64,000 nucleotides of DNA from Bryum argenteum (lineage: Eukaryota; Streptophyta; Bryopsida; Bryales; Bryaceae). The notes under the pieces were generated by a model. That model made no database searches. It saw only the letters and a program-made list of their open reading frames with translations, and was not told the DNA's origin. The DNA lies in assembly GCA_037043015.1 (NCBI GenBank), contig CM073322.1:34369364-34433363 (forward strand). Reading direction: 5' to 3'. Positions 1 to 64,000 of this stretch are shown in pieces. The position numbers were made by a program, and so were the translations under genes. The stretch's first letter is position 1, and every line of letters starts with the position of its first letter.

Positions 1-593
1 TCTACACCAATCCTCTTACCTACGGCAGCACCGATATTCCGTGGATAAACTTGAAGCACCCTCCCCAGAGCTCTCGACCCATCACAGCCTTCGCTGACGG
101 CGGCATCAAGTAGGGCCCCCTTCCTAGCCAAGAATACCTTCGAATTTGCATTCTTCACCGCCTCGAGCTCCGTCCGAATACTCTCAACGAAAACAAACAC
201 CGATTTGGCGTCCTGTGGTCTAGAATAGTACTCGGGCATCAGTGGCCAGAAGGTGTTGTGATTCAACAATTTCTCAGCGATAACACGCCTACATTGTAGT
301 GTAGGGCAATCTCTCAACTCCTCCTTGATAGCACGAGCAAGCTTGCCTGCTATGCGAGACGATGACCTCTCTGTCATCCCAACTACTTCGAAATCGTTTG
401 GCGTCTGCATTAGAAGTCGGTTAGCCTCCGCTGCCTCTTTTGCTAACCGTGCGCGCCTTCGAGCTTGCCTAACACGCGATTGTTGGCATCGCAGCACCCG
501 CTTGGCTTCCGCAGCTATAGCCGCTGCAGCCCGAACTTGCGGTCCTGGTTGCGAAATGCCTCGACGGCGTTGTCCCATTCTAGCGTTCCCCAT
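1..593 (-). CDS. Partial gene, Arg/Ala-rich helical protein (MGN...PGP family), runs off the left edge
   Basis: Reading the minus strand from an ATG at 593 gives 197 codons with no stop before the window edge. The product starts MGN and has a Gly-Pro-Gly-Pro-like turn near residue 17. A strongly basic Ala/Arg/Gln-rich helical stretch follows (about residues 20-60), then a more regular helical part. It aligns along its length with the protein at 37875-38447: both begin MGN, both have the PGP turn and an RAR/ARL stretch, and both share V-K-x-A followed by a K-x-A-I/L-L motif near the end. The second copy lies just upstream of a DDE-like transposase, so this is probably the first exon of another copy of that transposon. 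The biochemical role is unknown; the basic N-terminus would suit nucleic-acid binding. Confidence 0.6.
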   Translation of the reverse strand, partial: MGNARMGQRRRGISQPGPQVRAAAAIAAEAKRVLRCQQSRVRQARRRARLAKEAAEANRLLMQTPNDFEVVGMTERSSSRIAGKLARAIKEELRDCPTLQCRRVIAEKLLNHNTFWPLMPEYYSRPQDAKSVFVFVESIRTELEAVKNANSKVFLARKGALLDAAVSEGCDGSRALGRVLQVYPRNIGAAVGKRIGV

Positions 594-1425
594 AACCAGT
601 GATCTTCTGGACCTTCGTCAAGATTCACGATAAAACAGAACTCCCGCAAATAACGCAAAACAATTCCCCACATCACAAGCAAAACACGATCGCGCAAAAC
701 AGAACAGTGCCACAGAGAGGCCCGAAAATTCTCCCTCCAAAACTCAGATCGCCTTCGTCGAACGTTCTCTGACAAGACAGCAGAAGAGGATGCGCCGCCG
801 ACTGTCATGAACGTGACAGAATCCAAAGGAAATTAACTAACTCTAGCCGACGTCGACAATGCCTTGTCAGTCGCATTAATTGCAGGAAGCGCCACTTCTC
901 TTTCCCGAACTGGTACCTTTGGTACAAATTTTGTACCAGTGTAGAAGATGAGAGGTGTCTACAAATTATACATTCACATTCATTTTTATGAAATCAGCCC
1001 TTTACACACATGCAATACACTCTGTGGAGGGGGAGTAGGAAAAAAAAAAACAAAAATTGGATAATTTTTGAGTGAATGCCATTCAAAATGAATTTGGGCA
1101 CTTTGACCGTAAATTTCACCATAAGCGGTAGATCTCTACCAACATTCCAAGTGTGCATATGATGGCTTAATTGATGGGTGAATTTATGCTACTATAAATC
1201 ATAAACTTTGTACTTTTGTGTTAATTTCTCTGAGAGGTTTGTACCCTAGAAAAGGTGGAAAAGTACAAATTTAGAGTTGCTCCCTACTTTTTTTGCCGTG
1301 GAGCCAACTAAATTCATAAACTTCACAAGTTTTGCTATCATTGACCATTATAAAATTAGTACTTTAGGATTGGGATCTATGCTAAACAGGCCCTTGAAGT
1401 TGGTTACACCCTGTAGAAAGATAGG
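594..1425. other. Intergenic, no gene recognised
   Basis: This AT-rich stretch includes short A runs (1041-1052) and a small GGTACC/TTGGTACAAA dyad near 911-935. It holds no convincing exon, RNA gene or repeat. It probably contains the 5' side of the decayed integrase that follows. Confidence 0.4.
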
Positions 1426-2463
1426 GTGACGTACGAAGTGTTCCACCCTAGCATGCTTTGGCCCGAGAACATCATTACAAGATTTGGATGCCCTCTGGAA
1501 ATTGTTTCCGACCAAGGAACGCATTTCGTCAATGCTGTCATCGAAGAGCTCATGAACAAGCATCTCATTAAGCAGAGAACCAGCACAGTTTACTACCCAC
1601 AAGGCAACGGTCAGGCCGAATCCACAAACAAAACAATCATCAACATGTTGCGTAAGTTTACACAGGCCAACTTCGGCGACTGGGACGACTGCTTACCTGC
1701 AGCACTGTGGGCATACCGAGTCGCCACAAAGTCGGCTACTCAGGCAAGTCCATTTGAGCTTGTATATGGTACACAACCACTGTTGCCAACGGAATACCTA
1801 GTGCCAACCTTCAGATCGCTCCAACCAAAGGACTTTGCGCCGCATCGCGTGTTGGCAGCCAGGATGGAGGATTTGCATAAATTGGAAGAACTCCGAAATG
1901 ATGCCCACAAAAACATCTTGCACAAACATACACTTAGCGCAAAATACTTCCATGGATCACAGCCTCCTCGCATGTTCCACAAAGGTGACCAAGTTCTCTG
2001 GTGTCCACGAGATCCAAAGCTGCGAAAGTCCAAGTTTGAATCTGTGTGGCACGGGCCATACAGAGTCCAATTAGCACTGCCAAATAACACGGTGTTACTC
2101 GTCAACGAGGACAACTTCGATACACAAGCCATCATTGTCAACGCTGGCAAATTAAAACACTATCACAGTGACAACAATCGAGCAAAGCTTGTATTGAGTC
2201 TAGGGCAACTCCATGACAACTTAGTCACCGAAGCTCAGCAGTTGGCCACCGAAGACAGACAGTCAGAGACACCAAGTGAAGGCAACGAAGAAGGGGGGGA
2301 TGCACCCATGGTGGCATACATCAACCACATCCATGTTGCCCATGATGCCTCACATTATGAAGGGTACAGCCATCAAAAAGCCAACATCGAGGCCTCATGG
2401 ATTGGGCTATCATTACCGACTATGATGACCCCGTCATGGACAACCAGCCGCCAACGGTACTAG
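1426..2463 (+). pseudogene. Ty3/gypsy integrase, C-terminal part of a decayed retrotransposon
   Basis: The 345-residue reading frame begins inside the integrase core. It has the central Asp region (VSDQGTHF), the Glu region (YYPQGNGQAES) and the helix reading AALWAYRVATK. A GPY-type module follows (WHGPYRV, then VNAGKLKHYHS). No chromodomain follows it, unlike the element at 18811-24983, so this is another lineage, most like Athila/Tat-type elements. The zinc-binding HHCC part, the first catalytic Asp, the reverse transcriptase and RNase H are missing upstream, so the copy is truncated on the 5' side. The tail after about residue 250 is acidic and low in similarity. A polypurine tract and candidate LTR follow in the right order. 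The enzyme would join retroelement cDNA to host DNA; this copy is inactive. Confidence 0.8.
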
Positions 2464-2570
2464 GCTTTCAAAGGCCTTTTCAAGCCGCCAAACACACCCC
2501 CACAAAATCATTTCCATTGGCCACCTCTCCGCCGCCAACGACAACCATCATTTCAGGCACCGGTGGCTAC

Positions 2571-2583
2571 TTAAGGGGGGCAC
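2571..2583 (+). promoter_or_regulatory. Candidate polypurine tract
   Basis: TTAAGGGGGGCAC lies about 110 bases after the integrase frame and directly before a TG dinucleotide. This is where the plus-strand primer of a Ty3/gypsy element should be. Confidence 0.45.
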
Positions 2584-4052
2584 TGGCAGTCATTGCCTCA
2601 CTTTTTGCGCCAAGCCGACTAATGCTCACCCTCGTTGCTCTCTTCCTTCACTCACTCTCTCACTCCACCTCCGTGCTCGTTTGAAGCCTTACTCTCTCCC
2701 CTCATTCTGCCTTAGCACTCGCTCGACACTCCTCTCTTGCTTTTCTGTTGCGACCCTAATTACTCCAACTCCTTTTTTTGCTTAGTGAGCCTTACTTGGT
2801 AGCGGAATTCCGGCTCACTTAGTTGGTAGCAACCGGCCATGACTTTGCTAACACTTGCATGTGCCCACACACACAATGTTAGCACCATTCTAAGTCAAGG
2901 TGTCCAAACCACCTTGACTCCATAACTCATTACCGGATACTCATTACCCGGAACTCCCACCAACACATGGGTATGCCAACCCGGAACTCCCACCAACACA
3001 TGGGCATGCCACTTGGTGGCACGGGGCGGCCTTCCACAAATGTCCAAGCTCCCAAGGGTGGCACTACTCACCCCCGGAGCTAACCGCCCTTATCCATTGT
3101 CCAACTTCCCACTAGTCCCCCTTCCACTCTTGTCTCTCACTCCATTCGGGACACTGCCGGAAACCCTCCGGGAATCCGGCACTAGTTTTTCCGGGGACTA
3201 GTTTGGAGCGGGACTCTTTCCAACCCAATGTTGCGGGATGCTCAAGAGCATCGCACGATGTCCAAGGTGTGGGAGTGAGGCTTCATTTCCATGCCTCACC
3301 CTTTTGAGTCATTCCCGGTTACTCCCGGGAACCGGCACTACTTATCACGGGGACTAACTTGGAGAGGGACACTTCCCAACTGTGAACCGCGAAACGGTTC
3401 ACTTTAGCGGGAATACATTCCCCGCAAGGTTTAGCACGTAATTGTCAGGTTTTCATGGTTTAATTAGACTTTTTAGCCCATTTCGTGGATTCATGGAATA
3501 CCCGTGGTCTCAAATGAGGTTTTGGCACAAGCGGGCCGTTCTTGCTCTAATTTATACCAAATTAATATTTTTGATGAACGCCAATATATTAAATGGCGAG
3601 TTTTTAGTATGTTTTAGCGATTACGTATTCCTAATTAGGGGTCGGGTTGCCCCATCTTGCCCTTACCTTCTACAAAACCCCTCATGTGAAGGTTGGTGTC
3701 TTTATCTTGCCTAATTGGTTAGGAAAAAACTATGGATGGAAGTCCGTCCAATTGGACGGATGAAATCCGCCCAATTGGACGGATGAAGCTTTTGCTTCAA
3801 CCTCCCTGGAGCAACCAAGGAGGGGGAGAGTCAAGGGAGAAGCCGTGAGGCTAGTCTTTTTTGGGGGGGAAGAGGGTGTGTGTGTCTGTGAAAGTTTTCT
3901 TAGGTTGAACTATGCAAAATAGAGTTGGGTGGTCTAACACAAAAAAACTTGCAAGTAGGATGTGTGGATTCGTTGCATGTGGGTGTGAGTGTAGGTAGGT
4001 TGGAGGAGAAGATAGAAGGGTTGGAGTTTTCAATTTGGCAGTGGCTGCCGAC

Positions 4053-4412
4053 TTTGAAGGACGAGATTTCACGATTGGCAAGGAATTGGGGGGCGTGCCT
4101 TAGAAATCCAGGAGCGTTGTCGAGTTTTCTTTCCAACAAGACCAAACTTGCCCTCATTAGAGCAAGGACGAGGAAGAAATTGCGATTCTACCAAAGTACC
4201 CTTACTGGTGACGGCAGAGTTGAAGGGTCGGCTTTGAAGGACGAGATCTCACGATTGGCAAGGAATTGGGGGGCGTGCCTTAGAGATCCAGGAGCATTGT
4301 CGAGTTTTCTTTCTAACGGGACCAAGCTCGCCCCCATTGGAGCAAGGACGAGGGAGAAATCGTCGTTCTACCGAAGGGAACTTACTGGTGGCGGCAGATT
4401 GAGGGAAGCCCC
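4053..4412 (+). repeat. Two-copy tandem repeat, 180-bp unit
   Basis: The stretch starting TTTGAAGGACGAGAT at 4053 recurs at 4233 with few changes through about 4410. It lies inside the candidate LTR and keeps one reading frame open across both units (to 4434), but there is no sign that this is coding. Confidence 0.8.
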
Positions 4413-5840
4413 ATTTCATCCTCCTTTGATGTGATTGTGACACTCTTGAGTAGCTAGATTGTATGTGCAACGACCCTAGTGGGGTTAGATGCATGAATGC
4501 TTTGGAAAATGACAATTTGTTGCCCAAAAACATGTTTGGGTTGCAGCTTGATTTGGTGATGTTGTGTTATAGTTTCATGTATGAATGTGTGTTTTCTTGC
4601 TTGTGTATGCTGGTTTGATTGTCTTGTGTCACGACTTGAATTCGTGTGAGGGAACCGCGCGGAAGCGCTGCCCAAAATTCTCCAATTAACCCTAAAATTG
4701 TGTAGTGGTGGAGAATTGCATGTTTAGTTGATTGTTAGCATTCATATGTTGATTGGGTGCTTAGGCTTGAGGTAGAAGGTGCTTTGATGTGATTTGCAAC
4801 CCTTTTTCAGCCCTAAATTGTGTGCTGGACCTCTTAGTCCATATGTGTTTTAGAGGCGTTAAGTGTTCCTTTTGGTTATTTTGTGCCCATAATTGAGCCC
4901 TAGGCCCTGGGTGGTCAAATGAGGGTTATTTGAACCTCCTAGGGAGGCTTGGCGGACTCAATTCGCTGCTGGAGCTACTTGTTTTGCATTAAATGGAGAC
5001 TTGAGTGAATGGTTGTGTCTCCTTGTGAATCCAAACTAGAAATTGCATGTATATATAAAGTTTGGTGTCCATTGCTTGGAAGGTCGTTTTACTTGCACCC
5101 ACCCCCACGGCCAAACTTGTGGCTTAAAAACCGGGTCACCGGGATTTAGGCTCACACCAACCCCATGTTTAGAGATGCTACAAAGCACTCTCCATTTTCC
5201 ACAAGGTGCGATGTGAGCCAACAAATGTGCAACATTCATTTGTTTGGCTCAATGTTAATGTTTTGTCAAATGTTAGTTGAATATTGTGATGTAAGTATGA
5301 GGAGTTAAGGGTTTCGAATGAAAACCCTTAAATGTTAATTGGAAGGTTATAAAGTATTAACTTTTTGAGAAGACTTTTTAGAGGAAGTGGAGTCAATTTG
5401 AAGATTGGAGTAGGGTAAGAAAAAAAGGGGTAGTTGGTAGAGTAAGAAAATTAAACAATTAGATTAGGGACCCCACGATTGAAGCCCAAAGTGGTGAGGG
5501 AAGAGTGGGGGCTATCCCTTTCCTTCAAGCCAGCACTCTTTCGACAAACAAGATCAAGCTACAATCAATAGGTCTCTCATGGTTAATATCTTGTATGTTA
5601 GTAAAATTGTTAATCCTTGTTGGTTGGCTTCCATGGTGATTATTTATCACCTTGTGGCAATGGAAGCCACCATTGACCCTCCATCCAAGTGGCATGGTGA
5701 AGGGATAATGAGACTTTTATATATTTATAGTGATAGGTAGAGCATGGGCATGGGACTTGCTCCCTTGCATGGGTGGCAAGTTGGCTCTATTGTTAGTACT
5801 TACCCTTAGTTACCGGCCAAGTAAATGGCCGGGTTAAAAC

Positions 5841-5873
5841 TTGAGAGCAAGGGTATTTAAGCCTTGCTCTCAA
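5841..5873 (+). promoter_or_regulatory. TATA-like box inside a 12-bp inverted repeat
   Basis: TTGAGAGCAAGG (5841-5852) and its exact complement CCTTGCTCTCAA (5862-5873) flank TATTTAA (5854-5860). This fits the U3/R boundary of an LTR promoter. Confidence 0.4.
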
Positions 5874-7490
5874 ACTTGTTTATCATCTCTTTGTAATGAC
5901 CCACTCAATCTAGTTAGAGTAGGAGAAGGAAGGCCATGGGCCTCCTTCTCCTCCATCTTGTTTGTCTCATATCTTGTTTGTCTACCTCTTCTTCTTGTAA
6001 TGCTTAATTAATAGGAGAAGGAGAGCCGAGGGCCTTCTTCTCTCTAATATTGATCTCCCCTTCCATGCTAGTAGTGATTGCCTTGAGTGTGTGATGTCTT
6101 CTCTTGTACCTCTCAGTTTTTCCCCCGTCAGTCCCTCGGTTTTTGTCCAAACAAATCAAGACTTGAGATGATGGTAGATCTCTTTAGTAGCTTTCCATTG
6201 ATATATGGCTCGTCCGATTCCGAGTTGTAGGGAGGGAGATACACCCCTCCAAAGTTAAGGGTGTTGAAGGGTAACCGCTGCCGGCAGTAGGAAAAACAGC
6301 CCCAGTTATTTGATAATCAGTCCTAGGTTTCTGGTCCTAAGATTCTGAGATTTTGAGGGTGAGTGCAAAATTGACTTAGCTTTCTAAAAAGCTAAGGCAC
6401 GCCCCAATCGGAGCTAGGATGGAGAAATGACAAGCCAAAAACCGAGGAGGGCTCAAAGGGAGGCCGGCGGCGGTTTTCATCTTCTTCACTTCCCCTTGTT
6501 TCTTCTTCATTTCTTCTCGTCTTCTCTTCTCCGTTGTTCCTCTCTTCATGTGTTGTTCTTGTCAATCCCCTTGTGACCAAAGGCTACTCTATGGTGGTTT
6601 TTTGGCTCACATGCGGGAGTGAGGCCCCATCCCAAGCCTCACCCCTTGGAGCCACCCCGGCTCCTCATGGCAGCATGTGCAAGTGAGGAGGGAGACCACC
6701 CCTCCTCATAGTACTCTCTGGAGTCTTTGGTAGGCTCCCCCCCCTCTTGTGTTGAGCGGCCTTTTGCGACACACGTTCTTTTTGGAAGACCACCCGTTTT
6801 TGCCTTAGTCTCAAAAACGGGCCGTAACTTCTCCTCAGGCTAGCTCCTAGCTCAGGTATCCAAATGGGACGTGCGAGCCCATTTTCGACATCTACTCTTT
6901 GAGTTGATATCGATGGACTACCTACTTGCCTCAATCGGATCTGTCCCAAGGGAGATATGCCCCTCTGAACATTCGGTGTCCCGGGAGGCAACATTCCCAA
7001 GTCCCGAAGTGCCGACCACTTTGAGGAGCCATATCTCCTAAACTATTGCTGTGCTCATCATGATCCTTAGCATTCTAGAAAGCTCTTGTTATTAGCTTTC
7101 CAGCAACATGCAACGTGCCGCCCTCCACAAAGGTCGACACATTGAGTTCCGAAAGGCAACACTCTCGAGTCCCGGAACGCGCTCCAACCTTTGGAGAGTC
7201 ATATCTCATGACTCACAACTCCAAATCGCGCGTTCTTTGAACCTATGGGTGCGTGCTTGAACAAGGTTTGCAACCATGTAAGGCACCCCACGAAGTTCGT
7301 CCCGAGCACGATGCTATTGCGTGCTGTTTGCTCGGGACTCCCCTTGGTCACCTCACCTTGTCTCTTGCCAAGCCCGGGGCGTCACTCCCGGGGTCCTCTT
7401 GGCTGACCACGGTGTTCGGGCATCCTTTGGAAAGGGATGTGACATTTTCAGCGTTGCCACTCTGACATTTTAGTCGACCTACGGCGACAA

Positions 7491-7507
7491 TGGCGCAGCG
7501 CCAGGGA
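7491..7507 (+). promoter_or_regulatory. Candidate primer-binding site
   Basis: TGGCGCAGCGCCAGGGA lies 23 bases after the CA end of the candidate LTR. It resembles the TGGCGCC..-type primer-binding sites of Athila/Tat elements. It overlaps the ATG of the next frame, so the two readings compete. Confidence 0.25.
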
Positions 7508-8619
7508 AACCCACAGCGTCCCCAGTTGCCTCCGTTTCACATGCCCAAGAACCTCACAGATTGGATCTCACGAATCGACAACGTGTGGGTAGCAGAGACG
7601 GGCATCCAACGTTACCAAGACGATATGCATCACTGGCACCTCGACATCGGTCGCTGCCGTCAGTTCATCAAAACCATGGAGAAACACACCGACGGCAATG
7701 CTTTTCCCACAGGCATCGTAGACAGCGTTGAAGTACAATTCTCGCCTTACTACCTTTTCCAACAGTATGGGTGGGACGGAACAGGGCTCATAAGGTGAAC
7801 CGAAGACTGCGGGTACCCGAAGCCTGATTTACAGGCAAGGTTCCTCAATGTACACATCGACCCGATTAAGGGATACGATGTGCGTATGCTGGGCTCCATT
7901 CTTCCCAAACCTTGGTACGTGAGGCATCGCGGAATACTCAGTCAAGTCTTTTTTCGACTTAATTGCAACAATGTGCTGCCACAGACGCTGGAACTCCTCC
8001 TGTTGACTGAAGCCGGTGCCAAAACCAACTAGGGAATGCTTGTCGATCAGAACCTGCGATTGGAGCTAAAGCAACACCAGAAGAAGCAGGGTTGTCTTAT
8101 TAGATACTCTTTTCGGAATGTCTGTCTGATTTGTCGTATTGGACATGTCTATTAAACGTCCGATCGACGAAAATGTCGACCGTACCAAAAATTACATAGT
8201 AAAAAACTTGTTGAGATTGACATTGAAGTAAAAAGCTATTTTCTTACATGGCGTAGGGTCGATAATGACGTGGAAAATCAAAATGCACGTCACAGTGGGC
8301 GACCGCGGGTGGGCGACCTCGCAAGGCGACCGACGGTAGCATAGGGGCGAACGTCAGTCGCCTGCGGCGATCGCCGATCGTAAAAGGCTGCCGCGCGTAG
8401 GCGACCGGCGGTCCAATAGGGAGACCGGCGGTCGCCCTAGCAACCGCTTCTAGGCGACCTTATGGGCAAGGACATAGTGTCTGTGAGCCAATTTGTACCC
8501 CTCCTGTTGGGGCGACCGCCGATACAACCGATGGGCGAACGTCGCTCAGTGGGGCGACCGCCGATCCAGCTGATGGGCGAACGTAGCTCAGAGGGCGACC
8601 GGCGGTCTACCCTCTTAGA

Positions 8620-9066
8620 ACGAAGGACATGAACTTTGAAGAGCCATAACTTTTTCATTTGGACTCTGTTTTTGACAGAATCACTTGGGTTGGGTTCCAA
8701 ATTAAGTCTAGTTTATGTGGTAAAAATTGCAGACCCATACAATGAAGTATAAAAAAATGACATGCATTTTAGTGAAGGGAGTATTTGTTTTTTGGGTTTT
8801 TAAACATTTGGCATGTTTTACCATTGCAAGCCTATTATGTGACATCAGAAAGGTTTTTGCATGATTTGTTTTACACAAGTGTGATCTTTAGATGCATCCC
8901 ACAATCTTTGTAGTTGGAAGTATTTTGATCCAGATAATTTTAGTATTGGCTTTGCAATGATATTTCTACGATGAAAAAAGTGAAAAAGTGGATGATTTTT
9001 GAAGAGATAGATCTCCTTCAACCACCGTTAGATTTTGAATTTATTTTTTAGAGAGGGTTCCAATTA
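8620..9066 (+). repeat. 450-bp module, three copies in element C
   Basis: The block from the GAACGAAGGACATG region to GGTTCCAATTACAG recurs almost unchanged at about 11360-11815 in the same orientation and at 12304-12760 inverted. The last two are the arms of the foldback. Confidence 0.85.
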
Positions 9067-11249
9067 CAGAACGTTCATGGGCGACCGCGGGTCTCGCATG
9101 GGGGACCGCGGGTCTCGCATGTGCGACCGCGGGTCCCCCATTGGCGATCGCCAATCCCGCATGGCAATCGCCGGTCCGCTGCAACTGCGGTTTGGGGCGA
9201 CCGGCAGTCTGGAGGGGCGAGTGCACAAGAGCTCCCGCTCTTGCTCTTGGATTCCCTTTTACGCAATCCCTCAATCCCTCATATTCAAATTTCGAATTCA
9301 CCGCTTCAAGCATCTTCCCGGTTCCCCCTCATTTCCCTTAAATCTCCCTTCATTTTTCATTCCCCATCTTCTTCAAATTTCATATTCTCCGCTTCTTCAC
9401 ATTTTCCATAAAGAAATGAAAATGATTGTCATGGTCATGGCTTTTGGCCAAGACTCGTGAGCATGATAAATGAAAAATGAATTTTTGAGTGCCTTGGACA
9501 CTCTTCTGGTGCAAGATGGATTTAGACCCGTACAAGTTTTATCTCAATTTTAAAATAAAATTTTCATCATTCTCTCTTTTACCCTCCCCTTTTTCTTCAT
9601 TTCCTTTTAAATAATTGTACTCTAGCCAATCAATGATTTTTGAGCCTCATGGTCTCCTTGATAGTAGTTGAGTTGAGGCATTTACTTCCACTCAACTACA
9701 ATCAAGGAGACCATAAAATCATTATTTATTATGGATAAATTAGCATACTTTGGGGACTTTGAAGTTAGTGATCATTCTCCTTTCATCAAGGTATTGTAAA
9801 GCCAAATGGTCAATCTTGAGGGTCCACAATGTAAAGTGAGCCTAAGACAAGTAGAGTAAAGGTACGCTTATTTCAAGTTCCTATAATGTCTTAGTAGTGA
9901 ATACAAGTGTTGAAAATATCTTGACTGTCATGATATTTAAGTTTGATTTATTCATCATAATATGGGCAAGGGATATCAAATACTTGCACATCATTCACAA
10001 ATAATGGGTTAAATATTACTATGAGTAATTGGTTCATTAGAATGTCTGTAAATGGTTATTGTTGTCGACTTATAATATTTACCTTCATATGGTGGTCACT
10101 CAATTTTTTGCCAAATCTATAATATGTTATATATCACCCTTTAATTTGACAAGCAACTTTTTCCCTCACTTGTTACTAGGCTATATGCACGAACCCCTTT
10201 CTCTTAATTGTATTAGAAGGCGTTAATACTTAACCCGCCAAAATTTTCAAATGCCTCCCCCTAATCATTTTAACCAATGTTATAATGTTATGGGGCCGTA
10301 AACTAATTGCAAGGATAATCTATTAGCATATATATACTCGGATATTGTATATGGAGAAGTTATAATTTATTAAAGACTCTACTGATCTTAGAAGAAACTA
10401 AAATTTGTTCTTGAATGTGATGTTAGAATATATGATGAAGTTTTGCTGCAAAGATAGTATCTTATCTAAATGCTAGAAATTGATTGACATGATTAAATTC
10501 TAAGATTGTAGATATTGAAGTGTTTGATGCATTAAAGAGGCTAAGACTCTGTAAATCAATACACATTTTATCAATTATTTTAAATAGTTAGGCACAAAAT
10601 GACTTGCTATAATATACACCATATAATAAAATATATATCATGTCATGCCTACCAAGAGGATGAGAAAGTGACACCCCATCCTCCCTCCCATTCAATATTT
10701 CCAATTTAGAGATTTAGACCTCTCATGTCCATATTTTATGAACAGATTGATCATGAAATGGGAATTATGAGACCAATGATCCCAAATTACCAGCATGTGC
10801 CTACTCCTTGCTAATTTAAACTAATACACTAAAAACTACATGGCTCTTTTACCCCTCCACCATCCAATGTTCATCCTCATCTCATCCTCTTAACAGCTGA
10901 TACGAACACTTATGGACTCGCATGCAACATAGGTGGGAGAATTCCCGACTGCAAAAAGGGCCGATCCAGCTGATGGGCGAACATAGCTGAAAGGGCGACC
11001 GTCGGTCTACCTGATGGGCAACGACAAAGTGTCCGCGCGCCTATTTGTACCCCTCTTGTTGGGGCGACCGCCGATATAGCCGATGGGTGAACGTCGCTCA
11101 GTAGGGCGACCGCCGATCCAGCTGATGGGCGAACGTAGCTGAAAGGGCGACCGGCGGTCTACCTGATGGGCAACGACAAAGTGTCCGCAAGCCATTTGTA
11201 CCAATCATGTTGGGGCGACCGCCGATACAGCCGATGGGCGAACGACCCT

Positions 11250-12863
11250 CACTGGGGCGACCACCGATACAACCAATGGGCGAACGTCGCTCAGTGGGGC
11301 GACCGCCGATCCAGCTGATGGGCGAACGTAGCTCAGAGGGCGACCGGCGGTCTACCCTCTTAGAACGAAGGACATGAACTTTGAAGAGCCATAACTTTTT
11401 CATTTGGACTCTGTTTTTGACGGAATCACTTGGGTTGGGTTCCAAATTAAGTCTAGTTTATGTGGTAAAAATTGCAGACCCATACAATGAAGTATAAAAA
11501 AATGACATGCATTTTAGTGAAGGGAGTATTTGTTTTTTGGGTTTTTAAACATTTGGCATGTTTTACCATTGCAAGCCTATTGTGTGACATCAAAAAGGTT
11601 TTTGCATGATTTGTTTTACACAAGCGTGATCTTTAGATGCATCCCACAATCTTTGTAGTTGGAAGTATTTTGATCCAGATAATTTTAGTATTGGCTTTGC
11701 AATGATATTTCTACGATGAAAAAAGTGAAAAAGTGGATGATTTTTGAAGAGATAGATCTCCTTCAACCACCGTTAGATTTTGAATTTATTTTTTAGAGAG
11801 GGTTCCAATTACAGTGTTGTATTGGTGATAGAAACCTCGATCCATTCGAAGATATATTGAAGATAAGGTGCAATACTATAATTTGAGTGTAAGGGGTCTA
11901 GTTTTGGACTATATTAATTACTTTGTAAAATATTTGGCAGTTTTTATCATTATTGAATCATCTCTTCCCTCCTTTTATACACACACCCCTTTTCAACAAA
12001 TTTAATTAATCTCAGGTATTTAACAGAAACTACCTACCTTCCTCTTATAGTCCAAAACTTCTAATCATGTTTCATATAAATTACCTAGGAAAAGTATAAA
12101 TACTACTCTCCCTCTCTATTTCCCTATACATCTTACACTTCCCTATGGCTCAAATAGTAGCCCTGCAATGATAAAAACTGCCAAATATTTTACAAAGTAA
12201 TTAATATAGTCCAAAACTAGACCCCTTACACTCAAATTATAGTATTGCACCTTATCTTCAATATATCTTCGAATGGATCGAGGTTTCTATCACCAATACA
12301 ACACTGTAATTGGAACCCTCTCTAAAAAATAAATTCAAAATCTAACGGTGGTTGAAGGAGATCTATCTCTTCAAAAATCATCCACTTTTTCACTTTTTTC
12401 ATCGTAGAAATATCATTGCAAAGCCAATACTAAAATTATCTGGATCAAAATACTTCCAACTACAAAGATTGTGGGATGCATCTAAAGATCACACTTGTGT
12501 AAAACAAATCATGCAAAAACCTTTCTGATGTCACATAATAGGCTTGCAATGGTAAAACATGCCAAATGTTTAAAAACCCAAAAAACAAATACTCCCTTCA
12601 CTAAAATGCATGTCATTTTTTTATACTTCATTGTATGGGTCTGCAATTTTTACCACATAAACTAGACTTAATTTGGAACCCAACCCAAGTGATTCCGTCA
12701 AAAACAGAGTCCAAATGAAAAAGTTATGGCTCTTCAAAGTTCATGTCCTTCGTTCTAAGAGGGTAGACCGCCGGTCGCCCTCTGAGCTACGTTCGCCCAT
12801 CAGCTGGATCGGCGGTCGCCCCACTGAGCGACGTTCGCCCAACGGCTGTATCGGCGGTTGCCC
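11250..12863. repeat. Foldback: about 700-bp inverted repeat with a 215-bp loop
   Basis: The left arm is about 11250-11951 and the right arm about 12167-12863. They are near-exact reverse complements, including the GC-rich subrepeats at the outer ends and the GATAAAAACTG junction at the loop. A transcript across it would form a very long hairpin. Confidence 0.85.
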
Positions 12864-15327
12864 AGGGGCGAACGTCGGTTGCTCATGGGTGATCGTCGGT
12901 CGCTCATGGGCGATCGTCGGTCGCTCAGGCGACCGCCGGTCCAGACGAGGCGACCGCCGGTCAAGTCCTACGTGGCGCAGTCGCGCACCGTATTGCTGAG
13001 TTGTACAGGCCACGTGGCAGCCACGTAGGATGGAACGTGGACAGGGTAAATCAAGGGTAACTTTCTGTAAAAAAAAATTCTATAGATTCTATTAGACATT
13101 CTGAGGCTCAATGTCTGTCTGACATGTCGTATTTGTGTGACGTCCGACAGTGTCTAATAAGACAACCCTAAGAAGAAGCAGGGATACGTAAGTCCCATCG
13201 GGCCCTTCTTGTCGGCCTTCATCCTACGCACGCTAGCTTACAACAAGGAGTATCATGCGATGCCACTGCTAATGACTTTCGGAGACATTCAACAGAATAC
13301 TCCGGCACCGCCATCAGTGACTGCTCATGCCACCATCGTAGTCAACTCCAACAAGCGCCCTCGAATTCAGTTCGAGGTGCAGGCAACAGAGGAGACAACG
13401 CAAATGTTGACTAGGGACCAAGTCCAAGAGCAAGCGGACGTCCTCAGCTGGGGAATGCCCGGGTGTGAGCGGTGAGCGGTAATTGGCGGATAATTTTTTT
13501 TTTCATGAAAGATTAAGACCCTATTACCACTCATTGGAAAAAAAATTTAAAAGTTAATGGCCCTATTACCATGTAATGGGTGGTTCTGAAATTTAGAAAT
13601 GGTTATTTTTAGGCATAAAACTACCCAAAACCGTGGATATAGGTCGTTTATCCATTTATTTTCATGGTAATGGGGTCCTACACTATTTCATAAATAATCC
13701 ACGTTTGCAAGTTTAAATAAAAGTTAATTAAATTATGGGCTGGCATCATCATGTGTAACCAATACAATTCAAATCATATACAAAATATAAACCAAAATTT
13801 GGGATGGCCCTTTAGGTAATCAATAAGTTTATTTTAGCGATTATAAAATTTGGTGACTAATTAGGGCTGACGTCATCAATTTCCTATTACACTTGTCACA
13901 ATTATTTGTAGATGCTTCGGTTTATAAAATCTGAAATTTATAACTACAGGTCGTCTTTCCGTGTCTCCTTGTAAGGTGTACAGAAAGACATTCACGTGGC
14001 ATTGTAGTGGTCCGAGTTCGATTCTCCTCGGCCTCGTTTGAGCGTTGCAGTGCGTCGTAGAGCAGCTATCCTGAGCTATACAAATATTGAACTAGAGCCC
14101 CTACCAACATTGGCAAGATTCAATCACTCCAATGGAAAATAAAGAAACGTTCTGAAACTTTTAGTCTCCATTGAGTGTAAAACTTAAACTTTTAGATACA
14201 CCGATGCATTGAAATTGGAGTTGAAGAAGTTACATCAAAATTAGGGCTGACGTCACCATTAAAGGCAAGTATGGCTTTAGATTACATTGTATTGAGATAG
14301 TTAGAGTAATACTTAAAGCACTTTGTCGGATGCCATGTAATCACTTTATCTTCCCTTACACGTTTATTGGTGTAATACCCGTGTTTAGGTGACTCGTGTA
14401 TCGGTCCAGGGATTCTGTAAAGTGACCAAGATGAAGTAGCGCTAAGACAACCAAACCCCAAACGATTCTAGTCTCAACTTATATTTTAGCCTTGCATGGC
14501 AAGGGTATTTCTTCGCAAGAGGGGATGCACAAAGACTCTTTCCCTTATGTTTACCGTGGCGGAAACCTCCACACTTAGACTCTTTCCTTATAAACACCCA
14601 CTTCGGCACACATTACGTCCTCACAACTAATCCGTCCTAGCCGTCCGAATTAGCAGGTCACGCAGGCCATCCTGGTTACCCTATCACACTTACTACAATG
14701 ACAGACTTCAAGAGCTCCGAATCCGGCTAGAAGACGTCTACACGTATTCCGGTCACGTACTGTGCTTGATCCGTCCTCTGAGACTACTGAGGAACCCAAG
14801 TCCGTGGCAGCTGGAGGTCGGATTGGAATCCGGCCTCACACACTCTACTCCCAGACCCTCCCAGACCGTAAAGTGTTTACCACAGCAGTTTCCCTCTCTC
14901 AGATACCTAGACCAGTTCAAGACACAAGGCACTCAAGAATACGCCCAACCCGACCTCAACTCCACAGAAACGATCTAACAAAGAATCCGGATTCCTAACT
15001 CCCAACTCACAACCCAGACATGGTAGATACGACTTTCCAAGCACTCAACCAAAAAGGAGACAAAGAAATGATCACACCGCATATGCGTATAAGAAGGTTT
15101 GATTAACACTTAAGCAAGGAATGTTTTAGGTGACAATACTTCCACCTATAAGTACTTTTAAGTCAACGACTTAGAAACCTAACTGGATTGCGGCGCCGGC
15201 CTACAAGGCCTACTCCTCAAAAAGCGGCACGCATCCCCAAAAAAAGATATTCAAACTGTCCTAGGCCGGATTCCAATCCGACTTCCTAACCCTGGCCGTC
15301 CTCTAGCTGCCGACCTCTAAGTACGTC

Positions 15328-17249
15328 CTACCTCTTCTTCCGCGAACTAACTCCGTGCTTCGGCCGCTTTAGTGGCGAGGCTGCGATCCGTCCTGCCTTG
15401 ACCCTCTTGCCCTTATCTGTTATCATATACTCGTCCTCGCTTGAGTCCTCGTCCGTGTTGTCCCCGCTCTTCAACTCTTCTTCTTCTGAATGCTCGAGGC
15501 CAATGTCGTGAAGCTTCTGGGCTCCAGGAGACTTCTCGTATTCCTCGGACGTGAGTTTCCTCTTCGCGGTACGGGTGTTCTTGGCCGGAGAATCCGCTAG
15601 GACGGATGCGCCTTCCTCCGTCTTCACTTTGGTCTTGCCCTTCGTGTCGGTCGGACTGGAGGGTCCAGCATCCGTCCTCTCAACCTTAACCGGATCCGGC
15701 CTCGGAGTCTTCACCGGAGTAGATGTGAATGCCGGAGTTACCATCTCCTTCATCCGCTCTCGGACAAAGTCTAGCAATACCTTGACCTCGGCATTGCTCT
15801 TCTCAATCTTGGTGGCGTACGTCTTCGCTGCCAAGAGGCACTTCCGGTAAGTCTCCGCCGTGAAGACTTCCGACTGCAGGATTCCGGCCTCGTACGGGTT
15901 GGCCTTTTGAAGCACCTCGGCCGGAGTCTCGCAAATCTCCACGAGTTTTACGACCTGCTCGTTAGCCGTCACCACGGCTTGCCGGCCGATCAGGAGTTCT
16001 TCCTCCCTTCTTCTTACCGTCTCCTGTAGACGCATGTTCTCAAGTGAGAGCTTCGTTACTTGCTTCTCCATCTGCCGGAACTGCTCCTCGGTCGGCTTGG
16101 AGTCCCACTTCTGCTTCACCTCCAACAATGTCTGCACTCCAAACTCTTTGCACATGTGCGCAATTAAACCTTGGTAAAAGAAGTATCGAAACTGGGCTTC
16201 CGTAAAGTGGTGCCATGCTCGCCTCATCGGATCCGAATGGTTGGCGAACGGACTGAGGGGTGGAGGAAGTCTGGGGTCGTTCGGATTCATGGGGTTCACC
16301 CAGTCCGCCGTAACCTCTCCATCTTCCACGGCCCTCGAAGCCTGTCCGCGCTCGGTCTGGGTTCCGGCCCCGGTCGGGTTCCCAGTAGGGGACGGGGACG
16401 GAAGAATAATTACCTCTGGTCCTGTCCGTGGTGGAGTTGTCTCGCAAGCCGGCTCTTGTGGCGCATCCGGTTGGACGTCCCCATCGTCTGATCCGACCTC
16501 GTCCTCTTCGTCATCGGAGTAGACGGCCTTGCTGTCCGCGTTCTCATCGGATTCGAACACTCTGTTGTTTTGAGACGATAATGCGATCTCGTAGTTCTAC
16601 TTCTCCTCATCCGTCAGGACTTCCTCCTTATGATACAAATGATAGAAGAAAGGGGTGATCGGGCTAGGTCGGGTCTTATCCACGTTCTCAACGAGCCGAG
16701 CGACTAAGTCTCGGATGATGATGCCCCAGTCAACTTCCCGCTCTCCTCGTACGGACCCCAGGACGGTGTTGGCGAGCCGGACGGTGATCCGATGCGGCTT
16801 GTCCGCATGGATAATCGGCGCTAGGAATTTGATCACCGCGCGCTCCCTTGGCTCCTTACAGTCCTCCACCGCGTAGCCGTTATTCTTGTGCGGGTTTCCG
16901 TGGAAAGCCGTCTTCGCCCACTTGTGTTTCCGGCCGCACAACCCTACTCCGCTATTTACGACCAGGCCGTAAACAGCCCTCCAGTGATTGGCCGTCCAGG
17001 AAGCCGGCTTCCCTCTGACCGTCCCCTCGAACTGGTTCGGCGCGCCGACCTTGATCTTGCGCACCATCTCCGCGTCGCAAAGTCCCTAGTGTGTGTCCAG
17101 CAGGCCGGAGAGTCCCATCTTGTCGAGGTCCTCGGCCAAGACCTTCTTCTCTTCTTCATCGACCGGAATGCACGGGAGTACCAGCTTGATCGATATCTTG
17201 AGCTCCTCCTACGCCTGAGCGGAAGCGGAAGCGAAGCTGATCCTGCCAT
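15328..17249 (-). pseudogene. P-element protein, about 650 residues, broken copy (P1)
   Basis: ATG at 17249 matches the P2 start (MA-x-S-AS). The early frame is shifted and has TAG where P2 has TGG (Trp-Gly-Leu), and a second TAG occurs near 16597; the frame from 16560 to 15328 is open. In order the protein has a conserved core (FEGT...TADHWRAVYGLV...CGRKHKWAK), a segment reading FLAPIIHADKPHRITVR, an acidic stretch, a Pro-rich linker, a long coiled coil (LSLENMRLQETVRRREEELL) and an acidic tail ending in basic KRPKH..SRKKR. The core recalls the putative plant transposon protein domain found beside plant retroelements; that is a resemblance only. No DDE triad or nuclease motif is visible. It may bind the element's DNA. 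Its mate is at 45198-63387. Confidence 0.6.
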
Positions 17250-17412
17250 CGGAAAGAAAACTAACAGAAAGTCGCGAGTGGATGGGCTGAGATCGGCCAT
17301 GGGGCCGGATCGGAAACTAAGGGACGGAAACAAAAAGACGGAAGGCAGGGGCGCAAGAAGACGAGAGGGCAGAAAAGCGAGAAGGCAGGTGACGACAAGG
17401 GCGGACGGGTCG

Positions 17413-17421
17413 CTTTTTATA
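17413..17421 (-). promoter_or_regulatory. TATA box of the P1 gene
   Basis: The minus strand reads TATAAAAAG about 165 bases upstream of the ATG at 17249. The same box is at 45026-45034 in P2. Confidence 0.55.
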
Positions 17422-18810
17422 GAGAGAGTCGGATTCAAATCCGACCATCATGACTTGTCCCGCCGCCATCATTGCCATCTCCGTACAGAGTTGCCTTCTG
17501 GATTGTTCGTCATTATTAAATTTCCCGCCACTCCGTCCTCGAGCCGCCGTATTAACTCCCATTCCGGCTTCTGACAGCACGTCCTCGCCGTTCAAGTGCG
17601 GAGTACGGGTTCGCGAACCCGTCTTTATTATTACAAACTATATTCTAACTATAATATTTATTTGTAAAAACGTATTTGCCTTATAGTATACGGCCTAGCA
17701 CATACTTAGGTCGGATTCTTGACACTAAACTTATTCTTAATGCGTATTAAAACCTATTGGCACAAAATCGAAAAAACAGGGTCCGACACACTTAGTGTAG
17801 CTTAAGCTATAAACGATAATCACGATAAATAAAAATATAAAACTATATATATTGAAAAACACATATAAATAGTATATAAGTAATAGATCATGGTAAACTA
17901 CGAATGTATGGCGCTACCATATCCAGTATCTATCAGAAAACAAATCACACACTAGGCTGAAGGTGTAGTACCATTAAAGTGCTGATCACACTGATCAGCC
18001 TCAAAGTCTATAAACTTAAGCACACTATTGCTATAACGTCGACGTGGAGTGTCAGACAAAATGGGAGATGGAGCTTGAACAAAATCTTAAGCAAGACGCT
18101 CAGCATACGATGGTAGGGTGAATTTTGATGGAGGGCTCTTGTAGGGATGAGCGTTGCGAGTCAATCGCTCTTTTAGACCTACGATCCTAAAAGTACAAAG
18201 AAAGTCAATACTACAGATTTATAAGTGTGTAATTTAAAATCGAGAAAGAGAATAGAAGATGGAATTACGCACCAATGAACTTTCGTGGCTTCTTCACGAC
18301 CGGTTCATCACAGTCACAATCTGCGGGAGGGGCTGATTCTCCACTTTCTTCATCACCGGGAGGACCATTCTTATAATCCGCTAGTACACCATCAAAGATT
18401 TCTTCGTCAGGTTCCATAGCGATCAGGTGTCGGTTTGAGCGCGCGCAAGCAATCACAGATGCACCTAAAAAATCAGAAGCTCACGTTAGAAATGCGAAAT
18501 GTATAAACAAATTCTAATGTAGAGTCTACGGAAACATTACCTGTACTTGCGCTCTAGTCGAAGACTATATCCCCCTCGTCCGTGAGACAATCGACGAAAC
18601 ACTGAATGAAGGAGGGGTCCTTCTCTCGTGACCCTCGCCATGGCGTACCATCCGGACGATAACGCAATGTCTCTTTGTCTGCAAAGTTACAGAGGTGGTC
18701 TTCCTCATCAGGTACGATAGCCACACCCGCGTATGCGTGTGCCACTTGCCAAGTTTGGAACTTCGGAAAAAAATCTTTACGAATATAGACTTTGATATGG
18801 AAGTAGTGAG

Positions 18811-19300
18811 TGTCAGGGACACGGAAACAGATGATAAGAATATGTGGAAACTAACAAGAACTGACAGGAGCTTGAATTAACAAGAAGAGTACACGAACAA
18901 CAACAAGAGAGATGAGCTAGAGCTCCAAGAGATGCGTTGTCGAGACTGAGGTTGCCCTCAGCCTCGACTCCTATATATACTAGCTAAGAAGAAGGTTCTC
19001 TAGAACCTTCCTCAACCTAGGACCTTCTAGGACCTTCCAAGAACTTCCAAGACCTTCCAGAAGCTTCTAGGGCCTTCCGGAAACTTAAAGGACCTTCCAA
19101 AAACTTCCAGAGACTTCCAGGAACTTCCTGAAGTTTCCGGAAGCTTCTAGAACCTTCTAGAACCTTCCTAAGTTGTCTACCTAGTACGTGGCCGTGACAC
19201 AGGGAATCTTCAAGGAATCTTTGGAGAATCTTTTAGGAAATCTTCAGAGAATATTTTAGAAGAACCTTCTAGAAACTTCTTGTGTATGTCCGTGACATCA
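18811..19300 (-). repeat. 3' LTR of the chromovirus
   Basis: It runs from TGTCAGGGAC to GTCCGTGACA (plus strand) and is near-identical to 24497-24983. Confidence 0.95.
18991..19283 (-). promoter_or_regulatory. Heat-shock-element-like array in the 3' LTR
   Basis: GAA and TTC triplets alternate at five-base spacing over most of this stretch. The best run is 19140-19167, six perfect alternating units (GAAnnTTCnnGAA...). A four-unit run lies at 19265-19282. In element orientation the array precedes a TATATATA box at 18972-18979. Confidence 0.7.
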
Positions 19301-19314
19301 CCTCCCCTTCTAGC
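19301..19314 (-). promoter_or_regulatory. Polypurine tract of the chromovirus
   Basis: The minus strand reads AGAAGGGGAGGTGA directly before the 3' LTR. Confidence 0.8.
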
Positions 19315-19828
19315 TTCGAGGTCTCCGAGAAGCAATGTTGTTGTTAGTCAATACCAATGCAGGAAAATGAAAATCTGCCGCATGACATCTGCAATAAACT
19401 CCAATTGTTGTTCACGAGGCAAGTGGTTCATCGGTCCTTGAAGCCAACGATAGTGGCCGACGCCTTCCACTTCTGACCAAGCGTGAACTTCTGTGTCTTC
19501 GTTATGGAATTGTCCTGCAAACACACCTTCTGGCAGACCATTGAAAGCGGGCTCGACCTCAAATACAATCACCAGCGATCGATTGCTCGGAATCCTCCGT
19601 CGGCGTCGTGGCGTAGGCGGTTCTTCATCTCTGGGTCGCCTTCGAGAGTTGGTTGGTTGAGATGGCATAACTGGTATGCTATCTATCTCTTGACTATCCA
19701 TGACTAAAAACCAAACTATGACTATAGAGAAATTCTATCTAGAACAAAATATGTAAATCAAATGTGAATCAAGGTTGTGTTCACTCTCCCCCTTTTATTC
19801 TCCTGAGTGGGCAAGCGTCAGAGAGAAG

Positions 19829-20338
19829 TTATCGTCGGAAAGGCTTATGTTTATGAGGATATCGTTGATGAAATTCCTGTACCTTTTCCGGCGCATTTAC
19901 AAGATTTTCGGCATGTTCCCACGTTCTTTCATTGATGTCGTATCCGCTCCAATGCACAAAATACTCCAAGTTTCCCCTTCTGCGCCGTGAATCCAGTACC
20001 TTATCCACCTCATATTCCTCGTGGTTCTCAATTTCGATACTAGGTGGCGGCCCTCGCACTCTTCCCGGAAAAGTCGACTCTCGATAAGGTTCCAATAAAG
20101 ACACGTGGAAGACTGGATGTACCTTCATAGTAGCTGGTAACTCCAACCGATACGCCACTGGATTGATTTGTTTCTGGATGGCAAATGGTCCCAATCTTTG
20201 ATAGTCCAACTTATCACACGGCCGCTTGGTCTTGATATTCCGTCGAAGCAGCCATACTTTATCTCCGATCTTGAAAGTAGGTGCCTCATTCCGAAATTTA
20301 TCTGCGGACGCCTTGTACAACTCTTGGGCAGTTTGCAA
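19829..20338 (-). pseudogene. Chromovirus integrase C-terminus and chromodomain
   Basis: This 169-residue segment has the GPY-like module (KIGDKVWLL, LGPFAI, VHPVFHVSLLEPY). A chromodomain follows at about residues 108-155 (YEVDKVLDSRRRRGN, then VHWSGYDINERTWEHAENL) with the aromatic cage positions Tyr, Trp and Trp largely kept. It is cut from the integrase core by frameshifts between 20338 and 20602. Chromodomains of this class steer integration toward marked chromatin. Confidence 0.85.
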
Positions 20339-20601
20339 TTGAAGTCTCAGCGTTGCTTGAAGTTCCGATAGCTGCTTCGCAAAATCTTCTCTCTTTGGTT
20401 ATTATTGGCCACCTCAATTCCATAAATCAAGCTTCGGGTGGTATCCGTAGTTGGCAAAGAATGGTGTTTGTTGGGTCGACGCATGAATAGTGTTGTTGTA
20501 GGCGAACTCGGCAAGCGGTAGATACTGATCCAATCGTCTTCTTTGATAGTTGGTGGTGCAACGTAGATCTTCGCTCCAATACTTGATTCACCCGTTCCGC
20601 C

Positions 20602-23084
20602 TCATCCGTCGGTTTGAGGATGAAATGCCGAAGAAAGCTTGATATCCACCTTCAATATCTCAAATAGAGATTTCCAGAACTTGGAGACGAACTGGGTTCC
20701 GCGATCCGACACAATATCATCTGGCAAGCCGTGATAACGATATACATTATCAAGAAAGAGTCTTGTCAGATCTTCGCCGACGATGTCTTCTTGCAAGGAA
20801 CAAAATGCGCCATCTTCGTCACCCGATCTACCACAACAAAGATCTTTGTCAAAACGAGTTTGAAGGCGGCAGTCCGTAATGAAATCCATGGAAACTGAAG
20901 ACCATGGTCGATGCGGGATAGGCAATGGCTGCAAAAGTCCATAGGGGCGATGCCGAGGGTTCTTCGACCTTGAACAAATATCACAAGAGAGAACAAACTC
21001 CTTCACATCCTTCCACATTTGGGGCCACCGTGTCTCACAAATAAGCTCCAATGTCTTGTTGTATCCAAAATGTCCTGCAGCTGGAAAGTCATGGCGTGAT
21101 TGGAGGACTCGAAGTCGTGTTCGTCCCTTAGGAATATACAGTCGCTCTTCAAAGTACAAAAGATCTCCCTCCACCTTGAACTTGTCATTATCAGCACGCT
21201 TCTTGATCTCGAGAGCTACAGAATCTTCAATTGTCGCAGTACGTATCTGGTTAAGGAAGTCCGTATCAATTGGCATGACAGTAGCGCAAATTCTAAAATG
21301 CTCCGGTTTCAGCAATGTGGTGCATTGTTGATCAAACGCTGCTTCTCCAGCCTTAGGCGCCAGATACGATCTCCTCGATAAGGCATCGGATAGTCCTTGT
21401 TGCTTCCCAGGCCGATAGGTAATAACAAAGTCAAATCGTGACAACGACATATTCCACCGAGCTTGACGTCGATTCAAGACTCGAGCCGACATAAAGTACT
21501 CCAAATTCTTGTGATCCGTGTATACGGTCACTGGATGTGCAGCGCCTTCGAGAAAGTGTCGCCACTCTTGGAAGGAATCTACTATGGCAAGAAGTTCCTT
21601 ATCGTGGATTTCATAATTGATTTCAGCAGCAGAAAACTTTCGAGAATAGAACGCCACTGGATGAAGCTTCCCGTCCACGTCCATCTGTGAAAGTACGGCT
21701 CCCAAAGCAAAATCAGAAGCATCGGTCTCCAAATAGAAGGCCTTTGCAAAGTCAGGGTGTAGCAGGACTGGAGCCGTAGTAAACGCCGTCTTGAGATCTT
21801 GAAATGTTTGTTCGGCTTGAGGTCCCCATTCTAGCTTGTCCTTACACGTCAATCTGGTGAGTGGAGCAGCGACTCGAGAATAATTCTTGATGAAGATCCG
21901 ATAGAAGTTAGCAAATCCAAGAAAACATTGTACGTCTCTAACCGTCTTCGGAACCTCCCATGATACAATTGCTTCCACCTTCTTAGGGTCCATCTTCAAG
22001 CCGTCTGTAGTTGCAATGAACCCTAAAAACTCCATCTCGGTTTGGTGGAATAGGCACTTCTCCAACTTGGCGTAGAGTCCTCGTTCTCGTAGTTTCTCGA
22101 GGACCAAACGAACGTGCTTCTCGTGCTCTTCTTCGTTTTTGGAAAATATCAGGATGTCATCCAGATAGATGACAACAAAGTCGTCAAGGTGCTCCCGAAA
22201 GATGTCATTCATCATGTGTTGGAAAACAGCCGGAGCATTGGTAAGGCCAAAAGGCATGACATTATATTCAAAATGGCCATACCTTGTACGGAACGCTGTC
22301 TTCTACTTGTCTCATTCCTTGATCCGTACGAGGTTGTAAGCTCCCCTCAGATCAATTTTTGTAAAGATCTTTGCACGCCCGAGCTGCTCCAAGAGACCAG
22401 AAATCAAGGGTAACGGGTAACGAATTTTCTTAGTTACTTTGTTGAGGCCTCGATAGTCCACGCACATTCGTAAGGAGCCATCATTCTTCTTTACAAACAA
22501 GATCGGTGCCCCAGCTGGCGACTTTGAATGACGAATGAAGTTCTTCGCTAGATTCTCGTCAATGTACTTCGCAGCTCCGCTAACTCCGTTTGAGAGAGAT
22601 TGTAGATTGGGCCAAAAGGCGGTTGTGCTCCTTCTTGCAGGTCTATGGCACAGTCGTATGGCCGATGCTCCGGTAGTATGTCCGCGTTCTTCTTCTGAAA
22701 CACGTCCTCAAAATCCTTGTATTGCTCTGGTATGCTTGCCGTCGAACTCTTCTCCGTGCTAGTTGGGGCTGCATAGATGACAAAGTCTTTGCTTCTTTGG
22801 ATGATCGCATTTAACGCCCTTGCTCCAATAAACAATGATTTCCCTATCTTGGGATGTCTACTAGGTTGGCTCTTGGAATGTTCTTTGGAAAAAGTCATTT
22901 TCCGCAACTTCCAATCTATGGTAGGGTTATGTTGTTCTAACCAAGAGAGACCTAGGATGACAGGGTTTGATGGGGTTCTAATGACATTAAAAACGACGTA
23001 ACTACTATGGTCCTTAAACGCCACCTCTATAGGTACTGATTCATGGGTGACACTGCCAGACAATAAAAGTCGTCCATCTATCAC
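20602..23084 (-). pseudogene. Chromovirus protease-reverse transcriptase-RNase H-integrase region, disrupted
   Basis: The protease C-terminal half (VILGLSWLEQHNP) opens the 22548-23084 frame; its catalytic DSGA is encoded near 23165-23176 in another frame. Reverse transcriptase follows: [19 protein letters not shown] at about 22500, [10 protein letters not shown], then TGA and TAG at about 22300-22315 where Gly and Trp are expected. MPFGLTNAP and the YLDD catalytic motif lie near 22257-22160. RNase H begins at LETDASDFALGAVLSQ and includes DKELLAIV and YTDHKNLEYF. The integrase zinc finger is HDFPAAGHFGYNK with CDIC; catalytic pieces are MDFITDCR, VSDRGTQF and FHPQTDG, with a frameshift between the first two. 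The MPFGLTNAP..YLDD type resembles Tf1/sushi-like chromoviruses. It cannot encode an active polyprotein. Confidence 0.9.
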
Positions 23085-23108
23085 CTCTACATAAACAGGT
23101 TTGGACTT

Positions 23109-24307
23109 CTATACTAGACGAATCTTGTGGCGCTTAGCAAATTCTTCATCTAAAAACAAGTAGATGCTCCCGAATCTAATAGAGCTAAAGTTTTGTGTTT
23201 TTGAGGACCAAGAGACAAGGAATTGTAAAACAACGGGCGGGTTGGACAGAAAAGAGGAACCTGATTGTTGTTGTGGCATTGAATCGTCCCACCGCATGGT
23301 GGTTCCCTCAGTAGGCCGGGCATCGTCGTTTTCCGGGATCCGCACTCCTAGTCTTAACAATGCGCCGGTTACGCTTCTTGGGGCAATTTCCAACCTTGTG
23401 GCCTTCTTCTCCCGCAGATAAACAGCGAGTCCTTCTTCCATACGCCGTTTCTTCTCTTCTGGAGTAAGAGCTCTGACACGTGTCGCGTCGATTTGCATGG
23501 CTTCTGCCTCCGAATGAGAACTCAAATTGTTTGCCAACATACTCGTGGTGTAGCGGCTCGTTTGGTATTTTGGGCGCTGGTCTTGACGACGCTGGAATAA
23601 ACGGTTGTCGCACTTTATAGCTTGGTTAATGACTTCGTTGAGCGTTTGCGGATCAGGAAGAGATAAAAGTAGGTTCTTCACATGATCCCTCAAACCCCAA
23701 TAAAACTGACTCACCAATGCTTCTTCGCCCCAGTTGATGTCACTAGCCAGTTGTCTAAAATCCGATGCGTAGACTGATGCAGAGCGCATTCCTTGTCGTA
23801 GTGATCGGATCTTTGTTGTAGCCCATCGGACCTTGTCATGTTCGCCAAATGCTTCTGCAAATGCCTCCAAGAACGTCTCAAAGTTGCTCAGAATTGGCGA
23901 TCGTTTCTCGAACAAGGGGGCAAACCACGACAAAGCTTGCCCTGTAAGCAGAGTTCCAACAAGTCCAACACGCGCCTCCTCCGTCGGATATCGTTCAGGC
24001 TGTAAAACTGTTATCAACTTGATTTGGTTGACAAAACCTCGAAACTTGGAACGCGTTCCGTCGAACTTGTCAGGAAGACTAACTCTAGGCTCCTTCCGTT
24101 GTTGAATCATTGGGTTTTGTTGAACCAAAGGTGTAGTCGCCTCCTCCGGTGTAGTTGCTTGAGACTGGTGAATCCTGGATGATGTTATCCCGGATGCTCC
24201 GTCATTGTGAAGTCTTGCCATGGCTCCTTCTATCTCCGCTTGTCTATGTGATAATGCAGCAAGAGCACTCATGATGGCGTCCAATTTGGATTCCAAATTT
24301 TCAGCCA
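23109..24307 (-). pseudogene. Chromovirus gag, zinc knuckle lost by frameshift
   Basis: ATG at 24307 opens MAENLESKLD and a coiled-coil start. The capsid-like retrotransposon gag domain follows (KFDGTRSKFRGFVNQI, LLTGQALSWFAPL, SDFRQLASDINWGEE) over about residues 75-240. The nucleocapsid finger is encoded near 23380-23420 in a different frame (CLSAGEEGHKVGNCP), and its second Cys codon reads Ala. After that point the gag frame is nonsense until FLDEEFAKRHKIRL, which belongs to the protease. Gag would form the particle that packages element RNA. Confidence 0.85.
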
Positions 24308-24496
24308 TACTAACGTCTTGATCTTTGACTAAATCTACGAAAGAAAAGAAAAAATTTGACAAGAGAACAATATTCGTTTAGAGGAGGGTAATCCGCAACC
24401 TCTAAAGCACTAGCACACCTTCAAGAAGAGGGGTAATCCACTCTCTAACAAGAAGAGACTAACTCTGATATTTGTGAGAAGGTAGTCTCGACAAAC

Positions 24497-24983
24497 TGTC
24501 AGGGACACGGAAACAGATGATAAGAATATGTGGAAACTAACAAGAACTGACAGGAGCTTGAATTAACAAGAAGAGTACACGAACAACAACAAGAGAGATG
24601 AGCTAGAGCTCCAAGAGATGCGTTGTCGAGACTGAGGTTGCCCTCAGCCTCGACTCCTATATATACTAGCTAAGAAGAAGGTTCTCTAGAACCTTCCTCA
24701 ACCTAGGACCTTCTAGGACCTTCCAAGAACTTCCAAGACCTTCCAGAAGCTTCCGGGGCCTTCCGGAAACTTCAAGGACCTTCCAAAAACTTCCAGAGAC
24801 TTCCAGGAACTTCCAGAGGTTTCCGGAAGCTTCTAGAACCTTCTAGAACCTTCCTAAGTTGTCTACCTAGTACGTGGCCGTGACACAGGGAATCTTCAAG
24901 GAATCTTCGAGGAATCTTTTAGAGAATCTTCAGAGAATATTTTAGAAGAACCTTCTAGAAACTTCTTGTGTATGTCCGTGACA
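24497..24983 (-). repeat. 5' LTR of the chromovirus
   Basis: It carries the same sequence as 18811-19300, with TATATATA at 24658-24665 and the heat-shock-like array at 24677-24966. The six-unit run is 24826-24853. Confidence 0.95.
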
Positions 24984-27900
24984 GTGAGTCTGGAAAACAC
25001 AAGTATAGATACATTAATATAAATGCATAGAAGGCAATTACCATGAATTGTGAAATTGAAACTTAGAATATGATTCGTACCTCTTTCGGTTTAGGTACGG
25101 TAGAGGCCATAGGGAGGGAATTATATCCCCACCAGTCGCGAACAAGACGAAAACCATACGTATGGGACTCAGAATCGAGAGTTCGCTCGATTCGACGACA
25201 TTTGGGATGCATCAGACTTATGGCTCCAACGTCTGTCAAATGATACGCAACAAACACGAAGAGGCTCTCAAAGTAGGTTTTGTCACGCCGGTTCCAGGAT
25301 GGAATTTCTGTTGGAGACACACCTGGTACATGCAAGTTCTCGGGAGCGTCTGCAAAAATGAGATCAATCCCTGGATGCTTGGGATCATACTCCATCGCCG
25401 AACACGGGTACTTTCGGTCTTTTCCAATCTGAGATACAAGTCAATAATTAGATAGTGGCTAATAGATTTACAAGTACAAAACGTAATTAAGAAGATTATA
25501 AATGAGAAATGTATTAAAGAATACCTTCTTGATGTGCTCGATGATATCGAGGATTTGCGAATCCCATTTTGCAGTCTTTGACGACTGATGAACCAAATCT
25601 CCAGTGTTGCCCTTCTCGATTTACATAGGCAAAGTGACTGTAATTTTTGACGACGAGCTGCTACCAATGTGATTGGGTTTCGGAAGAGGGCGTTTGGCGA
25701 ATTTTGGCTGACTGAGACGGCGAGGAGACTGCTGAGAGTTGTGGTCAACGGTAAAGGACACAGGAGGGGATCCCGCATTTGTAAGTCCACCTCCGGAAAC
25801 CTGAGTCAGTCGTGCACCACGTCGAACGACATTGACTGTCGCACCATGTGAAGTTTGAGTAAGATCAGGGTCCTCGGGACCTTCCAGTTGGAGAGGAGCG
25901 ATTTCTCCGGAATGTTGTTGAAGATCTTCTACAGGGTCCGCACCAGCGTTGCATCGCTTCTTCTTTGGTCGAGCTTTAGGCAGTGCAGCCGGGGACGGTG
26001 GTGGAGAACTTGAGATAGGTGCGCTTGGTAGAATCGAGAGGTCGTCGTCGTCGTCGTCATCATCGATCTCCATGGGTGCATCGCCAGCTCCAAGTGAACC
26101 AAGGTTTCGAACATCGCCAGCTCCAAGTGAACCAAGGTTTCGAACAAGTTCTTTCTCCTCCTTGTGCACGAAGTTAGCCTGACACTCAAGGAACCAACCC
26201 CCCGTCATCAACTGTGCGTTAGTAAATTGCCTCTGTTAGGATTCGGAGAAGATGCTGGAGGGATCGCTTGTGACTGCAACGTCTTCCAACTCCAAAGGAA
26301 TGGACCATGAAGCTAAAGCTCCCCTCGCAACAAGCTCTTGCTTCAAGTACCTACAAACAGAAGAGCCAATTAGATCAACGGCATGAAATATGTAAAACAG
26401 AATTTGTTAGTAGATAATTAACTAGCGGTTGGCATACCGGAATAGCAATCGTTTGATGGTGACTTTGCCACCCGCAATCTTATAAATATCTGTACCTTTG
26501 ATAAATTTTGGGCTGGCATTTGGAGCAAGGTAGTTGCCGAATGCCTTCTCCCAGTATAGCAACCTCCATTTCTCGACATATGCGGATGGCTTAAGGACGT
26601 CGTCAGACCACTGAATGTTGAGATTCTCTTTCTCGATAAGCTTCTCCAATTCACTTTCAAGAGATTTCTCCAACTGCAAATACATAGAACACAATGGAGA
26701 ATATATTACTCAAAAGGCAATGGAAAGGCAAACACAGAAGTGAGGACCAAATTACATGTGCCCATAGAGACGCACGATGGAGAAATGTAATCAAACTTTT
26801 ATCTTTCATAGGGCGGTCCTCCGGGAAGTGGACTGAACGTCGAACATCGTTTGGTGAGTTCCACCATTGCAACCATTTGGCCTTGAAGTCGAAGTGAACA
26901 TTGGTAGTTGCTACCATGTGCAAGTGATCGATTGTCATATCCGGTTTGAGGTTTTTGCTGTAGTGTGTATAAATCTGCACACAAGACGGGTTGGAATATT
27001 GAATTTAGTGCTGAAAAGCAATCATATATAGGCGGAAAACTAACTTCAAAAAATTGACATATACACCTCTTTTGGGAATTGTCTCCCAAGATTGTAATTC
27101 GCCACTGCAACCATCTTTTCGAAATTTTTGCCACGGATTGCTTTTATTTCTGCTTTGATCGCGCTATCCATGGCACTCTACACTCCCGGCCCCGATTGCT
27201 TCTATTTTCGGACAGTGGCATAGTAAGCAGTCTCGGCATCGTCCGATGCTTTGGCTAACCTCCTCTGAACAAAGGACAACCCAAAAATAAGAAAATGTGA
27301 AGAATTCAAAATTATGTACAAGAGACAATTACGTAAAACGAAAACTTACCGAGTATAAATACTTAACAGAAACGTCAAGAGTGACTGGATACCAAGTTTC
27401 TTTCTTGGCCTTGGCGTTCGTGCAGATTCTGTAGTCCTCCGGACTTATGAGATCTTTGAAATCATGTAGTTTCAGCTTACCAAATTTCCTCATGCGTTGA
27501 AGTTTAGCACAAAGGCTGTCTTGAACACGGTCATGTTCAGTAGACCTACAAATCAGAATCAGAAATTAGAAACATTGGAGGGAGATAAAATATAGAGCAA
27601 ATTTTAGTTAAAGAATGAGATTTCCTCTTACCAGTTGATGTCATTCATAACGTCGAGGAGCAAACTCCTCTCCCCGCGAGCATCAAGGATGATGCAGTCG
27701 ACCGAAATATGCCACAAAGCATCGAGCTTATGATACCTTTCGATGTGCCACATCCACGCCGTAACACGATGGTTACCTTCGTAAACATAAAAGTACTTGC
27801 CGATGAGATGATGGAGATCCGGATCCGAGCACAACGTCTTGTCGAACTCGTCATTCGCCTCTCTCCAAAGCGTATCCTTAAAGACATCATCTCCGACATC

Positions 27901-28575
27901 CACTATTTTTTCTCTCTCTTTCCTATCGAAGGGAGAAACGTACATGACCCGGTCTCCCTCGCGATAGCTTTGTTGAACTCATTCTCCAATTTTTGGACGT
28001 CTTGTTCCGATATTGGTCGAACCTTAGGATAACAAACAAGGCGACACAATGGAATCATCATGCGAGATTTCACAATAGGTTTGAAACGCAACCTGTTGAT
28101 GATCGCGATGGAATCACTCTTGTGAATCATTCGCATCTCGTTTGCACTCCAGTCTGGATCTTTATTTTGGAGGTGAGGGGGCATGTGAACAATCTCGACA
28201 TTGACACCTCCCGGCAATGCAGGTTCCTCGCCATCGGAAAGAGAATCGTGTCCATCGTCCGCATCGAATGTTTGAGGGAGTTGGGCAGTTTCGGACGGAC
28301 GTTCGCCGAGAACCGCATCGCTCGAGGCTTGCTCAGGAACTACCTCGTCTTCACCAATGGTGTTTTCATTTTGGTCCGTAAGAAGAGGTTGGACATCCTC
28401 TTCTTCGACTAACGGAGAAGCTGGTGATAATCTCATCTGATAAAAAAAACAACCAAGTACAACAACGCACATACATAATAAAAATATGTCAAAAAAAAAA
28501 TGAAAGGTGCATAAGATCATAAAATTGATATATGATAAAGTTAATAAATAAGTATCATATAATGAGGTCAATAAT

Positions 28576-30016
28576 CTATTTAGACTTGGACTTTGCTGCG
28601 AATCGAGGTGAACGTCGAGGGGCAAGTCTGGCCAATGCCTTGGCTGCAAGACAACGTGCTTTTGCTTGTGCATGATAGTTTCGCATGTAACTTGCCCGTG
28701 CTACCCGATCAACATCAACACTTAAAGTGTGACGGACAGGATAAGCGAGAGGGGGCGTTACTGGAACCGAGGACAAAGATACTGCTAAACGCCGAGACTC
28801 AAACTATTTTTGGACATAAGATCTAATTTCTGATAAGTCGCTATCCTTGTCTGAGTGTTCTTCCTCCACAACGGCAACTTTCTTCAGAACATTGTCAGGA
28901 TCCTGCATTCCCACGTACCAAAACTTAGGAAAAAAATATCAACAAATATATTAAAACATACTACAACACCAACACAATACAGGATCCAGAAGCACCAAAT
29001 CGGCAGGGTCGATCAGCAGGATCGGAAAGCAGAATCCAAAAACCGATGATTAAAAAAAAACCGGACAAATAATATGAGACGATGAATATCGATAAGTGAA
29101 AAAACACCATAAAATGGAAGGGATCCAAAAAAAATTACAACTACTCGACCAAAGTGGACGCAAGGCTGACTCTTGTCACACAAATCCCACAAAAAAAATT
29201 CACTCCTCGGCTCATGGCCGGTCCTTAGCATCCACGCCCGCATAGCTGGGATTACTACCATCACGTCGAATCCATGATCTTGGCCACCGATGTGCCTGAG
29301 GAGGACCAGCAGGGTCGGGAGCTCCACCCACGCAATCAACAGAGACGAAGCGGCAACATACAGATAGGCAATTCGGGGTCTAGAAGCAAATATTTTGGAA
29401 AAAAAATTGGGAACACCATCCTCGCGGGTCAGCCTTGCGTGGACGCAAGGCTGACTCTTGTCACACAAATTCAAGAAAAAAAGTTCACTCCTCGGCTCAT
29501 GGCCGGTCCACGGCATCCACGCCCGCATAGCTGGGATCACTAGCATCACGACGGATCCATGATCTTGGCCACCGAAGTTGCTGAGGAGGACCTGCAGGGT
29601 TGGGATCCTCCACCCATGAATCAACAGAGACGCAGCGGCAACAAACAGACAGGCAATTCGGGGTCAAGAAGCGAAAGCAAGAAGCTGAAGTGAGATCCAC
29701 GACAAAAATAAGAGGAGATTCCGGGGGGGGGGGGATTCGTGAGAGCAAAACATACCTTGAGTTTGCTTGTCTGTGAGTTCTCCAACCCCCCACCAGATTT
29801 CAACGATCCTTCAAGAGCATGACGACGACTTCTATAGAACTCTCTCCAAACTCTCGATTCAGAACTTGTACTCACATTCTGCAGATTTGAATCAATATTC
29901 CCCCCCTTGCTTCGCACCCCCTCCTCCTCCTCGATTCCAATCGCCATTTCTTCCTCGTCTGAGATCGGGGTGAGTGCATGGTTGAGTGGACCAAAGGCGG
30001 CATAGGCTCCCTCCAT
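28576..30016 (-). pseudogene. Gene X (MULE-A copy): small basic protein, disrupted
   Basis: Exon 1 (29756-30016) starts MEGAYAAFGPLN and is acidic, with a donor AAG|GTATG. A later exon (28576-28902) follows an acceptor GCAG|GATCC, reads an acidic start (EEEHSDKDSDLSEI), meets a TAG at about 28808, then continues as FESRRLAVSLSSVPVTPP, VDVDRVAR and a basic tail LARLAPRRSPRFAAK. The MULE-B copy shows the same parts at 50836-55045. The RRSPR tail recalls AT-hook-like DNA contacts, but no domain is firmly recognised. It sits 139 bases upstream of gene Y on the same strand, so it may share a promoter or transcript with it. Confidence 0.55.
29155..29640. repeat. Two-copy repeat (about 284-bp period) and palindrome in the gene X intron
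   Basis: The stretch starting CGCAAGGCTGACTCTTGTCA near 29160 recurs at 29443. At 29428-29455 GTCAGCCTTGCGT and ACGCAAGGCTGAC form an inverted repeat with a 2-base centre. Its CTTGCGT..ACGCAAG core is the same as in the nine MULE-B palindromes. Confidence 0.75.
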
Positions 30017-30413
30017 AGAACTCACTAATTTACTGCCATAGTATTAAAAGCCATTGTGAGTTGTCAGGGCACTCACAGCCGTTGATGAGATCGGGCAAGC
30101 TGGACGGTCGAGATGCCCGTACGGGGTGTCAGATCGCGCCGCCGGAGGGGGTATGTGGGCCGTGGGATTGACCCCAACGGGCCAGATCATCGGAGGGGGG
30201 AGCGCCCGAGGCCGTCGATGGGTTTGCAGGCAATCTCGCGGCAGGGAGACTTCGTCTCTCCCGCCACCTCCTAGCCAGCTTCTCCCTCGCTGCTGGAGCT
30301 CTTCCGTTGCTCATGATTGTGTATTTTTGGCATGTGTGCTGGACTGTAGTCAAGTGCTTGGATACGCTCACGTGGGTATGCGCGACTAGGGTTACTCGAG
30401 TGTTTTCAGAACA
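30017..30413. promoter_or_regulatory. Head-to-head intergenic region, gene X and gene W
   Basis: The two genes start away from each other here. The stretch turns GC-rich after 30100. No clear TATA box was found, and the MULE-A-specific block probably begins in it. Confidence 0.3.
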
Positions 30414-33400
30414 ATGTCAGACTCTGAGAGAGAGGCCAAAGAGCAGTTGTTGGAGGAGCCGGATTGTAAACCTGTGAGGAAGAAGGTGAAGGTCGAAGGA
30501 GGATCATCAGGAGCGTGGGTTGATCCGTTGTATGCTGAGCAGCCCTCGATTACGTGGGATAGAGAAAGCACGCTGAAGCGCGACTACTTTGAAAAGAATT
30601 TCGGTTTGTGCAACGAGGGCTTTGCACCGAAGCGGCTTCGATTTGGCGTGCACTTGGACGAGGCAGACGTAGAGAGCTTATTTGGGCCGAAAGTTAACGC
30701 CAATGGGTACCGTTATTTGATGTCTGAAGACGTCGCTTTGCAGGAGAGAGTTGAGAAGTGTTGGATGATCACCCACCAGCGCACCAGTGTTCCAAACTCA
30801 AGGTTGATCAACGTTGCTGAAGCAAAGGGTCACGCGTACGAGACTGTGAAGGGAAAGAAAACAAACTGGTGCCTCCACGCTGAGTGGACCTGTCGTGAGC
30901 AGCTGCGCATGCACAACTTGGAGAAAGACGCGGCCCAGAAGGAGAAGAAGGCTGGTTCTGCCGAGAAAAAGCCTGGGGAGAGCGTCACAATTACTGACGG
31001 AGGGGAGGGAGGTCCATCGCCCATTGCCTTGCCGATCAGTAGTGGGGTTGGGGGGTTCGAGCACAAGGTAGATTACCCCAGGATGACGATTGGGGAGTGG
31101 CAAGAGTATCTCTCACTCTTAGAAAGAGAGGCGCCCTCGCTGGAGGCATTGGTGAAGGTTTGTGCAGAGAGAAGGGACGCTGCGAAGTTGGAGCTCGTCA
31201 AGGTGTCGACCCAATCTGAGTATGGGCGGTCTCTTCTTGTTGCTGCAGAGGCTTGACTTCGATCGTTGGAGTCCGAGGTCGAAGCAGCTGATGTGAGATT
31301 GGCGGCGGTGAAGTCTGCAGCCGCCGAGAACCCTAGTGCTCCAGAGTCGGCAACTGCCCTTGCAGTGGCTGAGGAAGGGGTTGGAGAGGCGCAGCGCAAG
31401 GCTGCTGCTCAGGCAGGGGTAATTGATCAGATGCGAACTCTCTTTGGATCAGGAGAGTCCGGATTTGAAGAAGCAAACTCGAAATTTAAGCTTGCTGAAG
31501 AAGCTTACACGAGCACATCCTCGAAGCAGGACTTGTGGAGATGCCACAGACTTGTCCTCCTTGGTCAATCGAAAGTCAGAAAGCGGTTTAGGGCGCCCAC
31601 TTTGCTTTCCAACACCATTACCGTATGTGTATTTTGATTGTGATCAATCTGCTGTGAGATTCATGAGTGGTTGCGATGTCTGCTTGCCCGTTTTTGTGCT
31701 AGAGGATTTGATCCCTCTTGGGATTGCAAATTTGCCAGCTGCCGACGTGCCTATCATTCCTGGTGTGCATATTCTCACTTTTCTAGCTCCACAAAGTGTG
31801 TGTTGAAGGATTGCAATCAGGAGATGCACGAAGACTGGTGGGCATTGGCAGGGATCAAAAAACCCTGTGGAGACAAGGGCAAAGGTGAATTGCAAGGCTT
31901 CTGGGAGACATGCGAGAATGCAAGCAACCCCAATCCAGGTTTGTATCGAATTTTTTGGTTGCTCGAATTTTTTGGTTGCTGTTGGTTTGAATGAATGAGG
32001 TAGTTGCTGCTGCTGGATTGAATGAATGAGGTAGCTGCTGCAGGTTCGAATCGAGTTTCTGCTTGTTAAGGTAGTCACTCTCACTGGTTTAGTCTCTTTA
32101 GGGTTCAGGGTTTAACAATGTGTTTGGATTCAGGCTTTAACAAGCTTTAGGGTTCAGGGTTTAGCAATGCCTTACAGTTCATGGTTTAACATGGCTTCAG
32201 GGTTCAGGGTTTAAGAGTAGTACTAGTGGGAAATACACAAGGTATTGGTACTAGATGTTCACTAGTAGTTCAGTGGGACTCAAATTAAGACTGAATCTTC
32301 ACAAGGTGTCACTGGATGTTTATAGGAACAACCAAGGCCTCACTAGGTGTCACTGGATTTGAGAAAGGTGTCCACATAGGTTTCCCATGGATGTTGGTTT
32401 TTCATGAGGTGTCACTAGATGTCTGCAGCAGTCATAGAATCCTCACTAGTTTTCACTAGATTTTCACATGGATACTAGATTTTCATAAGGTGCCATTGGA
32501 ATTTCATGAGGTGTCACTAGTTGTCCGCAGCAGTCATAGAATCTTCACTAGTTCTCACTGGATTTTCACATGGATATTGGATTTGCATAAGGTGCCACTG
32601 GAATTTCATAAGGCGTCACTAGATGTCTGCAGCAATCCATATAACTTTAGAAGTTCTCACTTCATGTTTGCAGTTGTCCATACAGGTTCAGAAGTAGTCA
32701 CTAGATGTTTGCAGGTGTCCATTTAGCTTCATAAGTTTTGTCCAGATGTTTGCAGGTGTCCATATAGTTTCATAGATTCTCTCTAGATGTTTGCAGGTGT
32801 CCACATAGCTTCAGAAGCTGCCAGTAGAGGTTTGGAGGTGTCCATATAGCTTCATAATCTGCCACTAGATGTTTGTAGCTGTCCATAGGTGTCAATACTT
32901 GTTTGCAAAAGTCAATACTTGTTTGCAAAAGTCATTGGGTGTCACTAGGTAGTTATCAGTTTCAATTTTTTGGAGATGCCATTGTACAATCCGTGAGCAA
33001 TTACTAACAGCTCCTTTGGAATCAATTGGAAGCAAATGGTAGTATTGTATGTCACTTTCAATGCTAACAGGTTCTAACTCCAATTGTGATTTTCTTGTAT
33101 TGAAAGTCACGACTTCTAGGTCATATTCGACAGTGGGGATATGTCCACGTTCCAACACAGTTAGTCCATCGATTGGAAGTCTTCGTACCGCCTTGACGCT
33201 CACCTTGGAATCAAAGGATGGTCTTCAAAGGGTGCCTGAAGATTCTAGGAAGGAAGTCCTGGCCAGTGGAGAGCAGCGTTTAGAGTCTCCAAATCAAGCG
33301 TCCCCAAAGCGTAAGAGGCAGGTGCAGAAGACTGGATCGGAATTTGATAAGGTTCATGCGGGTTCACCCCAGCAGTTGCATGAAAATGCTTCAAAAGAGC

Positions 33401-33771
33401 ATATTGACATGTTGGCTGCTGAAAATGACGTTATTCAGGTTGCGGCAGAAAAGAAAAAAATGGGAGCCTGCAAAAAGACTCCCATGGATGCTCATGAGGA
33501 CGATGGCCGGCTGCGCAAGTTAGTGGACGACTTGCCTCGAGATAGTGAAGATGATGTAATTAGTAACAGTGTATCTGTAGATGACGACTCCGGAAGGCAG
33601 AGGGATGTCGATGCAGATCTTGAAGGGGCTGAAGATTCCCCTACACCCAAGAAAACGCAGAAACGGGGTAAGTTGAAGAAGGACATGAAGGGGAAGGCTC
33701 CAGTGCAAAAGCGAACAAGCATGTCTAGGGTGACACGATCAGGGTCCAGCAAGAAGCCCAAATCTAAGTAG
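30414..33771 (+). pseudogene. Gene W: Cys/His-rich protein of the MULE-A-specific block, disrupted
   Basis: ATG 30414 opens an acidic start and then a 280-residue frame to a TGA at 31254. The same frame continues in coiled-coil style (SLESEVEAADVRLAAVKSAA) to about 31560. After a frame change a Cys/His cluster follows at 31680-31850 (DCKFASC, YHSWC, CVLKDC, HEDWW), which looks like a small zinc-binding fold. A donor CCAG|GTTTG lies at 31939. The last exon is about 33217-33771 and is rich in charged residues with basic runs (PKRKRQ, KKDMKGKAP) ending at a stop. I do not recognise the family. It may be an accessory protein of the DDE-like transposon next door. Confidence 0.45.
32090..32950. repeat. 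Degenerate tandem repeats in the gene W intron
   Basis: GGGTTCAGGGTTTAACA-type units (32100-32210) are followed by about a dozen imperfect 50-65 bp units around CACTAGATGTTTGCAG and GTGTCCATATAGCTTC. Confidence 0.7.
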
Positions 33772-33989
33772 ATTCCGCTTTAGTGAACCTTTGAAACATT
33801 ATACCCCTTTTGTCCATACTGTTTTGGACTTGAGCACTTATATATCCCTTTTGTCTATACTGTTCTGAACTACTGTTCTGAACTTAAGTACTGCTTTGGT
33901 TGTAGAGTTGGATTGTTTTGCTCATAATCAGATTGCAACCGAGGCTTCTTATCGGAAGTTTTACAGAGGCTTATCGTATTGTACATACA

Positions 33990-34620
33990 GTTGCTATTGA
34001 GAAATGAAACTTTGTATACACATTTGCTCTTGTGAAATGAAACTTGGAAGCTTTCGGTTTTGTAAATGCTTGTGTTTCACGTTACACCCAGCAGTTCTGT
34101 ATTGGCAAGCTAATCTTGTGAAATGAAACTTGGAAGCTTTCAGTTTTGTAAATGCTTATGTTTCACGTTACACCCAACAGTTCTGTATTGACAAGCTAAT
34201 TTTGTATACAGGAGAAGGTAGAAATCAATCCTTCTTAAAGTAAGACATACTCAATTAACCCTTAAAGGTCATTTCCTAGATTGACGCACAAGGGTTAAAA
34301 GAAGAATAGAGCCAAGTATAAATCCTTTCAATAGTCAAGACATAATGATATATCAAAATAAGGGTAAATCCTTTTCAAAAGTCAAGACATAATAAGTAAA
34401 AACTTAAGTATAAATCCTTTTTAAAAGTCAAGACATAGTGATGTAATAAAATAAGTGAGAACTTAAGTATAAATCCATTTCAAAAGTCAAGACATAATGA
34501 TGTAATAAAATAAGTGAAAACTCAAGTATAAATCCTTCCAAAAGTAAGACATAATGACATAAAAAAAGAAGAGAAAATTCAAGTATCAATCCTTTCAAGA
34601 CATAAATCGCTCATCCAAAT
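33990..34620. repeat. Short tandem repeats, no gene
   Basis: A unit of about 108 bases (GAAATGAAACTTGGAAGC...) occurs twice at about 34000-34210. A unit of about 62 bases (AGTATAAATCC...AAGACATAATGA) occurs about five times at 34310-34600. The rest of 33772-35228 shows no gene. Confidence 0.7.
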
Positions 34621-35228
34621 GGTGATTTGAAATGTGAAATTCAACTCCAAAATAGTTTTGGCTAACCCTCAACAATGTATCAACTTCTATGTCAATTTTT
34701 TTTGGTGCCTTGCCCAACTGCCCTTGTGTACTTTGTGCTGCAAAGAGGGTCTTCATCATTGTTACTCCATTCCATGTAAATAACTAAGTTGCAAACGCTC
34801 ATACTAAATTTTAGTGACTCATTTCTCTTTCAAATTGGCTTCATGCAGACTTTTTTCTAAAAGGAGTACAAATGGTAGTTGTAATACAAAACTTAACATA
34901 GTGACTCTAAGTGAAGAGCTAAGTGACTCTAAGTGAAGTGAAGTTCTAAGTATCCAGTTTGGAATCTATATTGGAGGGTCCCGCACGAGGCGAGACCCAA
35001 AAAAATGGTGCCCTGCCATAACAAAAGTCTTAGGCAGGGCATGATGGAGATAATCGCAAATACGATTCACAACATACTCCATAATTGCTTCCTCAACACT
35101 GGAAGGTAACTTGTATACGTGCTCATTTCTCATAATACGGTGGTCAAAATGACCATTGGAAATTTGGTAGCTCTTATGTTAATCACATGCAAGTGAGCCT
35201 TTTGGGATTTTTTCACCATATGTAAGTA

Positions 35229-36956
35229 TCAACCCCAGTCCCATACTTCGACAAGAACGGCCCCAATCACTGAATCTCCGGGTTCAAAATGCTCGCCCCA
35301 TGGGCATGCAAATGCCTTCCTGCATGTATACATCTTCTTTGTACAAAGCGAGAAGATAGAAATCAACGCCTTCTTCGTTATCGTGTCCAAAGAGAGACAA
35401 AGCAAAGTTGTCCCCAAGCTCGATGTCGAAGCAAAATATGCTCCATTTAATCCAAATTCATCCCAATCATCTTCTTTAAACTCGCACTTACAACAGCCCG
35501 AACATATCCTGTAAACTAACTATTAGAACCTCTACCTCCCAGTCCCAGTGACCCTGTTCTCACAATCCCCCCAATTACATTGAATGCAAGAAGCACAGAA
35601 GCATGCCAATTGCCGCTTCAACAACTTGTTGACATCCATGGAACCTACTGACCGAACACAGTGCAAATCCCTGCAGCCAACTATGGGGTCACACTCATAC
35701 TCAGTCTCCCTGTCAACATCACCAACTCGGACATGCCAAAAGGTTCGTCTTACCGGCCTTCTATCACCATATGACGTCTTTGGCCTTTCACTGAGCTTGG
35801 ATCGCAAGAACTCTACGACAGTCTCAGCGTCCTGCAGACAAGGTCCATTCACATCGAGTTGTGTAGTTCGAATGTATCTCTTCAGTACAGCTCCTGCCCC
35901 GTCATGGGGGCCTTTTCCGTGACCAGATCCAAAAAAGCTCCACATGCAATTACAACCCTCAGTAATTTCAGGGTATCGACTGACAAAATACCATGGAATT
36001 CGGCTTTTAAATTGGCCAGCGCAGCCATCAGACCAGATCCAGTGGTTTTTAGGAGTAAAACCGCCATCCACCAAACTATCCCAATGCAACATCAAACAAT
36101 GTTGAACAAAGTAGCTATCATGTTTCTTATCATCGCTAATATAGAAATGATACTCCATTATGTTCCTTGTACTTTCATCATTAGGGTCAGGTGTAGGATT
36201 TCTCACCCAAGTTATATGCACTAGGATCGTGATCTGGTAGCTGTGCCAATGCATTGATTGGACTTCGTTTTGAACCTCGAAAGAATAGTTCTCGGCGAAA
36301 TCAAGTACAGAGACAATAGTATCGGCTGGAAAGTTGGCAAGACAGGTTCTGAATTGTTCATCTTCCCATTTTGCAACAAACGTATGTCGTACAAAAGCTT
36401 GCAATTTCAGTTTCAGATAACTTACCACCTCAGCAGAAGAAGTGTCTTTGTATACCAGAGTCAATTTCTTCTTTTCTACTCCTTTCTGAGTTGTGATCGT
36501 CTCCATTGCATACCGCTTCCATTTGACTTTGCAGCTGGAGCTCCCATCTTCTTCAATGGGGCACACAGGGAGGAAATCTACACCACAACTATCACAATTT
36601 CCAAAAATACAATCCCTTGCGTGCCATTGGCTTTGGTCAGTTTTGGGGCACAAAATGGAATCGGCCATGGCCGTCACTCCCGAAAACGAAGACCCTTCAG
36701 CACAGCAATTACCATCCTCCTTCACAGACTCACACACCTCACACTCGCAATCACATACATTCTTAGAATGCAACCCAGATTTTGCTCGCATGTAATTAAA
36801 TCCCACCCTAAGCTCTTCCATCTCTACGTGATAAATGCAACAACACACATTTCTATCTTTCAGTTTTTTTACAAAATATGGCTGAAAGGAATCAAAGATT
36901 CGCTTACCCACAATTACCTCAGGATGTGCAGCTTGAAAACGCAGGTAAAACTCCAT
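35229..36956 (-). CDS. DDE-like transposase of a second transposon family (DFAENY type)
   Basis: An exon at 35536-36956 follows an acceptor GCAG|ATGGAG and ends GGGAG|GTAGAG. It joins in frame to an exon from 35508 (ICSGCCKCEFKEDDW) ending near 35229. N-terminal Cys pairs (CCCIYH, CDCECEVC, CDSC) look like zinc ligands. The RNase-H-like core has DFAENY at residues 221-226, WSDGCAGQFKS at 310-320 and GSGHGKGPHDG at 345-355. This D..D..D/E pattern marks a large uncharacterised family with many copies in animals, algae and protists, and I read it as a cut-and-paste transposase. The large exon is intact; the second exon has small frame changes near 35330-35430. It is absent from MULE-B, so it entered MULE-A separately or is cargo. 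Confidence 0.65.
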
Positions 36957-37874
36957 CTGCATACAACTAACACTGCAGAAGTCATAGTGACTCCCTAGAA
37001 GTACCTACCTACTTACTACTACTCCATCTACATACAACTAAAGTTGCTGAAGTCATATGGACTCCCTAGAAGTACCTACGTACTTACTACTACTCCACCT
37101 ACTTCAACAAGGTCAATGCCAGCCTCTAATAGTCATTGCTGTAACACCACATGTCACTCATAATTACACGGGACTCACATGAAACTCCTATGTAGCTCTA
37201 GCGTACTCCATTTTGAAACATACAAGTACATTTTTTTACATTCCACTGCATATATGTTCAGCCAAATTCCAATCTAGTACACTAGTGTTCAAGCAAACTC
37301 CATTCTAGTGCATATTAGTTCAATCCATTTCCCTTCTACTACATATAAGTACAAACACTTCCTACTCTAGTATATATAGGTTCACCCATACTGTATTGAC
37401 TATCAATTCAACTCCTATAAAGACCATAGGGTTCTCTTGGAGTTCCATGAGATATGATCATTCACACATATACCCCATTTGAAGCCATCAGAACATATGA
37501 AATCTCCTTGCTATTAAATTTTGACCCTAATTATCACTATAAAGACTACAACTGCCCCTTGTTCTCCTAAACAACAATCATGTCTAAACCCTAAAGACAA
37601 CAATGGAGAAAATTAGCAAGCATAGTGAAGGATCAGAAGAATTCATGCCTGTGATTCCAACAGGTATTGAGTGTGATGTGATTCGTAAACACTGTGCAAT
37701 CCATCGCCGCACAACCTCCTTGCGATTTGGATGGGCCTCGTTTACGCATTCCACCATGCAATGACGATGTTGCGCACAAAGATCACTGTAGCATCACTCC
37801 TCCGTTTTCGAACAGAGTGTCCACGATGCCCGCTCATTGCTTGTCATTGTAGCCCGCCGTTGCACAGACCTTGA
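36957..37874. other. Intron or spacer upstream of the DFAENY transposase
   Basis: It starts with a two-copy repeat of about 70 bases (CTCCCTAGAAGTACCTAC at about 36992 and 37061), followed by AT-rich sequence. No exon could be proved, although CMVECVNEAHPN-like codons near 37730-37760 might be one. Confidence 0.35.
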
Positions 37875-38447
37875 TCACGCGTTACGGTGATGAACCTTCA
37901 AAGTACGGGCCGCCTCGCCTTGCTTGCGTAACCACTCGCCCGAACTCACAACGGCTGTGAGGATTGCATGCTTTGCTACCAATTGTGCATTAGTCTTTGC
38001 GCTCTTCACCTCCGACAAGGACTGAGCTAAACCATTCACAATCGCATCATGGGTTTTTGCCTGCTCTGACAACCTTCTTGAAATCGGCAAGGAAACTTTG
38101 GTAACATGACTAGACCACACCGCCTGCAAGACAGCTTCCTTGTGGTGCCTGTCTGGAGTTTTCGCCAAAGTAGACGTCACACAATTCAAAATCAACGCTG
38201 CATCGCGGCGCACCTCTCGCCGATTTAGCACCTCACGCGACACACCGCATCGCTCTTCAACTCTACGCTCGTTTTCAGCGTACAACAATTCCTCTGCTTG
38301 CAACTGAGCGTTTGCCTCTTGCCTGCGACGCCTACACTGACGTTGCCGCTCTTTATCACTTTCTCTAATTGCTGCCAGTCTTGCTCTCTCAGCAGGACCA
38401 GGGCGTATAATACCAGACCGCCTTGCTACCGCTCTTCCATTCCCCAT
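37875..38447 (-). CDS. Basic helical protein, MGN...PGP family, probable first exon or partner of the transposase
   Basis: ATG 38447 gives 190 residues: MGN start, PGP turn at 16-18, a long Arg/Gln/Glu helix (about 20-70, coiled-coil style), then helical sequence ending in VHHRNA. It is paralogous to the frame at 1-593. Both copies keep the N-terminal 60 residues best. It lies 0.9 kb upstream of the DFAENY transposase on the same strand, so it is either exon 1 of one long gene or a separate DNA-binding helper. The function is not known. Confidence 0.5.
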   Translation of the reverse strand: MGNGRAVARRSGIIRPGPAERARLAAIRESDKERQRQCRRRRQEANAQLQAEELLYAENERRVEERCGVSREVLNRREVRRDAALILNCVTSTLAKTPDRHHKEAVLQAVWSSHVTKVSLPISRRLSEQAKTHDAIVNGLAQSLSEVKSAKTNAQLVAKHAILTAVVSSGEWLRKQGEAARTLKVHHRNA

Positions 38448-40771
38448 CAAAAACAGACTCACACACCTCACACTGCCACACGGACACCCTAAACCCTTCC
38501 ACACCAAGAACAACACCAACACAGACCTACAGCAACAAAAACGACAAGATGACGAAGTCCTTCCAGCAATCAAGGCAGTAAGAGAGGAAAAAAACATGAA
38601 CCCCAGTGACAGCAAGCGAACAAGCGAGTCTAAATCGTACACCGTCCCTATTTGAGTCTCTACCTACCAAAACCTTAACTGATCAAGCTCCCAATTTCAA
38701 ATGCAACGCAGACAGACGAAATGCAACGCGCTGGCCACCATAAACTGAACCGATCATGCACCCTAAACCTCCGAATGCAACGCAGACGTATTTAAATGCA
38801 ACGCAGAACAAAGAGCTATGCAATCGGAAGCCGTGCTCTAAACCAACAATTGAAACGCGACAAACACCAGCAATTGAACCACCCTAAAATCCTTGCAAAA
38901 CACCAGCAATTGAACCACCCTAAAATCCTTGCAAAACACCAGCAATTGAACGCGACAAACACCAGCAATTGAACGCGCCCTAAACTAGCAAATCAACGCG
39001 ACAAACACCAAAGAATTGAACGCGACAAACACCAGCAATAGAACGCAAAGCACACACAAGCGTGAGGGGTGATTGATCAAATTAAGACTGGCGGCTGAGA
39101 GCTCTGTAACGAACCCTACGTTCGTCCAGCCCAAGGACATCCATCCACGAGGCTTCCGTCATATCACTCATCTACTCCCTTAAACCGCAGATGTCTTGAA
39201 TGATGAGATGCTGCAGATCTGAGCACTCATTGCTCTTGACACGTGGCCCACCATGAGAGGAAGCAAAATTTTGGTATTCAAAAAAAAAAATTCAAAAAAT
39301 ACATGTTTATGGACCTTTTATGGACTTTTCTATTTATCAGTCAATTTAAACCCTTCAAAAGTCGATAACTCCCACTTAAAAAACACTATCGTCTAACAAG
39401 ATATCAATTTTTGACATTTCAAAGTACACTACATCAATAGGTGAGTCACTAAGATAACAATGAGATAATTTTCTTCATTTAAATGGCACATATACAATTG
39501 TATATGGAGCTGTACAAAGTCCATAGTGATAATTTCAAAGTCCATAGCTCTTTAATTTGAGAAGATACCTTGTATATGATTACATAATTTCCTTTGTACT
39601 CAAGTTAAGAATCTATGTTCAAATTTATAGCCCTAGAAGAGGAATAGGTTATCTACAATGAGCCTTGCAATCAAAATGTCATCCTGAAATCAGCCCTGTG
39701 ACCAAAAAATTGGTCCAGTCAACCATGCAAACACCCATCGCTACTCCGCCCTGCAACTCGCTCTTCTAATCGATGAAGTAGATATAAACTCTCTCTCACA
39801 GATTCCACTACTAGACAAGAATTAAGATTCTCCATTCTATTTTTTAACGGCATATTCTTTTGTCAGTGCAAATTGAACTATACTCCAAAATTATCATGGC
39901 GAGCACGAGCAATGTGCTGCGCTGAGGCAGGCGCTTGGGTTTCGGCGGGGATTTGAAAGTAGGGTTTCGGCAGTTCCTACGCCGGCCTGCTACACCGGCC
40001 AGCGACGCCCTGAAAGCTCGCCAAGTCAACCTTCGTCATCGGCCGATCAGCCCGCCGAGTTCCTACGCCGGCCAAGCCTCGTCATTGGCCCAATCGCACG
40101 CAGAGTCTCTACGCCGGCCGAGGCCTCGTCATCGGCCCAATCGCACGTCGAGTCTCTACGCCGGCGAGGCCTCGTCATCGACTGATCGCATGCACCGACT
40201 TGTACACTGACCGGCCAGCGCACTTACCGGCCAGCGCACTTACTGGCCTGCACACTTACCGGCATCTAATTCAATTTTTGGAATTGTTTTTATTTTACTT
40301 ATTTTCTATGCACACCTGAATATTTACAGGGTATAAGGCGAAAAGAAATGTTTAAAAAATAATTAAAAAAAACAACCTTAATGAAAAATCAGTTATGAAT
40401 TTTGTATTGAAATTTATTAAGTAACCCGTGGCTGCCACGTAGACAAGGGAAGGTGGAAAATCAGTGGCAATTTATTTTTCTTGAAAATGATCATCAAACC
40501 CCCGGTTGCCACGTATTTTAAGAGAAGGGGGAAAATCAAATTAAAGATTTGAAAAATTTAATTACGAATTTGTACCCGTAAGTGGATTTAATAGTATCAA
40601 TCGGGCAATTATGGCCACTTAAGGTGGTTAAAGAAGGCATCCGAGGCCATTGTATTGCATTTGAACGTTGCATAGAATTACGACAGAACGTAGCGTCTAG
40701 ACTTAGGATGTGAAGGTCAAGATAGGCCCGGTTTCATTCATGACACTTAGGAAAAAGGACATATCAGTTAC
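38448..40771. other. Non-coding, right part of the MULE-A-specific block
   Basis: 38830-39050 has repeated AACACCAGCAATTGAAC units. 39280-39900 is AT-rich with nothing recognised. 39975-40190 is a GC-rich tandem repeat of about 46 bases (unit TCTCTACGCCGGCCGAGG...), about four copies, followed by three ACTTACCGGCC units. 40270-40770 holds nothing clear. The junction with MULE-type sequence lies just below 40772. Confidence 0.5.
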
Positions 40772-41413
40772 CTCCTCCTCTATAACTCGTTCACTGTTGT
40801 CATTTTCTTTCTCCGTCGCAGTGAGATCCTTCAATGGATCTAATCGCTCTTCGTCGCCAGGGCTATCTTTACCATCCTCCTCATCATCTCCACCGCTTAC
40901 ATTTTCATCCCCATCATCTTTTTGAGTCTTACCTGCATCATCCTAGTTTTCAAAAATTATGTCAATTACCACAAAGTACACACTTTACGACTTCCCAACT
41001 TTGAGCTATCAACGAACCTGTCTTCCAGAATCGACCGCAACACCATCATCACCAATGTAATAACTCAGAGACTTGCTCGATATTGAAGTCCGTCTCCCAC
41101 GCTCTAGCTCATCGACTATGCTCTTCCACTCCGACAGTCCGCGAGATTTCTCCGTCTTTGCGATCTCCACAACCGTGTCAAGATTGATAGACCGCATCTT
41201 CACACTTCGCCTAAACTATGGCCCAACCTCTTCATTGTCTCCGTCGATATCCGCAAGACCACGCTCGTCTCCACTTGACCGAGACACTCCCCCCTTACGC
41301 AAAGCGCTCCGCTTCAGCGCTTTTGTATTACTAAACCTTGTCCCACCCCTCCTTTTCTTTCTCTTAGGTATACTCTCATTCGATCTCTCAGATCCCTGAC
41401 TCACAACATCCAT
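40772..41413 (-). pseudogene. Gene Z (MULE-A copy): small charged protein divergent from the transposase
   Basis: Exon 1 (41018-41413) starts MDVVSQGSERSNES, then a basic block PKRKKRRGGTRFSNTKALKR, then the conserved KMRSINLDTV. Exon 2 (40772-40942) is very acidic (DDEEDGKDSPGDEE). The exon 1 donor is CAG|GTTCG and the exon 2 acceptor CTAG|GATG; the join keeps the frame. A TAG at 41216 breaks the frame where MULE-B reads Arg. Exon 2 ends at a donor, so at least one more exon is missing or unrecognised. The basic block is a good nuclear-localisation signal. By position it recalls mudrB of maize MuDR, but there is no sequence link. Confidence 0.55.
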
Positions 41414-42136
41414 GACCTCTAGTCCTTGTAGAATCAGACACAACTGGAATGGACTCAAATCCTGAATCACCAAAACACAATAGACAATGAAAGGGTCGAT
41501 ATCGTCGTTCTCCCTCTATTTACACACTTTCCACTACTTTGTGAGATACCTAGTATCTTTATTAGATCATTAATTATAGCAACTGCAATGACGGCCCACG
41601 GAGCGCCATATATGACAGTATCTGACAGCTGATTTTAATCCGATTTTTAAAAATACATCCAGCTACTCTAACAAAGACGGCCGCCGTCACTTTTCCGAAA
41701 TTAAGGACTGCACAATTTAATGATCCTGTTTAATCGTGCCCACTCACTCACATGATCTAATTTCATGAAACTAACCAACTAGGTAATTAAAATCACTTTA
41801 ATTCACTTCATGGGCTGCCAAATGTGACAGTCCTTGACATGAGATGCTAATCTATTTTTCGAATTTAGATACAAATGCTCTGACAATGACGGCCGCCGTC
41901 GCTTTTCCGAATCTGACACTGTCAACACTTGCGCATTAACGACACTAATTACAATTGCCTAATACTATTCAACATTTACTCTTCAACATTGTAATTGTCA
42001 ATTTTATCCAATCTACTATACTTATTTACTTCAATACAACTTCTGACAACCAATTTCTTCTTATAAACTGCATCATACCTAGTCTGTATCCTTTTTTCAC
42101 TTCCACTGTTGATGCTCGTTGGTTCTCTCGCTCATC
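41414..42136. promoter_or_regulatory. Bidirectional promoter region, gene Z and transposase (MULE-A)
   Basis: Two GACGGCCGCCGTC motifs (41680-41692 and 41890-41902), plus a third TGACGGC near 41591, lie in an otherwise AT-rich spacer. TGACAGT/ACTGTCA sequences recur beside them. The 56733-57243 spacer keeps the last motif. Confidence 0.5.
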
Positions 42137-44658
42137 ATGGCTTCCTCCTCTTCTGAACCCTCTCCTGCAGACATTGTTGAGATTGTATCATAGGGAGCAC
42201 TTCTTCCCATTTGCATGTCCATAGGGCTTGAAGGTGTCGTAGAGATCACTACATCGTGGCTTGGAATTCGATTCGGCTACGATGCATCTTCCCTTTGGTT
42301 AGAGAGAGAAGTTCTTGAACCTGTTACTAATCATATTCAGTACTCCATGGTCGTAGATCCAATCATCCTAGAGAATAATACTACAATCTGGAAGCTTAGA
42401 GCTGGAAAGTATCGCCTCTATGGCTTGACAGAGTCCGTCATGAACGCCTCAATAGTTCTCCTGACCCCACGAAGTTCCTCTACTATATCCACGGTAGCTC
42501 TAGGTCTTGCTCGTGTCAAGGTCGAACCAGGTCTCGAAGTCACCATTGACATATCGGATTCATCAGAAGACGAGAAGAAGTCTCCTCTGCAACCATGTCG
42601 TCTATCGACTCAAATTCCATTGCAACCTCCTATTAGGGATAACTATCTAAGAGCCACCCCTCCTTTACTTTCATCGCAAATTGTGAAACCCAAAAAAATT
42701 CTTCCATCCCTCTGCAATCTCGCTAGAATGCCCAGTAGCAAGACTCTCCTCAAAAAAATTGATTTCGAAACCATCCGCACTGTCAACGTATCTTTCTTGC
42801 CTTCGTCGTTCAATGGCGATGTACTCTTCATCTTTCCGCCCACTCTTCCGTCTGCAACTCACAAGGTCGCGAAGTCCGTCGAGGGATGGATAAACGGTAT
42901 GACGGTCATGTGTGGACTAGGACGATGACCACCAACATCAGCAATACGCAAGGGTTGTCTTTTCGATACTCGAACTGTGGAGGACATTTACAGTGCCACA
43001 ACCCAAACTGCGACTTCTTCCAACGACCTGATCGGGTCGCTGGAGTGAAGGATGTGGAGTTTGAAGGCATTACCAAAGACCCCTTCCCGGTAGGCGGAAC
43101 GCCCCCCCCCCACCTCTACGTTGGTCTGTAAGCTTTGCAAAGATCTTCCTGTTTGTGTTGCGCCTTGTTCTGCAAAAATCTTCTACGTAGTTGGAGAAGA
43201 TTGTCAGGAGCGTGCATGTGTCTATATAGGAACGCACGAACACCCTGTCAAAGTTGGAGATTATAGATGTGTAAGAAAAAAAATAGATGAGTTACTAGAA
43301 GAGCATGTTGACCGTAACCCTCAAGCCACCGTTTCAAAAATAGTTATGGAAACCAGCAAAGACTTGTTAGGTAACTTACTTCTCCGTGACGAAGGTGACC
43401 CCGAAACCGGCAATCTTTCTCTTCAGCAGCTGGAACCAGTCTTTGAACAATGCAAAGAGTTAAACTCTCCGAGCATGCGCAATCGTATCTACACTTTCAA
43501 GTACTTGCGTAGGTATGGCATTCTCGATGGGATCACAAAGCTCAGAGGTCTCAGCAACTGAGCATATGTGCAACGCAACATGTTCCCTGGCCAAGGCGAC
43601 GAATCGGAGAAAGTCTTCATCTTCAAGATGTCGGAGGTCGGCCACGGTAGTGGTGTTGATCAGGTTTGCCGTATGCAGCCTGGAGGAAATCTCTCCCACG
43701 CATGGATGATGTTTGAGCATGTCAAACGCGTTACGGATTGGACCACTATGGCCTGCCACGTGTACGACTCATGTTACCAACGCATTCTAACCATTGCATG
43801 CTGTGATTTCCAGTCAAAGGACAAAGATGCTCAACTCGTCTTCTGGAAGAACCTTAATCATGTGATGGCCAGAAACGGAGTACCCAAGCCGCAGTTCCAA
43901 GGATTTATGGCTGATAGTGCTCAAGCCAACTGGAACGCAATGCGCATCATCTACGGCTCTGGAAACCCTGCTATCCCCATGGAAGGCCGCGAACGCACAT
44001 GTTATTTCCATTGGACGCAGTCTCTTGAGAAACATACGAAACAATACATTGTGCCCGAATTGCAGCGCCAACACCAGATTCTTTGTAAGTAGTATAAGGA
44101 TGCGCGCACCATGGAAGAGGCTGAGACCCGATATTGGGCTATAAGAGCGTGGTGGGCATCCTCAAAGGCCACCTCCGAAATTGGTATAGAACACTTAGGT
44201 CATTGGCTTGCGTACTGGCACTTCAGATACAGACAATGGAGTGGATTTATGGAACTAGTAAGTATACAATTTCTTTGCGATATCTTCGCTGATTACATGC
44301 TCTATGGTAGCTTCTATAATGTTATGACAGTAGCAAAGAAATTAACAGGTATTGTTTATATATTATTAGTTGATTTTTATGTGGATTTATATACTCTGAA
44401 TCTGTATTAAGTACAAATCTAAATCATGAATAAAGTTCTAATACGTTTGTACATTGCAGGAAAAAAAATATTCGGCAGAAGAACTCGCAGAGATGCCTTC
44501 TTGTAATCTTGCGGAGTCAATCCATAATAAGTGGCTGCAAGCGTCTGGCAATAAGGGTAGGGATCTCTACGTCGCAGCCGTTGACGACTACGTTCGGGCA
44601 TTCCTCCAAGTGGTCAGCTACCATCAATTCAACAAAGGCGGTGCAAGTGGTTCTGGAC
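42137..44658 (+). pseudogene. MULE transposase, MULE-A copy, truncated by P2
   Basis: ATG 42137 and exon 1 to 44257, an intron to 44459, then exon 2 until P2 enters at 44659. The nucleotide sequence is close to 57244-59778. Lesions relative to MULE-B are TAG for Gln at codon 19 (42191), a lost G near 42885, an extra C in the C-run near 43105, and TAG near 44090 where MULE-B has CAG. The TGA at 43559-43561 is shared with MULE-B. The C-terminal third with the SWIM finger should lie beyond the window. Domains are described under 57244-61021. Confidence 0.85.
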
Positions 44659-45025
44659 TGTCGGACCATGTTTTTTCGATTTTGTCCCGATATGTTGTAA
44701 TGCACATTAAGAATAAGTATAGTGTCTAGAATCCGACCTAAGTATGTGCTAGGCCGTATACTATAAGGCAAATACGTTTTTATAAATAAATATTATACTT
44801 AGAGTGTAGTTTGAAGTAACAAGGACGGGTTTGCGAATCCGTACTCCGCACTCGAACGGCGGGGACGTGCTGTCAGAAGCCGGAATGGGAGTTAATACGG
44901 CGGCTGAAGGACGGAGTGGCGGAGAATTTAATAATGACGAACAATCCAGAAGGCGGCTCCGTACGGAGATGGCAATGATGGCAGCGGGACAAGTCATGAT
45001 GGTCGGATTTGAATCCGACTCTCTC

Positions 45026-45034
45026 TATAAAAAG
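45026..45034 (+). promoter_or_regulatory. TATA box of the P2 gene
   Basis: TATAAAAAG lies 164 bases before the ATG at 45198, in a stretch conserved with P1. Confidence 0.55.
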
Positions 45035-45300
45035 CGACCCGTCCGCCCTTGTCGTCACCTGCCTCCTCGCTCTCTACCCTTTCGTCTTCTTGCGCCTCTG
45101 CTTTCCGTCTTTTCGCTTTCCGTCCCTTAGTTTCCGATCCGCCCCCCTGGCCGATCTCAGCCCTTCCATTCGCTACTTTTTGTCAGTCTTCTTTCCAATG
45201 GCACGTTCAGCTTCCGCTTCCGCTCAGGCTCAGGAGGAGCTCAGGATATCGATCAAGGGGGAATGCACGGGTGTGAGCGGAGAGCGGTGAGCGGTGAGCG

Positions 45301-46402
45301 GTGATTGGCAGAATTTTTTTTTTTCATGAAAGATTAAGACCCTATTACCACTCATTGCAAAAAAAAGTATAAAAGTTAATAGCCCTATTACCATGAAATG
45401 GGTGGTTGTGAATTTTTGAAATGGTCACTTTTAGGCCAAAAAGTACCCAAAACCGTGGATATAGGTTCTTTATCCATTTATTTTCATGGTAGTGAGGTCC
45501 ACCACTATTTCATAAATAAGCCACATTTGCAAGTTCAAATAAAAGTTAATTAAATTATGGGTTGAAGTCATCATGTGTAACCAATTTAATTCAAATCATA
45601 TACAAAATGTAAACCAAAATTTGGGATGGCCCTTTAGGTAATCAGTAAGTTTAATTTATTGATTTTAAGATTTGGAGAATAATTAGGGCTGACGTCATCA
45701 ATTTCCTATTACAACTGTCAGAAATATAGGTAGATGCTTCGGTTCATATAATCTGAAATTTATAACTAGAGGTCGTCTTCTTGTCTCTCCTAATAAGGTG
45801 TAGAGAAAGACATTCACGTGGCATTGTAGTGGTCCGAGTTCGATTCTCCTCGGCCTCGTTTGAGCGTTGCAATCGCGACTTAAAGCAGCTATCCTGAGCT
45901 ATACATATAATAGACTATAGCCCCTTGCAACATTGGCAAGATTCAATCACTCCAATGGAAAATAATAAAAACCTTCTGAAACTTTTAGGCTGCATTGAGT
46001 TTAAAGCTTAAACATTTTCATATATCGAAGCATGGAAATTGGAGTTGAAGAAGTTACAACAAAATTAGGGCTGACGTCACCGTTAAAGGCATGCAGTGAT
46101 CGCAAAGAATGATTAAGGAGTTATTCCAACTACGACTAGTTGATTGCTAGTTAGAGTATTTGTATGGCCACGACTCACACTTGGATTGAGGGTTGGCTTG
46201 AATGTGCTTGAATATTTTGAATACAAATTACCGACTTATAAAAATATAAAACCATATATATTAAAAAACACATATAGATCGTACATAAGTAATAGATCAT
46301 GGAAAACTACGAATGTATGGCGCTACCATGTCCAGTACCTATCGGAAAACAAATCACACACTAAGCAGACGGTGTAGTACCTATCGGAAAACAAATCACA
46401 CA
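45301..46402. other. MULE-B left subterminal region, no gene
   Basis: About 820 bases are shared with MULE-A 13490-14318. They start with GAGCGGT microrepeats. A B-box-like GAGTTCGATTC occurs at about 45836. Bases 46321-46430 contain a 48-base tandem duplication at the 3' end of gene Y. Confidence 0.6.
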
Positions 46403-49400
46403 CTAAGCAGACGGTGTAGTACCATTAAAGTGTTGATCACACTGATCTGCCTCAAAATCTATAAACTTAAGCACACTCTTGCTATAACGTCGACGTGGAG
46501 TGTCAGACAAAATGGGAGATGGAGCTTGAACAAACTCTTGAGCAAGACGCTCCGCGTACGATGGTAGGGTGAATTTTGATGGAGGGCTCTTGTAAAGATG
46601 AGCGTTGCGAGACAATCGCTCTTTCAGACCTGCGATCCTAAAATTGCAAAGAAAGTCAATGTCACCGATATGGAAGTGTGTTTTCTTAAATCGATAAAAA
46701 GAATACAATATGAAATTACGCACCAATGAATTTTCGTGGCTTCTTCACGACTGGTTCGTCAGAGTCATAATCTGCGGGAGGGGCCGATTCTCCACTTTCT
46801 TCATCACCGGGAGGACCATTCTTGTAATCCGCTAGTACACCATCGAAAAAATTTCTTCGTCAGGTTCCATGGCGATGAGGTGTCGGTTTGAGCGCGCGCA
46901 CGCAATCACAGATGCACCTAAAAAATCAGAAGCCCACGTTAGACATGAAAAATATACATACGAATTCTACTGTAGAGTCTATGGAAACAATACCTGTACT
47001 TGCGCTCCAGTCAAAGACTATACCCCCGTCGTCCGTGAGACAATCGACGAAACATTGAATGAAGGACGGGTCCTTCTCTCGTGAGCCTCGCCACGGTGTA
47101 CCGTCCGGACGATAACGTAATGTTTCTTTCTCTGCAAAGTTACATAGGTGGTCTTCCTCATCAGGTACGATTGCCACACCCCCATATGCGTGTGCCACTT
47201 GCCGAGTTTGGAACCTTGGAACATACTGTTTACGAACATAGACTTTGATGTGGAAGCAGTGAGTCTGCAAAACACAAGTAGAAATATGTTAACATAGAAG
47301 CATAGACGGAAATAATCATGAATCGTGAAATTGAAAATTGGAATCTGTTACGTACCTCTTTCGGTTTGGGTACGGTAGAGGCCATAGGGAGGGGATTATA
47401 TCCCCACCAGTCTCGAACTAGACGAAAACTATATATTGCAGACTCAGAATCGAGAGTACGCTCGATTCTACGACATTTGGGATGCATCAGTAGAATGGCT
47501 CCAACGTCTGTCAAATGATAGGCAGCAAACACGAAGAGGCTCTCAAAGTAGGTTTTGTCCCGCCGGTTCCAGAATGGAATTTCTGTTGGAGACACCCCCG
47601 GTACAGGCAAGTTCTCGGGAGCATCTGCAAAAATGAGATCAATCCCTGGATGCTTGGGTTCAAACTCCATCGCTGTACACGGGTACCTACGGTCTTTGCC
47701 AATCTGAGGTACAAGTAAATAATTAGAAAGTGGTTAATTGATTCACAAGTACAAAACGTAATAAGAAGTTTATGAAAGACAAAGGTATGAAGTAAAACCT
47801 TCTTGATGTGCTCGACGATATCGAGGATTTGCGAATCCCATATCGAAGTCTTTGATGACTGGTGAACCAAATCTCCAATGTTGCCCTTCTCGAGATACAT
47901 TGGCAGAGTGACTGAAATTTTTGATGATGAGCTGCTACCAATGTGATTTGGTTTCAGAAGAGGACGTTTGGCAAATACTGGCTGGCTGAGGCGACGCGGA
48001 GACTGTTGAGAGTTGTGGTCAACGGTGAATGATTGAGGAGGGGACCCAACATTCGTAAGTCCACCTGTAGAAAGTTGAGTCAATCTTGCACCGCGTCGAA
48101 TTGTATTGTTCGCGGCTCCCGCTGAAGCCTGAGTGAGATCAGCATCTTCACGCCTTGTAATGTCTTCTGAGAGGGGAGCATTTTCTTCAGATTCTTGCTC
48201 AAGATCTACAACTGGCTCTGCAACATTGTTGCGTCGCTTCCTGTTTGCACGGGAGTTAGGCACCGAATCGTGAAGAAGGAGAAGAAGATTGGATCGGTGC
48301 ATCTCGGTAAAATAGATATGTTGTCATCGTCATCATCGTCAAATTTCCATCGGTCTTGGTCGTCAGGGTTAGAAGTGGGGTTCGAAGAAGATGCTTCTCC
48401 TCCTTGTGCACGTAGTTGTCGTCGCACTCCGAAAAACCATCCACCGTCGTCAATCGGGAGTTTGTAAACCGCTCTTGTTGGGCGGTGGAGAAGAAAGTTG
48501 CGAGGATCATTCGTTACTGAAATGTCCTCGAACTCCATTGGAATGGAGAACGAAGCTAATGCTCCCTTCGCAACGAGCTCTTGTTTTAAGTACCTACAAA
48601 AATATGAACAATTATGGTGAAGAACAAACAAGTTGTACCAATTTTATAAATATTGTACTTGTACCAATTGGAAACATACCGGAATATAAGCCGCTTAATT
48701 GTGGCTTTGCCTCCGGTAATCTTTTGAAGATCTGAGCCCTTGATGAACTTTGGGCTTGCATTAGGACCAAGGTAGTTGTTGAATGCCTTGTCCCATAACA
48801 GGACCCTCCACTTCTCGACATACGCCGAGGGCTTCAAGACAACACTAGACCACTCGATGTTGAGGTTCTCGTTTGCAACGAGATACTGCATTTCATTTTC
48901 AAGTGATTGCTCTAGCTGAAAATAAAAGAAATATGTTAGAATTTAAACTAACTGATAAACTCAAATTTTGTAATCATGGAACGAAAATGAGAATTACCTG
49001 TGCCCAGAATGAAGCCCGGTGTAGGAATCCGACCAAAGCTTTATCTTTCATTGGGCGATCTTCAGGGAATCGAAATAATCCTCGCACTTCGTTAGGTGAG
49101 TTCCACCATTGAAGCCACTTTGCCTTGAAATCAAGTGAACATTCGTAGTGGCTACCATGTGTAAGCGATCGATTGTCATATCGGGTTTCAAATTTTGGCT
49201 GTAATGAGAATAAATCTGCACATGAGATTCACGTTTTTAATAAGAGAAATAGAGCTAAAAGATAGAAACAATGACATGAAACTGACGAACTCAGCCACAA
49301 TTACCTCTTTCGCAAAAACTTTCCCAAGTTTGTTGTTCGCCACAGCGACCATTTTGTCGAAATTCTTCCCACAAATTGACTTGATTTCAGCCTTGATGGC

Positions 49401-50688
49401 GTTATCCATAGCACTCCATACGCCCGGTCCTGTTTGCTTGTCTTTCGGAACCGTGGCGTAGTACGCAGCCTCAGCGTCGTCCGATGCTTTCGCTAACCTC
49501 CTCTATATACCAATCAGAACACAAGTCAGAAGTTGTTTCAAATAAATTTGGTCAAGAAGAGTCAAGCACATATGTAGTCAACGTACCGCGTATAGAAATT
49601 TTACAAAAACATCTATAGTGACAGGATACCAAGTCTCCTTTTTTGCTTTCGCGTTCTTACAAATCCTGTAATCTTCTGGAGAAATGAGGTCCTTGAAATC
49701 TTCGAGTTTCAATTTACCAAACTTCCTCATGCGTTGGAGTTTGGCACACAAACTGTCTTCGACATGATCATGCTCGGTGGACCTACAGATGAAACCGAGC
49801 GATGAGAAAAATTCCACATGATAAAATTATAATTTAAAATGAAAGTATGAAATGCGACATGTACTTACCAGTTAATGTCGTTCATAGCATCGAGGAGGAC
49901 ATTACTTTCTCCACGGGCATCGAGTACGATGCAGTCAACCGAAATGTACCACGAGGGATCATTCTTGTGGTACCTCTCGATATGACGCATCCACGCCGTA
50001 ACACGGTGGTTGCCCTCGTAAACATAAAAGTATTTATCGCTCAGGTCATGAAGATCTGGATCCGACCGCAGCGAACTCTCAAACTCCTCATTTGCCGCTT
50101 TCCAAAGCGGGTTCGTCCACAATACATCTTGAGTGTCAACAATTTTTTCTCGGCCTTTCCGATCAAAAGGCGAGACGTACATCACCCGATCCCCTTCGCG
50201 ATAACCTTTGTTGAACTCATTCTCGAGTTTTCTAACGTCTTGTTCAGAGATCGGGCGAACCTTCGGATAACAAACGAGACGGCAAAGTGGAATTAGCATA
50301 CGAGACTTCTTAACAGGTTTGAAGCGTAACCTGTTTATAATTGCAATCGAATCGCTCTTGTGGAGCATTCGCATCTCGTTCGCACTCCAATCAGGGTCCT
50401 TGTTCTGAAGATGTTGAGGCATGTGGATGATTCCTACGTTGACACCTCCCGGCAATCTAGTTTCTTCATCATCTGAGAGGGATTGGTCGATGTCATGATC
50501 TGAGGACGGTAATTGAATCTCTGCAGCTTCGAGAGGATTGTCTTTTGAAACTGCACTGGCTTCGCCTTCCAGAGGTTGGAAATCAGTTTCGGTAGGAATC
50601 TCTTGCGGGGCTCCAGATTTAGAAGGACTTGGAAGAAGCACGTTGACTTCTTCATCTTCAATGAGATGAGCTTGAGCTGTAGTCATCT
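46403..50688 (-). CDS. Gene Y (MULE-B): ParB/sulfiredoxin-type domain fused to a permuted N4/N6 amino-methyltransferase, ten exons
   Basis: Exons: 49869-50688, 49587-49782, 49305-49502, 48998-49215, 48680-48915, 47799-48593, 47356-47703, 46994-47264, 46720-46917, 46403-46637. All have GT..AG introns of 76-95 bases, joins keep frame, and total length is about 1,170 residues. An acidic start is followed by a ParB-like domain (about 150-270) with VRPISEQDVRKLENEF and YEGNHRVTAW. A helical middle of unknown fold follows, then a disordered Ser/Asp part. The methyltransferase starts at NIGDLVHQSSKT; motif IV is DLIFADAPEN (about 845), followed by LTDVGAILLMHP and FRLVRDWWGYN. Motif I comes last (IVFDWSASTGASVIACARSN, about 1025), with acidic IAMEPDEE. 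The IV-before-I order is the beta class. DAPE replaces DPPY/W. One-base frameshifts occur near 49135, 48300 and 46860. Confidence 0.8.
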
Positions 50689-50835
50689 GGCAACGCACAA
50701 AACCAATTACATCACAACAGAAAATAAATAAGATGGTGTAGAATAAATCAGAATATATAAAAAGTAATAAATGTTCATTTCTTAAATAAGTATATGATAA
50801 ACATATCATATAATGTCATAATACAATCAGGGAGA

Positions 50836-53800
50836 CTACAACTTTGCGGCTAGTCGCGGAGAACGTCTGGGTGCAAGTCTAGCTAATTCTTTCTTTTGAA
50901 TACGTAAAGCTTTGACTTCATTAGTTTCAATTTGCATGTTAGTTAGCGATCCGATCAACATCAACACGAGAAGTGTGACGGACAGGCGAGGCAGGAGGTG
51001 GAGTTTGAGGAACTGAAGACAATGCTATGACTAATCGACGGGACTCCACATAAGCCAACACGTTGTCCCTCAAAGTGGATAAATCGCTCTCCGCATCCGA
51101 TTCTTCGTCTTCTACAACTCTTGTTTGTTTCACTCGATCCTGCCATACAATCGAAAAATTTAAGTAAGTAAAATCTTGTAAAACATATAATAAAAAGAAT
51201 GCAAAACATAGCATACAGAACTCGAGAGAGCCACAATCCCATGAAAGACAAAATTGCGTTTCTAAGGAGTCCAAAGACCATAAAATAAAGCAAACTTGTT
51301 CATCGATGCCCTTGTAGCATAGAGGAATTGTCTCAGGTTGGCCACGAAGGAACACACAAGCCCTCATCGGCAACCAAGGTAAGGGACTGCTGTTGCAAGC
51401 CAGTTTAACCGGAGTCACTCAAGCACCCTGCAACTGCTAATACAACACACATTCATAAAAGCCCGGGGAAGAATCGAATGTAAAAATAAAAAAAATAACC
51501 AAAGGGATCGGTTTCCTCCCGGACTTGCGTCGGCCGACGCAAGTCCGGGAGGTTTCGACAATCCAACCAGGCAGGCACGCTCCCCACCAATCGCTATCCA
51601 TGGTGAAGGATCTCGCATTGTCCAAACAAATAAGCATCCCGATTATGCCCGAAGCGGAAGATATGCCTCGGGCCCGCCACCAAAAAGACAGAGCCGTCAT
51701 CGGCAAACATGCTTTTTGGGCGTGTCTGCGAGCCAGGAGAGGCCGGTCATGAACGCAAGCATCCTGCAATCCTTAATCCGACACACTGGCAGAGCAGCTC
51801 GTGGCAGATTCAAACAAATAAAAAACCAAACAAAAATGCAAACTGGTCGATCTCCTCCCAGACTTGCGTCGACGCAAGTCTGGGGAGGATTCCAGCAATT
51901 CCAACAAACATTCTAAGGTCACCGGCACCAATGTCATGAGACTGGTGACTTGGCAATCCAACAAACACGCAAGCAAGTTGTAATCCAACACATTCAACGC
52001 AGCCCAAGGAAGATTCAGACGTGTAAATATCAAAAAATCCCGAAGTGATCGTTCCCCTCCCAGACTTGCGTCGACGCAAGTCTGGGGAGGTTTCCAGCAA
52101 TCCAACCAAACATGGGCACGCTCCCCACCAATCGCTATCCGCGGTAAAGGATCTCGCCTTGTCAAAACGACTTAGCATCCCCATTATGCCCCGGCCAAGA
52201 TATACCTCGGCCCGCCATCAAGGGGCGAGCCGTCATCGGCGAACATTCTCGATTGACAAGTGCTTGCGAGCCAAGAGAGGCTGGTCATGAACGCAAGCAT
52301 CCTGCAATTCAAATCCGACACACGGCGGAAGCGGCTCGAGGAAGATTCAAACGAATAAAAAACCCAATAAAATTCAAAACGGTCGATCTCCTCCCAGACT
52401 TGCTTCGACGCAAGTCTGGGGAGGATTCCAGCAATTCCAACAAACATTCTAAGGTCACCGGCACCAATGTCATGAGACTGGTGACTTGGCAATCCAACAA
52501 ACACGCAAGCAAGTTGTAATCCAACACATTCAACGCAGCCCAAGGAAGATTCAGACGTGTAAATATCAAAAAATCCCGAAGTGATCGTTCCCCTCCCAGA
52601 CTTGCGTCGACGCAAGTCCGGGAGGTTTCGAAGAATCAACCAAACATGGGCACGCTCCCCACCAATCGCTATCCGCGGTAAAGGATCTCGCTTTGTCAAA
52701 ACGACTTAGCATCCCCATTATGCCCCGGCCAGCCATATACCTCGGCCCGCCATCAAGGGGCAGAGCCGTCATCGGCGAACATTCTCGATTGACAAGTCTT
52801 TGCGAGCCAAGAGAGGCCGGTCATGAACGCAAGCATCCTGCACTGCAATCCGACACACCGGCGGAGCGGCTCGAGGAAGATTCAAACGAATAAAAACCCA
52901 ATAAAATTCAAAACGGTCGATCTCCTCCCGGACTTGCGTCGACGCAAGTCCGGGAGGATTCCAACAATCCAACCAGATTGGGCACGCTCCCACCAACTAC
53001 TATCCATGGTGAAGGATCCGCATTGTCAAAACAGGTTTTGCCTCGTGCCCGCCTACGAAGGCCGAGTGCCGTCATCGGCACAATTGGCATGGGTCGTTCT
53101 TTGCAAGCCGGGGAGGACCACGCTCATTGCATGCTCCTCTATCTCGCTTAACCAACACAGGTACCGCTTCCATCGGAAGAAGGAACCGGCGACTACGAGG
53201 GCGGTGATGCCGACGACCGGTAGCGGGCCAAATTTATGAAAAGATCAAGAAATCCCGAAGTGATCGTTCCCCTCCCGGACTTGCGTCGACGCAAGTCCGG
53301 GAGGTTTCAAAGAATCCAACCAGGCATGCAGTCACGCTCCCACCAATCGCTATTCATAGTGAAGGATCTGCACCGTCCAACTAGCTTATCATCGCCGATT
53401 ATGCTCCTAAGCCAAATATGCCTCGTGCCCGCCACCGAAGGGACAGAGCCGTCATCGGCATACATGTTTGGACATGTCTTTGCGAGCCCAGAGAGGCCGG
53501 TCATGAGCGCAAGCATCCTGCAATCCCGATTCCGACACACCGGCGGAAGCGGACGTGAAAGATTCAAACAAATAAAAAACCAAACATTGTTGTGCCTCGT
53601 GCCCGCCCTCTAAGGTCGTTTGCCGTCATCGGCACAACCGGCATGAGTCGGAACCGGCGGCCAGGAGGGACCCTGTTGATTGCATGCTCCTACGATTGCT
53701 AATCCAACCCAGTGGAACCGCTCACATCGGAAGAAGCAACCGAAAGCAGACCACGAGGGCGGTGATGACGACGACCAGTAGCAGGGGCGAGTTATGAACA

Positions 53801-55045
53801 CCCTCTTGCATTTTATCATCCCAATCTCGATCCAAAGAGCCTGGTTTCGCCTCGAGCCCGTCCAAGAAGGATCACGTGATCATCGGCACCAATATCATGA
53901 GACTGGTGACTTGGCAATCCAACAAACACGCAAGCAAATGGCAATTCAACACACGCAACGCAGCCCAAGGAAGATTCAGACGTGTAAATATCAAAAAATC
54001 CCGAAGTGATCGTTCCCCTCCCAGACTTGCGTCGACGCAAGTCTGGGGAGGTTTCCAGCAATCCAAACAGACAGGGTCACGCTCTCCACCAACTGCTATT
54101 CATGGTGAAGGATCTGCATTGTCCAACCAGGTTAGCATCCCCGATTCTCCCAGGGTAGGTTCTGTCCGAATCCAGCATATGCCTCAGGCCCGCCACCGAA
54201 TGGACTGAGCCGTCATCGGCGAACATGCTGTTCGGACATGTGCTGCAAGCCAGGAGAGGCCCGTTAGGAACGCAAGCATCCTGCAATCCTTAACCCGACA
54301 CACTGGCAGAGCAGCTCGTGGCAGATTCAAACGAATGAAAAACCAACAAAAATGCAAAATGGTCGATCTCCTCCCAGACTTGCGTCGACGCAAGTCTAGG
54401 GAGGATTCCAGCAATTCCAACAAACAATCTAAGGGACATCGCCGAGCACTACCAGAGGGATCGTGTTTTCCAGGAGCTTAGTATCCCGACCTCGATCCAG
54501 CATGTCATGGTTTTGCCTCAGGCCCGCCTACAAAGGCTGAGTGCCGTCATCGGCACAACTTGCATGAGTCGGTGCTGCGAGGAGGAGGGGCCCTGCTGAT
54601 TGCATTCTCCTGCATTTGGTAACCCAACACAGTGGTACCGTTCCCATCGGAAGAAGCAACCGAAACAGCCAAGAGGGGCCGGTGATAACGAGGACCAGCG
54701 CAAGGCCAAAATTTTGAAAAAAACAACAATCTTCGGAGAAGAGCGATGCACACAATGAACACACTCTTACTTTTTACAGAGATGTAGGAGAAGCTTTGGC
54801 ATCCACAAATTGCAAATTGAGAAAGTGATGTTAAACGTGATTCTAACCTTGAAGCCCCTTGCAAACCACGCCTCATTTTCTTCACGAGTCTTCATCATCA
54901 TCTCTGGAGCGTACTGGAGAGCGTATTCCCTGTAAAACCCAGAAAAGAGGCTTGACTGTGAATCTGCACTCACATTCTCTGGATTCATCCCCGCGTTCTC
55001 TTCCTCTTGGGCAATTGTCACCTCTTCCTCCACAAGGTTCGCCAT
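50836..55045 (-). pseudogene. Gene X (MULE-B): small protein with acidic start and basic tail
   Basis: Exon 1 (54848-55045) reads MANLVEEEVTIAQEEENAG, then FSGFYREYALQYAPEMMMK, ending AAG|GTTAG. Exon 2 is probably 51296-51427 (acceptor GCAG|GGTGC, ending GIDEQ) and has a TGA four bases after its start region. Exon 3 (50836-51139) starts DRVKQTRVVEDEESDAE and contains SSVPQTPPPASPVRHTSRVDVDRI. After a one-base shift it ends LARLAPRRSPRLAAKL. Intron 1 is 3.4 kb and holds the palindrome array. The gene lies 148 bases upstream of gene Y on the same strand. The SP-rich and RRSPR parts suggest a chromatin or DNA contact role, but I do not recognise a family. Confidence 0.5.
51515..54404. repeat. 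Array of nine 34-38 bp palindromes in gene X intron 1
   Basis: The palindromes share the core ACTTGCGTCGACGCAAGT with CCTCCC..GGGAGG arms and start at 51515, 51854, 52056, 52390, 52592, 52924, 53271, 54017 and 54370. Spacing alternates near 335 and 202 over the first six, so the basic unit is about 536 bases with two palindromes. Most arms are perfect, and arm changes (CCGGACT/AGTCCGG versus CCAGACT/AGTCTGG) often occur on both sides together. Between them recur GTCATCGGC..ACAT and GAACGCAAGCATCCTGCA blocks. Confidence 0.9.
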
Positions 55046-56095
55046 GATCTGGTTCGCTTCAACAACTGCAGCTCCTTTGCTCAAACGAAACTGAAAATTG
55101 GAAAAGCATACACTCTTCAGAAAACAAGCTAAGTCCTACAACACCATCGAAATACAGACGTCCAGGTTCATCTCGTTGCTATAATTGGGTCTACCCTCTG
55201 ACACGATTCTATTCTGGAGGATCTCCAAGCTTATCACTTGGCGAAAAGCCGATCATTTTGGCTAGGGTTTTGATGGCTGATAAAAGCCGCGCTATTCCGA
55301 GGCCGCGCCGTCGTTGCATTCAGAAGTTTTCGGAGGAGTTGGTCTGGCATCGCCGATTCAATCGGCGCCTCGCACCTCAGGCTCCCTTCCGAAATACAGG
55401 ACAGCGCCGCTGAAGGACGGGCCACTCCCGACCGAGCTACGAACCGGACTGTAGGCAAGGAGGATCTTGCAGAACCGGACTGTAGGCAAAAAGGATCTTT
55501 TAGGAGCTTGACCGGGCTTGTCCGGGTATCAATACGGTGCTGGACCCTCTGGGAACCGGGCGTTCAAACAGGACCGGTCTGAACGGACTTTAGACGGGTA
55601 TCAATACCTAGGTGAGAACCGGTGGGAACTGGGGGGCCAGAGACGACCGCAACGAACGGACTTCTACCGATCTGGTCCGGGGCTGCACCCGGGTTTCATT
55701 TACGTTGGAAGGCGACGAACTGAACCCCGGCGGGGGACGTGTAGGGCGGGCATAGAATTTTACCTCGTAAGATAAAAGGGTATGAAATGGACTCGACTAG
55801 GTCTATCGCATAATAGACACGTACTTTATATAGTTCATGAGATTTTTCATGCACATAGTATAGTATTTTTGATCACCGTACTTAGTGACTGCAGTTGCAA
55901 TGTATGTGATTCAAATGTATAATATCAAATCAAACATATAAACGGTAATTGTTCATACTTTTCCTCCCTCAGCAATAACATATCGATCTACATTTGCGTC
56001 ACGTGTATTCATAGTCGCATTTCTAATCTATGCAGGTGAATGCTAAAATATGCCCCGAGAATCCTGCATGACACTAAAAAAAAACAGTCATTTAC
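55046..56095. other. Region between gene X and gene Z (MULE-B)
   Basis: There is no convincing gene. GAACCGGACTGTAGGCAA occurs twice (about 55440 and 55474) and GGGTATCAATAC twice (55524 and 55597). It should contain the gene X promoter. The matching position in MULE-A is filled by the 10-kb extra block. Confidence 0.5.
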
Positions 56096-56732
56096 CTCCT
56101 TCTCTACAATGTGATTCTTGACATCATCATCTTCTTCAAAATCTTTCGTCTCCATGATAGATTCGATCATTCCACGTTCTCCGAAAAACTCGTTGAGATC
56201 CTTCTTCTTCTCCCCGAAACGATCGATCGACTACTTCATAGTCCTTGAGACCTTCTTCAAGACGCCCTATATTCAAACATAAAAATCATTAAACTCAAAG
56301 TCTAACTGATTACTCTCAATAATATTCAGAATATACATCACTGCTTCTCGAGATTCTCAGCCCTCATCACCTCTTATGTAATAACATAATGATTATTTGG
56401 ACGTTGATCACTTCTACCGCGCTCTTGCTCCTCTATAAATCCACGAATTCGTTCCCATCTTCAACATGTCTTTCTCGTTAGTCTCGATCACCGTGTCAAG
56501 ATTGATCGACCGCATTTTCAGATTCCGCCTATCTCGGGGCCCGACTTCATCATCGTTCAAGTCATAATCAGCGGGGACCCTCGTCATCTCCACTCGACCT
56601 TGACGCACCCACCTTTCGCAATGCACTTCGTTTGCGCGCCTTCGTATTACTAAAACGAGTACCCCCTCTCTTCTTCTTCTTCTTAGGCACACTCTCATTG
56701 GATCTGTCCGACCCCAAGCTCACCGCGTCCAT
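56096..56732 (-). pseudogene. Gene Z (MULE-B copy): small charged protein
   Basis: ATG 56732 gives MDAVSLGSDRSNESVPKKKK, then RGGTRFSNTKARKRSALRK, as in MULE-A. The frame shifts once before DYDLNDDEVGPRDRRNLK, and KMRSINLDTVIE is kept. A later acidic exon ends at donor GGAG|GTAAA (56096). Both copies lose the frame in different places, so the ancestral gene was intact. The protein is basic then acidic, with a nuclear-localisation-type block. Its conservation next to the transposase promoter in both elements argues for a role in transposition. Confidence 0.5.
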
Positions 56733-57243
56733 AACGTCGTAACTCTAAACAAAAGCACACAAATCGTACCGTCTCAATACCTTACCAACAGCAACTAAGC
56801 GAACAAAAGAAAGGACCATCTCGTCGTCCTACTCCTATTTAAACAAAGTTTACAAGCCGCCCCTAAACCTAATTTGCGCAGTTCATCATAAATTATCGAA
56901 ACAACTATGACGGCTCATGGTTTGCCAAATGTGACAGTCTCTGACATGAGATGCTAATCTATTTTTTGAATTTGCATACAAATGCTCTGACAGTGACGGC
57001 CGCCGTCACTTTTCCAATTTAGAGACTGTCAACACTTGCACATTAATAACGCTAATTACAATTGCCTAATGGTATACAATATTTACTCTTCATTATGGTA
57101 ATTGTCAGAATTATTCACTCTCCTACCTTTATTTACTTTATTACGACTACCTACTACCAAATTCCACTTATAAACTGCATCACACCTAGTTTGTATCCCT
57201 TCCTCACATCCACTGTCGATGCTCGTTGGTCCTCTCACACATC
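56733..57243. promoter_or_regulatory. Bidirectional promoter region, gene Z and transposase (MULE-B)
   Basis: It contains TGACGGCCGCCGTCAC (56995-57010) with ACTGTCA nearby, in the same place as in MULE-A. The transposase side has CACTTATAAACTGCATCA near 57165, a possible TATA element (TTATAAA). Confidence 0.5.
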
Positions 57244-60200
57244 ATGGCTTCCTCCTCCTCTGAACCCACTTCTGCGAACATTGTTGAGATTGTGTCACAG
57301 GGAGCACTTGTTCCCATTTGCATGTCCGTAGGAGTTGAAGGTGTCGTAGACATCACTGCATCGTGGCTTGGAATTCGATTCGGATACGATGCATCTTCAC
57401 TGTGGTTAGAGAGAGAAGTTCTAGAACCCGTTACTAATGATGTTCAGTACTCCATGGTCGTAGATCCAATCATTCTAGAGAATAATACTACAATCTGGAA
57501 GCTCAGAGCTGGAAAGTATCGCCTCTACGGCTTGACGGAGTCTGTCATGAACGCCTCAACAGTTCTCCTGACCCCACGTAGTTCTTCTACTATTTCCACG
57601 GTAGCTCCAGCTCTTGCTCGTGTCAAAGTCGAACCAGGTCTAGAAGTCACCATTGACATATCCGATTCATCAGAAGACGAGAAGAAGGCTCCTCTGCAGC
57701 CATGTCGTCTACCGTCAGAAATTCCATTGCAACCTCCTATTAGGGATAACTATCTAGAAGCCACCACTCCTTCCTTACTTTCATCGCAAATTCTAAAACC
57801 CAAAAAAATTCTTCCATCCCTCTGCAATCTCGCTAGAATGCCCAGTAGCAAGACTCTCCTCAAAAAAATTGATTTCAAAACCATCCGCACTGTCAACGTA
57901 TCTTTCTTGCCTCCGTCCTTCAATGGCGATGTTCTCTTCATCTTTCCGCCCACTATTCCGTCTGCAAATCACAAGGTCGCGAAGTCCATGGAGGGGATGG
58001 ATAAACGGTATGACGGTCATGTGTGGACTAGGACGATGACCACCAACATCAGCAATACGCAAGGCTTGTCTTTCCGATACTCGAACTGTGTAGGACATCT
58101 ACAGTGCCACAACCCGAACTGCAACTTCTTGCAACGACCTGACCGGGTCGCTGGAGTGAACGATGTGGAGTTTGAAGGCATTACCAAAGACCCCTTCCCA
58201 GTAGGCGGATCGCCCCCGCCCACCTCGACGTTGGTCTGTAAGCTTTGCAAACAACCTCCTGTTTGTGTTGCGCCTTGTTCTGCGAAAATCTTTTACGTAC
58301 TTGGAGAAGATTGTCAAGAGCGTGCATGTGTCCATATAGGAACGCACGAACACCCTGTCAAAGTTGGAGATTATAGATGTGTAAGAAAACAAATAGATGA
58401 GTTACTAGAAGAGCATGTTGACCGTAACCCTCAAGCAACCGTTTCCAAAATAGTTATGGAAACGAGCAAAGACCTGTTAGGTAACTTACTTCTCCGTGAC
58501 GAAGGTGACCCCGAAACCGGCAATCTTTCTCTTCAGCAGCTAGAACCAGTCTTTGAACAATGCAAAGAGTTAAACTCTCCCAGCATGCGCAATCGTATCT
58601 ACACTTTCAAGTACTTGCGTAGATATGGCATTCTGGATGGGATCACAAAGCTCAGAGGTCTCAGCAACTGAGCATATGTGCAACGCAACATGTTCCCTGG
58701 CCAAGGCAACGAATCCGAAAAAGTCTTCATTTTCAAAATGTCGGAGGTCGGTCCCGGTAGCGGTGTTGATCTAGTTCGCCGTATGCAGCCTGGAGGAAAT
58801 CTCGCCCACACCTGGATGATGTTTGACCATGTCAAACGCGTTACAGATTGGACCACTATGGCCTGCCACGTGTACGACTCACGTTACCAACGCATTCTAA
58901 CCATTGCATGCTGTGATTTTCAGTCAGAGGACAAAGATGCTCAACTCGTCTTCTGGAAGAACCTTAATCATGTGATGGCCAGGAACGGAGTACCCATGCC
59001 GCAGTTCCAAGGATTTATGGCTGATAGTGCTCAAGCCAACTGGAACGCGGTGCGCATCATCTACGGCTCTGGAAACCCTGCTGTCCCCATGGAAGGCCGC
59101 GAACGCACATGTTATTTCCATTGGACGCAGTCTCTTGAGAAACATACAAAACAATACATTGTGCCCGAATTGCAAGGCCAACACCGGATTCTCTGTAAGC
59201 AGTACAAGGATGCGCGCACCATGGAAGAGGCTGAGACCCGATATTGGGCTATAAGAGCGTGGTGGGCATCCTCGAAGGCCACCTCAGAAGTTGGGTTAGA
59301 ACACTTGGGTCATTGGCTTGCGTACTGGCACTTCAGATACAGACAATGGGGTGGATTTATGGAACTAGTAAGTGTACACTTTCTATGCCAGAGTTTTGCT
59401 GTTTTCATGCCCTACTGTTGCTTTTGTAATGTTCTAAGAGAACCAAAGAAATTAGCAGTTCTTTTTTATATAGTATTAATTAAGTTTTTTGTGGATTTAT
59501 ATACTGTGAATATGAATTAAGTACAATTTTAAGTTATGGATGAAGGCCTAATACGTTTGTAAATTCCAGGAAAAAAAATATTCGGCAGAAGAACTCGCAG
59601 AGATGCCTTCTTGTAATCTTGCGGAGTCAATTCATAACAAGTGGCTGCAAGCGTCTGGCAATAAGGGTAGAGATCTCTATGTCGCAACAGTTGACGATTA
59701 CGTTCGAGCCTTCCTCCAAGTCGTCGGCTACCATCAGTTTAATAAGGGCGGTGCAAGTGGTTCTGGACCATCCGTAGAAGAACTTCGTCAACGTCTCTAT
59801 ACCGCTCAACGTCGTGCTAATCGATCCGGCAATCCATCTTGCCTCAACAAGGCTGTTATGGACTTCCCGAAGCGTAAGCTTCTCAGTCGCGCGCGACGCC
59901 CACTTGGAGGGGGCCGAAATCTTTGGTTCCAGGAAACGTAAGGCTGATGTTCCCATTGGTGCTGAAGAAGAAACTCATCGACCTGACACCGTGAGCTACT
60001 CACGTCCTCGAATAGGGAGAAGAGTCACACGAGCTCTTGTGAGAATCTCAGTCCTATCCACGAAGAAGATGAAGTTCAAGAGCAACCGCTGGAGCCATCC
60101 TCTTCTCCTGGACATAGTATTCAGCGCGTCATTACTATCCAAGAGTCGAGGGTGAATGAGCGTCTATGGCACATTGCTCGTTTGAAGGAATCCTCATCCA

Positions 60201-61021
60201 AGGCTTGTTGGGGTATTATGGCTAAGACCAGGAAGAAATGCGAATCCCGCATTGTTCAAAACGGAAAGGCGACCGCAGCTCCAACTTACACCGGAGTATG
60301 GCAGCGTCCTCAAGAGGGTCCCAAAAAAACCGATCAGTTTTTCTTTTGTCCAGACGACATTGAGCGTTGTGTGAAGGGCAGTCGTCGTAAATGGATTGAG
60401 CCGTTCTCTCGGAAACAAGGTCGACCGCCTATTCCCTCAGTTTGGCCCGTGAAGATTGGGACTAATCTCACACTGGATGAAATTGAGGCGTTGGAGAATG
60501 CGGGTTTTCGGCTCCCACAAAAGGAACGCCTTCCTCTCAACCGCACATTCAATACTTCTCCGCCACCGAGAGACTTGTCACATATTCCTGTGCCGGACAA
60601 GGCTGATCTGTACCCCAAATCACGGAAGTCTAAAGTTCTTCGACGCATCAAGGCTGTGACTTCGAAGCACATGAAGAACATTGACTCAGCTCGTGCCATG
60701 GAGGCAAAAATACTCGAGGTGACCATGATACCTCAACCTGGATTTGGATGTATCGTTGCTTTGGAGTCGGATTCAGAGTCTATCTATAAACTATCTCTAA
60801 GTGAGAACCCTGAGTGTTCTTGCCCGGTGTTCAAAAAAACCATAAGTAAGCTGGGACGAAAAGGCGAACCGTATAGACATTGCAAGCACCTATACTTCGT
60901 GTTGGTATTGGTATGCAAATTTGATATTGATAGAGACCTCTTCATCCATGCGCCCACCCTCAGTTTCAACGAGGTGAAAACCATTCTAGAGCGGGGAATC
61001 CTAGACCAAGTTAGAGAGTAG
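57244..61021 (+). CDS. Mutator-like transposase with WRKY/GCM1-type and SWIM zinc fingers
   Basis: ATG 57244; exon 1 to 59367, intron 59368-59569, exon 2 to 61021, about 1,190 residues. Zinc ligands SNC, LQC, NPNC, CKLC and GTHEH (about 280-370) form a WRKY-GCM1/FLYWCH-like finger. The catalytic region has ACHVYDS (Asp about 543), FMADSAQANW (Asp about 593) and CYFHW (about 622-625, the C..H typical of MULEs); a Glu downstream in the EAETRYWAIRAWW area is the likely third acid. A SWIM finger CSCP..CKH lies near 1122-1147. A single in-frame TGA (58669-58671) occurs at the same codon in MULE-A. Frame changes lie near 59900 and 60000, so this copy needs readthrough and two shifts, or has an unseen intron there. 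It would cut at the GTGTGAGCGG termini. Confidence 0.85.
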
Positions 61022-61459
61022 ACTACCTCAAGGTCACATTACGTAAACCAACATCCACATCTACCCAATATACATGTTATCCCTATAATCGTGTGTTTCA
61101 CACGTTATTTATTTTGATTTCAGCGTTTTACAAAAGTCAATAAATGTATCCCTATTTACAGAAATTTATGAAGTGCTATACAACTTCGACTTCCGATTTC
61201 AAAGTTATGATATACTAGCCTACTGTATAAAATTTGTAAATGTCTCTTAACGTTTGACAAACGTTGTTTAAGTCTACCAAATTTCAGAAATTTTAGCCTT
61301 ATTTCCACGGGTTTAGGAACACAAAACCACGGTTATAAGTCAAGAATATTCGAATATTCCTGAGAATATTCCAGAAAAAATAGTAAAATATTATTTTTAG
61401 AAATTTTTTTGCTAAAAATACCAATTCACCGCTCAAATTTCTGAAACTTGATGGCTCAA
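61022..61459. other. MULE-B right subterminal region, no gene
   Basis: This AT-rich stretch follows the transposase and holds TATTCGAATATTCC-type inverted motifs (61345-61372). It ends at the inverted repeat beginning at 61460. Confidence 0.5.
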
Positions 61460-61489
61460 CGCTCACCGCTCACCGCTCTCCGCTCACAC
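61460..61489 (-). repeat. Right terminal inverted repeat of MULE-B
   Basis: It is the exact reverse complement of 45271-45300 and is built of GAGCGGT/A heptamers. Confidence 0.9.
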
Positions 61490-63387
61490 GGTAGCTACGT
61501 CCATCGATCAAGCTAGTACTCCCGAGCATTCCGGCCGATGAGGAAGAGAAGAAGTTTTTGGCCGAGGACCTCGACAAGATGGGACTCTCCGTCGTGCTGG
61601 ACACACCTTGGGGACTTCGCGACGCGGAGATGTTGCGCGAGATCAAGGTCGGCGCGCCGAACCAGTTCGAGGGGACGGTCACAGGGAAGCCGGCTTCCTG
61701 GACGGCCGATCACTGGAGGGCTGTTTACGGCCTGGTCGTAAATAGCGGAGTAGGGTTGTGCGGCCGGAAACACAAGTGGGCGAAGAAGGCTTTCGACGGG
61801 AACCCACACAAAAATAACGACTACGCGGTGGAGGATTGTAAGGAGCCAAGGGAGCGTGCGCTGATCAAGTTTCTAGCGCCGATCATCCACGCGGACAAGC
61901 CGCATCGGATCACCGTCCGGCTCGCCAACACCGTCCTGGGGTCCGTACGAGGAGAGCGGGAAGTCGACTGGAGCATCATCATTCGAAATCTAGTCGCCCG
62001 GCTCGTGGAAAACGTGGGTAAGACCCGGCCTAGCCCGATGACCCCTTTTCTTTATCACTTGTATAAGAAGGAGGAGGTCCTGACGGAGGAGGAGGTCTTG
62101 ACGGAGGAGGAGGAGTCGAATTATGAGATTGCGCTGTCGTCCCAAAACAACGGCGTATTCGAATCGGAGGAAAGCGCGGACAGCAAGGCCGTATACTCCG
62201 ACGATGAAGAGGACGAGGTCAGATCGGACGACGGGGACGTCCAACCGGACGCGCCACAAGAGCCGGCTCACGAGGCAACACCACCGTAGACGGGACCGGA
62301 GGTAATTATTCTTCCGTCCCTGTCCCCTCCTAGGAACCCGACCGAGGCCGGAACCTAGACCGAGCACGCACAGGCTTCGAAGGCCGCGGATGAGGGAGAA
62401 GTTACGGCCGAGTGGGTGAACCCCATGAATCCGAACGACCCCATACTTCCCCCACCCCTTAATCCGTCCGCCAACCATCCGGATCCTATGAGGCGAGCGT
62501 GGCACCATTTTACGGAAGCCCGGTGTCAGTACTTCTTCTACCAAGAACTTATTGCGCACCTATGCAGACTGTTTGGAGTACAGACATTGTTGGAGGTGAA
62601 ACAGAAGTGGGACTCCAAGCCGACCGAGGAGCAGTTCCGGCAGATAGAGAAGCAAATAACGAAACTTGCACTGGACAACAGGCGTCTTCGGGAGACGGTA
62701 AGAAGAAGGGAGGAAGAACTCTTGATCGGCCGGCAGGCCGTGATGACGGCCAACGAGCAGGTCGTAAAGCTCGTCGAGATCTGCGAGACTCCGGCCGAGG
62801 TACTTCAAAAGGCCAACCTGTACGAGGCCGTAATCTTGCAGTCGGAAGTTTTCAAGGCGGAGACTTTCCGGAAGTTCCTCTTGGCGGCGAAGACGTACGC
62901 CACCAAGGTCAAGAAGAACAATGCCGAAGTCAAGGTATTGATCGACTCCGTACGAGAGCGGATGAAGGAGATGGTAACTCCGGCCTTCACGTCTACTCCT
63001 GCGAAGACTCCGAGGCCGGATCCGGTTAAAGTTGAGAGGACGGATGCTGGACCCTCCAGTCCGACCGACACGAAGGGCAAGTCTAAGGGGAAGACGGAGG
63101 AAGGAGCATCCGTCCCAGCGGATTCTCCGGCCAAGAACAGCCGTAACGCGAGGAGGAAGTTCACGTCCGAGGAATACGAGAAGTCTCCTGGAGCCCAGAA
63201 ACTTCACGACATCGGCCTCGAGCATTCAGAAGAAGAAGAGTTGAAGAGCGGGGACAACACGGACGAGGATTCAAGCGAGGACGAGTATATGATAACAAAT
63301 AAGGGCAAGAGGGTCAAGGCAGGACGGATCGCAGCCTCGCCACTAAAGCGGCCGAAGCACGGAGTTAGTTCGCGGAAGAAGAGGTAG

Positions 63388-64000
63388 GACGTACTTAGAG
63401 GTCGGCAGCTAGAGGACGGCCAGGGTTAGGAAGTCGGATTGGAATCCGGCCTAGGACAGTTTGAATATCTTTTTTTGGGGATGCGTGCCGCTTTTTGAGG
63501 AGTAGGCCTTGTAGGCCGGCGCCGCAATCCAGTTAGGTTTCTAAGTCGTTGACTTAAAAGTACTTACAGGTGGAAGTATTGTCACCTAAAACATTCCTTG
63601 CTTAAGTGTTAATCAAACCTTCTTATGTGCATATGCGGTGTGATCATTTCTCTGTCTCCTTTTTGGTTGAGTGCTTGGAAAGTCGTATCTACCGTGTCTG
63701 GGTTGTGAGTTGGGAGTTAGGAATCCGGATTCTTTGTTAGATCGTTTCTGTGGAGTTGAGGTCGGGTTGGGCGTATTCTTGAGTGCCTTGTGTCTTGAAC
63801 TGGTCTAGGTGTCTGAGAGAGGGAAAGATCTGTGGTAAACACTTTACGGTCTGGGAGGGTCTGGGAGTAGAGTGTGTGAGGCCGGATTCCAATCCGACCT
63901 CCAGCTGCCACGGACTTGGGTTCCTCAGTAGTCTCAGAGGACGGATCAAGCACAGTACGTGACCGGAATACGTGTAGACGTCTTCTAGCCGGATTCGGAG
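63388..64000. other. P2 3' region, no gene
   Basis: It matches P1 14715-15327 inverted. It contains GTCGGATTGGAATCCGGC-type palindromes at 63433 and near 63883. Confidence 0.7.

Follow-up and report, generated by a model that had tools for sequence, protein, structure and literature searches.

A ParB-methyltransferase-like gene and its adjoining palindromes in a large MULE-like transposon of the moss Bryum argenteum

Introduction

Within a stretch of 64,000 nucleotides of the moss Bryum argenteum (hereafter the window; contig CM073322.1 of assembly GCA_037043015.1, positions 34,369,364 to 34,433,363), a transposon of about 16 kb, which we call the B element, carries alongside its transposase a gene that seems to join a ParB-like domain to a methyltransferase-like one. 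A first-pass annotation, made from the sequence of the window alone, described a complete Mutator-like element (MULE) with a ParB-amino-methyltransferase gene and suggested that the element might methylate or organize its own DNA. This raises two questions: whether this gene (gene Y) is truly part of the transposon, and what a protein of this kind would do for it.

Results

The B element and its family

The 10-base target duplication reported by the first-pass annotation is exact, with ATCGATCAAG on both sides of the B element, which is inserted in a host repeat; an inverted second copy of this repeat in the window keeps the site empty (Table 1). The perfect 30-bp repeats that it had placed 13 bases inside the ends are likewise confirmed: they have no match in 100 shuffles, and they lie 13 bp within outer ends that are unlike but conserved. 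A search of the genome (258.8 Mb, 25 contigs) with the 30-bp repeat, the check that the annotation had proposed, returned 451 matches at up to two mismatches against 0 for the reversed control, and the 23-bp left end returned 124 matches at up to one mismatch, 92 of them exact. From the 30-mer matches listed we chose by eye nine further end pairs spanning 14-17 kb, giving ten elements with the B element included, which measure 14.3-16.9 kb. Target duplications of 9-10 bp are exact in eight of the ten; in a ninth, L016, the 9-bp duplication has one mismatch (read by eye), and in L018 it is absent. Termini of this family are thus found with matching duplications, as the annotation had expected. 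At the left end all ten elements share the outer 13-mer GGGGAATGCACGG, apart from its last base in L016, and at the right end all ten have GGACGTAGCTAC[CG]; conservation of this kind marks the outer 13-mers as true, asymmetric termini.

Table 1. Features of the B element and related sites (positions in the window)
Feature	Position	Strand	Remarks
B element (transposon)	45258-61502		structurally complete, ~16 kb
Left target duplication ATCGATCAAG	45248-45257	.	single copy at empty site
Left outer terminus GGGGAATGCACGG	45258-45270	+	13-mer common to elements read
30-bp subterminal repeat, left copy	45271-45300	+	perfect match to right copy
Gene Y, fused ParB-methyltransferase-like, multi-exon	46236-50686	-	codon-phase conservation, spliced model, Ceratodon purpureus relatives
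Methyltransferase-like exons of gene Y	46874-48064	-	motif IV DLIFADAPE 47640-47614; motif I FDWSASTG 47015-46992
ParB-fold exon of gene Y	49868-50686	-	YVYEGNHR at 50026-50003
Array of 9 palindromes, CCCAGACTTGCGTC/GACGCAAGTCTGGG type	51515-54398	.	B element
Transposase gene	57244-61024	+	exons 57244-59367, 59570-59854, 59910-61024
Transposase motifs, by eye	59014; 59110; 59615; 60815	+	FMADS; CxxH; NLAES; SWIM-like CSCPVF, respectively
30-bp subterminal repeat, right copy	61460-61489	-	perfect match to left copy
Right outer terminus GGACGTAGCTACC	61490-61502	-	end conserved in family
Right target duplication ATCGATCAAG	61503-61512	.	exact 10 bp
Empty target site, one 10-mer copy	17185-17194	-	second copy of host repeat
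MULE-A, second family member, visible part	13450-44658	+	right end at 67445, beyond window

Among the 100 left and 100 right ends listed, at least 52 left ends have a properly oriented right end within 60 kb. One of these 52 pairs spans 5.7 kb, 23 span 13.2-17.3 kb, and 28 span 18-59 kb, the last being partly chance or nested pairs. The 5.7-kb derivative keeps both ends and the sampled transposase, and its middle is seemingly missing. The second family member in the window, MULE-A, has the gene order of the B element, as had been noted, and is flanked by a 9-bp duplication whose two copies differ at one base, the 8 exact bases being CCTCAGCT.

Coding content and the transposase

Ten copies were aligned and their substitutions scored by codon phase, with the palindrome array (51.1-54.3 kb) excluded. 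Codon-phase conservation indicates one gene per strand, the fused ParB-methyltransferase gene on the minus strand and the transposase gene on the plus strand, and between 54.3 and 57.2 kb a clear coding phase is absent from the ten-copy alignment. In the aligned part this supports two genes rather than the transposase and three further genes of the first-pass annotation. A Pfam scan of single exons gave chance matches only, and an Rfam search gave no match. The most likely picture is of a large transposon that moves by cut-and-paste and holds two genes together with its palindromic sites.

It is complete in structure, as the annotation had it, but its transposase frame is disrupted by an in-frame TGA at 58669-58671, and the last exon has a one-base frame difference from the copy in L022. 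An alternative intron at 60074-60117 could absorb the latter. Under one fixed exon model the transposase has no internal stops in L022, one in L024 and several in the other eight copies, the B element among them; in these eight the stops mostly follow frameshifts, and assembly error could explain some.

MULE transposases are characterized by the order D, D, CxxH, N-x-x-E-S and SWIM, and in L022 and the B element we read by eye the order D, D, CxxH, N-L-A-E-S and a SWIM-type motif. The L022 transposase has at least 36 relatives in sequence collections (among the best 7992 candidates), and the E and SWIM motifs are visible among these in P0004 only. Profile searches gave a different picture: the L022 transposase has no Pfam match at E≤5, none of 21 transposase relatives matches a transposase-family profile, and the 52 matches of PF10551, the profile expected of a MULE transposase, in the genome do not include the B-element locus. 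A comparison with the genome's own MULEs, for which the transposase profile was built from 3 sequences only, showed no similarity, and a PDB sequence search returned one chance-level row. The duplications, exact at 9-10 bp in 8/10 elements, fall within the 8-11 bp of MULEs, and terminal inverted repeats are present in the form of the perfect 30-bp repeats, set 13 bp inside unlike ends. What the first-pass annotation called a MULE transposase would be best described as MULE-like only, on the strength of duplication length and of a motif order read by eye. Lanisha, a proposed transposon superfamily known in connection with Ceratodon, was considered as another home for the element. It was rejected because Lanisha, with its EnSpm-like transposase, belongs to a clade that has duplications of 2-5 bp (PMC12730594), against 9-10 bp here.

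Gene Y is part of the element

When the genome was searched with a Ceratodon protein, scoring 56 of 2916 candidates yielded at least 55 loci with a methyltransferase exon. In 40 of the 41 loci examined, gene Y adjoins a family-type end. The family's own left end lies 1.6-3.8 kb beyond gene Y in 15 loci and the end of a second subfamily adjoins it in nine; L029, which was read directly, and MULE-A in the window also have an end, as do 14 of 15 additionally fetched loci, in which the related end was found against 0/15 for a reversed-string control. At L034 gene Y stands without a related end within 4 kb. As 24 of the 40 end-adjoining loci had been found through listed ends, the fair count is that of the loci fetched blind, where a family-type end is present in 18/19 (4/4 and 14/15). 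Gene Y therefore belongs to the element, in keeping with the first-pass annotation, which had assigned the gene set to the family and named a gene Y mostly outside the termini as what would speak against it. Two further transposase loci differ from each other in this respect: L047 has gene Y upstream with no such palindromes, and at L048 there is no gene Y in the 9.9 kb upstream, so not every relative need carry it.

A ParB-fold protein with altered methyltransferase motifs

The gene Y model is uncertain at its 3' limit and in small exons near 48.2-48.4 kb. An intron placed at 50040-50180 in a first model was rejected, the stretch being coding when all copies are read. The relatives with a named source, three from one search and one from another, are all proteins of the moss Ceratodon purpureus. 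The N-terminal domain has a ParB/sulfiredoxin fold by predicted structure; by sequence, a PHROG ParB-like partition protein gives a weak match (E=0.0073), Pfam ParB matches 0/37 sequences at E≤1, and a PDB search with gene Y has no match. No helix-turn-helix was identified, and no ParA was seen.

For the methyltransferase-like half, phage DNA methyltransferase families of PHROG match the relative P0001 around motif I (E=2.5e-5 to 7.4e-4), and N6_N4_Mtase (PF01555) reaches at best 18.3 bits (E=0.0024), below its cut-off of 26.7 and around motif I only. Class beta N6_N4 methyltransferases have motif IV before motif I, and in gene Y DLIFADAPE precedes FDWSASTG, which is this order. The motifs themselves are altered. 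Active N6_N4 methyltransferases have [DNS]PP[YFW] at motif IV, where gene Y has DAPE rather than DPPY in 14/14 copies matched by a scan and in 3/3 Ceratodon proteins. Motif I, with the consensus FxGxG, is WSASTG in gene Y and lacks the first glycine, as read from translations (a pattern scan for motif I matched nothing). Structure prediction failed for this domain (pLDDT 28). The ParB-amino-methyltransferase of the first-pass annotation is thus upheld in its predicted ParB fold and its similarity around motif I, but methylation by gene Y is doubtful because motif IV is DAPE, and with both motifs altered the enzyme may be dead.

Stops occur in the ParB exon of 3/10 copies and in the methyltransferase exons of 5/10. 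Across copies dN/dS is 0.05 for the ParB exon and 0.12-0.18 for the methyltransferase exons; gene Y is under purifying selection, and for the ParB-fold protein this is strong.

Palindromes between the two genes

In each of the ten complete elements, the stretch that separates gene Y from the transposase gene contains palindromes, from 1 to 14 sites. The sites are about 24-38 bp long and some hundreds of bases apart. About 1 kb separates the array from the ParB exon, upstream of which it occupies the divergent intergenic stretch, and its site number and spacing vary like those of a satellite. Variants of the core CTT[GT]CGTSSACG[AC]AAG are common to 9/10 elements, with one core-type site in L012 and three to nine in the other eight. 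The tenth, L014, has 14 sites of another kind, at most three substitutions from ACCTTCGGCACCGAAGGT, which is absent from the other nine. There is a single site in MULE-A, and L049 and L050, from two other subfamilies, have four sites (plus one imperfect) and three sites, respectively. A search of the whole genome gave 370 sites that fit CAGMCTTGCGTSSACGCAAGKCTG and 0 that fit the control, and among 50 places listed the free arm position is matched in 48 and unmatched in two.

Paired changes were examined in 31 distinct sites, collected by similarity to a B-element site and compared with 500 shuffles. Paired cells make up 86.3% (shuffles, 75.2 ± 1.2%), and both sides are changed in 61 cells (shuffles, 28.8 ± 5.0); 0/500 shuffles reach either value. 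The sites share descent, which makes the cells non-independent, and the site used as reference is itself symmetric. Two of the five pair measures are without clear excess over the shuffles: the count of doubly changed pairs is less clear (9 against 7.0 ± 0.8, with 13/500 shuffles reaching 9), and that of pair types is not unusual (17 against 16.9, with 308/500 reaching 17). The pattern is plainest at two inner positions, of which one switches from A:T to C:G (19 and 11 sites, one exception) and the other from G:C to T:A (22 and 9 sites, no exception). The dyad symmetry of the palindromes is maintained by paired changes, and their unbroken centre would be easier to reconcile with a DNA site for a dimer than with a hairpin in RNA.

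Versions of the ParB domain and of the sites

In their ends and transposase the elements mostly diverge by 2-15%, a few blocks reaching about 20%. Between clades, divergence in the ParB half of gene Y is mostly 20-35%, and the intergenic sequence is barely alignable even within clades. In the ParB exon dS averages 1.29, against 0.19-0.23 in exon 1 of the transposase. The ParB part of the gene is old and divergent, and the element ends that enclose it are much more uniform.

We compared distances among nine elements, L014 being excluded for its different motif, with one hand-chosen site per element and the stretch 50040-50180 omitted from the ParB distances; the 15 comparisons used 5000 permutations and their p values are nominal. 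Distances between palindromes rise with those between ParB exons (r=0.65, p=0.003) and those between methyltransferase parts (r=0.66, p=0.0004). They show no such tie, in the same elements, to distances in either of two parts of the transposase (r=0.06; r=-0.16) or in the left end (r=0.17). A recombinant points the same way: L018 is L010-like in its left part and like the L022 clade from about 48 kb, ParB included, with palindromes of the type found in L012, L022 and L026. Its missing target duplication is as expected from recombination between two elements. Against this, the B element and L024 have nearly the same palindromes (distance 0.07) despite a ParB distance of 0.18, and the ParB of L014 lies 0.17-0.22 from the rest, hardly above the 0.17-0.21 of the B element. 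In these comparisons ParB and site versions tend to go together, in a pairing that is not strict. The main caveat is that the array is only about 1 kb from the ParB exon, so that linkage alone could explain the correlation.

Discussion

The reading that we favour, at a probability of roughly 0.42, is that gene Y and its palindromes form a self-recognition or anti-silencing module, similar in action to VANC but built on a ParB-fold protein (to our knowledge, VANC is neither a ParB nor a methyltransferase protein). While the transposase would move the element, the ParB-fold part, as a dimer, would bind the palindromes upstream of gene Y, load there and bring the methyltransferase-like domain onto the element's own DNA, which would thereby be marked or shielded from host silencing, as VANC does for VANDAL elements. 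When a ParB-fold protein is kept by strong purifying selection and adjoins symmetric sites that tend to be of the same version, the simplest explanation is that it binds them; targeting, marking and a benefit to the element may then follow. By analogy a role similar to that of VANC fits best, and the writing of 6mA or 4mC is possible but weakened by DAPE. What remains of the proposal in the first-pass annotation is accordingly its general idea, since self-marking or self-organization is still the best one and methylation is the doubtful part.

The nearest alternative, which we consider rather unlikely, takes that proposal literally, with gene Y as a working N6-adenine or N4-cytosine methyltransferase whose bacterial-type mark is read by proteins of the element or host. 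Similarity to phage methyltransferases around motif I, the weak N6_N4_Mtase match and purifying selection are all consistent with this, and the same reading has been proposed for algal transposons (PMC12477816, in its available part), but an altered motif IV in every copy matched by the scan and in the Ceratodon proteins, together with a motif I that lacks its first glycine, argues against it. Those same altered motifs, together with the stops in some copies, might suggest instead that gene Y is a decaying passenger; this is highly improbable given dN/dS values of 0.05-0.18 and the retention of the altered motifs in Ceratodon.

Other alternatives concern the palindromes. That they are a mere promoter or satellite feature upstream of gene Y, tied to ParB by linkage while gene Y acts elsewhere, would explain their position and their satellite-like number and spacing, and also why one palindrome type is common to the B element and L024, whose ParB exons fall in different clades. 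We think this unlikely because the two inner positions change as pairs, with one and no exceptions in 31 distinct sites, and because the core is kept in subfamilies 2 and 3; in subfamily 2 the first kilobase of the left end no longer aligns. It is also conceivable, though quite unlikely, that sites and gene Y serve transposition or replication, the ParB-fold clamp pairing or pre-assembling the unlike ends or helping to move very large DNA. The asymmetric ends kept in the family and the size of the element suit such a role, as does the loading and sliding of bacterial ParB along DNA described in the available part of PMC12704722; the array, however, is central and not at the ends, a methyltransferase-like domain would be unexpected, and the 5.7-kb derivative with both ends seems to do without the middle.

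The favoured self-recognition module can be taken further, to a picture that we regard as doubtful but worth stating: a mobile self/non-self cassette, in which diversified ParB-fold proteins and matching arrays would be exchanged among transposons that are uniform in other respects, with selection maintaining their diversity, the methyltransferase fold having become a non-catalytic or differently catalytic chromatin clamp, and the whole a eukaryotic counterpart of ParB-parS for anti-silencing. The system has the merit that a likely target is in view, with palindromes beside the gene and a single genome that offers several natural versions of protein and site, so that the question is directly testable by gel shift and ChIP.

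Comparison with known systems

The canonical ParB-parS system combines a ParB fold with clusters of palindromic sites. The B element resembles it in this, but no ParA was seen, no helix-turn-helix was identified, and the setting is a eukaryotic transposon. Phages offer the same domain pairing as gene Y: a 2025 survey found fusions of a ParB fold and an N6_N4 methyltransferase to be commoner in phages and enriched in prophage regions (PMC12704722), in prokaryotes, however, and its available part does not mention transposons, moss or plants.

The pairing of ParB and methyltransferase on a transposon is already known. The first-pass annotation knew of none described, but such proteins have been published for transposons of green and red algae and for a Sola transposon of a brown alga (PMC12477816). 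Like the B element, the algal transposons have ParB-like and N4C/N6A-type methyltransferase domains in one protein, on the strand opposite the transposase (PMC12477816). Sola1-1_Ec32 of Ectocarpus is a giant DNA transposon of 21.5 kb with a Sola1 transposase, where the B element has a MULE-like one, and we liken the two by description (PMC12477816). The available part of that account makes no mention of a binding-site array, of cassette exchange or of an altered motif IV (PMC12477816). In our search of the open-access literature we found no site array or cassette exchange for ParB-methyltransferase transposons, and no such transposon in moss or land plants, a weak negative given that most subscription papers fall outside its scope; the B element probably extends these transposons to land plants. 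Fungal DNA transposons that carry TET/JBP dioxygenases are similar to it in having captured a base-modification gene, and differ in enzyme, hosts and transposases (PMC12730594, as far as its available part goes).

The closest functional parallel would be VANC of the Arabidopsis VANDAL elements, which, in the available part of PMC5735166, recognizes variable tandem motifs in the element's own non-coding DNA and undoes silencing. Both systems have an element-coded protein and variable motif arrays within the element, and in VANDAL elements protein and targets co-evolve (PMC5735166). The VANC21 motif, YAGTATTAY, is non-palindromic where the B-element sites are palindromic, and motif binding has been shown for VANC (PMC5735166) whereas for gene Y we infer it. 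If our reading is true, the B element would join VANC as the second example of sequence-specific self-protection evolved by a transposon.

Variation in gene content among family members

The regions upstream of two further transposase loci differ in whether they hold the fused ParB-methyltransferase-like gene (gene Y). The version in one of these, L047, is more distant, with 32-61% identity to the gene-Y protein relative P0001 when compared exon by exon, and the palindrome common to nine of the ten complete elements read was not found in this region; upstream of the other locus, gene Y itself was not found in the 9.9 kb of L048. The tenth complete element, L014, carries its own palindrome type, ACCTTCGGCACCGAAGGT, which beyond L014 has a single exact match in the genome; a further left end of the family lies at a distance of 6.2 kb from that match. 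Judged by its length, a 5.7-kb element on contig C1 seems to be missing both gene Y and the palindrome array that lies between gene Y and the transposase gene, and would be of use as a natural deletion.

Positions of palindromes, the short element and other repeats
Feature	Position	Description
Second palindrome type	L014, ~6.1-8.5 kb from its left end	ACCTTCGGCACCGAAGGT
Exact match to second type	C1:37519263	
5.7-kb element	C1:24927349-24933023	Both ends and sampled transposase present; the stretch L051 spans 2.5 kb of it
Nested repeats	Window 8457-12863	Direct and inverted; include 697-nt arms, 99% complementary, 215 nt apart
Tandem repeats	Window 32401-32891, within MULE-A	41 and 102 bp

Genomic distribution

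Canonical MULE transposases (PF10551) gave 52 separate matches genome-wide, and a small profile built from 3 of these detected no kinship with the family of the window element. In a genome-wide search, 48 of the 92 exact family left ends fell on C1, against 15.7 expected (binomial p=1.6e-14); this contig makes up 17% of the assembly. One of the ParB relatives in Ceratodon bears the label KC19_VG030900 and sits on a 110-Mb contig, which raises the possibility that C1 is a U/V sex chromosome.
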